Shown: positions 1 through 40,343 of the stretch, one piece after another | Layout: each line of letters opens with the position of its first letter | How positions within the stretch are numbered: the first letter of the stretch is position 1 | DNA from: a virus | Reading direction: 5' to 3' (one strand) | IMG/VR virus record: IMGVR_UViG_3300050821_015859 | Coordinates: 1-40,343 of that record | Length of the DNA: 40,343 nt | Program-made: the position numbers and the translations under genes | The notes under the pieces: generated by a model | Seen by the model: only the letters and a program-made list of their open reading frames with translations | The model's database searches: none | What the model was told of the DNA's origin: nothing

Positions 1-42
1 GTGGCGGAGCGCCGCCTGCAGCGGCAGCCTCCCCCGCTGCTG
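1..42. repeat. Left copy of 42-bp terminal direct repeat (circular overlap)
   Basis: Bases 1-42 are identical to bases 40302-40343. A gene runs through the joined ends in phase, so the repeat is most simply the overlap left when a circular or circularly permuted genome is assembled and cut. A real 42-bp terminal repeat of a linear virion genome is possible but would be unusually short. It lies inside a coding sequence. Confidence 0.93.
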
Positions 43-896
43 CGACGCTGGGAACGCTGGGCCAGACCGCCGTGCCCCAGGCTCCACCGCCGATCGCCGA
101 CCCAATGAACGCGGCCTCGATCCTGGCCAAGATCAAGGCGGACAATCCGAACCTTGACGCCGGCGTGCTCTCGAGCGTGGTCAACGACTACATGCTGCCG
201 TATCTGAGCCAGCAGCAGCAGAACAACTACAAGCATTTCCAGGAGCAGCTCGATTGGCAAAAGTTCACCGCCGGCGAGCAGGACAAGGCCAACACGCTCT
301 ATTGGCGCTTACTGCAGCTCGACGACATGATGCAGAGGTTCGGCATGACGACGCAGCTGAAGGAGCAGGCGACGGCGGCCAAGCAGGGGCTGGCGCAGAT
401 TCGCCAAAAGCACGTCGAGGCCGGCCAGGCCGCCAAGGCGGATAAGAAGGCCAAGGAGGGGGCGGCGGCGGGCAAGGCGGTCAAGCTGCCGCAGGCGCTG
501 CAGGTGGAGTTGCAGACGCTGAACAAGCGCCAGGGCTGGCTCGACGCGCAGATCAAGCAGGCGCGCGATTTGGGCCAGCTGAGCAGAGTTCCGGGGCTGG
601 AGAAGCAGCGCGACGACGTCCAGAAGCGGGTCGACGATCTCCTGGCCAAGGCTGAGCAGCTCGACGCCCAGGGGGCGCCGCAGCAGCCGACCCCCGCCCA
701 AGGCAGCGGCGACCCTGCCAAGGCGGGGCAGTCGGAGACGACGGTGCCTGCCGACAAGCCGGTGGACGGCATCACGCCCGAGGTCTGGGGGACGCTGAAG
801 CCGGCGCAGAAAAAGATCTTCCGCGATCTGTCCGAGGGGACGATCAGCAAGGAAGAGGCCAAGAAGAGGCTCGATGCGCTGACGACGGGGCAGTAG
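3..896 (+). CDS. 3' part of a 394-aa candidate ejection (internal virion) protein spanning the junction
   Basis: This frame is open from base 3 and is continuous with the frame that starts at 40013 once the ends are joined. The full protein is 394 aa, and a GTG at 72 is internal, not the start. The part seen here is a Pro/Ala-rich stretch followed by long Lys/Gln/Ala-rich helical segments (about 190-440 and 500-660 nt) likely to form coiled coils. A compact C-terminal segment follows, with the motif TLKPAQKKIFRDLSEG. No enzyme motif is visible. It sits in a row of virion-like genes between two Gly/Gln-rich proteins upstream and the 1152-aa polyvalent protein 3 bp downstream. That position and composition fit a DNA-ejection or internal core protein; the role is inferred from context only. 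Confidence 0.85.
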   Translation, partial: GGAPPAAAASPAAATLGTLGQTAVPQAPPPIADPMNAASILAKIKADNPNLDAGVLSSVVNDYMLPYLSQQQQNNYKHFQEQLDWQKFTAGEQDKANTLYWRLLQLDDMMQRFGMTTQLKEQATAAKQGLAQIRQKHVEAGQAAKADKKAKEGAAAGKAVKLPQALQVELQTLNKRQGWLDAQIKQARDLGQLSRVPGLEKQRDDVQKRVDDLLAKAEQLDAQGAPQQPTPAQGSGDPAKAGQSETTVPADKPVDGITPEVWGTLKPAQKKIFRDLSEGTISKEEAKKRLDALTTGQ

Positions 897-899
897 CCC

Positions 900-3800
900 G
901 TGGCCGGCCCCAGCCTCGACGACCTCGTAAACAGCGTAGCGGGAGCCAAGGCTACGTCGGCGCCCCCGACGACGACCCCGCCGCCCGCGCCCACCAGATC
1001 CGCGCCTAATGTCGACGATCTCCTGAACAGCGTTGCCGGGGCCAAGGCAGCGCCAGCGCCCCCCCAGGCTGAAGCGCCCGCGGCCCCGGACGCGGGCGGC
1101 GTGGTGACCCCTGCCACGCCGTCTCCGCCTGCCAAGCCGTTCCAACAGCCCCGCGACGTGGCCAGGAAGGTGACTCCATCCACCGGTCCCTCCGCGGGAG
1201 ATGTCTGGAAAACCTTCGTCGAGGGCATAAAGCAGGTGCCCAAGGCCGGCGGCGAGGCGGCCCAGGCCGAGGTCGCGGCGGAGCAGAAGGCAGGATTGCC
1301 CGCCGCGCTGAGTTACGTGACCGAGCCCTTCCAGTTCGGCGTCGCCGCGACTAGCCAGGCCATGGGCACGGTGTTCGATACCGCGGTCAAGGCGGCGCTG
1401 GCCTTCGCCGGCAACGCCGGCATGGACGAGACGACCCAGAACCAGCTCGAGGGGGATCTCAATACCCTGATGCTGGGCAGCAGCGGCGACGTCGGCGCGC
1501 TGCATGGGCAGATCAAGGCGGAGCTCGAGAAGCGCGCTCCCCCGGGCACCGCCGAGGCCTTCGACAAGGCGTCGATGCCGCCGACCGACCGCGGCCCCGG
1601 CATCACCGTCCACCACGGCAGCCCGCACCAGTTCCAGCAGTTCGACACGGCCAAGGTCGGCACCGGCGAGGGCAACCAGAGCTATGGCCATGGGCTCTAC
1701 TTCGCCGAGAACCCCGACGTGGCGAACACCTATCGCAAGAATGCCCCCGTTTCGCCGGAAACTGCGGCAATGGCCAGCAAATATCCCCCCACGCCAGAGG
1801 GGGGCGAAGCCCTGGCCACCAGAGCCAGAGAGCTCTCGGACAAGGCGCAGGCGGGGACCCTCACCGACGCGGAGCGTCAGGAACTGGGGCAGATCAAGCA
1901 ATACCACGCCTATCTGACCGCGCCCGAGGGTCACCTCTACACGTCGACCATTCATGGCACGCCCGACGAGTTCCTGCACCTGGACAAGCCGGTCTCCGAG
2001 CAGAGCGCACACGTTCAGGAGGCGCTCAAAAAGTCACCCGAGGCGCAGGCCGCAATCAAGCGCTTAGGCGGTGACCCGACTGGCGAGCAGGTCTACCGCG
2101 CCATGGCGGAGGACCTGGGCGGTGGCCCCGACACCCCCATGGAGAAGCTCCCCGAGGCCGACGCCCGAGCCTCGGCGGCCCTGAACCAGGCCGGCATCAA
2201 GGGCAACCGCTACCTCGACGCCGGCTCGCGCGGCGCCGGCGAGGGCACCCACAACTACGTCGTCTTCAATCACGACGACGTCTCTATCACCCACGTCAAC
2301 GGCGAGCACCTGGCCGACATCGTGGCCAAGGCGCGCGGTGCTGCCGGGGGACCGCCAGCCGGCGAGCCGCCCTTCGCCGGCCCACCCCCGGGCGAGCCGC
2401 CCGGAGAGCCGCCGCCCCCGACCCGCGCCTCCATCACGGCCACGCAGACCGATCTCGCCGATCGCCTCCACGCCCACGACCAGCGGGCGACGGCCGATAA
2501 CATCGAGACCATGCAGCTCGGCAAGCCCGCTCACGAGGCCATTCCCGACACGGCCACCCGCGAGCAGTTGATCCACTACCAGGAACAACCCAACAAGATC
2601 ACGCTCAGCGACCGCGTCAAAGCGCTCTTCAACAAGCACGTCCTGCCGATCATCCGCGCCCGCGAGGAGGTCCAGAACAAGATCGCCGACCTCGAGGGCA
2701 AGCCGCGCTACCCCGCCTGGCCGAATCCCCGCCCCGGTGAGGACATCTCCCATGCCCCCCGCATGGCCAAGGACAAGGGCTCGACCATCGACTGGCTGCT
2801 CAAGGGCATCGGCATGCGTGTCGGCCGCAAGAGCCTGAGCAAGGTCGGGGACAAGGCCCGCACCGTCAAAGGCCCGATGATCGATAACCCGAGGGTGGCC
2901 TACCACAAGGACGTCGTGGTCAACAACCTCGTGAAGCTCGCGGAGACCAAGCGCCAGCTCCGCAACATGGAGATGACCGAGCACCTCAAGAGCGCCCCCG
3001 AGCTCGACGCCCTGCGCGAGCCGAAAAAACCGGGCGGGTGGGGGCAGACCCCGGGATGGCGCCAGATCCCTCACGTCCCCCAGCTGGGCGACCATTTCTG
3101 GCACCCCCGGATCGCCAATGCGATCGACGACGCCTTTAAGGACTTCAAGCGCTCGGGCGACGGCGCCGCGTTCTACGCCCACGTCAACCGCCTGCTTGTC
3201 GGCTCGATGTTCTACACGCCGATCGGCCACATCCTCAACGTCTTCACCGACACGCTCATCTCCAAGGGCGCGGTCGGCATGGCCGTCGACCTGGTGACAG
3301 GGCGATCCTTCAAGGCGTTCGGCAAAGCCGTCCGCGAGGTGGCGACCCTGGGCAAGGACTACCGCGCCAATCTCCGCGCCGGCTCCTCGCTCCAGTACGG
3401 TGCCGTGGCGACGGACAGATTCATTCCGAGCCTGGTCGAGGGGTTGGATCGCCACGTCAAGGCCGACCCCGGGGCGTGGGCCGAGATCGCCAAGGCGGCG
3501 GGCCACGCCAACCCCGTCGAGCTCGTGAAGGGGATCTACAATCTCTCGCGCAAGTTCCTGTGGGGTGTCGGCGACGTCCTGAAGCTGACCCGCCAGTACG
3601 AACTCGAGGCGAAGGGCATGAGCCGGGCCGAGGCGATCAAGGAGACCGAGAAGCACATCGTCAGCTACCGCGTGCCGACCGAGGTTGGGTCCAGGGTGCT
3701 GGGCGAGCGGGGCGGGCGCATGCTGTCGCAGCTGATGCAGAGCCCCGTCATTTTCGCTTTCGGGCGCTACCACTACGGCCTGCTGAAGTCCCTGGCCTCC

Positions 3801-4358
3801 GTTGGCCGCGATCTGGCTGTTGGCACGGCCAAGGAGAGAATGCGCGCCGTCGACAGCGCGCTCATGATGGGCGTCGTCTACCTCGGCTACCGCGTCGCCG
3901 ACGACCAGGTGCGCAAGCTCCTGGGGAACCAGGATGCTTCGATCAAGCGCTCTGGTATATTCGGCCTGGAGGACCTCGTCGAAAAGGCGGCGGCAGGCGA
4001 GAAGGACGCCCGCGACGTCATCCAGCGCATCATGACGCTAAATCCCGCGTTCAGTTTTCTGGCCGATCTGTACGAGGAGAGAGACCCCTATACTGGCCAG
4101 AAGGTTGTTCGGGAGCAGGACCTTATTGAGCATCCCGGCAGGTTCGCCAAGGAGATCGGCAACGTGTTCGGGCAGAAGATCATGCCGATCAAGGAGGGCA
4201 TCGACCTGGCCACGGGCAAGACCACGCCGCAGCAGGAGATCCTGAAGCAGCTCAACATCAACGACCCGGACCCAGATCAGGTCGAACTGGCCAGGATCGC
4301 GCGGCTGAAGGCGGATCGTGCAACGGAACGATCTATGCGCAAGAAGTACGGCGATTAA
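900..4358 (+). CDS. Large polyvalent virion protein with ADP-ribosyltransferase domain
   Basis: 1152 aa, GTG start 3 bp after the previous stop. Residues 1-110 are disordered and Pro/Ala-rich and hold a duplicated motif, DDLVNSVAGAKA (7-18) and DDLLNSVAGAKA (39-50). Residues about 233-470 match the ADP-ribosyltransferase fold found in phage polyvalent proteins (ART-PolyVal): a TVHHGSPHQF segment near 236, then SYGHGLYFAENP (261-272) and a closing NYVVFNHDDVSITH strand. A Pro/Gly linker (about 483-508) leads to a helical C-terminal half with hydrophobic patches (about 760-800 and 960-1000) like those of large polyvalent and podovirus internal proteins. By family knowledge such proteins are injected with phage DNA, and the ART domain would modify a host protein or nucleic acid using NAD+. 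The acceptor is unknown. Activity is inferred from the motif pattern and position. Confidence 0.85.
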   Translation: MAGPSLDDLVNSVAGAKATSAPPTTTPPPAPTRSAPNVDDLLNSVAGAKAAPAPPQAEAPAAPDAGGVVTPATPSPPAKPFQQPRDVARKVTPSTGPSAGDVWKTFVEGIKQVPKAGGEAAQAEVAAEQKAGLPAALSYVTEPFQFGVAATSQAMGTVFDTAVKAALAFAGNAGMDETTQNQLEGDLNTLMLGSSGDVGALHGQIKAELEKRAPPGTAEAFDKASMPPTDRGPGITVHHGSPHQFQQFDTAKVGTGEGNQSYGHGLYFAENPDVANTYRKNAPVSPETAAMASKYPPTPEGGEALATRARELSDKAQAGTLTDAERQELGQIKQYHAYLTAPEGHLYTSTIHGTPDEFLHLDKPVSEQSAHVQEALKKSPEAQAAIKRLGGDPTGEQVYRAMAEDLGGGPDTPMEKLPEADARASAALNQAGIKGNRYLDAGSRGAGEGTHNYVVFNHDDVSITHVNGEHLADIVAKARGAAGGPPAGEPPFAGPPPGEPPGEPPPPTRASITATQTDLADRLHAHDQRATADNIETMQLGKPAHEAIPDTATREQLIHYQEQPNKITLSDRVKALFNKHVLPIIRAREEVQNKIADLEGKPRYPAWPNPRPGEDISHAPRMAKDKGSTIDWLLKGIGMRVGRKSLSKVGDKARTVKGPMIDNPRVAYHKDVVVNNLVKLAETKRQLRNMEMTEHLKSAPELDALREPKKPGGWGQTPGWRQIPHVPQLGDHFWHPRIANAIDDAFKDFKRSGDGAAFYAHVNRLLVGSMFYTPIGHILNVFTDTLISKGAVGMAVDLVTGRSFKAFGKAVREVATLGKDYRANLRAGSSLQYGAVATDRFIPSLVEGLDRHVKADPGAWAEIAKAAGHANPVELVKGIYNLSRKFLWGVGDVLKLTRQYELEAKGMSRAEAIKETEKHIVSYRVPTEVGSRVLGERGGRMLSQLMQSPVIFAFGRYHYGLLKSLASVGRDLAVGTAKERMRAVDSALMMGVVYLGYRVADDQVRKLLGNQDASIKRSGIFGLEDLVEKAAAGEKDARDVIQRIMTLNPAFSFLADLYEERDPYTGQKVVREQDLIEHPGRFAKEIGNVFGQKIMPIKEGIDLATGKTTPQQEILKQLNINDPDPDQVELARIARLKADRATERSMRKKYGD

Positions 4359-4377
4359 CCAGCAGGAGGAACTGACA

Positions 4378-4869
4378 ATGGTGATGGCAAACAAAGGCGT
4401 CCCGGGCGTGGTCTACAAGATCCAGTACGGCAACATCGTCGACGGCATCCTGGCCAGCCCGGCTGAGACCGCCGCAGCCGCGGTGGAGCTTTCCGACACC
4501 GTCGGTATCGAGGAGATCACCGACATGATGCACGAGGCCATGCACGAGATGGGCGTGCCGGATTACCTGGTCCTCACGACCGAGCAGGCAATGGCGCGCG
4601 TCGCAGCATCCAAGGCCGAAGCCGAGGCTGCCAAGGCCGCCGAGGCTGCGGCGAAGGCCGAGGCTCCTGCGCGGGCTGAAGCTCAGAAGGCCGTCGAGGC
4701 GGCAAGGGCCGAAGCCGAAAAGGTCAGGGCCGCCAAGGCCAAGGCCCGGGAGGACGCCGCCAAGGCCAAGGTCCAGGCTGCGCGGGAAGCCGAGGCCGCC
4801 GCAGCCAAGGCCGCCGCGGCCAAGCCGGCGGCACCGGCGCATCCGGGCGCTGCTCCCGTCCGGCCGTAG
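4378..4869 (+). CDS. Lys/Ala-rich tail protein, candidate packaged DNA-binding or coiled-coil protein
   Basis: 163 aa. The ATG at 4378 is chosen because AGGAGGA lies 9-15 bases upstream; a longer in-frame extension to 4318 has no ribosome-binding site and overlaps the previous gene. Residues 1-70 form a compact domain (motif DTVGIEEITDMMHEAMHEMG). Residues about 75-163 are almost only Ala, Lys, Glu and Arg in AEAAKA-type repeats ending in a Pro/Ala tail, giving a long charged helix that resembles a histone H1-like or TolA-like tail. It lies between the ADP-ribosyltransferase protein and the ATP-grasp ligase. Binding to DNA or partners inside the virion is a guess from composition. Confidence 0.8.
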   Translation: MVMANKGVPGVVYKIQYGNIVDGILASPAETAAAAVELSDTVGIEEITDMMHEAMHEMGVPDYLVLTTEQAMARVAASKAEAEAAKAAEAAAKAEAPARAEAQKAVEAARAEAEKVRAAKAKAREDAAKAKVQAAREAEAAAAKAAAAKPAAPAHPGAAPVRP

Positions 4870-4872
4870 TTC

Positions 4873-6198
4873 ATGCGGCTACTCGTCGTCGACCCCGGCG
4901 GCGATGCGCTGGACTTCTGCCTGCGCGCCAAAAACGCCGGGCATGAAGTGCTTCATTGGATGCGGGCCATGCGCGAGACCGAGTACATCGGGCGCGGGCT
5001 GGTCACCCGCGTCGCCGACTGGCGCGAGCACATCGCCGGGGTCGATCTGGTCTTTCTCTCCGACAACACCCACTGGCTGCGCGAGCTCGACGCCTGGCGT
5101 GACCGCGGCACCCCCATCTTCGGCTGCAACCAGGATGCGGCCGAACTCGAACTGAACCGCCAGGCTGGCCAGCAGGTCCTGAAGGCCGTCGGCATCGATA
5201 CTCTTCCTTATAAGACCTTCAGCGCGGCCAAGCCGGCGATCGCCTATGTCAAGGACCGCATGGCCCCGGTCGTCTCCAAGCCCAACGCCGACGCCGACAA
5301 GGGCATGAGCTACGTGGCCAAGACACCCGAGGACATGGTCTACATGCTCGAGCGCTGGGACCGGCTGGGGAAGCTGAAGGGGGAATTCATCCTGCAGGAC
5401 TACGTGCCGGGCTGCGAGATGGCGGTGGGCGGGTGGTTCGGGCCCGGCGGGTGGAACCGCGGCTGGTGCGAGAACTTCGAGTTCAAGAAAATGATGGACG
5501 GCGACCTCGGCGTCAACACCGGCGAGCAGGGCACGGTCTTGCGCTATGTCGCCCAGTCCAAGCTGGCCAAGGCGGTGCTCGAGCCCGTGGGCGACTGGCT
5601 GGAAGACCGGGATTATTGCGGCTACATTGACGTCAACTGCATCATCGACGACGAGGGCACCCCGTGGCCACTGGAGTTCACCTGCCGCCCTGGATGGCCG
5701 ACCTTCAATATCCAGCAGGTTCTGCTCGACGGCGATCCCGTGGATTGGATGATGGAGACCCTGGAGGGCAACGACCCGACGTGCTGGGAGCTGGACCGGG
5801 TGGCGCTGGGGGTGGTGATGACGATCCCCGATTATCCGTACTCTCACGTGACACGAAAGGAAGTGGTGGGCGTCCCCGTCTACGGCGTGACCCCGGCGAT
5901 CGCGCCGAACATTCATCCCCTCCACATCATGCTGGGGGAGATGCCGGTGGAGATCCAGGGCAAGATCGCAACGGTGCCGGGCTACGTGACAGGTGGGGAC
6001 TACGTCTTGGCGACGACGGGGACGGGGGAGACCATCCTCGAGGCCAAAAACATGGCCTATCGCATCATGCGGCGGCTGAAGCTGCCGAACTCCCCCCAGT
6101 ACCGGACCGACATTGGGGATCGTCTGAAGAAGCAGCTGCCGGATTGCCAGAAGCACGGCTACGCAACGGGACTGGTCTGGGACTCCCCGAAAAGCTAG
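4873..6198 (+). CDS. PurD-like ATP-grasp ligase
   Basis: 441 aa, ATG start 3 bp after the previous stop. The order of motifs is that of ATP-grasp enzymes close to phosphoribosylamine-glycine ligase (PurD). There is an N-terminal nucleotide-like fold (RLLVVDPGGDALDF, 2-15), an ATP-binding lysine in VVSKPNADADKG (133-144), the QDYVPGCEMAVGGWF strand (175-189, E182), and the metal-binding YIDVNCIID (251-259) and LEFTCRPGWP (267-276). Family knowledge: ATP-grasp ligases activate a carboxylate as acyl phosphate and join it to an amine or thiol. The substrate cannot be read from the sequence. True PurD makes a purine intermediate, but here the gene sits in the ejection-protein cassette and not beside nucleotide genes. 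Protein tagging, small-molecule amide synthesis or DNA hypermodification are alternatives. Its end overlaps a continuing open frame (see 6192-6437). Confidence 0.85.
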   Translation: MRLLVVDPGGDALDFCLRAKNAGHEVLHWMRAMRETEYIGRGLVTRVADWREHIAGVDLVFLSDNTHWLRELDAWRDRGTPIFGCNQDAAELELNRQAGQQVLKAVGIDTLPYKTFSAAKPAIAYVKDRMAPVVSKPNADADKGMSYVAKTPEDMVYMLERWDRLGKLKGEFILQDYVPGCEMAVGGWFGPGGWNRGWCENFEFKKMMDGDLGVNTGEQGTVLRYVAQSKLAKAVLEPVGDWLEDRDYCGYIDVNCIIDDEGTPWPLEFTCRPGWPTFNIQQVLLDGDPVDWMMETLEGNDPTCWELDRVALGVVMTIPDYPYSHVTRKEVVGVPVYGVTPAIAPNIHPLHIMLGEMPVEIQGKIATVPGYVTGGDYVLATTGTGETILEAKNMAYRIMRRLKLPNSPQYRTDIGDRLKKQLPDCQKHGYATGLVWDSPKS

Positions 6199-6437
6199 AG
6201 GCGGCCACCCACCAGGCGCTCGACAAGCTGGTCGAGATCATCTCCGAGCCGATTCACCGCATCGAGGAGGACTACGTCCCCCTGGCCCGCATCCAGTCGG
6301 ATGCGAGCAAGACGATCGTCACGACCCAGGTTCGGACCGACGAGGCCCGCTTCCGGGCCCGCCAAGGCGACCAGCTCCAGGCGCTGCTCGAGATGGTGGC
6401 CAGGCGGCAGGCCGAGAAGGCTATGCAATCTTCGTGA
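6192..6437 (+). CDS. Coiled-coil reading frame lacking a normal start; possible frameshifted C-terminus of the ATP-grasp gene
   Basis: A frame of 81 codons follows the ATP-grasp gene in the -1 phase and ends at TGA 6435-6437. It encodes a convincing helical, charged segment (LDKLVEIISEP, then QLQALLEMVARRQAEKA). No in-frame ATG, GTG or TTG exists that would give this product alone. An AGAGG sequence overlaps the ATP-grasp stop but no start codon follows it. The junction holds CCCC (6185-6188) and AAAA (6190-6193) runs. One extra base there would fuse both frames into a single ~522-aa protein. Programmed frameshifting, a rare start codon, or a one-base assembly or sequencing error are all possible. 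Confidence 0.5.
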   Translation, partial: KLEAATHQALDKLVEIISEPIHRIEEDYVPLARIQSDASKTIVTTQVRTDEARFRARQGDQLQALLEMVARRQAEKAMQSS

Positions 6438-6711
6438 CGCCCTTGATGTCGCGGACGTTCCGCTCGTCTTCCCCTCGTAAGACCGTAAACGATACCGTCT
6501 TTCTGGCCCTCGGCATTTGCTGGGTGCTACTCCGCCGTATGAGCCAACAAACCACGTGTTTGTTGCGCTGGCGGGCCGGCACCACGACGCCGAAGACGAT
6601 GTGACACTCGCTGCACACCAGCCGCTCCTGCCGCGCCGTCGGCTTGGGGATCGGGCACTCGTACAGCAGGTGCATGCCGCAGCGCCGGCATTCGAAATAG
6701 TCCTCGCTCAT
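6421..6711 (-). CDS. Small zinc-ribbon protein
   Basis: 96 aa on the minus strand, the last gene of the leftward early block. The ATG at 6711 overlaps the primase stop as ATGA, so it is translationally coupled. Two CxxC pairs are visible, FECRRCG (7-13) and LVCSECH (31-37), about 24 residues apart, typical of a zinc ribbon. The C-terminal half is basic (RRSSTQQMPRARK). Its 3' end overlaps the convergent plus-strand frame by 17 bp. Role unknown; an accessory to the primase-helicase or a transcription factor-like ribbon are possibilities from position. Confidence 0.8.
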   Translation of the reverse strand: MSEDYFECRRCGMHLLYECPIPKPTARQERLVCSECHIVFGVVVPARQRNKHVVCWLIRRSSTQQMPRARKTVSFTVLRGEDERNVRDIKGVTKIA

Positions 6712-9542
6712 TCGTAGTCCCACTCGTTGAATTTCGCCGACCTCTGCTCTGCCCCCTTCTTGTCGGCGCTGTGGACGAGCTCGAGCCGGGCGATCGCCTT
6801 GTGGGCGAGATTGATGCGCCAGCAGCGGATGAAGCCCCCGGCCGACCACGGGCTGCCCGCGCCCAGGTTCTTGTTGAAGGTCTTGTCGATGATGACCCCC
6901 TCCTTGGCCAGGCTCGCCTCCATGTCGCGGAAGATGACGTGGTTCTCGGTGCACCACTCCTGCATGTAGTGGCGCTCGATATAGAGCCGCTTCTCCTCCT
7001 GCTCGATCCGGACCCTGAGCGTGTCGCTCGTCGGCCGCAAAACCGGATCTTGATCCCAGGAGGTATCCTGGCTCATCACCAGCGTCTGCTTCCAGTGGCT
7101 GTTGATGAAGCGCTGCAGGATGTGCGGGAAGTTCGGCATGTTGTCGAGGATGCCCTCGCGGTTCGCTTGCGCCGCCTCGATGCCGAACTCGATGTAGCGC
7201 TGGACGTCGAACTCCAGCATGTTCCAGTGGTTCAGCAGGTCGCCGGCGACCCGGATCGCGGCCAGCAGCGCCGAATAGAACCGGTGCTCGGACCCCTTGG
7301 CGATCGCCAGCGAATACTTCTCCTCCCAAAGTTTGCATGCCTCGACGCAGTATTTGAACGGCTCGGGCTGCACGAGGCCGGCGACGAACATCCGCCCCGC
7401 CTGGCCACGGTTGGCATCGAACAGCTTCTCGAGCTTGGCGCCCGCCGCCTGGTCGTAATCGTTCGGCAGCGTCGAGCTGAACTCCAGCACGCGCGCGGCC
7501 TGGGCGTGCTCGCCCTCGGTCATGACCGCCTGGGAGAGGCTCTCGTTGGCCGCCGATATCACGATGGTCGACCAGCCGTGCTTCATCTTGATCAGCTGGC
7601 CGGTACGGTCGAGTCTATTTTTATCCCTGCCGTCGGTGAACGACAGAATGAAATCCTTGGTCACGCCCGGGTCGCGATTGCGTAGCTCATCGAAGATGAT
7701 GGGGATGTTCGACAGCACCGCGATCTCCTTATAGCGGGCGTTCATCGTGTCGATGCGGTTGACGTCGATGGCGAATTGCTCGCCCCAGACCGTCCAGGCG
7801 GCACGCAGGCCCATGCTCTTGCCGGTGCCGCTGGGACCGACCTGGTGGACGATGCAGCCGCCGTTGCGGCGGAGGAAGCGCATCAGCGGGGCGGCAAAGC
7901 TGCACAGCATGGCGAAGGCCTGGGCCTCGAAGCCGGGAGCGAACATGGCGTTGGCGGCCACGGCCCAATCCTTGTAGTGGCCGCGCGGCTTCATCATGGC
8001 GGCGCGCTGCTCGCCCTCGCTCGAGACGCCGACGATGACGGCGGGTCCCTCTGGGCTATAGAGCTCGTTGCCGACCAGGAAGCTGCCATCCTCCTTCCAG
8101 CCGAACTGGTCGAATTCGAGCTCCTGCTTGCGCGTGTCCTGAATCATGGCGATGGCGGCCTGGATGTATTTGAAATACAGGTTGTGGCAATGCACGGGGA
8201 TGTTGATGCCGACCTTGGCGAGCCGGTTTATCAGGGTGTTGCGGTCCCCGGCTATCTCGATGACCTCGGTCGACCAGCCGTCGTGCGGCAGGAAGTGCTG
8301 GATGGCCAGGACCCGGCCGCCGATGCTCTCGCCTTTGCGCAAGCCGATCACGATGGCGGGGTGGCGGTAGACGCACTCCTCCTTGACCGTGCCGTCCGCC
8401 TTCTTGACCGGGGTCGTCATCTGATTGCTCTTCCAGTAGAAGGGCAACGGCAACGGCGGCAGTCCATTGGAGTCCGCGGCTGGCGCCATGGTCATCTCGG
8501 TCTCGCGGCCGAGCTGGATCGGGCTGGTTATTCTGCCGCTGTGCGGACAGTCCTTGCAGCCGTCCGGGTTCAGTTCCATGAACCGGGCGCAGGTGGTGGG
8601 GCCATGCTCCTTGGCATGGGCGTATTTCTTGGCCGTCTCTTCCCGCGTGTAGTTGGGATGGCCGGTCGACCACTCGTGGGCCAGCCTGGGGCCGTCGTCG
8701 CAATGAGCAAGAACGCATTCGCCGGCGTACCACAGAGGCTCCGGGATGTTGCCCTTGGTGTCGCGCATGTGCGCCATTTGGGCGCATTCGCCCGATATCT
8801 TCTCGCCCGAGGTCGGCTGCTTCTGATGGACCGCTAGGGCTGCGTCGGTTAGAGAGTCGGTTCGTCGAGATGATGCCAGAGGTGGTTCAACCTCTGAAGA
8901 TCGTAGTCCAAGGCATCCACTAATCTGCTCGAGGGTGAAGAATCCAACGCTGCCCGCGCATGCCACAAGAGGTCTGTCAGTATATTTATGGTTTCGCGTT
9001 CCGACGGGTCTGAGGATGGCCGCGCTGTTCGCGGTAGGGGCCGGGTCCACTCTAAAGCCATAGCGTCTTGTTGCGCTTTTAAGAAGTTGGGCAACGGGGG
9101 TCCAGGCCTCGGGGGTGACGGGAGAGGACAGCGGCCAATAGACATGCATCCCGAGGCCTGATTCCACCACAAGCGGAAAGGGAAGCCCAGTTTGTTGGAT
9201 AAACTCGTGCAATGCGCGCCGTCCGGCAGTGATATCCCCGTATGGCTTTCGATATCCACAATCGATGTCGAGCCAGAAGCATCGGGTGTGATGGACATTC
9301 TCCTGCGTCCTATGGTCGTTGCCCTGGAAGGTCGAGGTGGCATGATAGGTATCGTGCTCCTTCGTCGATCCCCAGAGCACGATTTCTTCCGCTTCCTCGA
9401 ACGTGGCCACGAAGTGGTGGACCATGTTCGTATTGATGCGCACGACCACGCATTTCCAGCCCTCGATCGACCAGATCAGGCGCCATAAGTCACTCGGGCG
9501 GATAATCTCCGCGGATGGTGGAGACCCTTGCGACCCGGTCAT
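6708..9542 (-). CDS. Primase-helicase (archaeo-eukaryotic-type primase fused to a DUF927/SF3-like ATPase)
   Basis: 944 aa. N-terminal AEP-type primase: catalytic acids in FWLDIDCG (89-96), the SGLGMHVYW motif (128-136) and RPVGTRNHK (178-186). A linker with Cys/His (C276, C281, C318, C329, C332, ending CPHSGRITSP) may bind zinc. The C-terminal half resembles DUF927-type helicases: GWKEDGSFLVGNELY (481-495), Walker A GPSGTGKS (569-576), Walker B IPIIFDE (613-619). It would lay primers and unwind the phage origin. No DNA polymerase gene is present, so extension is presumably by host polymerase. The ATG at 9542 overlaps the upstream HTH gene by 53 bp and has only a weak AAGG just before it, but no other in-frame start retains the first conserved block. 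Confidence 0.88.
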   Translation of the reverse strand: MTGSQGSPPSAEIIRPSDLWRLIWSIEGWKCVVVRINTNMVHHFVATFEEAEEIVLWGSTKEHDTYHATSTFQGNDHRTQENVHHTRCFWLDIDCGYRKPYGDITAGRRALHEFIQQTGLPFPLVVESGLGMHVYWPLSSPVTPEAWTPVAQLLKSATRRYGFRVDPAPTANSAAILRPVGTRNHKYTDRPLVACAGSVGFFTLEQISGCLGLRSSEVEPPLASSRRTDSLTDAALAVHQKQPTSGEKISGECAQMAHMRDTKGNIPEPLWYAGECVLAHCDDGPRLAHEWSTGHPNYTREETAKKYAHAKEHGPTTCARFMELNPDGCKDCPHSGRITSPIQLGRETEMTMAPAADSNGLPPLPLPFYWKSNQMTTPVKKADGTVKEECVYRHPAIVIGLRKGESIGGRVLAIQHFLPHDGWSTEVIEIAGDRNTLINRLAKVGINIPVHCHNLYFKYIQAAIAMIQDTRKQELEFDQFGWKEDGSFLVGNELYSPEGPAVIVGVSSEGEQRAAMMKPRGHYKDWAVAANAMFAPGFEAQAFAMLCSFAAPLMRFLRRNGGCIVHQVGPSGTGKSMGLRAAWTVWGEQFAIDVNRIDTMNARYKEIAVLSNIPIIFDELRNRDPGVTKDFILSFTDGRDKNRLDRTGQLIKMKHGWSTIVISAANESLSQAVMTEGEHAQAARVLEFSSTLPNDYDQAAGAKLEKLFDANRGQAGRMFVAGLVQPEPFKYCVEACKLWEEKYSLAIAKGSEHRFYSALLAAIRVAGDLLNHWNMLEFDVQRYIEFGIEAAQANREGILDNMPNFPHILQRFINSHWKQTLVMSQDTSWDQDPVLRPTSDTLRVRIEQEEKRLYIERHYMQEWCTENHVIFRDMEASLAKEGVIIDKTFNKNLGAGSPWSAGGFIRCWRINLAHKAIARLELVHSADKKGAEQRSAKFNEWDYE

Positions 9543-9777
9543 CCTTACGCACGCCGAGCGGCAGCGGCAGGCGCCGGTGCGTCTTCAACTCCTTCTCGAG
9601 GTAGTCGAGGGCGCGATTGAGCGGGTCGATGGCATGCCAGGTCGGGCTGCGCCGCCCCCGTGTCCAGCTTCCAAGCGTGCTCTTGGGAACTCCACCCAGC
9701 CATGCGCACATTTCCTGTTCGGTCATGCCGGATCGTTTACGCAGATCTATGAGGCGATCGGAGAAGGTCGGGATCAT
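9490..9777 (-). CDS. HTH DNA-binding protein (XRE/Cro type)
   Basis: 95 aa. Residues about 6-60 form a helix-turn-helix of the Cro/C1 type: RLIDLRKRSGMTEQEMC, then recognition-helix region KSTLGSWTRGRRSP. ATG at 9777 overlaps the preceding stop as ATGA. The C-terminus is basic. Its place directly in front of, and overlapping, the primase-helicase suggests either control of replication genes or origin binding. The binding site cannot be assigned from sequence alone. Confidence 0.82.
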   Translation of the reverse strand: MIPTFSDRLIDLRKRSGMTEQEMCAWLGGVPKSTLGSWTRGRRSPTWHAIDPLNRALDYLEKELKTHRRLPLPLGVRKDDRVARVSTIRGDYPPE

Positions 9778-10982
9778 ACCTGCAACCCCATGGCTCGCGA
9801 AAGCGCGTCGTCCATCTCATCGGTGGCGGCCGGCAATTCGCCGGGGCCGGGCAACGGCGGCGCGCTCTTCGGCATGACCGGGGCATCGCTTACTGCTTGA
9901 CTGGGCGGCGGCGGGACATTGAATCCATCCTGTGGATATTTCCGCGGCCGGCCACGGCCGCGCTTCTCCTGGGCAAGCGCAGTACCGGTATGCTGAGGCA
10001 TGCCGGGCGGCGTCACCGTCGGCACCGGCTCCGGGCTCGCCGGCTTTGCCGGCATCGGCCCCGATATGACCACGGTCTTCTCCAAGGGTTGCGCGGGCCT
10101 CCGGAGAATGAAGTCCGGCTTGGCCGCTTCGGGCAGGTCGAGGCGCTGCGAAATCTTCACCTCGCCCTGCTTCTGCCCCGCGAAGACTTGTGGCGTTGGC
10201 TTAGGCAAGGCTGCCCCATTCTTGTGCGCCTCGATCGCCGCCGCAGCCATGGCCACGTCATCGGCGCCGACCGCAAGCCTAACTTCGTCGTGGCGCTGCA
10301 ATTCCTGGAACTCCGCCATCGCGTCGGCGTCGAGGAAACCGACCGCCTTCCAATCGAGCTTGGGGAAGGAGACCTGACGGTCGAAGCTGACGCGCCAGAT
10401 GATGCCGCCGATGCGGTAGCCGTGGCTGGTCACGGCCTTCATCGCGGCCTCGTAGCCCTTGAGCGAGGCACCGGGCAGGCCAAGGGCATAGATGCTGTTG
10501 CCCTCGTCCTTGTAGCGCACCACCGCGAGCTTCTTGACGTTGTTGCAGGCTTGCCGGGCCTTGCCTGTGGATGGATTGACGGCCGAGCCCCAGACATTGT
10601 GCGGGCAGGCGGCGCAGGTCACCGACTGCGGCAGCCTGGCTCGCTCGGAGGGTGCGGTGCCGTTGTCGGAGAAACACGCCGGGGCCGTGTCGGAATCGGG
10701 GTCCCAAGGCCTGTCGTAATAGATCTTGGAGATGCTCGCGTTGGCCCCGACGATGACGATGTCCATGGCCACCCCGTTGTTCTCGATCTCGGCCATGCCC
10801 TTGTCGTTAGTCACGAACGGGTCGCTCTCGACGCCGTCCTTGTCGACGAGGCGGAACCTGCTGCCGCGGTAGGAGATGCGCGCCGGGGCCATGGTGCCCA
10901 CCACGCCGGCCATCGCGGCGGCGTTGAGGGGGTCGTGGGCTTCGGCCCGCAGATGGGCGGGGACGGCATTCTGTTCGTTCAT
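9774..10982 (-). CDS. Candidate single-stranded DNA-binding protein with Cys knuckle and AT-hook-like tail
   Basis: 402 aa. The ATG at 10982 is supported by AAGGAG 8 bases upstream; a longer frame to 11210 overlaps the next gene and reads as noise. Residues 30-210 form a conserved-looking domain (ARISYRGSRFRLVD, MDIVIVGANASISKIYY) with four cysteines at 103, 123, 126 and 146 (SVTCAACPHNVWGS), a possible metal site. The C-terminal half is Pro-rich, contains the AT-hook-like RGRGRPRKYP (341-350) and ends in an acidic segment followed by hydrophobic residues, as SSB proteins often do. I recall similar proteins in phage replication blocks, but the SSB assignment is inference from domain shape, tail and neighbours (HTH and primase-helicase immediately downstream). 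Confidence 0.6.
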   Translation of the reverse strand: MNEQNAVPAHLRAEAHDPLNAAAMAGVVGTMAPARISYRGSRFRLVDKDGVESDPFVTNDKGMAEIENNGVAMDIVIVGANASISKIYYDRPWDPDSDTAPACFSDNGTAPSERARLPQSVTCAACPHNVWGSAVNPSTGKARQACNNVKKLAVVRYKDEGNSIYALGLPGASLKGYEAAMKAVTSHGYRIGGIIWRVSFDRQVSFPKLDWKAVGFLDADAMAEFQELQRHDEVRLAVGADDVAMAAAAIEAHKNGAALPKPTPQVFAGQKQGEVKISQRLDLPEAAKPDFILRRPAQPLEKTVVISGPMPAKPASPEPVPTVTPPGMPQHTGTALAQEKRGRGRPRKYPQDGFNVPPPPSQAVSDAPVMPKSAPPLPGPGELPAATDEMDDALSRAMGLQV

Positions 10983-11001
10983 GTCACAACTCCTTGCACT
11001 T

Positions 11002-11280
11002 TCACTTATGTTCAGTGGGTTTGGGCAATTGCTCGGCGATGCTCGCCAACTTGGTCTGCAGCCAGTTCGTGATTCGTACCTCGTCGTCGCCTTCCGGTGC
11101 CAGCGCGTTGGCCACCGACAGCAGCTGATCGACCAGCAGGCCATGCACCTCGGCGTAGATCTTCTCGTAGAGGTGCGGGTCGTGCTCCGAGGGCTTGCGA
11201 TGTCTGCCACCTGCCTTGTAGCGCGGGTCGCAGCGCGCCAGGGTGTAGAGCTTCGCCACGGTGTCGTTGATGTCCCTCAT
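11002..11280 (-). CDS. Hypothetical early protein, 92 aa
   Basis: The ATG at 11280 overlaps the upstream stop (ATGA), which decides the start. The N-terminal third is basic with a His/Lys-rich stretch (RYKAGGRHRKPSEHD). The rest is helical (LVDQLLSVANAL and WLQTKLASIAEQL). No recognised domain. It lies between the SSB-like protein and a 131-aa protein in the replication part of the early operon, so a replication accessory role is possible. Confidence 0.72.
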   Translation of the reverse strand: MRDINDTVAKLYTLARCDPRYKAGGRHRKPSEHDPHLYEKIYAEVHGLLVDQLLSVANALAPEGDDEVRITNWLQTKLASIAEQLPKPTEHK

Positions 11281-11672
11281 GGCCGGCGCACCCTGACGTG
11301 GATCACCGCCGAGGTCTCGATGCCGTCCGGCAGTGCCCCATGGTTCTGCTCCATGAAGGCCTTGGTCTCGGGTACGGATGCCGAGAGGTTGGCGAGCTCC
11401 CAGTGCCCGAGCTCGATGAAGGCGATGAACTTCTCGCGATCGACGATCTTGGTCGAGGTCACCGTAGCGGTGTAGGCCGTGCCGCGATCGGTCTTGATGC
11501 TGTTCGCCCCGGTGCGGGCCATCTCGGCGCCGAGCCAGGTGGCCAGGGTCTTCATGGCGTTGTCGTAGGGCTTCATCGCCGCGTTGGCCTCGGCCATCAT
11601 GGCCTCGCACTTGTCGCGCAAGGCGATGTATTTCTCGATCGCCGCAGCTGCGGTGATGCCGTTGCCGTTCAT
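11277..11672 (-). CDS. Hypothetical early protein, 131 aa
   Basis: ATG at 11672 with GAGGAG about 12 bases upstream. Residues 1-60 are strongly helical (AAAAIEKYIALRDKCEAMM, MKTLATWLGAEM). Residues 60-131 look beta-rich (DRGTAYTATVTSTKIV) and end in a short basic tail. I recall proteins of this shape in other phage replication regions, without known function. The 11-base leader ATTTGGTCCGC (plus-strand reading) around its start recurs before the gene starting at 18210. Confidence 0.75.
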   Translation of the reverse strand: MNGNGITAAAAIEKYIALRDKCEAMMAEANAAMKPYDNAMKTLATWLGAEMARTGANSIKTDRGTAYTATVTSTKIVDREKFIAFIELGHWELANLSASVPETKAFMEQNHGALPDGIETSAVIHVRVRRP

Positions 11673-11684
11673 TTGGTCCGCTCC

Positions 11685-11948
11685 TCAAAATTCCTTGTAG
11701 ACGAAGCATTTCACCTTGACGTAGTAGGCCTTGTCCGGGGTCGGGAAGAAGGCGATGAACCCCGGCCGGAAACTGTAGTAGGCGGGGCGAGCCGAAGGCG
11801 TTGGCCGTTTGCTCATATCTATGTCGGAGGCCATGAGCCTGTAGCTGCCCCACCCGTACCTGCGCCTGTTATTAAACAACAGCACGTCGACGATCGAATC
11901 GACACGGCCCTTCAACGCATACTCATGAACATTGGCCTTTAGCCGCAT
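11685..11948 (-). CDS. Hypothetical early protein, 87 aa
   Basis: ATG at 11948, with AAGGGCGG 5-12 bases upstream; it overlaps the 3' end of the helicase gene by 26 bp. The protein is aromatic and basic (RRRYGWGSYRL, ARPAYYSFRPGFIAFF), probably a small beta-fold. No recognised domain. Confidence 0.65.
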   Translation of the reverse strand: MRLKANVHEYALKGRVDSIVDVLLFNNRRRYGWGSYRLMASDIDMSKRPTPSARPAYYSFRPGFIAFFPTPDKAYYVKVKCFVYKEF

Positions 11949-13536
11949 CGGTCCGCCCTTCTTTCACTAGGTCCAGAATCACGCCTTGGAGGTTTTGCTT
12001 GGCGTCGAGGCGGGCGAAGATGGTCCGCTCGATCTGGGTTGCAACGAGTCGAACGATGAGCATGCCGCGACGCTGATTTGGACCTGAGATCCGCTGATTG
12101 GCCTGCACGTAATCCTCAACTCGATCTGTCGGTCCGTACCAGACGATCGTGTTAGCAGCTGACAGATCGAGTCCGTGAGCAACCGTCCCAGGGTCGGCGA
12201 CAATGATTCGGGGGTCGTCTCGATCCGTAAAGTCTCGGAAAATATTATTTCGTTCCTTGCCACTGACCGCCCCCGTCACCATCGCACAGCTGATTTTCGC
12301 TTTCACCAACTCACTATGTAGCAATTCGACTACGCTTGTCAAGGGGGCGAACACTAGGCATTTGCCCCCGGCTTCCTCGATCACTTCCTTCAAGGCCTCG
12401 AGCCGGGGGCTGGCGTCGACGCGGTGGGCCTTGTGGGCCTCGTCGTAGACCGCGCCGAGCAGGATCTGGATTAATTTAATCCTGAGTGCCGCCTCATTGA
12501 CGGCGGTGATCTGCGCCCCGCTCTCGAGTATGATCTGAAGATCACGCTCGAGATTGGCCAGCAGCACCTTCTGCTCCGCGGTCAAATCGACCTGCAACGG
12601 CGGGTCGTAGACCATATCGGGCAAATCCATGCACTCGGCGCGCTCGAATCTTATTGCCGGCTGCAAAAACCCGGCCACGACCGCAGCTGCCCCTTGGCGG
12701 GGCTTCCACAAAAATTTATTCAGCTGGTACATCGTGCGCGACCGGAAAGCCAAGAAATTTTCGGTCGCGGGAAATACCAGTCTTTTCTGGGCATGCGCGT
12801 CGGTCGGCGCATTCGGTGTCGGCGTCCCGGTCATTTGCCAGACGTAGGGTTTATTCACCAGCATCTGGCGCATTATTTTCCATCTCCGCGTACCAGAGTT
12901 CCGATATGCGGAGCTCTCGTCTATGATGACGAGGCCAAGACGCGGATCGTCGCGGAGTCGTTTGGCAACAGGACCAAGCTCCAGCCCTCTTCCGCTGTGA
13001 GCCGTGCCGATGGCAAGGCCGTCATAATTGATAATGTAGAGGTCCGCCTCTCGATCCAGACACCTAAGCCGTTCGTCGCGGTCACCGTAAACGACGACCC
13101 CGGACAAACGTCCGATGAAATTCGCAAAGATTTCACGGAGCCATACCCTTTCTAGTGTTGACAGCTTGGCCACGACGAGGGCGCGGTCGACGAGGCCCTG
13201 TTGCTTGAGGTAGTCGAACGCCCACAATGCGGCCAGCGTCTTGCCGGTGCGCATGTCCGAGAGATTGAAGCACCGCGGATGCAGCGTCATGAACGCGGCC
13301 ATGCGGATCTGGTGCGCCATCGGCTGCATGCCGGGATGAATCGGCCAGTCGTAGCCCGAGGTGATCGGCGAATAGGCGGGCAGGCCACAGCCCCTGGCCA
13401 TCTGCATCGAGGCCATGTCGTAGGGGATGGCGACCTCGTCCTCGTCCAGGCGCCAGGCCGCGGGGATGGCGGAGACCACGAGGCCAGCGTCAATCCCCTT
13501 GTAGACGATGGCATTGTGGCGGGTCGAAAAGTACAT
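11923..13536 (-). CDS. SNF2-type DNA helicase/translocase
   Basis: 537 aa from ATG 13536. The start is chosen because it overlaps the nuclease stop (TGATG) and because the 32-residue upstream extension is low-complexity. Superfamily 2 motifs appear in order: Q-like PMAHQIRMA (72-80), Walker A LSDMRTGKT (92-100), DESS box VIIDESSAYRN (203-213), motif III QMTGTPTPN (234-242), and C-terminal motifs GLDLSAANTIVW and QANQRISGPNQ (motif VI). This is the phage SNF2/DEAD-like helicase commonly encoded next to a VRR-NUC nuclease; it translocates along or remodels DNA during replication or recombination. The VRR-NUC gene lies directly upstream and the two are probably functional partners. Confidence 0.9.
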   Translation of the reverse strand: MYFSTRHNAIVYKGIDAGLVVSAIPAAWRLDEDEVAIPYDMASMQMARGCGLPAYSPITSGYDWPIHPGMQPMAHQIRMAAFMTLHPRCFNLSDMRTGKTLAALWAFDYLKQQGLVDRALVVAKLSTLERVWLREIFANFIGRLSGVVVYGDRDERLRCLDREADLYIINYDGLAIGTAHSGRGLELGPVAKRLRDDPRLGLVIIDESSAYRNSGTRRWKIMRQMLVNKPYVWQMTGTPTPNAPTDAHAQKRLVFPATENFLAFRSRTMYQLNKFLWKPRQGAAAVVAGFLQPAIRFERAECMDLPDMVYDPPLQVDLTAEQKVLLANLERDLQIILESGAQITAVNEAALRIKLIQILLGAVYDEAHKAHRVDASPRLEALKEVIEEAGGKCLVFAPLTSVVELLHSELVKAKISCAMVTGAVSGKERNNIFRDFTDRDDPRIIVADPGTVAHGLDLSAANTIVWYGPTDRVEDYVQANQRISGPNQRRGMLIVRLVATQIERTIFARLDAKQNLQGVILDLVKEGRTDAAKGQCS

Positions 13537-13826
13537 CACGCTTCCATGATCCGCACGACGTCGGCGAGCTCGCGCACCACCAGCGCCGCCCCGCCGGCGG
13601 CCTGGATCGCCTGCACCTCGCGGCTTTGCCACGGCTCGAGCGTGTCACGGCCGACCTTGACCTCCAAGGCGACGAACTGGCCATGGCGGCAGACGATGAA
13701 GTCCGGGATGCCGGCGCGGCCATAACCCATATTCATCGGCCGGAAAAACCAGACCCCCGGCGCCTGCTCCTTCAGGTATTTGCTGATGAGGGCGCACAGC
13801 GTGCCGTGGGAATGATAGCCGGTCAC
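13536..13826 (-). CDS. VRR-NUC domain nuclease
   Basis: 96 aa from the GTG at 13826, which overlaps the stop of a tiny upstream frame as GTGA. The open frame extends to 14078 but that part overlaps the KTSC gene and reads as noise. The conserved VRR-NUC core is complete: LISKYLKEQ, GRAGIPDFIVCRHG (catalytic D), FVALEVKVG (catalytic E and K) and the final ALVVRELADV. Family knowledge: VRR-NUC proteins are PD-(D/E)XK structure-specific nucleases, and phage versions pair with a SNF2 helicase as here. The exact N-terminus is less certain because no clear ribosome-binding site is visible. Confidence 0.85.
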   Translation of the reverse strand: MTGYHSHGTLCALISKYLKEQAPGVWFFRPMNMGYGRAGIPDFIVCRHGQFVALEVKVGRDTLEPWQSREVQAIQAAGGAALVVRELADVVRIMEA

Positions 13827-13879
13827 AGCGGCAAGGCTGCGATGAGGGCCGCGACGGCTTGGACGATCCAGGCAATCAC
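13823..13879 (-). CDS. Possible 18-aa hydrophobic peptide
   Basis: A frame from GTG 13879 to TGA 13823-13825 encodes an almost entirely hydrophobic peptide (IAWIVQAVAALIAALPL after the start). It fills the gap between the KTSC gene and the nuclease and overlaps the nuclease start as GTGA, the coupling style used throughout this operon. The ribosome-binding site is weak (CGGGA). It may be a real membrane peptide or only a coupling leader. Confidence 0.35.
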   Translation of the reverse strand: MIAWIVQAVAALIAALPL

Positions 13880-13899
13880 TGTCAGTTTCCCGTTGTTGG

Positions 13900-14106
13900 T
13901 TACTGCTTGCGCGCCACGCGCGAGCGAAACTGCGCATTGAAATGCCGGCCGACGGAGTCGGCAGACAGCAGGGCCTCGTGCTCCTCCGGGGAGACTCCCG
14001 AATAGACATAGGTGCTGCCGCTCTTGAAGCGCACCGCCATCTCCTTGGTCTGGGGGTCGTAGCCGACCGCGGCCACATTGCTCGATTCGACGGGCTGCAT
14101 CATCAT
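13900..14106 (-). CDS. KTSC-domain protein
   Basis: 68 aa. ATG 14106 overlaps the upstream stop (ATGA) and is preceded by GGAG; two more ATGs follow directly. The sequence has the KTSC pattern: VESSNVAAVGYD (6-17), MAVRFKSGSTYVYSGVS (23-39), and LLSADSVGRHFNAQFR (47-62). KTSC domains are small folds found alone in phages or fused to lysyl-tRNA synthetase-like and other proteins, probably binding nucleic acid; no activity is established. It is coupled to a zinc-ribbon gene upstream. Confidence 0.88.
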   Translation of the reverse strand: MMMQPVESSNVAAVGYDPQTKEMAVRFKSGSTYVYSGVSPEEHEALLSADSVGRHFNAQFRSRVARKQ

Positions 14107-14408
14107 CGTTTCCACTCCATGTAAGTGTTGCCCTTGTGCTGCCAGATGGCCAGGACGGGGTCGGCTGGGCAGTGCTCGCAACTGAACTGGATGGTGAGAC
14201 CGTCGCGCCGGTTGCTCGGGTTACCGGCCCCGCCGATGCCGACCGTGGTCATGCACTCACCGACAATGCTGTGCATCTGCTGGCCATCTTCGATCGGGCG
14301 CTGCCAGACATCGACCTGGTCCTGGTGCAGATTGTTGCCCCCGCATGCCGGGCAGAGCAGGACGTCGTCGCCCACAAAGGTATCGCTGTCGAACCTGACT
14401 CTGGTCAC
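14103..14408 (-). CDS. Zinc-ribbon protein, 101 aa
   Basis: Start GTG 14408, overlapping the previous stop as GTGA with GGAAGGAG upstream; the longer in-frame ATG at 14465 lies inside the HTH gene. Contains LLCPACGGNN (CPxCG) near the N-terminus and FSCEHCP near residue 80, so four Cys that can hold zinc, with a Gly-rich loop between (GIGGAGNP). Unknown role; similar ribbon proteins are common in phage early regions. Confidence 0.75.
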   Translation of the reverse strand: MTRVRFDSDTFVGDDVLLCPACGGNNLHQDQVDVWQRPIEDGQQMHSIVGECMTTVGIGGAGNPSNRRDGLTIQFSCEHCPADPVLAIWQHKGNTYMEWKR

Positions 14409-14794
14409 TTCAACTCCTTCCTGAGCTTGCCTTCGTACTCGGCCACAAGGTCCGCGATGTGGCACTCGTATATAAGGAAGTCTATGTAGTCCTGCGGCGG
14501 GTTCCAGTTAGCGGTGTACGGAATGCCCTCTTCTATGACTCGACGTGTCTCAGGCAGATCGAGAGTCAACTCCCCATGCAAATCCTCAATCTTGATTCGA
14601 TCCCCGCAGAGATTGAGAATCGCCCGAGTCAGCCACCCCCCTGGCGAGCGCAGCCCACGCTCGACGTGGTGTAGCGTGGTAGCGCTGCACTCCAGCAAGG
14701 TGGCCATCTCGGCTAGGGTCAGGCCATGGGCGCGCCGATACTTTCTGAGCGGACTCATCGGGCTGCGACTACGCGGAAGCCGACGCTTTTTCAT
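14405..14794 (-). CDS. HTH transcriptional regulator (Cro/C1 type)
   Basis: 129 aa from ATG 14794, coupled to the upstream gene by ATGA. After a basic N-terminus (KKRRLPRSRS) there is a clear HTH, residues about 14-70: LRKYRRAHGLTLAEMATLL, then CSATTLHHVERGLRSP. The C-terminal 60 residues are acidic and helical and could mediate dimerisation. One of three HTH proteins in the early block; it may control the leftward promoters or the switch to late expression. No cognate operator can be assigned. Confidence 0.82.
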   Translation of the reverse strand: MKKRRLPRSRSPMSPLRKYRRAHGLTLAEMATLLECSATTLHHVERGLRSPGGWLTRAILNLCGDRIKIEDLHGELTLDLPETRRVIEEGIPYTANWNPPQDYIDFLIYECHIADLVAEYEGKLRKELK

Positions 14795-15003
14795 TCGTCG
14801 CTCCCGTCGCTGTCGTTCTGCTGCCGGATGATGTCCTGCCAGGTCGGGGTGACGGGCTGCTGACCCCAGACGTTCGGCGAGGCATTGAGGCTCGCCAAGG
14901 GGGCTGTGATCGCGGGACGGATCGGCTGAATCGCCGGCACCGGTTGCTGCTGGTAGCAGATCGTGCTGAGGGCATAGACGAGATAGAAGCAGGTCGTGGT
15001 CAT
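14791..15003 (-). CDS. Hypothetical small protein with N-terminal hydrophobic segment, 70 aa
   Basis: ATG 15003; its stop overlaps the HTH start (ATGA). Residues 2-17 are hydrophobic and end in Cys (TCFYLVYALSTIC). The rest is Gln/Pro-rich and polar. This could be a membrane anchor or a non-canonical lipoprotein signal, though the lipobox is imperfect. An outer-spanin-like role was considered, but no inner-spanin partner overlaps it. Confidence 0.6.
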   Translation of the reverse strand: MTTTCFYLVYALSTICYQQQPVPAIQPIRPAITAPLASLNASPNVWGQQPVTPTWQDIIRQQNDSDGSDE

Positions 15004-15006
15004 CGG

Positions 15007-15195
15007 TCATTCCCATTCGGTGTTCAGTTTTGCCGTAAGCTCATTAATGGTTTCCTTGGCCGTGGCGAGCTCGAGGCTAAGCCGCATGGCGAGCGCGTCG
15101 GCGGCGTTCAGGCGCTTCCACAGCGCATCGCGCTCGGCGATCATGGCGTTGAGTTTCTTAGCCAGGCTGGCGTTGCTTTCGGCGAGGGTCGGCAT
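15007..15195 (-). CDS. Small coiled-coil protein, 62 aa
   Basis: ATG 15195. Nearly the whole protein is predicted helix with heptad spacing (ESNASLAKKLNAMIAERDAL; LELATAKETINELTAKL). No catalytic motif. It lies 3 bp after the next upstream stop and 3 bp before the next start in the early operon. Likely an oligomeric small early protein; function unknown. Confidence 0.68.
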   Translation of the reverse strand: MPTLAESNASLAKKLNAMIAERDALWKRLNAADALAMRLSLELATAKETINELTAKLNTEWE

Positions 15196-15198
15196 TGT

Positions 15199-15468
15199 TC
15201 AATGCACCCGATGTTCAGTTGGCATGGTGTCGAGGGCCTCGGCGACGGATGCCATGGCGTCGAGGATCTGGGGCACCCACTGGCGGTTCTCGAGCGCAAT
15301 CTTGGCCAGCACCGCCAGGATGACGTTAGCCGCACCCAAGGGGCTGGTGATCTGGATCAGCGGCGCCATGCCGATGGCGAGGTTGACGGTGCTGGACTGG
15401 ATGTAGTCCGCCAGCTGGTCTTCGTTCCAGTAGGCCGGCGCCACGCATTGCCACTCGCGCAGGGTCAT
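15199..15468 (-). CDS. Hypothetical early protein, 89 aa
   Basis: Start at ATG 15468, which overlaps the previous stop (ATGA); the frame continues upstream but reads as noise inside the preceding gene. Contains LREWQCVAPAYWNEDQL and a hydrophobic central helix (NVILAVLAKIALENRQWV). Not recognised. Confidence 0.68.
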   Translation of the reverse strand: MTLREWQCVAPAYWNEDQLADYIQSSTVNLAIGMAPLIQITSPLGAANVILAVLAKIALENRQWVPQILDAMASVAEALDTMPTEHRVH

Positions 15469-15740
15469 GGCCGCTCCTGACCGCATATGGTGCAGATGAA
15501 AAACTCGTGCGCGCGCCCGATGCCCGGGGCCCACAGATGCTCATGCTCAACCGGCCTGATCCGCCGTCTCCAATGTCCCCCTGATGGCAGGAGGGTGTCG
15601 TCTGGCGGATCAAGCGTGGGCGCCGGCACGTTGGGATCGGCATAGCGTCCCTCGCCTCGGTGCCACTTCCGCAACTCCTCGGCATGCCTGAGCTTGGCCG
15701 CGGTCCGCGCTGGGGAATCGATGGGGACTTCCCTAGCCAT
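15465..15740 (-). CDS. Hypothetical early protein with C-terminal CxxC, 91 aa
   Basis: ATG 15740, overlapping the ribbon-helix-helix-like gene by 8 bp. The N-terminal half is basic and helical (RTAAKLRHAEELRKWHRGEG). The C-terminus has HEHLWAPG and FFICTICGQERP, where His and the CxxC could bind a metal. A similar ending (CITCGEQRE) occurs in the 135-aa product at 15897-16304, suggesting a shared C-terminal motif. Confidence 0.68.
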   Translation of the reverse strand: MAREVPIDSPARTAAKLRHAEELRKWHRGEGRYADPNVPAPTLDPPDDTLLPSGGHWRRRIRPVEHEHLWAPGIGRAHEFFICTICGQERP

Positions 15741-15900
15741 GTTTGCGGTCCTTTTCCCGGGCCACTTCGCGCATGACGCACCAGCGGATGAACGGGCCGA
15801 GCTTGCGCCCCTGGCGCGCCGCGACGGCCTCGGCCAGCGCCTTGAGTTCGCTCGGGATGTAGACGCTGATGACCTGATACTTCGCCGTCGGCTTGGTCAT
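15733..15900 (-). CDS. Small ribbon-helix-helix-like protein, 55 aa
   Basis: ATG 15900 overlaps the previous stop (ATGA); ends TAG at 15733-15735. The pattern KYQVISVYIPSELKALAEAVAARQG, split as a beta strand (YQVISVYIP), helix A (SELKALAEAVAA) and helix B (LGPFIRWCVMREVAR), matches the ribbon-helix-helix fold of Arc/CopG-type DNA-binding proteins. It could be a compact repressor. Short but well placed in the chain of overlapping genes. Confidence 0.65.
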   Translation of the reverse strand: MTKPTAKYQVISVYIPSELKALAEAVAARQGRKLGPFIRWCVMREVAREKDRKHG

Positions 15901-16304
15901 TCCCGTTGCTCGCCGCAGGTGATGCAGGTGATCACCCCGTGGACTACCTCCCAGGCGTGGGCATGCTTGGCCAGCCGCTCGACGGGCCGCGGATAGTCGT
16001 GGCGCGCGGCGGGGGCGATGGTCAGCCCGCGCTTGTTGAGGTGATAGAGCAGCGAGCGCGGGTGCAGGCTGCCTTCGTCGTCACAGATGGCGTCCTGGAT
16101 GGCCTCATCGATGTCCTGGAGGTCGTAGCCCGCGCGCACATTGGCCATGAGGTCAATGGGCGTCCCGCAGTCGCAGCGCAGCGTCATGACGCCGCGGGCG
16201 TCCTCGGGCGCCGGTCCCGGTGTTGCCACGTAGGTCATCTTCGGCCAGGTGCGGGTGGTGATCCAGCCGGTATCCTGGCAGTCGGAGCACTTGTACTTGC
16301 TCAT
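15897..16304 (-). CDS. Cys-rich zinc-binding-like early protein, 135 aa
   Basis: ATG 16304, coupled upstream and downstream by ATGA. The N-terminus has KCSDCQDTGW (C5, C8) and LRCDCGTP near residue 43, as in DnaJ-type or ribbon zinc sites. The C-terminus has ITCITCGEQRE preceded by two His (KHAHAWEVVHG). The centre is an acidic helix (DLQDIDEAIQDAICDDEG). Unknown function; probably metal-stabilised. Confidence 0.7.
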   Translation of the reverse strand: MSKYKCSDCQDTGWITTRTWPKMTYVATPGPAPEDARGVMTLRCDCGTPIDLMANVRAGYDLQDIDEAIQDAICDDEGSLHPRSLLYHLNKRGLTIAPAARHDYPRPVERLAKHAHAWEVVHGVITCITCGEQRE

Positions 16305-16492
16305 GACCGGCCGCCCTCCGCCTTGGCGATCGCGGCGCGGACACGCTCAAGCGGCTCAAGCGGCCCAAGGTCCCACGGATTGAAATCCGGGCATTTCGAC
16401 ATCCTATATTCCGCCTCCTTGAGCGCGGCCAGCAGCAGGGCGTTGCTGGCGCGCAGTGCCGCTACTTTGCTGCGATTGGGGTGATTGACCAT
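16301..16492 (-). CDS. Hypothetical helical early protein, 63 aa
   Basis: ATG 16492. Basic N-terminus (NHPNRSKVAALRASN) and two helices (LLLAALKEAEYRM; LERVRAAIAKAE). Coupled to the next gene by ATGA at 16301-16304. No recognised domain. Confidence 0.66.
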   Translation of the reverse strand: MVNHPNRSKVAALRASNALLLAALKEAEYRMSKCPDFNPWDLGPLEPLERVRAAIAKAEGGRS

Positions 16493-16495
16493 AGC

Positions 16496-16687
16496 TCAGC
16501 CCTCCGCCGCGTTGACGATGCGCCAGGTGCAGCTGTCGGTCTTCGAACCCAGCGCCAGCTTGCAAGAGCGCAGCACGTAGCGCGCCTCGGCCAGATCGGC
16601 GAAGGACCGATAACCGTCGATGTCGGTGAAGCTATCGCCGAACCGCGGGCGGTAGACGCTGAACGCCCAGTCGAATTCCAAGTACAT
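16496..16687 (-). CDS. Hypothetical early protein, 63 aa
   Basis: Start ATG 16687; a longer in-frame ATG at 16747 would begin inside the palindromic operator-like site and is rejected. The leader has GGAGAGAG before the start. The product is a small mixed alpha/beta protein (YLEFDWAFSVYRPRFG, then FADLAEARYVLRSCKLALG). It is the first gene after the internal leftward control site. Confidence 0.66.
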   Translation of the reverse strand: MYLEFDWAFSVYRPRFGDSFTDIDGYRSFADLAEARYVLRSCKLALGSKTDSCTWRIVNAAEG

Positions 16688-16729
16688 CACGAGTCTCTCT
16701 CCGCCCCCGAGGTCCGCCGAGGCGCACGG

Positions 16730-16748
16730 TATGCCACACAGTGGCATA
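16730..16748. promoter_or_regulatory. Operator-like palindrome
   Basis: A perfect inverted repeat with 8-bp arms TATGCCAC and GTGGCATA and a 3-bp centre. It lies in the only gap of this part of the early operon, between the 207-aa HTH gene and the gene starting at 16687. On the minus strand a TTGACA hexamer (16762-16767) lies just upstream, so a repressor bound here would block an internal leftward promoter. The neighbouring HTH protein is the obvious candidate ligand (inference). Confidence 0.62.
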
Positions 16749-16753
16749 GTGAA

Positions 16754-17377
16754 CTAATCTGTGTCAAGGCCATTCCGGCGCATGCCGGCGAGCGTGACGA
16801 TGCATTCCGGCCGGCTCGTCTCGACCTTGTGCCAACTCCACTTCGCGCCGCTCTCGACCATGTAAAGCTCGGCCATCTGCGGCAAATGCCCCATGGCTAC
16901 CAGCTGTGCTACCAGCCCCTCGCGGCAAAACTGCCAAGCGCTCTGGCACCAGCCCTGCTTGGCCACGCCAGGGAAGGTCCCGGGATAGCCCGGCACAGCC
17001 TCGCCATCGTCGAAGACATAGCGGTCATCCGCGAAGACGTAAGGCCGGTACGGCAGCGGGTCCATCGGGCGACCCTCCCGCGGCTCGCAGAATCGGATGC
17101 TGCAAACAATCGGCTGCTCGCGCTCGAGCCGCGCGGCCGATTCGGCCTGCTTCGCCTCCCGCGCCGTCGGCGGACGCCCCGGACCTCGCGAGCCATTGCG
17201 GGCACCGCTGTTGGCCAACAAGGCGTAGCCATGCAACTTTTCAAACCACAGCGGAATCGGTCGCGTCCCCCGCTCCCAATGCGATACCGCCACGGTCGAA
17301 ACCCCGACAAGCTCGGCTAACTCGCTCTGGCTTAGCTCGTGGCGCGCGCGAATCGCGCGCAGTTCCTCGGGCGTCAT
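16754..17377 (-). CDS. HTH transcriptional regulator, 207 aa
   Basis: ATG 17377, overlapping the upstream stop (ATGA). Residues 3-60 are a Cro/C1-type HTH (LRAIRARHELSQSELAELVG; VSTVAVSHWERGTRP). A Gly/Arg/Lys-rich linker with GSRGPGRPP, AT-hook-like, follows. The C-terminal 120 residues (about 85-207) form an aromatic, Cys-containing domain (YRPYVFADDRYVFDDG; CREGLVAQL) that I do not recognise. Likely a regulator of the early region. A 19-bp operator-like palindrome lies immediately past its 3' end. Confidence 0.82.
   Translation of the reverse strand: MTPEELRAIRARHELSQSELAELVGVSTVAVSHWERGTRPIPLWFEKLHGYALLANSGARNGSRGPGRPPTAREAKQAESAARLEREQPIVCSIRFCEPREGRPMDPLPYRPYVFADDRYVFDDGEAVPGYPGTFPGVAKQGWCQSAWQFCREGLVAQLVAMGHLPQMAELYMVESGAKWSWHKVETSRPECIVTLAGMRRNGLDTD
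16762..16767 (-). promoter_or_regulatory. Candidate -35 element of an internal leftward promoter
   Basis: TTGACA on the minus strand inside the 3' end of the HTH gene. No convincing -10 hexamer is seen at 16-18 bases; the palindrome at 16730-16748 occupies that place. The same TTGACAC sequence heads the main leftward control region at 19082-19087, and the two leaders also share GGGGCGGAGAG before the first start. Confidence 0.4.
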
Positions 17378-17532
17378 CCCAGCATCCCCGCCCACAGCAA
17401 GCCGGTCCAGGCGCAGAGGACCCAGAGGAAGATGCCCCAGTCGGATAGCCGCAGCCGCAGCTGCTCGTTTAAGAAATACACGAGAAACGCAAGCCCGACG
17501 GCAGCAATGGGCGGAACAACATTGCCAGTCAC
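17374..17532 (-). CDS. Small two-helix membrane protein, 52 aa
   Basis: GTG 17532, overlapping the upstream stop as GTGA; the upstream in-frame extension to 17577 lies in the preceding gene. Two hydrophobic segments, PPIAAVGLAFLVYFL (7-21) and WGIFLWVLCAWTGLLWAG (32-49), are separated by a basic turn (NEQLRLRL). Topology resembles small holin-like or superinfection-exclusion proteins. Being in the early operon favours a membrane-modifying or exclusion role over late lysis (inference). Confidence 0.65.
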   Translation of the reverse strand: MTGNVVPPIAAVGLAFLVYFLNEQLRLRLSDWGIFLWVLCAWTGLLWAGMLG

Positions 17533-17735
17533 AGCCGCGCCCCACGCTCGCCGCGCTCCGCGAAGCTCTTGTGCCAATCGCCATAGAACCCGCGCGCCAT
17601 GCGGCCATAGAGCCGGGCGGAGTCAAGCAAGTCATCGCGCAGCGCCAGCCGGGCCATGGCCGCCCACCGCGCGTGACAGGCAAGGAAATACTCGGCCAAG
17701 GTCGAATGCGTCACGGGATCACGGGGAAGCTTCAT
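17529..17735 (-). CDS. Hypothetical early protein, 68 aa
   Basis: ATG 17735, coupled by ATGA to the upstream gene. Helical and His/Arg/Ala-rich (LAEYFLACHARWAAMARLAL; SARLYGRMARGFYGDWH). No recognised domain. Confidence 0.66.
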   Translation of the reverse strand: MKLPRDPVTHSTLAEYFLACHARWAAMARLALRDDLLDSARLYGRMARGFYGDWHKSFAERGERGARL

Positions 17736-18031
17736 GACCGCACCCCCAGCAAGCGGGCAATGCGCAGTCGGCTCGAAGGCGTCACATTGTCAGGAATATG
17801 AAGTGAGCGGCTCTCGTAGTCGCCCGTAAGCAAATCTTGGCCACGGTAAAGCGTGAACCAACGCGGCGGATTCGCGCGCGTGACGGGACGGCTATCTGCC
17901 TCATCGGCTGAGCCGCCCAGAATCCCCATCGCCTCCCGGAGAGTCAGACTCTCGGCGATAAACCCGCGCCGATCGGTGTCGCCCGCCTCCGCCTCGTTCA
18001 CCAGTTCGTAAGTCACGGAAAACTTGTTCAT
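17732..18031 (-). CDS. Conserved-looking early protein, 99 aa
   Basis: ATG 18031, coupled by ATGA. Begins with a beta strand and acidic turn (MNKFSVTYELVNEAEAGD), then a helix (SLTLREAMGILGG) and WFTLYRGQD, a pattern I recall from small phage proteins of unknown function in early regions. No catalytic motif is evident. Confidence 0.7.
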   Translation of the reverse strand: MNKFSVTYELVNEAEAGDTDRRGFIAESLTLREAMGILGGSADEADSRPVTRANPPRWFTLYRGQDLLTGDYESRSLHIPDNVTPSSRLRIARLLGVRS

Positions 18032-18210
18032 AGCTCATCCTCCAAAAGCGCGATTGCATCGTGCAATTCCGCGATTGCGTTCAATTCATGCCGGTTTTTC
18101 TCGATGTCCAAGGAAGCAATGAAGTCCTCACTCGGATAAGCGTCCCGGGCGTAACCCAGAACGATGGCCAAGGCTTGTTCGCGGGTCATACTCGCCACGT
18201 ACGTCTTCAT
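18028..18210 (-). CDS. Hypothetical early protein, 60 aa
   Basis: ATG 18210. The leader GGCGGACCAAAT overlaps the region where a ribosome-binding site is expected and is shared with the gene starting at 11672. The product is helical and acidic (TREQALAIVLGYARDAYP; ELHDAIALLEDEL). Not recognised. Confidence 0.66.
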   Translation of the reverse strand: MKTYVASMTREQALAIVLGYARDAYPSEDFIASLDIEKNRHELNAIAELHDAIALLEDEL

Positions 18211-18225
18211 GATTTGGTCCGCCTT

Positions 18226-18915
18226 TCAGATTGCGTTGCTGTTGCTGACCACGGCGCTCGCCTTCTTGTGCGATGCCCCATGCGCGGGGAACCCGACAAT
18301 GCTCTTGCGTTGGCCGCGCGCGCACAGCCCGCAGGTCGCGCAAGAGACGTCGTCGCGATATGTGGCTGGGCAGACCGAGATGACGCGACCCGCCGGGGTT
18401 TTCAGGACCGGCGTTGCGGCGCCATCGATATCCGCCGGCAGCACAGTGACTAACGGCAGGCCGTCGGCCAGAGTGTCGGCATGGCCAGGACTGTTGGCGC
18501 TCACATTGACGGTAAACCCGGCTTCATTCGCCGCGGCGATCGCGGCCCGGTTCCGAGGGGTGAGCGGCTTGTGCGTGTAGGTGAACCCCATCCGGCCCGT
18601 GTTCGCCGTGGCCAGCTGGCGCAATGCGCGGGTGTCGATCCTGTCGCCGACGCCCGGCAGATCCCCCGCCTGATTGTGACGCCACAACTGGCCAGCCGGC
18701 AGAGCGCTAATCGTGGCGAGGAGAGAGCGCCACGTGGTCCCGCGCTTACCCTCGCTCACCGCCCGCCAGTGCATGGCCAACGGCCCGCCCTCGGCATAAC
18801 AGCCATTGCCCTTGAAAGGACAGGCGTCTGGGCAAGTGTCGCGCGACGATGTGGTGACGGGTATCGGACCCGTCTTCACGTTCCGGGAGGCGAGGGCAAT
18901 GTGAAAGTTGCTCAT
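18226..18915 (-). CDS. Cys-rich early protein, 229 aa
   Basis: Second gene of the main leftward transcript. ATG 18915 overlaps the stop of a 27-aa membrane peptide gene as ATGA; a TTG at 18945 in the same frame is less likely. Starts SNFHIALASRNVKTGPIPVTT. It has two cysteine clusters, CPDACPFKGNGC (C-x3-C-x6-C, near residue 27) and CPATYRDDVSCATCGLC (C-x9-C-x2-C-x2-C, near 195), enough for an Fe-S cluster or two zinc sites. Between them is a TIM-barrel-like run (FTYTHKPLTPRNRAAIAAAN; FTVNVSANSPGHADTL). I recall similar proteins across unrelated phages with no known function. Its early position suggests host takeover. Confidence 0.78.
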   Translation of the reverse strand: MSNFHIALASRNVKTGPIPVTTSSRDTCPDACPFKGNGCYAEGGPLAMHWRAVSEGKRGTTWRSLLATISALPAGQLWRHNQAGDLPGVGDRIDTRALRQLATANTGRMGFTYTHKPLTPRNRAAIAAANEAGFTVNVSANSPGHADTLADGLPLVTVLPADIDGAATPVLKTPAGRVISVCPATYRDDVSCATCGLCARGQRKSIVGFPAHGASHKKASAVVSNSNAI

Positions 18916-18995
18916 AGCCCATACAGAACAATCACCGCCAAGCAAACAACCGCCATGGCCAAGGACAGCAGCAAGGGAAACTGATAGTCATCCAT
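18912..18995 (-). CDS. 27-aa single-pass membrane peptide, first gene of the early transcript
   Basis: ATG 18995 with GGAGAG 6 bases upstream (the run ATGATGATG offers two alternative starts). After a short polar N-terminus (MDDYQFP) the rest is one hydrophobic helix (LLLSLAMAVVCLAVIVLYGL). Its stop overlaps the next start as ATGA, strong evidence of real translation. Could act at the host membrane early in infection; function unknown. Confidence 0.62.
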   Translation of the reverse strand: MDDYQFPLLLSLAMAVVCLAVIVLYGL

Positions 18996-19059
18996 CATCA
19001 TCTCTCCGCCCCTCATCCGGGAGGCGCCGTTGCAGCACAACATTGCACCGCTGTGACGG

Positions 19060-19087
19060 AGATTAGTATGCTGTGTGGCGGTGTCAA
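19060..19087 (-). promoter_or_regulatory. Candidate main leftward early promoter
   Basis: On the minus strand TTGACA (19082-19087) is followed after 16 bases by TAATCT (19060-19065). Between them lies GCCACACAG, matching half of the palindrome at 16730-16748, so both leftward promoters may share a repressor. Directed at the 27-aa peptide gene starting at 18995. The -10 match is only partial. Confidence 0.45.
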
Positions 19088-19142
19088 GTGGGAAAATAAT
19101 ACAGTGTGAGCCACATTGGCCAAAGGTAGTATGGTGCGGGTA

Positions 19143-19223
19143 GTTAACAGTGGCCGTAAACAGTGGTCTCTAGAATGATACAGTGGATGATTCTAATGAC
19201 CAGTGTTTACGGCCACTGTTAAC
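19143..19223. repeat. Long inverted repeat with internal ACAGTGG words
   Basis: Perfect 20-bp arms: GTTAACAGTGGCCGTAAACA at 19143-19162 and its reverse complement at 19204-19223. They extend to 24 bp with one mismatch, with a spacer of about 33-41 bases. ACAGTGG occurs directly at 19147, 19160 and 19180. Candidate origin element, operator pair or large hairpin. Confidence 0.85.
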
Positions 19224-19422
19224 ATACTTGCTATCATGTAGCCAGGGAAACAATTCGAGTGGAATAAAATCAATTGGAAAAAGCGTAAAACTGACTAGTA
19301 GGTTAATTATTTTTAGAGTAAGTCTAATGTGCACCGGCTGGAAGCCCTTGTGGCCAAGGGAGAATCCTACTTCGGCCGCATGATAGTACTCTGACCATAC
19401 ATGACCCCTCCCTGGCTATATG

Positions 19423-19447
19423 AAAAATAAACACTGTTTATTTTTTT
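19423..19447 (+). terminator. AT-rich hairpin followed by a T run
   Basis: Ten-base arms AAAAATAAAC (19423-19432) and GTTTATTTTT (19436-19445) with loop ACT, continuing into two more Ts. It could be a weak intrinsic terminator on the plus strand, or an unwinding element or operator, since the stem is nearly all A-T. Confidence 0.4.
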
Positions 19448-19506
19448 ATGCCTTACAAGGTCTCTCTCTCTCTGGCCAGAACCCTTAGGCGGAATAAAGT
19501 TGCGTG

Positions 19507-19526
19507 TTCACGTTACGTAACGTGAA
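19507..19526. promoter_or_regulatory. 20-bp perfect palindrome
   Basis: TTCACGTTACGTAACGTGAA is its own reverse complement with no central gap. Such a site is a likely dimer-binding operator or origin element. It is flanked by AT-rich sequence and no gene. Confidence 0.8.
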
Positions 19527-19679
19527 TCTGGCCAGTTTTGCCGCATCGGTGCGTAACAAACTCTACCTATTGTTGCGCGTTTACCGCAGATTTATTTATT
19601 TATGCGTTTTCTCACGCAATCGCCTTGCGTATTTGCAGTGCGGTATGACCCCCCGCCCTGGCCAAGGCAACTCGGGGAC

Positions 19680-19699
19680 CGCCCCACCCCGACGGGGCG
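19680..19699. other. GC hairpin in the control region
   Basis: Arms CGCCCC (19680-19685) and GGGGCG (19694-19699) around an 8-base loop, followed by GCGAAGAAATTT. No T run, so a terminator is unlikely; it may be a structured leader element or chance. Confidence 0.3.
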
Positions 19700-19734
19700 C
19701 GAAGAAATTTGTAGCACCTCCTTCCCTGTCGCCT

Positions 19735-19810
19735 GTAAAATCCGGGAGTTGCATTGTTGTGTTGTGGTAAAATCCGGGAGTTATATTGTAAATCTTGGAG
19801 TTATTACTGT
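19735..19810 (+). repeat. Three 23-bp direct repeats upstream of the tail module
   Basis: Units at 19735-19757, 19767-19789 and 19788-19810. The first two share GTAAAATCCGGGAGTT exactly, followed by a variable base pair and ATTGT; the third is a diverged copy (GTAAATCTTGGAGTTAT). Offsets are 32 and 21 bases, about three and two helical turns, so a protein could bind all on one face. Candidate activator sites or iterons just before the rightward gene at 19835. Confidence 0.75.
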
Positions 19811-19834
19811 AGGCTTCCCTGGGTGGGGTAGGGT

Positions 19835-20965
19835 ATGTTATCACTGGAGCGGAAGCGAGGGTGGATGGTGGATTGGTTTTTGCCTGGGTGGAGTGTTGCG
19901 TTGGCTGTGACGTCGGCCAGTGGGGATGTAGTTATTCCCTCTGGCCAGTCGTGTTTATTGTTGCAGAACGATGGTGGGGTAGTTTGTTTTGTGCGTTGGG
20001 GGTCGGTGGTTCAGGTAGCGACGTCGAGTGATTTGCCGTTGCTTCCGGGTCGTGGTCTTGTTGTGGCCCCTGGCCAGGCGACGCATGTCGCGGCGATTGC
20101 TCCTGGTGGTTTGACGGTGCTGCGGATTACGGGTGGGAGTGGTCGGGTAGCGAACATTATTCAGGGGGTTGTATCGGCGGCAGCGAGCATTTCGCCGCCG
20201 TTGGATTCCATTGCTCCGGCTGTGGCCGCTTATTCTCTTCGTCGCCTGCGTTCGGCTTATGCTGGCCAGGCGGTGAATGTGAGGCGGAGTTCGGACAATG
20301 CGGTGAGCGACGTTGGGTTTGCGGGGAATGACTTTAACGTTGCGGGTTACAACGCCTTCGTTGGGGGTGGCTCAGGTTTCATTGCGACGTGGTATGATCA
20401 GACGGGGAATGGCCATCATGCGACGCAGGCGACCTTGGCCAATCAGCCTGGTGTGAGTTTGTCTGTCACTTCCACGGGTCGTTCTGCTGTCACTGGCCTG
20501 GCGATTACGAGTTCTTTGGCGGCGGTTGTTCCGGCGTCTGTTCTTCCGCTGACCCTGGCCGCGGTGACGCAGCGGACGGGTTCGTTTGGGACGTATGGGA
20601 TACCGTTGAGTTTGGGTAACTTTAATCCGGGGATATTTTATCAGAACAGTGCGAATGGGGGGCTTGGGGTAGCGAATTTGAACAGTGCGATTGGGGCGAC
20701 TCTGGTGGTTGGCGATGCGCCGTTTCATTCGACGATTGCGTTGAAGTTGGCGGGGGGTGGGAGCACGGTTGTGGTGGATGGGGTGAGTAATTCGGCGGGC
20801 TTGGCGGATGTGACGGGGTTGACGGGGTTGTATGTGTTTGACGTTGGGGTCTCGACGGGGTTGGTGGGGAATGTGTGCGAGGCGGTGTATTTCTCGAGTG
20901 CGTTGAGTGGTGGCGATCAGGCGACGTTGTACGCCAACCAGAAGGCGTACTACGGTACGCCATGA
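19835..20965 (+). CDS. Tail fibre/receptor-binding protein with arabinofuranosidase B-like domain
   Basis: 376 aa from ATG 19835; an internal ATG at 19865 with GAGGG ahead is an alternative start. Residues about 20-110 are homologous to the separate 102-aa protein encoded just downstream (shared LLLQN, CFV, ATHVA). Residues about 125-376 match the arabinofuranosidase B catalytic-like beta domain often used in phage tails: YSLRRLRSAYAG, VRRSSDNA, VGFAGNDF, GFIATWYDQTGNGHHATQ. Likely a virion-attached carbohydrate-binding or -cleaving protein for adsorption. The coding strand is unusually rich in G and T compared with the rest of the genome, which points to separate origin. Confidence 0.8.
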   Translation: MLSLERKRGWMVDWFLPGWSVALAVTSASGDVVIPSGQSCLLLQNDGGVVCFVRWGSVVQVATSSDLPLLPGRGLVVAPGQATHVAAIAPGGLTVLRITGGSGRVANIIQGVVSAAASISPPLDSIAPAVAAYSLRRLRSAYAGQAVNVRRSSDNAVSDVGFAGNDFNVAGYNAFVGGGSGFIATWYDQTGNGHHATQATLANQPGVSLSVTSTGRSAVTGLAITSSLAAVVPASVLPLTLAAVTQRTGSFGTYGIPLSLGNFNPGIFYQNSANGGLGVANLNSAIGATLVVGDAPFHSTIALKLAGGGSTVVVDGVSNSAGLADVTGLTGLYVFDVGVSTGLVGNVCEAVYFSSALSGGDQATLYANQKAYYGTP

Positions 20966-20977
20966 CAGGAGGTTGAG

Positions 20978-21286
20978 ATGACGGCATTTTCGCCAGCGGC
21001 GGCGAGCGTGACTTTGGCGGCAACGGCGGCCTCGGCTGATGTCGCCTTGCCGGCGACGCGTTCGCCGGTGTTATTGTTGCAGAACGCGGGGCCGAACACG
21101 TGTTTTGTGCAGTTGGGGGTAGGGGTTCAGACGGCGCTGACCACGACGGGGCTGCCGGTGCTGAGTGGCCAGGTGATGGCGATCAACCCCGGGGGTGCGA
21201 CGCATGTGGCGGGGATTTGTGCGGCGGCGGGGACGGCGACGTTGTTTGTGACGGCGGGGACGGGGAACGTTACGGGAGGAGATTGA
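20978..21286 (+). CDS. Small tail-module protein, paralogue of the upstream N-terminal domain
   Basis: 102 aa, ATG 20978 with AGGAGG 6 bases upstream. Aligns by eye with residues 20-110 of the preceding protein: VTLAATAASADVALPATRS, LLLQNAGPNTCFVQLG, GGATHVAGICAAAG. Probably a small beta-sandwich that caps or attaches the receptor-binding complex. Shares the G+T-rich coding composition of its neighbour. Confidence 0.75.
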   Translation: MTAFSPAAASVTLAATAASADVALPATRSPVLLLQNAGPNTCFVQLGVGVQTALTTTGLPVLSGQVMAINPGGATHVAGICAAAGTATLFVTAGTGNVTGGD

Positions 21287-21290
21287 GGCC

Positions 21291-22961
21291 ATGGCCATCG
21301 AAGTGGGTGACGTCGTCAATCTTGAAGGCATGCTGAATGCGGCTGACGGCAGCACGCTTGCGGTCAAGGGTCCGGTCGAGGTCGTGGCCATGGGGGGCAA
21401 TCCTGTCCCGCCCGATCCCGGCCCTGGCCCTGGCGTCTTGACCGAGAAGCTTTACAAGCCCGAGGAGTTCGCGGGCAACTTCTCGGCCATGCAGGCGAAG
21501 ATCCTGACCGATCAGGCAACCGCCGGCGACAACAAGATGCGGGCGGTGGTGCAGCTGGCGCGCGGCAAGGCTTACGAATACACCGATCCCCAGTGGCTGA
21601 CGGGCGTCCAGAACTACCGCGTCGAGGCGACAGGGTCGGGCGCCAATCCGACGCTGCGGAACGTGGCCACCAGCGCCCCGGTCGATATCCTGCGCGGCCC
21701 GCTGTGCATCGGCAAAGGCAGCAATTGTTTTGTCGAGGACAATGCGCCGATGTCGAAGACCAAGGGCATGGCGCTGATCGCCAGCGTTGCCAAGGGCAGC
21801 AGCACGGTGAAGCTGCTCACGGCATCCGATGCCTCCAAGTTGAAGTCTGGCCGCTGGCACGCGGTCTTCAGCTACTGCCAGCAGATCGGCGGCTACCCGC
21901 CGAACGTCAGGTGGATCGACTATGCCATGGTCAAGAGTATCGCAGGATCGACGGTGACGCTCGACCGGGCGCTGGCCCACAGCCACTTCGCCGACTATTG
22001 GGAAGATCCCAACGACGTGCAGAGCGTGGGCAAGGCGCGCATCGGGTGCTGGGATGGTTGGGACGCCAAGGACATCCGGGCAACGCTCAGTGGCCATTTC
22101 AAGAATCTCGATTTCATCGGCGAGCACCGGGCCGGGATGGACGTGACCTATGTCGAGAGCCACATCGACTGCCTGTTCGAGGGCTGCACCATCAGCAATT
22201 TCTGGCCGAGCATGAACCTGCGCGTCGAGTGCCGGAACTGCTGCTTCACGGGTGCGGGCAACCAGGCGATCGAGGCCGACAAGCTTTCCGACACGCTGAT
22301 CCTCGACAACTGCACGACCCCAGTCGGCAAGTATTTCCAGGGCGCCACCGGCTTTACCGAGGTGATCATCAAGGGCGGCAGCAATTTGAATTGCATCCAG
22401 ATCTCGCCGCGCAAGCTGACGGTCACAGATAGCACGATCGATGCCCATGGCGATACATCCGCTAATGTGCCCTATGGCGTCGCATATAACGGCTGCAATC
22501 TCGATGTCTCGTTCACCAACACCGAGTTCATTGCCTCGTCGCCGTATCAGGCGACCTGGGCCTATCCTAGTGGGCCGGTGACGCCGCTGGTGCTTTCTGC
22601 CGGCTCCTGGCAAGGCAACAAGCTGATTATCCCACGCAGCTTTGCCGGCTTTCAGAACTGGCTGGTATGGGCCTACGAAAATGCCATGGTTTTCACCGGC
22701 GCGAAGGTCAGCGCTCCCGGCAACTACGGCAAGGTGACCAAGATCTATGCACCCGCAGATGGCAGCGCACTGTGGATGGACGTGGAATGGATCAAGGGGA
22801 CCAAGCCGACATCGGGCAATCTCAACCTGCCGCAGAAGGGGTTACGGAAGCTGACTTGGGGCAGCAATACCAGGATCACGCAAGGCGGCTGGCTCGATCC
22901 CGATTTCATCTGCATGACTGGGACGCCCGCCGATCGCGGCTTCCCGGAGGGGATCAGCTAG
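21291..22961 (+). CDS. Tailspike, right-handed beta-helix (pectate lyase-like)
   Basis: 556 aa, ATG 21291 with GGAGGAG upstream. A short N-terminal domain (VGDVVNLEGMLNAADGSTLA, residues 4-23) and a Pro/Gly linker (about 36-47) precede a repetitive beta-helix (residues about 80-430) with rungs such as GHFKNLDFIGEHRAGMDVTY, CLFEGCTISNFWPSMNLRV and DTLILDNCTTPVG. A C-terminal beta domain follows. This is the architecture of phage depolymerase tailspikes that bind and cut capsule or O-antigen. The catalytic residues cannot be picked out with confidence. Composition is like the main genome, unlike the two upstream genes. Its TAG stop overlaps the stop of an antisense frame. Confidence 0.82.
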   Translation: MAIEVGDVVNLEGMLNAADGSTLAVKGPVEVVAMGGNPVPPDPGPGPGVLTEKLYKPEEFAGNFSAMQAKILTDQATAGDNKMRAVVQLARGKAYEYTDPQWLTGVQNYRVEATGSGANPTLRNVATSAPVDILRGPLCIGKGSNCFVEDNAPMSKTKGMALIASVAKGSSTVKLLTASDASKLKSGRWHAVFSYCQQIGGYPPNVRWIDYAMVKSIAGSTVTLDRALAHSHFADYWEDPNDVQSVGKARIGCWDGWDAKDIRATLSGHFKNLDFIGEHRAGMDVTYVESHIDCLFEGCTISNFWPSMNLRVECRNCCFTGAGNQAIEADKLSDTLILDNCTTPVGKYFQGATGFTEVIIKGGSNLNCIQISPRKLTVTDSTIDAHGDTSANVPYGVAYNGCNLDVSFTNTEFIASSPYQATWAYPSGPVTPLVLSAGSWQGNKLIIPRSFAGFQNWLVWAYENAMVFTGAKVSAPGNYGKVTKIYAPADGSALWMDVEWIKGTKPTSGNLNLPQKGLRKLTWGSNTRITQGGWLDPDFICMTGTPADRGFPEGIS

Positions 22962-23047
22962 GAAAACCAGAAGAGATAGACGACCGAGACGACGATCGCC
23001 GCCCAGAGAATGGCTGCCGTTACATTGCCGATCGGTGTGCCCTTAAT
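22958..23047 (-). CDS. Small membrane segment, probably the frameshifted second half of the 23043-23156 gene
   Basis: A frame of 29 codons ending TAG at 22958-22960 encodes a polar start (KGTPIGNVTA) and one strong transmembrane helix (AILWAAIVVSVVYLFWFS). There is no ATG, GTG or TTG start; the first codon here would be ATT. A one-base (+1) shift at the TTTT run that ends the preceding frame joins both into a 65-aa two-helix protein through GGF-IKGTP. A single base error in the G6T4 run would do the same. Confidence 0.5.
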   Translation of the reverse strand: MKGTPIGNVTAAILWAAIVVSVVYLFWFS

Positions 23048-23156
23048 AAAACCCCCCGGGCTGCCACGGACGCTCGCGCCGGGGATCTTCCCCTTTCAGC
23101 AAGCTCCGCAGCAGCACCAGGGGAAAGATGATGGCAAAGCCGAGCCACCATCTCAC
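23043..23156 (-). CDS. Small membrane protein, 37 aa
   Basis: GTG 23156 overlaps the polysaccharide lyase stop as GTGA. One transmembrane helix (WWLGFAIIFPLVLLRSLL, 3-20) is followed by a charged, Pro-rich tail (KGEDPRRERPWQPGGFY). Ends TAA at 23043-23045 within a G6T4 context, where a +1 shift would add a second membrane helix. Holin-like size and topology if fused. Confidence 0.55.
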   Translation of the reverse strand: MRWWLGFAIIFPLVLLRSLLKGEDPRRERPWQPGGFY

Positions 23157-24049
23157 GTCTTGGTGAGCCTGCCACTGTAGATCTCGCCGTCGATGATGAC
23201 GCTGGCATCAACCGTGTGTAAGCCATCGGGCGGCTGAGGCGTGGAACCGCCGCCGCCTGTGTCGGTACCACCGCCGCCGTTTCCCGTATCCTCCCAATAG
23301 GCCTCGCCGCTCCAGTAGCGCACGCCGCCGTGGCGGGCGAAGGAATCATGCTCGGGCGCGTAATTGGCGCCGCTGCCACCGGAGAAGAAGGCGAAGTCAA
23401 AGAAGACATCGTCCTCGGCGTCGTGCATCAGGTTCCTTATGCCGGTGTCGGCGATGAGTTGATCATCGATCCAATATTTTGCCCAGCCTTGTGGCCCCCC
23501 CATACACTGAATGCGAAGTTTGTAGAGCTGCTCGTCGACGATCTTCGGCCCGTACTTGACGGGCTGAACGAGTTGATTGCCTGTTGCCTGATCCTGGCAG
23601 GTAGGGAAAAACTTTTCGTTGCCGTAGTTGCTGCCGCTGCCGGCCCACCAGAACATACAGCGCGTGCCGCGATCGACGCTGCCGCCAACGGGCCCCCATT
23701 GGATGCAGGCACTCAGTTTGCCGCCGCTCACCTTTGCCTCGTTTGGCGTGCACCAGGAAAAGCCTTCTTCCGCCATCCAGTAGTATTCGAGATTGGCAAC
23801 GGTCCGTGGCGACGGCAGGCGAACCTGATAGCTCTGGTCCTGCATGCCGACGCGGCCCTTCCCGTACTTCATTCGGCAGGTGCGCCCGCCGGGGAAGCGG
23901 CTATCCTGGACAATGCTGTACCATTTGCCATTGGGATCGAAATCTTGGTTCACCGTGGCCTGGGGGTCGCTCCAAACTTTCTTTTTCTCTGCATTGAGGA
24001 ATGGTCCGAATGCGGCCTTGGCGTAGTCGCCGGCGAATCGGTAATCCAT
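23153..24049 (-). CDS. Polysaccharide lyase (PL14-like) depolymerase
   Basis: 298 aa on the minus strand between plus-strand tail and packaging genes. ATG 24049, with AAGGGA 7-12 bases upstream. The jelly-roll pattern of PL14-type lyases is visible: SRFPGGRTCRMKYG (near 50), LEYYWMAEEGFSW (87-99), KVSGGKLSACIQWG (106-119), KYWIDDQLIADTGIR (about 191-205) and FFDFAFFSGGSGANYAP (217-233). A Gly-rich linker (GGGGTDTGGGG) leads to a short C-terminal beta tag. Family members cleave alginate or related polyuronides by beta-elimination. It may be a virion or secreted depolymerase removing exopolysaccharide, or it may serve release of progeny given its small membrane-protein neighbours. Confidence 0.78.
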   Translation of the reverse strand: MDYRFAGDYAKAAFGPFLNAEKKKVWSDPQATVNQDFDPNGKWYSIVQDSRFPGGRTCRMKYGKGRVGMQDQSYQVRLPSPRTVANLEYYWMAEEGFSWCTPNEAKVSGGKLSACIQWGPVGGSVDRGTRCMFWWAGSGSNYGNEKFFPTCQDQATGNQLVQPVKYGPKIVDEQLYKLRIQCMGGPQGWAKYWIDDQLIADTGIRNLMHDAEDDVFFDFAFFSGGSGANYAPEHDSFARHGGVRYWSGEAYWEDTGNGGGGTDTGGGGSTPQPPDGLHTVDASVIIDGEIYSGRLTKT

Positions 24050-24062
24050 GGATCTGTCCCTT

Positions 24063-24149
24063 TCAGAGTTGGGGATGTCCGGCCTGGAACAGGACCCAGC
24101 CGATGCCCAGGGCGGTGATCAGAATGGTGAAAAGCAATCTCACGATCAT
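24063..24149 (-). CDS. Small membrane protein, 28 aa
   Basis: ATG 24149 with AAGGAGAG 4 bases upstream, a strong site. Basic start then one transmembrane helix (LLFTILITALGIGWVLFQAG) and a short polar end. First gene of the antisense cassette, 13 bases before the lyase. Could be a holin-like or anchoring peptide. Confidence 0.6.
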   Translation of the reverse strand: MIVRLLFTILITALGIGWVLFQAGHPQL

Positions 24150-24390
24150 TGGTCTCTCCTTGATCGGGGGCGGCCGCGCCGCCCACTGGGACCGTGGGGA
24201 CGGGGGGGCGAACGGCGCGGCCTAGCGGGGCCGGCTCTGGGAGAGCTGGTGGTTCCCCGATGCTATCTCCTTCGCATATGCAGGCTATTCGAGGTCGCCA
24301 GGAGGCGGGCGTTGAGGGGCGGGTACAGCGATGGGCGCCGCGACCTGTGTAGCCAACGTCGCAGAAGTTTGAGCATGCTATACTCCCCCC
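24150..24390. promoter_or_regulatory. Divergent intergenic region with strong hairpin
   Basis: About 240 bases between the antisense cassette and the rightward packaging block. It contains a perfect GC hairpin, GGGCGGC (24168-24174) and GCCGCCC (24178-24184), and an imperfect one around CCGGCTCT/AGAGCTGG near 24230-24250. No gene is supported. Promoters for both directions should lie here. Confidence 0.5.
24379..24384 (+). promoter_or_regulatory. Candidate -10 element just before the gene at 24391
   Basis: TATACT ends 6 bases before the ATG at 24391, so a transcript from it would start at or next to the start codon (leaderless). The -35 position (AACGTC) is a poor match, so confidence is limited. 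Confidence 0.35.
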
Positions 24391-24594
24391 ATGGAGCCGG
24401 GAACCAAGTTCAAGGTCAGGGCGCGGGTCGGCGCGGGCGCCCTCGCCGGGCGGATCTTCACCTGTGAGAGCATCGAACCAACCTCAATCACAGGGTATGA
24501 TACCGTACTCGACCTAGGCAAGCTCGTGGTCTTTCGTAGTAACGGCATCAAGGTCGCAATTCCACCGGAATGGTGCGAGCCATGGTCGTCGTGA
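24391..24594 (+). CDS. Hypothetical protein, 67 aa, first gene of the rightward packaging block
   Basis: ATG 24391 without a ribosome-binding site but directly behind a TATACT element, possibly leaderless. The sequence looks like a small beta-barrel (TKFKVRARVGAGALAGRIFTC; LGKLVVFRSNGIKVAIPPEW). Position before TerL is where a small terminase could be, but it is short and no HTH is visible. Confidence 0.6.
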   Translation: MEPGTKFKVRARVGAGALAGRIFTCESIEPTSITGYDTVLDLGKLVVFRSNGIKVAIPPEWCEPWSS

Positions 24595-24773
24595 TCGCCG
24601 GCATGGCTTTCGACCGCTCGCGGATTCTGCGCGTCGTGGCCAATCCTGCCAACACCCGGTGCACCGTCTTCCTCGATACCGGCGGCGTGCCGCCCGCCGT
24701 TTCCTTCACCCTTGATGGCACCCTGGTCAAGGTCCTCGAGCAGCTTGAGAACGCCACGGCGTTTGTGAGGTAG
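24570..24773 (+). CDS. Hypothetical protein, 67 aa
   Basis: Overlaps the previous gene by 25 bp from ATG 24570; an in-frame ATG at 24582 is an alternative and neither has a clear ribosome-binding site. Beta-rich with a Cys (LRVVANPANTRCTVFLDTGG, VSFTLDGTLVKVLEQLE). Unknown function. Confidence 0.58.
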   Translation: MVRAMVVVIAGMAFDRSRILRVVANPANTRCTVFLDTGGVPPAVSFTLDGTLVKVLEQLENATAFVR

Positions 24774-24775
24774 CC

Positions 24776-24967
24776 ATGATTTCGCTGCTGGTCTATGTCC
24801 TGATTCTCCTGATCGTGTTCGGCGTCGTCTTCTACTGCATCCGCCTGCTCCCAATCGACGAGCCGTTCAAGACCGTGGCCATCGTCGTCGTTCTGCTGAT
24901 CTTCGTCCTCGTCCTGCTCGGGCTGATCGGCATCGTCCCGGGCTTCACGGTGCGCCCGCTTGGATGA
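24776..24967 (+). CDS. Two-helix membrane protein, holin candidate
   Basis: 63 aa, ATG 24776 with GAGGT 3-7 bases upstream. Two hydrophobic segments, SLLVYVLILLIVFGVVFYCI (3-22) and AIVVVLLIFVLVLLGLIG (about 35-52), with a short polar loop (RLLPIDEPFKTV) and little outside the membrane. It resembles small phage and bacterial membrane proteins of this topology that I recall as holin-like. It overlaps the TerL start by 8 bp, so it is expressed with late genes. Confidence 0.68.
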   Translation: MISLLVYVLILLIVFGVVFYCIRLLPIDEPFKTVAIVVVLLIFVLVLLGLIGIVPGFTVRPLG

Positions 24968-26963
24968 CCGCCTCAGGCTGATCGAGAGCTTCCTCGACGA
25001 CCCGTGCATGGCGCACGATCTGCTGTTCGAAGCTAGGCATCCGCAGAAGACGCCGCCGTTCCATTACGAGAGCATCAAGGCCTGGTGGTCGACGGTGCCG
25101 CGGATCGGCGAGATGGCGTTCCGCGGGGCGGCCAAGTCGACGCGGGCTGAGGAGGCCCTGGCCGCCATGGCCGGGGTGCGGTTTTTCAAATATGCCCTGA
25201 TCGTCGGCAACAGCGAAACCCGGGCGGTCGAGCGGCTCTCGGCGATCAAGCACGAGATGCTGACCAACGAACGCTACATCACGGCTTTCGGGGATCTCCA
25301 GGGCCCGACCTGGAACGACGCCGAGATCCTGCTGGCCAACGGGGTGATGATCAAGGCCTTCGGCGCTCGCCAGAGCATGCGCGGGGCCAAGCATTGGGAC
25401 CAGCGCCCGGACATGCTGTTTGTCGACGACGTCGAGGACGAGGACAATGTTTCCTCCAAGGAACAGCGCGACAAGCTGTTTCGTTGGTTCTGGCGCTCGC
25501 TGATCCCGGCCTGCGAGCCCGATGCCCGGATTCGCATCGCCGGCACGCCGCTGCATCCCGAGAGCCTGCTCGAGCGGCTGCGCAAGGAATCGGGCTGGCC
25601 GTTTCCCGTCTATCCCATCGTCATGCCGGCGGTGACCGAGCCGCAGTACTGGGTGCAGTCGAACTGGCCGGGCCGCTATCCCCTGGAGAAGATCCGTGAG
25701 ATCAGGGATTCTTTTGCGAAGGTCGGTGATCTGGAGGGCTTTGTGCAGGAGTATCTGTGTCAGAGTGAGGAACCGGCACTCAAGGTCTTCCAGACGCGGC
25801 ATATTGTACGAGCACCCACCATCCCTGCTTGGGCTCCTTCTATGGTCGTCGTCGATCCCTCGCGAACGACGCGGGTTGGCAAATCGGCACGCACCGGATA
25901 TGTCGTCTTTTCCTGGCTCGGTTCGAAGTGCTACGTGCGCGCTGCTTACGGCGCTTATCATCAGCCTGACCAGATCATCGACGAAACCTTCAAGCTCGAT
26001 CGCACTTTTTCTCCAGTCAAGGTCGGTGTGGAGAAGGACGGGCTCGAGGAGTTCCTCATGCAGCCCTACCGGCAGGCCATTCTTAAGACTGGTCAGCCCG
26101 TCCCCTTGACCCCGCTGAACGCGCCGCGCGATCGCAACAAGACGCGGTTCATCTCGGGCCTGCAGGTCTTCTTCGAGGCCGGCGACATCCTGATGTGCGA
26201 CGACTTTCCTGATCTGTTCCAGGAAATGGACGGCTTTCCAAGGGGTATGGTAGATGTCCTGAACGCACTCGCCTATGCGCCGCAGCTGCGGGGCGGGCGG
26301 CCGGTCTACGACGACTTCGGCCTGATCCACGTCATGCCTGAGCTCGCCCCCGACCCTAAGCGCCCGGCCTATCTCGCCATCTCAGCCCGCGCTTCGCACA
26401 GCGCGGCCTGCTTGGTTCAGTTCAACAACGGTGCGTTGCGCGTCTATGCCGACTGGCTGCGCGAGGGCGACCCCACCTCCGCGCTTGAACAAATAATTCC
26501 CGAGGCCAAGCTGGCGGCTGGGCGAGCCGTGGTCCTGGTGGCGCCGCTCGCCCAGTTCGATCCCTACAACAACGTCGGCCTGGCCGGAGCCTGCCGGCGC
26601 CTGGGCCAGAATCCGACCCGGCTGCCCGGCGGCAGCACGGGTGCCCTCAAGCCGTTCCTGCAGAAGCAGGTCATGCACCAGCCCGCCTTCCTGGTCAGCC
26701 AGTCTGCGCGCTGGACGCTGAACGCGCTGGCGCTCGGCTACAGCTACGGCTTGGACAAGTCGGGGATGCTCAAGGCCGAGCCCGACGCCGACTACTACCG
26801 GACCCTGATGGAAGGCCTGGAGGGACTGGCCAAGTGGTTGACCCTCCAGTCGCCTTCGGGGGATAGTGAGGATGCTCACTATGCCTTCACCGAGACGGGG
26901 TACCGCTACATGACCTCGCGGCCGGGGATGCCAGATGGACGTCGAGCGCAGCTCAAGAGGTAA
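24960..26963 (+). CDS. Terminase large subunit with extra C-terminal nuclease-like domain
   Basis: 667 aa, TTG start at 24960 inside the previous gene. ATPase: Walker A variant FRGAAKST (54-61), Walker B MLFVDDVED (152-160), coupling motif AGTP (194-197). RNase H-like nuclease: MVVVDPSRTT (D299), VGVEKDG (E358/D360), GMVDVLNALAYA (D432). This motor cuts and pumps DNA into the procapsid through the portal. Usual TerL length is 450-600 aa. Residues about 465-600 add a second segment with the same layout as a nuclease domain (YLAISARASHSAACLVQFNNG) but with the first acid replaced by Ser, so probably inactive. No small terminase is recognised nearby. Confidence 0.9.
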   Translation: MDDRLRLIESFLDDPCMAHDLLFEARHPQKTPPFHYESIKAWWSTVPRIGEMAFRGAAKSTRAEEALAAMAGVRFFKYALIVGNSETRAVERLSAIKHEMLTNERYITAFGDLQGPTWNDAEILLANGVMIKAFGARQSMRGAKHWDQRPDMLFVDDVEDEDNVSSKEQRDKLFRWFWRSLIPACEPDARIRIAGTPLHPESLLERLRKESGWPFPVYPIVMPAVTEPQYWVQSNWPGRYPLEKIREIRDSFAKVGDLEGFVQEYLCQSEEPALKVFQTRHIVRAPTIPAWAPSMVVVDPSRTTRVGKSARTGYVVFSWLGSKCYVRAAYGAYHQPDQIIDETFKLDRTFSPVKVGVEKDGLEEFLMQPYRQAILKTGQPVPLTPLNAPRDRNKTRFISGLQVFFEAGDILMCDDFPDLFQEMDGFPRGMVDVLNALAYAPQLRGGRPVYDDFGLIHVMPELAPDPKRPAYLAISARASHSAACLVQFNNGALRVYADWLREGDPTSALEQIIPEAKLAAGRAVVLVAPLAQFDPYNNVGLAGACRRLGQNPTRLPGGSTGALKPFLQKQVMHQPAFLVSQSARWTLNALALGYSYGLDKSGMLKAEPDADYYRTLMEGLEGLAKWLTLQSPSGDSEDAHYAFTETGYRYMTSRPGMPDGRRAQLKR

Positions 26964-29025
26964 GGATTTCGGCAAGGCGTCGAGGTTCAAGGAAGAGATT
27001 GCGGATCTTTACCAGGACATCGTCGACGCGTTTGCGGACAAGTCCGACCAGACCGTCAACCTGGAGCGCTACTGGCGCATCTTCAACACCGAGCTGACGG
27101 TCAACCAGGCCTACAACGGCAACTCCCAGATCTACCTCCCCCTGGTCCGCGATGCGATCGAGGCCCGGGTGACGCGCTTCGTGAATATGTTGTTCCCTGA
27201 AAATGAACAACATGTGGAGTGCGTGTCCTACGGTGGCGACGAGCCGATCGCGCTCATGGCCATGCTGAACCACTACGTCAAGCGGGCCGAGCTGCGCCTG
27301 CTGGCCCCGGCGCTGCTGCGTAACGGCGAGGTTGAGGGGCACTACAGCGTCTACTGCGATTGGACGACGACGAAGCGCTACGTGACCAAGAAGGTGACCA
27401 AGCCGATCGAGGTCGACGGCATCCCCGATCCCGAGATCACCTACTTCGACATCGAGGACGACGAGATCGAGGACAGCCACCCCGACGTCGAGGTTCTGCC
27501 GGCCTCCGACCTGGTGGTCTATCCCGTGACTTCCGACAGTGTCGAGAAGGATTCCGAGTGGGTGGCCATTCGCCGGCGCTACAGCAAGGCCCGGGTCAAG
27601 CAGCTCGAGCGCCAGGGCGTGTTCGTTGAGGGCACGGTCAACGAAATGATGCGGGCCTGGACGGACTCCTACTCGCCGGGCAAGCAGGAGGACATCGAGA
27701 AAAAGAAGATCGAGTCCGCGGGAATTAAATTGAAGGGAAAATTTGTCGAGGTCTTCGAGGTGTGGAAGCGCTTCAAGATCGATGGCAAGCGGCGCTGGTG
27801 CCGGCTTTTCCTCTGGGGCCAGGACAAGGCACCGCTGGCCTTCACGGTCAATCCGAACTGGAACGACCGTTGCTCCGTGATCTCGATGCCCAGGACCAAG
27901 GTCTCAGGCTCGTTCTGGGGCAAGTCGCCCGTCGACGCGGTGGAACAATTGCAGTACGCAGCCAACGATGCCGCCAACATGGCGTGGGATTCGGCGCAGT
28001 ATTCCCTGCTGCCGATCATCATGACCGACCCGGAGAAGAATCCGAACTATGCGACCATGGTTCTGTCCTTGGCCGCGATTTGGCAGACTAACCCCAACGA
28101 CACGCAGTTCGCGCAGTTTCCCCAGCTCTGGCGCGACGCGCTGGAGATCACTGGCAACGCCAAGAGCCAGATCATGCAGAGCTTCGGGCTGAACCCGGCG
28201 ATGATGGCGCAGGGGGTGAGCAAGACGAAGCCTTCCCAGGCCCAGGCGGCGCAGGAGACGGCGGTGGCGATCGAGACCACGGCCAACGAAGTGACGACCT
28301 TGGAGGAGGGGATCTTCTCGGTCCTGCTGCAGCGCTTCTTCGAGAACGACCAGCAGTTCCGCAACAGCTCGATGCAGATCAAGGTTTATGGCCAGCTCGG
28401 CATCGCGGCTCAGATGATGGAGGTGCCGCCCTTCGCCTGGGACGACCGCTACGAATTCCGCTGGCGGGGGGTCTCGACCTTCCGCTCGGCCCAGGCTAAC
28501 CAGCAGATGATCGCCGGGCTGAACATTCTCCGCTCCCTCCCCCCGGTCTTGACCAGCGGCAAGCGGATCAACCTCGACCCGATCATCGAGACCCTGGTGG
28601 AGAATACCTACGGTCCGCGCCTGGGGGCCCGCGTCCTGGTCGACGTTCGCGACCAGCTGAGCGTCAGCCCTGGCCTGGAGAACCAGATCATGGCCGGCGG
28701 CGAGGCGATGATGGTGCACGAGATGGACAACGACCAGGAGCACCTCCAGGCCCATCTGGAGATTGCCAATCTGGGCGATCCGACGGGGTTGTTCCGGATG
28801 CACATCCAGGCTCACATCCAGGCGCTTCAGAAGAAACAGCAGCAGGCAGGCCCGCCCGGCGGTTTTCCGGGGGCTCCTGGAGGCGGGGCGGCTCCCGGGG
28901 CTGCTGGGAGCCCCAGGCCAGGGGCACAGCCCACAGCCCCTCGCGGCGGTCAGGGACCGCCTGGTATGATCCACGCCGACCAGATGCAGGACCCCTCGCA
29001 GCCGCCGCGGCAACCTTTGCAGTGA
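26935..29025 (+). CDS. Portal protein (podovirus type)
   Basis: 696 aa, ATG 26935 overlapping TerL by 29 bp. The length and sequence fit the large portal of N4/P22-type podoviruses: RYWRIFNTELTVNQAYNGNS near the N-terminus, acidic wing region (FDIEDDEIEDSHPDVEVLPASDLVVYPVT), SFWGKSPVDAVEQLQYAAND (stem) and the helical barrel KPSQAQAAQETAVAIE. The C-terminal 90 residues are Pro/Gly/Gln-rich. It forms the dodecameric DNA gate at one capsid vertex and docks TerL, then the adaptor encoded at 33339. Followed by a palindrome and 12-bp tandem repeats. Confidence 0.88.
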   Translation: MDVERSSRGKDFGKASRFKEEIADLYQDIVDAFADKSDQTVNLERYWRIFNTELTVNQAYNGNSQIYLPLVRDAIEARVTRFVNMLFPENEQHVECVSYGGDEPIALMAMLNHYVKRAELRLLAPALLRNGEVEGHYSVYCDWTTTKRYVTKKVTKPIEVDGIPDPEITYFDIEDDEIEDSHPDVEVLPASDLVVYPVTSDSVEKDSEWVAIRRRYSKARVKQLERQGVFVEGTVNEMMRAWTDSYSPGKQEDIEKKKIESAGIKLKGKFVEVFEVWKRFKIDGKRRWCRLFLWGQDKAPLAFTVNPNWNDRCSVISMPRTKVSGSFWGKSPVDAVEQLQYAANDAANMAWDSAQYSLLPIIMTDPEKNPNYATMVLSLAAIWQTNPNDTQFAQFPQLWRDALEITGNAKSQIMQSFGLNPAMMAQGVSKTKPSQAQAAQETAVAIETTANEVTTLEEGIFSVLLQRFFENDQQFRNSSMQIKVYGQLGIAAQMMEVPPFAWDDRYEFRWRGVSTFRSAQANQQMIAGLNILRSLPPVLTSGKRINLDPIIETLVENTYGPRLGARVLVDVRDQLSVSPGLENQIMAGGEAMMVHEMDNDQEHLQAHLEIANLGDPTGLFRMHIQAHIQALQKKQQQAGPPGGFPGAPGGGAAPGAAGSPRPGAQPTAPRGGQGPPGMIHADQMQDPSQPPRQPLQ

Positions 29026-29042
29026 ATTCTGCCGGCAGAATT
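29025..29042. other. 18-bp perfect palindrome after the portal gene
   Basis: AATTCTGCCGGCAGAATT is its own reverse complement, starting at the last base of the portal stop codon. As RNA it can fold only with a very tight loop or pair with the repeats that follow. No T run, so not a standard terminator. Confidence 0.6.
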
Positions 29043-29067
29043 ACCGGCAGAATTACCGGCAGAATTA
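29032..29067 (+). repeat. Three exact tandem copies of a 12-bp unit
   Basis: CCGGCAGAATTA is repeated at 29032-29043, 29044-29055 and 29056-29067, directly between the portal stop and the next gene. Each unit can pair with the left arm AATTCTGCC of the preceding palindrome. Possible RNA-processing or attenuation signal, or slippage-prone repeat. Confidence 0.85.
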
Positions 29068-29109
29068 ATTCCTTACGGGCGTACACACCTTCACCTTTGG
29101 AGAAAACCA

Positions 29110-29541
29110 ATGCAGCGCACCCAAATTGTTATGATCGTTCCGCTCGGCGAAGGCCCCGTCGATCCCGGTTTCGGCAACCGTCCGGGCTATGGCGGCGGTT
29201 ATCCTTCGCAGGGTTTGCCAGGCTCGCCGGGGCATCCCAGCCAAGGCCTACCCTGGGGGCCGGGCCATGTCTCGCCGCCGATCTTCCATCCCGGACACCC
29301 GGACCACGGACTCCCGAGCGGCGGCCATGTCGGCAACCAGCTGCCGTGGTCGCCGGGCTCGCCGGACAACAGCCTGCCGGTTCCTCCCGGCATCACAGAG
29401 CCTCCCGTTCCGCCCGACCTCGCCAGTCAGGTAATCGTGTTGTGGCATCTCCCCGGTCAGGTGGAGTGGCACGGCAAGGTCATCGACCCGAGCCTTAGCG
29501 CCGGCATGCCGCTGCCGCCGGCGCCGGAACCGAAGTATTAA
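29110..29541 (+). CDS. Pro/Gly-rich collagen-like protein, 143 aa
   Basis: ATG 29110 with GGAG upstream (CTTTGGAGAAAACC). After a short N-terminus (TQIVMIVPLGEGP) the protein is a repetitive Gly/Pro/His run (SQGLPGSPGHPSQGLPWG; HPGHPDHGLPSGGH). It ends in a small ordered segment (ASQVIVLWHLPGQVEWHGKV). Low-complexity proteins of this kind occur between portal and scaffold genes in some podoviruses. Head-associated role is inferred. Confidence 0.7.
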   Translation: MQRTQIVMIVPLGEGPVDPGFGNRPGYGGGYPSQGLPGSPGHPSQGLPWGPGHVSPPIFHPGHPDHGLPSGGHVGNQLPWSPGSPDNSLPVPPGITEPPVPPDLASQVIVLWHLPGQVEWHGKVIDPSLSAGMPLPPAPEPKY

Positions 29542-29577
29542 CCGTTCCGCTTCCCGCCTGAGGGTAGCGCGAACCTT

Positions 29578-29613
29578 GCCGGCCGGGGCCGTCCCACAAC
29601 AGTCCCGGCCGGC
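29578..29613. other. Strong GC hairpin before the membrane protein gene
   Basis: Perfect 10-base arms GCCGGCCGGG (29578-29587) and CCCGGCCGGC (29604-29613) with a 16-base loop, ending 11 bases before ATG 29625. No T run. It would sit in the leader and could mask or set the translation of the holin-like gene, or cause transcription pausing. Confidence 0.6.
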
Positions 29614-29624
29614 GGGGCGGCGGC

Positions 29625-29873
29625 ATGAACGAGAACGAGCCGCCCCCGCCCCCGAAGAACGGCAATCGCACATTCGCCTTGCGGGTCGTCGTCCTGGCGC
29701 TCGCGGCCATCGTCATTGGTGAACTGACCATCACGCTGGGCCGGGGCGTCGTCTGCGCGCTCAAGGGTGGCTGTCCCCCGGAGGAATGGGCCAACGCCGG
29801 CGAGCTGCTGAGCGGCCTGCTGGCAACCCTGGTCGCATTGATTTTCGCGCTTATCGAGGGGCGCAAGCCGTGA
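29625..29873 (+). CDS. Small two-helix membrane protein, holin candidate, 82 aa
   Basis: ATG 29625. Polar Pro-rich start (NENEPPPPPKNGN), first hydrophobic segment FALRVVVLALAAIVIGELTI (17-36), loop with two Cys (CALKGGC), second segment LLSGLLATLVALIFALI (about 62-78) and a basic tail (EGRKP). This is typical class II holin topology. A strong RNA hairpin precedes it. No endolysin gene is adjacent, so the assignment rests on topology. Confidence 0.65.
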   Translation: MNENEPPPPPKNGNRTFALRVVVLALAAIVIGELTITLGRGVVCALKGGCPPEEWANAGELLSGLLATLVALIFALIEGRKP

Positions 29874-29885
29874 TTTCCCGGCCTA

Positions 29886-29913
29886 TTGATATTTTGTTTC
29901 AATCGCATAGGAT
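29886..29913 (+). promoter_or_regulatory. Candidate promoter for scaffold and capsid genes
   Basis: TTGATA (29886-29891) and TAGGAT (29908-29913) with 16-base spacing lie in the AT-rich gap before the scaffold gene. Matches to the sigma70 consensus are 5/6 and 4/6. Extra transcription of scaffold and capsid would fit their high demand. Confidence 0.42.
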
Positions 29914-29959
29914 ATGTGGCGGTTTGTGGTGACCGACCCACTAGCCCTAGAGGTGCGTC

Positions 29960-30700
29960 ATGGCCGCGGAAAAAGACCAACCGGAACTGGAACTCGAGGA
30001 CGAGCAGAAGGAGCCCGGTCCTGACGACGGCGATGACGACGATGCCAATGGCACCGAGCGCGAGGTCGAGGACGAGGACGAATCGCCCGAAGAAGGCGGC
30101 GAAGGGGAAAGCGAGGAGGAAGGCGAAGAGGTAGAGGTCAAGCCTCGCCGCTCCGAGAGCATCCGGGAGATCGCCCAGCGTCGGGCCGAGCTCGAGCAGC
30201 GCGAGGCCGCGCTCAGGGCCGCCGAGGATCGCCGGGCCGAAGAGAAGCGCCAGGCCGACGAGGCCGCCGAGCGCGAGACGCTCTCCCGGATGACCGAGGA
30301 CCAGCAGGTCCAATACCACATGGCCAAGAAGCTGGTCGGGATCGAGAACCAGCTGAAGTCCAACAATTTCGCCGCTCAGGATGCGACCGACCGCGCCGAG
30401 GCCGCGCGAGTCCTAGAGCAACCCCGCTTCAAGAAGTTCGCGGCCGAGGTCGAGCGCGGCTATCGCGAACTGACGGCCAAGGGTGTTTCGATCAGTCGCC
30501 TCGCCGTGCTGGATTACATCGTTGGCAAGTCAATCAGGGAAGGCGGGCGCCAGGCAGCCAGCAAGCAGCGCCGCGACGGCGAACGCCGGATCGAGAAGGC
30601 GCAGGGGCGCCCGGGTGCCGGGCGCAGCAACGTCGGTGGGAACGTAGGGCGTAACGCGTCCGTCGTGCGGCGGGCGGAACAAGAGGATTGGTCAATTTGA
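29960..30700 (+). CDS. Scaffolding protein
   Basis: 246 aa, ATG 29960 with AGAGGTG upstream. Residues 1-60 are extremely acidic (DDGDDDDANGTEREVEDEDE). Residues 65-115 form a charged coiled coil (SIREIAQRRAELEQREAAL). The C-terminal part is basic (GGRQAASKQRRDGERRIEK). Acidic, helical, basic-tailed proteins placed directly before the capsid gene are characteristic scaffolds that template procapsid assembly and then leave. No protease motif is seen. Confidence 0.82.
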   Translation: MAAEKDQPELELEDEQKEPGPDDGDDDDANGTEREVEDEDESPEEGGEGESEEEGEEVEVKPRRSESIREIAQRRAELEQREAALRAAEDRRAEEKRQADEAAERETLSRMTEDQQVQYHMAKKLVGIENQLKSNNFAAQDATDRAEAARVLEQPRFKKFAAEVERGYRELTAKGVSISRLAVLDYIVGKSIREGGRQAASKQRRDGERRIEKAQGRPGAGRSNVGGNVGRNASVVRRAEQEDWSI

Positions 30701-30717
30701 CCTAGGGAGAGATCGAG

Positions 30718-32091
30718 ATGGCCGTCAACAGTGCAGCTAACTTCAATTCCGGCGGTGCGTATGGTACCGGCGACGTAGAACAGTATATCGCCGACAAGAC
30801 CCTGCCGCTCACCCAGAACTATCTCGTCGCCTACCAGTTCGGCGATCCGTTGCGCCTGCCCAAGGGTCGTGGAACTCAATATGCGGCAACTCGCTACATC
30901 CGCGTGCCGCTACCCTTCGCACCCCTCTCCGAAGGGGTTCCGCCCGTGGGTGAGACGATGACCATCCAGCAGGTGCTGGCCACGGCCCAGCAGTGGGGCG
31001 ACAAGATCACCATCACCGATGTTGCGGAACTGACGATCAAGCATCCGCTGTTTCAGAAGGCGATCGAGCTCACCGCTCTCCAGGTCGCCGAGACATTGGA
31101 GAGAAATACCTTCAACAACCTGATGGCGGGGACGCAGATCGACTACGTCAACACCAAGGGCAGCCGGGCCAACCTCGCCGCCGGCGACGTGATGAACAGC
31201 CACGAGGTCAACCGCGCATTCGCGACGCTGACCACGATCGGCGCACCGCGCTACAACGGCTCGGACCAGACTGACCTCAAGCTGAATGCCGAGCAGGGCG
31301 GGGCGCGGGCCTCGATGAACCCGCGCACCATGCCGCACTACGTCGGCATCCTGCACCCGCTGACGGCGGCCGATCTGCGCGAGAATGCCTCGATCGCCCA
31401 GGCCTGGACCTACAGCGACGTCAACCGCCTGTACAACGCCGAGCTCGGCGAGTGGATGGGGGTGCGCTGGACGGAATCGAACATGGTGCCCTTCTGGGTC
31501 GGTAACGCGGTCGCGACCGGCTCGCCGGGCTCCGCCGGCACGCTGGCCAACGGCACCTACAAGATCACTTTCACCGGCTCCGATACCCAGGCTCAGTACG
31601 AGCAGCAGATCTATACGATCTCCGCCGGCATTGTGGTGATCGCCGGTCCGAACGGCTCGATTTCGGTGACCACGCCCTCGACGCCCGGTTTTACGTGGAA
31701 CGTCTACATCACGGCGGCGGGCTCATCGAACCTGCTCAACCTCGCCACGACCCCCTCGGGGCCGACGGTGGGTCCCATGGCGGGCCAGGCTGTGCAGTTG
31801 CCGGGCAATACGGCAGTGGTGCTGACGGGTATCGGCATCGCCCAGGTGCCGCCCGCTGCCCCCACCAGCGGTGTCACGGTCTTCCCCGTGTTCATCCTCG
31901 GTAAGGGCGCCTATGGCCAGGTCACCCTGGACGACATCAAGTTCAGCTACCTGAAGAACGCCGACAAGAGCGACCCCCTCAACCAGCTGCGGGTCGTGGG
32001 CTGGAAAGTCATGTATGGCACGTTGATCCAGAACCAGCAGTTCTTTATGAGAATAGAATGCGCTAGCGCCTTCTCGGCGACCTTCGGCTAA
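30718..32091 (+). CDS. Major capsid protein, N4-gp56 family, with inserted domain
   Basis: 457 aa, ATG 30718 with GGGAGAG upstream. The N4-gp56 pattern is clear: LPLTQNYLVAYQFGDPLRLPKGRG, EGVPPVGETMTIQQVLATAQQWG, DVAELTIKHPLFQKAIEL, MNSHEVNRAFATL, MPHYVGILHPLTAADLR and the closing FPVFILGKGAYGQVTLDD. Between residues about 265 and 387 there is an extra Gly/Thr/Ser-rich beta domain (NGTYKITFTGSDTQAQYEQQ; FTWNVYITAAGSSN) in place of a short loop. It forms the icosahedral shell; the insert would project as a surface decoration. Confidence 0.9.
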   Translation: MAVNSAANFNSGGAYGTGDVEQYIADKTLPLTQNYLVAYQFGDPLRLPKGRGTQYAATRYIRVPLPFAPLSEGVPPVGETMTIQQVLATAQQWGDKITITDVAELTIKHPLFQKAIELTALQVAETLERNTFNNLMAGTQIDYVNTKGSRANLAAGDVMNSHEVNRAFATLTTIGAPRYNGSDQTDLKLNAEQGGARASMNPRTMPHYVGILHPLTAADLRENASIAQAWTYSDVNRLYNAELGEWMGVRWTESNMVPFWVGNAVATGSPGSAGTLANGTYKITFTGSDTQAQYEQQIYTISAGIVVIAGPNGSISVTTPSTPGFTWNVYITAAGSSNLLNLATTPSGPTVGPMAGQAVQLPGNTAVVLTGIGIAQVPPAAPTSGVTVFPVFILGKGAYGQVTLDDIKFSYLKNADKSDPLNQLRVVGWKVMYGTLIQNQQFFMRIECASAFSATFG

Positions 32092-32121
32092 GCCTGGTCC
32101 GCCGGCTGAAGGAAGACGAGT

Positions 32122-32152
32122 GCCGGGGCGGCTGATCGGTCACTGCCCCGGC
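32122..32152 (+). terminator. Hairpin after the capsid gene
   Basis: Perfect arms GCCGGGGC (32122-32129) and GCCCCGGC (32145-32152) with a 15-base loop, 30 bases after the capsid stop and before the next ribosome-binding site. No T run follows (TAACTACA). It may be a leaky terminator or an RNA-stabilising stem that raises capsid mRNA level. Confidence 0.5.
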
Positions 32153-32170
32153 TAACTACAGGAGAATGAG

Positions 32171-32470
32171 ATGGCCACCAGCACCGCAGGCACGACCTCC
32201 ACCACGAAGCTGCCTTTCTTCGTCCAGTGGCAGCGGGGCGGCATTTCCGCGGCCGATCTGGCGGCGATCCGCAGCCGCGTTTTGAACGACCGGCCGCAGA
32301 TGGGCCCCGGCAATATCTGGCCCGGCGCGCTCGAGAACGGTCAGCTCTTCATCCCCAACCGCGGTTACCTGCAGCTCATCCCCGGTGACTGGGTGGGCGT
32401 GGGCACGGTCGGGTGGCCGTTCCTGATCTCCGCGGCCGAGATGACCGCCGACTGGACGCACACCCCATGA
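32171..32470 (+). CDS. Small head protein, 99 aa
   Basis: ATG 32171 with AGGAGAATG upstream. After a Ser/Thr-rich start it has KLPFFVQWQRGG and a beta-rich C-terminal half (YLQLIPGDWVGVGTVGWPFLIS). Position after the capsid gene suggests a decoration or head-completion role, not proven. Its stop overlaps the next start (ATGA). Confidence 0.7.
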   Translation: MATSTAGTTSTTKLPFFVQWQRGGISAADLAAIRSRVLNDRPQMGPGNIWPGALENGQLFIPNRGYLQLIPGDWVGVGTVGWPFLISAAEMTADWTHTP

Positions 32471-32913
32471 AGCGCAGCTTCACCGAGCTGCCGCCGGCGA
32501 TGGCCGATGCCATCGAGCGCTCGGCGCGGGCGGCCGAGGAAGTGCCCGAGGAGGAGCGGCCCGATTTCGTCGAGGTCGGCGGCGTCAAGTACTACCGCCA
32601 GAAGCAGGAATCTAGTCCTTACGATTCCGGCAAGCCCGCGGGCATCGTGGAGGGCTATACGCGGGTCACCATCAACATCGCTCCGCATGCTCCCTACATC
32701 CGGCTCGACAACCGGCTCTACTATCCGAACATGGAGTATGACGTCCGCGACGACCAGGTCCCCACCTTCATGGAGATTATGGCCCGGACCTGGTATCACG
32801 AGCGGGCGACGGGCGGCGCCAACACCAACATGGAGGGGGCGCGCAACACGACCTTCAACCTCCGCACCCAAGCGCACCGGCCGCGCCTCGGCCCACCGGG
32901 AGTCTCAGGATAG
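32467..32913 (+). CDS. Hypothetical head/neck protein, 148 aa
   Basis: ATG 32467 overlaps the previous stop (ATGA); a longer in-frame start at 32413 has no support. Contains a helical acidic N-terminus (ADAIERSARAAEEVPEEERP) and a Tyr-rich segment (PYIRLDNRLYYPNMEYDVRDDQVPTF divided over residues 77-100). Not recognised. Confidence 0.7.
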   Translation: MKRSFTELPPAMADAIERSARAAEEVPEEERPDFVEVGGVKYYRQKQESSPYDSGKPAGIVEGYTRVTINIAPHAPYIRLDNRLYYPNMEYDVRDDQVPTFMEIMARTWYHERATGGANTNMEGARNTTFNLRTQAHRPRLGPPGVSG

Positions 32914-32918
32914 TTTTC

Positions 32919-33335
32919 ATGACCGAACAGATGGACGCGGCCAAGCGCATCGTTGGCCACAACTACGCCATGAGCTTCGATCTCGGGAACAATCGGAGCA
33001 TCCAGGTCAACGGCAATTTTTACGTCGATGACGACATCGCGGCGATGAATGCCAAGCTCGACCAGATCTGGGTCGTGCTCGAGCGGCTGCGGGCCAAGGT
33101 GCAGGTCGAGACTCTTATCCTCGATCTCAAGCAGGCCAAGACCATGGTGCTGCAGACCGAGGAGCTGTTGCTGCGCGCCGAGGCGGGCAACGAGGTCCGG
33201 CAGAAGTCCGGCAAGCTGGTGACGACCCAGCAGAGCGCAGACCTGGCCAATCTGCATTCCAACCTGCTGAAGCAGCGCCAGGACGTGAAGAACATCGAGG
33301 AGATGCTCGGCGAAAAGCGGGCACAGGCGGCATGA
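32919..33335 (+). CDS. Coiled-coil structural protein, 138 aa
   Basis: ATG 32919. N-terminal beta segment (GNNRSIQVNGNFYVDDD) then a long helical region with heptads (VLERLRAKVQVETLILDLK; TEELLLRAEAGNEVRQK). No enzymatic motif. Lies before the adaptor gene; possible neck or internal protein. Confidence 0.7.
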   Translation: MTEQMDAAKRIVGHNYAMSFDLGNNRSIQVNGNFYVDDDIAAMNAKLDQIWVVLERLRAKVQVETLILDLKQAKTMVLQTEELLLRAEAGNEVRQKSGKLVTTQQSADLANLHSNLLKQRQDVKNIEEMLGEKRAQAA

Positions 33336-33338
33336 GCC

Positions 33339-34067
33339 ATGGCGCTAACGGCGGGGAGCATCATCACCGACGCTTGTCAGATAGCGAAATGCCCCGGCAT
33401 GACCCTGCAGGCCGGCGACTTCCTGAATGAAATCCTATCGACCATATCGCAAATCTACGATTTCCCCGAGGCCCAGCAGCTCCTGACCCTGACGGTCGGC
33501 CCGAACCTGGGCAGCGCGTCGGGAACGCCGCAGCCCTTCCAGTGGTATCCCCTGGTGCTGCCGGCGGGCGGCCTGTACCTGCGCACCAAGGAGGTCTTCT
33601 ACAACGTCCAGGGCACGATCTTCTTCCTCAACCAATTGTTGAAAGAGCAATACGATCAGCTGTTCCAGGGCCAGGGGATCTCCAACTATCCTTACTGGTA
33701 TGTCGTCGACCAGACTCCACAGTTGCCGACCCCGCCGCGGATGGCGTTCTACCCGCCGCCGAACATTTCGTTAACCGTCTACGTCCGGGTCCAGTACCAG
33801 CCTGCGGACATCCCCAACCCCGTCGGCTCGACGGCGGTGCCGTGGCTGCGCAACCGGCGTTATCTGGTGACGCGCCTGGCCGCCGACATGATGCAGATCA
33901 CGGGTGACAGCAGGCGCTCCGAGTTCGACGCCTCGGCGACGGCGCAGATGGACAAGTACCTGGTGATGATCGACGACAAGGAGAACGTCGCGACCACCGT
34001 CAAGCTCGATCCCTTGCGCTTCCGCCAGCCCATGGCGCTGGCCCCGACCAAGACCACCGGATTCTGA
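33339..34067 (+). CDS. Head-to-tail adaptor protein (P22 gp4/tubular protein A-like)
   Basis: 242 aa, ATG 33339. Typical adaptor arrangement: helical N-terminus (LTAGSIITDACQIAKCPG; FLNEILSTISQIYDF), then FYNVQGTIFFLNQLLKEQYDQLF, WYVVDQTPQLPTPPRMAFYPPP, a beta strand block (LTVYVRVQYQPADIP), and C-terminal RYLVTRLAADMMQITGDSRR. It would bind the portal and seal the channel, and it directly precedes the hub gene. Confidence 0.8.
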   Translation: MALTAGSIITDACQIAKCPGMTLQAGDFLNEILSTISQIYDFPEAQQLLTLTVGPNLGSASGTPQPFQWYPLVLPAGGLYLRTKEVFYNVQGTIFFLNQLLKEQYDQLFQGQGISNYPYWYVVDQTPQLPTPPRMAFYPPPNISLTVYVRVQYQPADIPNPVGSTAVPWLRNRRYLVTRLAADMMQITGDSRRSEFDASATAQMDKYLVMIDDKENVATTVKLDPLRFRQPMALAPTKTTGF

Positions 34068-34068
34068 C

Positions 34069-35901
34069 ATGGCGTTGCCGGGCACGCCGACGCCGTTCTA
34101 TCCCCGGGGGCTCTACGACAGCCTCGACGGCAGCACGGCGCCGGACGGAGCCTGCTACGCGCTCGCCAATCTGGTCCACGACATCACGACGCAGCGTATC
34201 TGGACGCCGCGGCCGGGTGCTGTCCTGCAGACCAATTTCCCCGGCTTCATTGCCCCTGGCGTGGTCTCTGTGGGGATGGCCGTGGGACAGCGGATCTACG
34301 GACTGATCGGGACCGGACGCTTTGCCGGCCACGACGAGCCGTTCGTCTACGACGTCCCGAGCAACACCTTCATCACCGTCGGCAATGTCACGGCGGCCAA
34401 CACGCCGGCGACCCAGCCGACGACGGGGGACTGGACGCCGCCGACCATGGCCATGGTCGGGACCAGGATACTGGTGACGCATCCCGGCTTTTCCGGCGCG
34501 GCCTTCTTCGGCTGGTTCGATATTTCTTCGTTCTTCCTGACCCTCACCGGCAATACGCACAGCACCAACATTCTGGACACGCTCAGCGTCAACCCGCTCA
34601 ATGTCGGCATCGCGATCGGGCAGTCGATCACGGGGGCCGGCATCCCGGCCAACACCTATGTCGTGACGATGACCGCCACGTCGATCACGATTTCCCAGTT
34701 CGCGACGGCGACGGCCACGGGGGTTACCTTCACGGTGGGGAGCGGCAGCGTTTCGGCGCCGCTGTGGGGGGCGGGCAACACCACGACGAACCCGCTGCCG
34801 GCGCTGCCCACGGTGGTCATGCAGTTCTACAACCGGGCGTATTTCGCTGTAGGCAACCAGGCGTGGTTCAGCGATGCGCTGGCGCCGACTAACATCACGA
34901 ACGCGAGCAACTTCCTGACCTGCGGCCAGCCCGGCTATCCAATCATTGGCTTCGGTGGGATTCCTTTACAACAGACCACCGGCGGCATCCTTTCCGCGCT
35001 GATCATCTTCAAGGGTTCCGGGGGCTATTACCAGCTGACCGGCGATCTGACGCTGAACAACCTGCTGCTCAACGGCCCGGTCGGCAATGTCGGCTGCGCC
35101 GCGGGGCGCTCGATCGCCCAGACCCCGACCGGAATCTGGTTTCTGTCGCGCGACGGCGTGCGCCAGATCGGTTTCGACGGGCTGATCTCGACCGCGCCGA
35201 TCAAGGGCGTGCGCTATCCCTTCAACAATTCGGTCGAGCCGACGCGGGCTGCCGCTGCCTACAACAACACGGTCTATCGGGTCTCCACCAGGACCGTGCC
35301 GAACAACATAACCCAGGCTCCGTCGCTGCTGGACTGGTGGTTCGACTACGAAATCGAGGAATGGGGGGGACCGCATACCTGCGGCTATTCCCTGATCATC
35401 CCGATTTCCGATACGTTCTATTTCGCCTCTGTCGACCACCCCGGGGCGCTCTATCGCTCTGACGTGGACGTGAGTGTGCAGGGCACGGTCTACAGCGAGT
35501 TCGGTAATCAGTTGAATACCCAGCTGCTGACCTGCCTGTTGCCGCAGACCGGGGCCATGGCGGCGAGCGCGATCGTCGAGGCGACGGTCGACATGTCCCT
35601 GGTCGGCGGCCAGGCGATCCCGACGGCGACGTTTCTCAACGAGAATCAGAACGCCATCGCCGTGGCGACGATCCCGTCGCCGATGCCGGTGGCACCGGTC
35701 TGGGGCGTCAATACCTGGAACGCCTTCAACTGGGGTGCGCAGCCCATACTGGGGACCTATAACCTGGACTGGCCGGTGCCGCTGGTGTTCAAGAAGGGCT
35801 CTCTCCAGATGACCTCGCTGGCTTATAGCGGGCTGCGCGTCGGGGTTTTCTGGTACAGAATAGAGGACCTCGGCTATATGAATACGCAGCAGCCGGCGTA
35901 G
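34069..35901 (+). CDS. Tail hub/stabilisation protein (P22 gp10-like) with inserted domain
   Basis: 610 aa, ATG 34069, 1 bp after the adaptor stop. Beta-propeller-like repeats with NLVHDITTQRIWTPRPG near the start, TRILVTHPGFSGAAFFGWF, VMQFYNRAYFAVGNQAWFSD, GFGGIPLQQTTGGILSALIIF and RSIAQTPTGIWFLSRDGVRQIG match the hub/stabilisation proteins that plug the podovirus tail. Residues about 158-225 hold an inserted beta domain (IAIGQSITGAGIPANTYVVT) of a type seen as repeats in many phage surface proteins. Closes the portal-adaptor channel and carries fibres. Confidence 0.8.
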   Translation: MALPGTPTPFYPRGLYDSLDGSTAPDGACYALANLVHDITTQRIWTPRPGAVLQTNFPGFIAPGVVSVGMAVGQRIYGLIGTGRFAGHDEPFVYDVPSNTFITVGNVTAANTPATQPTTGDWTPPTMAMVGTRILVTHPGFSGAAFFGWFDISSFFLTLTGNTHSTNILDTLSVNPLNVGIAIGQSITGAGIPANTYVVTMTATSITISQFATATATGVTFTVGSGSVSAPLWGAGNTTTNPLPALPTVVMQFYNRAYFAVGNQAWFSDALAPTNITNASNFLTCGQPGYPIIGFGGIPLQQTTGGILSALIIFKGSGGYYQLTGDLTLNNLLLNGPVGNVGCAAGRSIAQTPTGIWFLSRDGVRQIGFDGLISTAPIKGVRYPFNNSVEPTRAAAAYNNTVYRVSTRTVPNNITQAPSLLDWWFDYEIEEWGGPHTCGYSLIIPISDTFYFASVDHPGALYRSDVDVSVQGTVYSEFGNQLNTQLLTCLLPQTGAMAASAIVEATVDMSLVGGQAIPTATFLNENQNAIAVATIPSPMPVAPVWGVNTWNAFNWGAQPILGTYNLDWPVPLVFKKGSLQMTSLAYSGLRVGVFWYRIEDLGYMNTQQPA

Positions 35902-35910
35902 GGGAAGCAG

Positions 35911-36687
35911 ATGGCGATCATAGGATCATTGCCGGTCATCCTGACCAACGGCACCATTGCCGACGCTACCCAGGTCATGGCGGATTTCAACTACATCGTT
36001 ACCCAGGTCAACGCCAACGGGTCGCCCGCAACGGGCGGCGCATATCTCCCGCTGACGGGCGGCATCCTCTCCGGTCAGTTGACGATCAGCATGCCCGTTA
36101 CAACCGGGCGAAACCTGATCGGGCAAACGTCCGGCAGCAATCGTTGGATAATGGCGCTCGGGGACTCTACGGGCGAGGGAGGTTCGAATGCCGGCAGCGA
36201 TTTCCAGCTCTTTCGCTGCAGCGATGCCGGCAGCGCCATCGATGCGCCGCTGGCGATCAATCGGGCGAGCGGGGCCGTCGCCATTCGTGGGACGCAGACC
36301 AACGACAACGCAGCGGCGGGCATGGTCGGCGAGTTCCAGCAGGCCAATGGAACCTCGTCGGTGCTTGCTTCCAACTCCCCTCTCACAATTGCCAGCAGCG
36401 CCATTAATTTGCCGGCCGGCGATTGGGACGCATGGGGGACGGCCTGGTTTACGCCAAGCGTAAGCTTCAGTGCGGTCAACGTCGGCATCTCAACGGCACT
36501 TAACACGTTGCCAACAACCTTGCTGCTGACCGCCCTCAATATCCCCGGCATGGGCGCAATCGTAGTGACGACGCCGATGACGCGAATTTCCGCAGCATCC
36601 TCGACACTCGTTTACCTGACTGTCCAATGCAATTTCACGGGGACCGCAACGGCAATCGGGTCAACCTATGCCCGGCGGAGGAGATAA
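35911..36687 (+). CDS. Tail fibre protein, 258 aa
   Basis: ATG 35911 after GGGGAAGC. N-terminal attachment segment (DATQVMADFNYIVTQVNAN, residues 18-36), then the common fibre phrase AYLPLTGGILSGQLTIS (44-60) and Ser/Thr/Gly-rich beta repeats. The C-terminus is a beta domain ending in Arg residues. Probably a short trimeric fibre attached to the hub. Confidence 0.75.
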   Translation: MAIIGSLPVILTNGTIADATQVMADFNYIVTQVNANGSPATGGAYLPLTGGILSGQLTISMPVTTGRNLIGQTSGSNRWIMALGDSTGEGGSNAGSDFQLFRCSDAGSAIDAPLAINRASGAVAIRGTQTNDNAAAGMVGEFQQANGTSSVLASNSPLTIASSAINLPAGDWDAWGTAWFTPSVSFSAVNVGISTALNTLPTTLLLTALNIPGMGAIVVTTPMTRISAASSTLVYLTVQCNFTGTATAIGSTYARRRR

Positions 36688-36691
36688 GCCA

Positions 36692-36778
36692 ATGATCGAA
36701 AGCATCAAGGAGCTGAGCGCCAAGGTGACGGAGCTCACCGCCCGTATCGCTACTCTCGAGGCAGCAACCCCAACTTGA
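36692..36778 (+). CDS. 28-aa coiled-coil peptide
   Basis: ATG 36692 with GGAGGAG about 10 bases upstream, ending TGA 36776-36778. The product is a clean heptad helix (IKELSAKVTELTARIATLEA). It may trimerise with the fibre it follows or be a small assembly factor. Strong ribosome-binding site supports translation despite the size. Confidence 0.6.
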   Translation: MIESIKELSAKVTELTARIATLEAATPT

Positions 36779-36790
36779 ACGGAGGAAACC

Positions 36791-37048
36791 ATGGCTCTTC
36801 TTACGCTTCTACCAAGCACCGCCACCTACGCCGAGGGGTCGCAGACCATCGGCGCCATCAACACCCTGATCCAGCAGCTGAACGGCAACACCGGCATCGG
36901 CGCGATCGCCAATGGTGCCTTCGTGGCCAACGGCGCGGTCGCTACGACGGTGACCAGCCTGGGGCCGGTCGGTGCCAACACGACCATCAGGAAGTGGCTC
37001 TCGGTCCTCGATAACACGGGCACGACGGTCTACATCCCCTGCTTCTGA
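36791..37048 (+). CDS. Small structural protein, 85 aa
   Basis: ATG 36791 with CGGAGGA upstream. Ala/Thr/Gly-rich, beta-like (TIGAINTLIQQLNGNTG; TTIRKWLSVLDNTGTTVYIP). Its stop overlaps the next start (TGATG). Probably virion-associated; not recognised. Confidence 0.65.
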   Translation: MALLTLLPSTATYAEGSQTIGAINTLIQQLNGNTGIGAIANGAFVANGAVATTVTSLGPVGANTTIRKWLSVLDNTGTTVYIPCF

Positions 37049-37200
37049 TGCAGTTCGAGTTGTCCGAGGCAGACCTGAATGTGATCACCAAGTACCTGGT
37101 GAAGGCGCCGTTCGAGGAGGTCTGCCAGACCATGCTCTCGCTCGAGCGCCAGCTCCAGGCGCATCTTGCAAACCTTAAGGAGCAACCAAAGGGAGACTGA
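37048..37200 (+). CDS. Hypothetical 50-aa helical protein
   Basis: ATG 37048 sharing a base with the previous stop. Sequence is amphipathic helix (SEADLNVITKYLVKAPFEEV; LSLERQLQAHLANLKEQ). Short, but well coupled and followed by the next gene's ribosome-binding site (AAAGGGAGA). Confidence 0.62.
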   Translation: MQFELSEADLNVITKYLVKAPFEEVCQTMLSLERQLQAHLANLKEQPKGD

Positions 37201-37201
37201 C

Positions 37202-37390
37202 ATGCGTGGAAGCAAGGGACACAGCAAGACCGTTCGCGGCACCAAGAAGGGCGTTAAGGGCACCGGCGGCCCGAAGCGCGGCAAGCGCGCCATCCACAAG
37301 GCCGAAGGCATCGCGATGAAGCCCCGGGGTAAGGGGCCGATGCGCCAGAGCCGGGTCGACAAGATGGAGAAAGCGGACCCCGCCGTGTGA
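37202..37390 (+). CDS. Very basic 62-aa protein
   Basis: ATG 37202 with GGGAG upstream. Lys/Arg/Gly make up most of it (GSKGHSKTVRGTKKGVKGTG; GGPKRGKRAIHKAEG). It resembles a protamine-like or internal DNA-associated peptide. Coupled as GTGA to the GNAT-like gene. Packaged DNA binding is inferred from charge and position only. Confidence 0.65.
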   Translation: MRGSKGHSKTVRGTKKGVKGTGGPKRGKRAIHKAEGIAMKPRGKGPMRQSRVDKMEKADPAV

Positions 37391-37884
37391 TTGCCGCGGA
37401 AGCTCCGTCGCCCGAATGGCAGGCGCTGTCGTTCGCCACGGCGCGCTTCCAGGAGATCATGTTCGACCTTCCGCCGCTCTTCCTGGCGCATTGGAAGGAG
37501 GTGGCCATTGACCGAGACCGAATCGCTCTGGAGCCGAATTTCCGCCAGTATCAGGCGCTGGACGAAGCTGGTTGCCTCGCTATTCAAACGGCCCGATGGG
37601 ACGGGGACTTAGCCGGGTATTTTTTCACCCTTATTGTCCCCCACCTGCATTACCAGAGCTGCCTGGCCGGTCTGACCGACATGTACTACCTGAACGAGCG
37701 CGCCCGGGTCGGCTGGGGCTATCCTCGGTTTTTCAGGTACGTCATGCGCGACCTGGCGGAGCGCGGTGTGAAAAAGCACTGGACTATGACAAAGTGTCAT
37801 TTGAATCCGAGCCTTGGGCAATTATGGGAGCGGATGGGCTACCGGCGGACCGAGACGGTCTACACCAAGATTCTGGAGGGCTAG
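37387..37884 (+). CDS. GNAT-like acetyltransferase-fold virion protein
   Basis: 165 aa, GTG 37387 overlapping the previous stop (GTGA). The second half has the GNAT order: a strand (DLAGYFFTLIVPHLHYQS), the acetyl-CoA loop-like ARVGWGYPRFFRYVMRDLAERG, and C-terminal CHLNPSLGQLWERMGYRRTE with a final strand. In T7-like phages an acetyltransferase-fold protein (gp13) is placed with internal virion proteins, and the same arrangement is seen here just before the ejection-protein row. Whether it still binds acetyl-CoA cannot be judged; the Q/RxxGxG loop is partly kept. Confidence 0.72.
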   Translation: MIAAEAPSPEWQALSFATARFQEIMFDLPPLFLAHWKEVAIDRDRIALEPNFRQYQALDEAGCLAIQTARWDGDLAGYFFTLIVPHLHYQSCLAGLTDMYYLNERARVGWGYPRFFRYVMRDLAERGVKKHWTMTKCHLNPSLGQLWERMGYRRTETVYTKILEG

Positions 37885-39036
37885 ATGGGCGGTGTCATCT
37901 CGGGCATTGGGTCGATCGCGGGTCCGCTCATCAGCGGCCTGTTCCAGCAGGGCGCCGGCGGCTCGAGCCCGGCGGGCAGCGCCATTGGCGGCTATCTCTC
38001 GAGCCAGGGCAACAAGCCGCAGGGCCAGACCCAGCCCGGTGCCTTCTACCCGCAGGGTGGCCAGGGCTTGGCCTACAACTATATCCCGACGGGGCAGGGT
38101 GGCATCGACCAGGGCTTCCTCAATCAGATGGGCTACAACACCGGCACGGGGCTGGGGGCGCAGCAGCTGGCCAATCCGATGATGGCGACGCTGCTGCGCA
38201 ACATCATGAACGACCCCAGCATGGCGGGCTACGGGGCGGCGGCGCAGCAGGCAGGCGGCATGGCTGGCCAGGCGGGGCAGGGCGCCTTCGGGGCCGGCGG
38301 CGCGCTCAATCAGCAGATCCTTGCGGCCTTGCCGCAGTTCCAGCAGATCCTGCAGCAGGGCACCGATCCGCAGAGCGCGCTCTACGACCGCACCCTGGCC
38401 CAGACCCGCGACCAGATGGGCGCCGGCTTGTCCTCGCAGGGGCTCACCGGCAGCGGGGTGGGCGGGGCGATCGAGGGCCAGGGCCTCTCTAACTTCAACA
38501 TCGACTGGCAGAATCAGCAGCTCTCGCGCGCGCTCTCGGCGATGCAGGGCTTCGGCGGCGCCATTGGGCAGGCTGGCCAGGGGCTGCAGGCGGGCGCTGG
38601 CTTGCAGGGCACGGGCATCCAGGAGGCGCTGGGCGCTGGCCAGATACCGTGGCAGGCGAACCAGAACATCTTCGGCGGGCAGAACACCGGCTTGACGAAC
38701 TTCCTCAATACCTTCGGCGGTAGCCAGAACATCGGCAACCAGAACCTGGGCCAGATGCTGTCGTATCTCGACACTGGTCAGCGGGCCAACACGCTCGCGG
38801 GCAACCAGGCAATGGGTGGGTTGAGCAACGTCCAGGGTCAGAACGCCGCAGCGGCGGGCGCGCTCTCGCCGATCATCTCGAGCGGGCTGTCGGGGCTCGG
38901 TTCGGGGCTGAGCCAGCTGTTCAACCTGTTTGGCGGCAGCAGCAGCAGCGGCATCCCGAGCGGTAACCCGCTCTATGCCGGCGGCTACAGCGGGGGCTTG
39001 GGCGCTGGCACGACGCTGACGGGTGCGGACTACTAG
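37885..39036 (+). CDS. Gly/Gln-rich candidate DNA-ejection protein, 383 aa
   Basis: ATG 37885 directly after the previous stop with GGAGGG upstream. A hydrophobic glycine-zipper N-terminus (GGVISGIGSIAGPLISGLF, 2-20) is followed by long Gly/Gln/Ala/Ser-rich low-complexity sequence (MAGQAGQGAFGAGGALNQQI; GFGGAIGQAGQGLQAGAG). Proteins of this style in podoviruses are internal proteins that leave with DNA and make a channel through the cell envelope. Assignment is from composition and position. Confidence 0.72.
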   Translation: MGGVISGIGSIAGPLISGLFQQGAGGSSPAGSAIGGYLSSQGNKPQGQTQPGAFYPQGGQGLAYNYIPTGQGGIDQGFLNQMGYNTGTGLGAQQLANPMMATLLRNIMNDPSMAGYGAAAQQAGGMAGQAGQGAFGAGGALNQQILAALPQFQQILQQGTDPQSALYDRTLAQTRDQMGAGLSSQGLTGSGVGGAIEGQGLSNFNIDWQNQQLSRALSAMQGFGGAIGQAGQGLQAGAGLQGTGIQEALGAGQIPWQANQNIFGGQNTGLTNFLNTFGGSQNIGNQNLGQMLSYLDTGQRANTLAGNQAMGGLSNVQGQNAAAAGALSPIISSGLSGLGSGLSQLFNLFGGSSSSGIPSGNPLYAGGYSGGLGAGTTLTGADY

Positions 39037-39037
39037 G

Positions 39038-40012
39038 ATGCCCACGCAGCTGACGCCGCAGGACCTCCAGTTCCTTTCGATGATGCCCCAGCCCGGGCAG
39101 GTGACGGGCGGGATCAATGCCTTCAACAATGCTGCCTTCGGCAATCCGGTGGCGGCGAACCAGCCCTATGGCATCGTGCCGACGGCACCCACCGCGGGCA
39201 TCACCAATCCGATCCGGGCAGCGCCGGTGCAGCAGCAGCAGCCGCAACAGAATCCGCTGCAACAGCAGAATCCTTTGCAGCAGCAGGCCCAGCAGGCCCA
39301 GCAGGCCCAGTTCATCAATCTGCTCAAGCAGAAGCTCGGCATCGGGGCGCCGCGGGAGACGGGGCCGACGGTGGCCGGTGGCCCGCACGGGGCGACGCAA
39401 GGGGGCCCTGGCGTCGGCTCGACCGCGGCTAAAGAGGCGCTCTCTAACTTCGAGCGCTCGAACGTCGCGGTGACGCCCAGCATCTCGAGCGCGATCCAGC
39501 TGGGCTCGGCCGCCTCGGGGGTGACCGGCATGGGGATTCAGTTGGCCAAGGCGGCGCTGACCGACGCCTTCAAGCCCGACGGCCTGCTGGGTCTCGGCCT
39601 GCAGAGCGCCCTCAACGTACCCGGCCCGCAGCTCAGCCAGGTCGCCATGGACGCGGTGACCAAGGCCTATTACGGCGCCCTCAACCCGCTGGCGACGAAC
39701 ATCAACCAGGCGCTGGCCGTGGCCAGGTCGACCCTGGACGTCGAGCGCGGCCTGGCGGGGCCCGGCGGTCACGGCCCCGTGAGCCTGGCCGGCACGGGTG
39801 CGACGCCGCTCGGCGGCTGGGGCACGACGCCTTCGGGTGAGCTGACGGGGAACTTCACCTCCGGGCTCGGCGCTCGGCTCATCGGCGCTGCCAATTTCGG
39901 CGGCCAGGGCAGCACCGGCGGTGGCGGGATAGTCGGTAGCGGCGGTGGCGCCGACACCGGTGGCGGCATGGGCGGTGGCGTCGGCGGTCGCGGCGCGAAC
40001 AGGAGCATCTAG
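39038..40012 (+). CDS. Gln-rich candidate internal virion protein, 324 aa
   Basis: ATG 39038 is chosen over a GTG at 39023 that lies before the previous stop. Contains a poly-Gln region (QQQQPQQNPLQQQNPLQQQA, near 65-85), an ordered helical centre (ALSNFERSNVAVTPSISSAI; MGIQLAKAALTDAFKPDG) and a Gly-rich C-terminus (GGGADTGGGMGGGVGGRG). Second in the row of candidate ejection proteins. Confidence 0.7.
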   Translation: MPTQLTPQDLQFLSMMPQPGQVTGGINAFNNAAFGNPVAANQPYGIVPTAPTAGITNPIRAAPVQQQQPQQNPLQQQNPLQQQAQQAQQAQFINLLKQKLGIGAPRETGPTVAGGPHGATQGGPGVGSTAAKEALSNFERSNVAVTPSISSAIQLGSAASGVTGMGIQLAKAALTDAFKPDGLLGLGLQSALNVPGPQLSQVAMDAVTKAYYGALNPLATNINQALAVARSTLDVERGLAGPGGHGPVSLAGTGATPLGGWGTTPSGELTGNFTSGLGARLIGAANFGGQGSTGGGGIVGSGGGADTGGGMGGGVGGRGANRSI

Positions 40013-40343
40013 ATGGCGTCGATCGCGCAGGGGCTCATCCAGGGGCTGGCCACGGGCTTCCAGGGCGATGTGCTGGCGACCGACCTGCTCAAGCAGAAGA
40101 CCGAGCTGACGGAGCAGCAGCGCAAGCTGAAGCAGGAACAGGCCTCGGATAAGGCCGGCACCATCTGGTCGAAGGCGATCACGGACCTGCTCAGTGCGCA
40201 GCAGACCCAGCCGACGCAGCCGATCGCCCCGCAGCCCGGGCAGGCCAGCGTGCCGGGGCAGGGGGCAGGGCCGCCCGCCACGCCCACGGCACCCGGTCTC
40301 GGTGGCGGAGCGCCGCCTGCAGCGGCAGCCTCCCCCGCTGCTG
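40013..40343 (+). CDS. 5' part of the 394-aa candidate ejection protein (continues at window base 3)
   Basis: ATG 40013 directly after the previous TAG. The frame is open to the end of the window and continues in phase at base 3 when the 42-bp repeat is overlapped. N-terminal sequence is helical (SIAQGLIQGLATGFQGDVL; LLKQKTELTEQQRKLKQEQ) followed by a Gln/Pro/Ala-rich linker. See the entry at 3-896 for the rest. Confidence 0.85.
   Translation, partial: MASIAQGLIQGLATGFQGDVLATDLLKQKTELTEQQRKLKQEQASDKAGTIWSKAITDLLSAQQTQPTQPIAPQPGQASVPGQGAGPPATPTAPGLGGGAPPAAAASPAA
40302..40343. repeat. Right copy of 42-bp terminal direct repeat
   Basis: Identical to bases 1-42. Joining here gives an uninterrupted reading frame of 395 codons across the junction, supporting a circular map of about 40,301 bp. 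Confidence 0.93.

Follow-up and report, generated by a model that had tools for sequence, protein, structure and literature searches.

The window analysed here, the whole stretch of 40,343 bases of a virus record, carries a 42-bp direct terminal repeat (positions 1-42 and 40302-40343), and one of its genes, C1, continues in frame from 40013 over the joined record ends to 896. Because of these two features, it is probably one complete, circularly permuted genome, in which a late gene cassette wraps round the start of the record. The cassette comes after the terminase, portal and major head protein genes (24960-32091) and ends with a gene for a PurD-like ATP-grasp ligase, beyond which lies a convergent operon (Table 1). 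Elsewhere in the window, the gene at 19835-20965 combines a virion structural PHROG match with a partial arabinofuranosidase B catalytic domain (Pfam E 3.7e-10).

Table 1. Genes of the late cassette and its downstream flank in the window
Feature	Position	Strand	Evidence
C5, GNAT-like protein, head of the cassette	37387..37884	+	HMM E 3.5e-42
C2, late cassette protein	37885..39036	+	HMM E 2.7e-59
C1, first part, coiled-coil protein rich in P and Q, cut by the window end	40013..40343	+	
C1, second part, joined in frame to the first over the record ends	1..896	+	
C0, large late protein of 1152 aa with a conserved C-terminal half	900..4358	+	
A/E/K/P-rich protein of 163 aa, encoded 3 nt ahead of the ligase	4378..4869	+	
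PurD-like ATP-grasp ligase, 441 aa	4873..6198	+	ORF, Pfam, PDB, tree, fold, residue table
C4, small helical protein encoded after the ligase; the position of its start codon is uncertain	6186..6437	+	related-C4 HMM E 1.6e-16
DUF927 primase/helicase-like protein, first large gene of the convergent operon	6708..9542	-	

The ligase ORF is uninterrupted from its ATG to the stop codon and is not a chance ORF, because 74 full-length homologues with 43-60% identity to the window protein exist and 59 columns are invariant in an alignment of 44 family members. Its identification as a PurD-like ATP-grasp enzyme, originally made by reading the sequence, is confirmed by domain, sequence and structure comparisons alike. 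The protein matches Pfam GARS_A above the cut-off (E 4.5e-10; 40.1 bits against 27) and GARS_C with E 7.7e-7, yet under the cut-off, while all 11 PDB chains found by sequence are PurD (best E 3.6e-22). With a high-confidence AlphaFold model (pLDDT 91.7), the best 15 Foldseek matches are likewise all PurD, with E values down to 1.4e-30, so that the fold is that of PurD. In a viral structure library, only generic ATP-grasp proteins were matched (best TM 0.44), none of them a full-length PurD-like protein. Invariance of K136, E182, D253 and E268 across the phage set, together with the fold, places the ligase in the ATP-grasp superfamily.

The ligase is PurD-like but distinct from PurD, and probably represents a separate phage family with a changed substrate. 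On the purD equivalog model (TIGR00877), it scores 107 bits and thereby misses the 288-bit cut-off, which is reached by none of 23 related phage records. The phylogeny suggested with the original prediction, a maximum-likelihood tree of 79 proteins that is unrooted and contains no outer ATP-grasp family, separates 19 canonical PurDs from 60 phage, prophage and cellular paralogs by a branch with 100/100 support, at which, according to a warning of the program, long branches meet; the window ligase stands on the far side of this branch from PurD, within a phage group of weaker support (92/61).

Evidence independent of the tree comes from a residue table. K136, E182, K205, E268 and R272 are invariant across all groups and K143 is nearly so; hence, the ATP-grasp motifs are kept, as had been claimed. 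The roles of these single residues, i.e., lysines and acidic residues serving ATP and Mg binding, are presumably those known for the family. In the GxGGREHA loop, by contrast, the R, E and H kept in 17-18 of the 19 PurDs give way to other residues as the commonest ones in every phage and cellular paralog group, and the window ligase reads DPGGDALD there. The Asn of EFN and the Asp and Glu of GDPE, kept in nearly all PurDs, are gone in phage and cellular paralogs; the window ligase has neither this Asn nor the R[LF]GDPE signature, and W275 in place of the Asp and T270 in place of the Asn are found in 46/46 phage sequences, T277 in place of the Glu in 44/46. Fixed or nearly fixed in both phage and cellular paralogs are the exchanges of Gly for E218, Tyr for D253, Asn for T270, Asp for W/Y275 and Glu for T277; E218, T221, D253 and T270 are present without exception in the 59 cellular and 46 phage rows, and an aromatic residue at 275 is also common to both.

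Because of its tree placement and the lost PurD substrate residues, the ligase is not a housekeeping PurD, which agrees with the original expectation of a non-housekeeping enzyme in a conserved neighbourhood (see below). That it is nevertheless a genuine GAR synthetase, carried as an auxiliary purine gene, is highly improbable. PurD is indeed its nearest solved family by sequence and fold, and purD is listed as an auxiliary gene in viral surveys (PMC11097641, PMC12043954), whose hits may or may not belong to the ligase family; however, the score under the purD cut-off, the position outside the PurD clade and the lost signature residues argue against it, and the ‘extra PurD-like’ proteins of haloarchaea have been excluded on similar grounds (PMC3261824).

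Relatives of the ligase occur in at least 598 viral contigs, and the phage ligase clade is widespread, spanning at least several hundred contigs. In bacterial and archaeal genome data, near relatives are found in what appear to be prophages of Paraburkholderia and Glaciimonas and on MAG contigs, while about 60 more distant, cellular relatives come from DPANN archaea, haloarchaea, Woeseiaceae, Parvularculaceae and candidate-phylum bacteria. Ligase and cellular paralogs have the non-PurD motifs and the side of the tree in common and form an ‘extra PurD-like’ clade. This designation has been used for proteins of two haloarchaea (rrnAC0307 and Hlac_1553), which were judged not to be GAR synthetases (PMC3261824); going by their description, both probably fall within the cellular paralog clade, in which two other haloarchaeal paralogs are included. 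Canonical PurD above the cut-off is present in 26 of 30 genomes searched; the other four, several of which are incomplete assemblies, comprise three with a cellular paralog (Jorgensenbacteria, Diapherotrites and Woesearchaeota) and one with a phage-type gene.

Cellular paralogs adjoin a PGM1-type peptide ligase in six loci (PF18105, Woeseiaceae-type) and a GNAT protein (PF13480) in five; PGM1 joins an amino acid to a peptide (PMC8939145). In Woeseiaceae-type genomes, two more ATP-grasp genes, one of them PGM1-like, lie directly upstream of the cellular paralog (L123:7206-9977). The PGM1-like and peptidase neighbours are lineage-limited and were retained as leads only.

All 25 related IMG/VR records checked (~40-46 kb) have the lineage terminase in common, at ~40% identity. 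A set of 23 records of at least 35 kb was selected by terminase alone, with a profile of 19 terminase sequences, and some of these 23 are also part of the ligase-based set; unlike this profile, a scan with a single terminase sequence gave no matches. Within the lineage, the ligase is optional, being carried by 16 of 23 terminase-selected records, and canonical PurD is found in none of the 23. Queries with C0, C2, the portal and the HExxE protein described below gave no match among isolate phages, and no phage PurD-like or ATP-grasp virion enzyme was found in the literature searched. Within the known ATP-grasp enzyme superfamily, the family is a new phage subfamily.

The cassette has the order GNAT-like gene, C2, C1, C0, ligase and C4 in one uncultured lineage, with the ligase at its 3' end. 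Its members were counted over 62 loci, the window among them, that remained after dereplication at 90% identity and have 7.5 kb or more of upstream sequence. Of these, 55 contain C1, 53 C2, 42 C0 and 41 the GNAT-like gene; a related member of the GNAT-like genes passes Pfam Acetyltransf_1 with 21.5 bits against a cut-off of 20.7. As genes were called with a simple script, their start positions are approximate and short genes may have been overlooked. In 34/62 loci, the end of the upstream gene and the ligase start overlap as ATGA or TGATG. Downstream, C4 is present in 50 and an opposite-strand primase in 57 of 98 loci. Relatives of the A/E/K/P-rich ORF that precedes the ligase in the window were not found in related loci. 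Further upstream, 18 of the 62 independent loci contain a small gene, C9, ahead of the GNAT-like gene (e.g., L039:1879-2334), which weakly resembles aspartyl/asparaginyl beta-hydroxylase (Pfam E 0.0034, under the cut-off). The neighbourhood of the ligase is, thus, conserved; a lack of conservation would have counted against the original prediction. The description there of the neighbours as injected proteins stands in part: their late position after the terminase, portal and major head genes is observed, and injection itself would follow solely from that position.

The seven ligase-less relatives show how sharply the gene is delimited. Three of them retain the GNAT-like gene, C2, C1, C0 and C4 one after the other without a break, another has the whole cassette except for a recognisable C0, and the other three keep some members, those missing being either absent or too divergent for the profiles; in 7/7, the slot before C4 holds no ligase. 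C4 measures 103-147 aa in genomes without the ligase (L365-L385) versus ~73 aa after a ligase (e.g., L051:9371-9589), and some of the long versions have a PSLGSLDxLDLP-like N-terminal stretch. The C0 profile proved too divergent for scanning. Two candidate links to the ligase were given up or weakened in this comparison: the ‘YGG[TP]x’ at the C-terminus of C0, considered as a tag for ligation, was rejected as specific evidence because it is also present without a ligase, and the GNAT-like gene as a specific ligase partner lost weight, as it, too, occurs in ligase-less relatives. In locus L004, GGAGG lies in the DNA under YGG[TP]x, before the next start, and is likely an embedded ribosome site; this is not general, because a strong ribosome site precedes only a minority of the ligase genes (22/157).

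The same data bear on two further explanations. A structural or regulatory role, in which an ATP-binding fold without catalysis would act in assembly or ejection, matches the fixed neighbourhood among predicted virion genes; however, the ATP-grasp residues are invariant across 43-60% identity and the gene is cleanly absent from otherwise similar genomes, which makes this role very unlikely. Attachment of an amino acid to a modified base by the ligase, i.e., DNA hypermodification, was raised in the original prediction and could be allowed by ATP-grasp chemistry, but no base-modification gene was recognised among the ORFs scanned and the ligase lies in a late position away from replication genes, leaving this proposal with very little probability. 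Nucleotide-metabolism genes were said to be missing nearby, and there are indeed none among the ~20 larger ORFs to which the scan was confined. A job away from purines, as suggested originally, is in line with the lost PurD signature residues and the position outside the PurD clade, while ligation to DNA finds no support here.

A partnership of the ligase with a neighbouring ADP-ribosyltransferase (ART) had also been proposed, as a two-enzyme modification module. C0 has a match to ART-PolyVal at aa ~232-281 (E 1.2e-4; 23.3 bits, under the 31.2-bit cut-off), and HGS...YGxGLYF is visible in its sequence; an ART domain in C0 is plausible, and in the window the gene bearing it lies one gene upstream of the ligase. 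ART-PolyVal is, however, found in only one of 27 related records, which is the window itself, and the ART region of the window C0 has no match in 163 other ligase-bearing loci, all of them fetched for carrying the ligase. The adjacency is not conserved, which largely refutes the partnership; a joint ART and ATP-grasp module is barely credible.

The recurrent partner of the PurD-like ligase, better than ART, is a small HExxE protein, C24, of ~121 aa with invariant H48-E49-x-x-E52 and H91. It is encoded just upstream of the ligase in 6/62 loci, and a C24 HMM match (E 2.9e-38), the sole copy in that genome, adjoins the cellular paralog of a Jorgensenbacteria genome (L104:11279-11680). Among viral contigs selected by C24 only (24 contigs, ~20 of them distinct; L387-L407), 14 of the ~20 have a PurD-like or related ATP-grasp gene beside C24, with one gene between in 2/14. 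Five of these 14 contigs carry a divergent ATP-grasp subfamily found only by a mixed profile (E 3e-8 to 6e-17), and 3-4 of the five proteins are without a Pfam match. C24 and its ATP-grasp neighbour often overlap at start and stop codons, in diverse phages and in one candidate-phylum bacterium. In one contig (L397:1548-3525), the C24 homologue is followed by a gene of 517 aa that is GroEL chaperonin-like by eye.

C24 has no Pfam or PHROG match above the cut-off and no PDB sequence match. With its structure model (pLDDT 95.4), Foldseek returned nothing significant; the best match, the DPC-repair protease 6mdw (E 0.13), and several others among the top non-significant ones are metalloproteases, and C24 is perhaps a metallopeptidase. 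Since an HMM search found no C24 in the window, where only the ligase half of such a pair is recognisable, C24 bears on the ligase family and only indirectly on the window gene. Ligase and HExxE metallopeptidase might form a phage module for writing and trimming or erasing, recruited repeatedly by different phages for amino-acid tagging of virion or ejected proteins, a speculative proposal to which we assign a low probability; its logic would be comparable to that of tubulin tyrosine ligase and a detyrosinating metalloprotease.

Taken together, the ligase is predicted to be an active amide-forming (carboxylate-amine) ATP-grasp enzyme, related to PurD, with a changed substrate, made late and most likely acting on a protein or peptide; to this reading as a whole we give an even chance. 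It would use MgATP to convert a carboxylate to an acyl-phosphate and pass the acyl group to an amine. It would be expressed late, alongside the large protein C0 and the neighbouring proteins, and would modify a protein of the virion, an ejected protein or a host protein that the ejected ones encounter; in other phages, the HExxE protein beside it, perhaps a metallopeptidase, may trim the target or undo the modification. A protein or peptide is most likely the target in preference to a purine precursor, on the basis of gene position. The purD score, the tree, the residue table, the fold, the cassette, the gene-sharp absence, the paralog neighbours and the HExxE pairing speak for an amide ligase of this kind; the GNAT-like gene in ligase-less relatives and the lack of the HExxE protein in the window speak against it.

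The main rival is a small-molecule ligase, a cargo gene whose product would join an amino acid to another amino acid or an amine in the infected cell, its position providing for nothing but late expression. ATP-grasp enzymes often act on metabolites, and the optional presence of the ligase in the lineage (16/23) would equally fit such a cargo gene; cellular paralogs, moreover, are known here from reduced genomes that lack canonical PurD, and other ATP-grasp genes are among their neighbours. Against this stand the fixed position, the fact that in roughly half of the independent loci the gene is coupled to its late upstream neighbour, and the scarcity of other recognised metabolic genes nearby, and we regard the small-molecule ligase as possible but rather unlikely.

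Given that members of the family are frequent in environmental viromes, with PurD as the nearest named relative, automatic annotation as a ‘purine auxiliary gene’ is likely; such an annotation is contradicted by the residue and tree evidence. If virion or host proteins are indeed modified, the phage particle, or the opening minutes of infection, would gain a form of protein modification. Paraburkholderia and Glaciimonas can be cultured, so that their apparent prophages bring the question within reach of experiment, and the recurrent pairing of ligase and HExxE protein, which is undescribed in the literature searched, offers a concrete two-gene system.

Among known systems, PurD (GAR synthetase, TIGR00877) resembles the ligase in its whole-length fold (2yw2, TM 0.75, 22% identity), the ATP-grasp Lys and Glu residues and GARS_A. 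The ligase, however, lacks GxGGREHA, has GPxTGE[MQ]GT instead of GPNTGGMGA and EFTxRxGWPT instead of EFNxRxGDPE, carries an extra C-terminal tail and scores far under the purD cut-off. The haloarchaeal rrnAC0307 and Hlac_1553 are, as described, PurD-like and without the Asp of GDPE and a recognisable GARS_N (PMC3261824), but they are cellular, while the window ligase belongs to a phage. PGM1-type and other ATP-grasp peptide ligases are alike in their amide chemistry, yet constitute separate families that are not PurD-like, and the R2K/CDC123 ligases of jumbo phages (PMC4431377, PMC7824862), phage ATP-grasp enzymes that are predicted protein modifiers, belong to a different family. The Bcep22-like cassette (JC1 gp61-gp65; PMC9144972) places two enzymes, one of them an acetyltransferase, among its virion-associated genes in a comparable late position; it carries a PAPS reductase, and an ATP-grasp protein is not mentioned in the paper.
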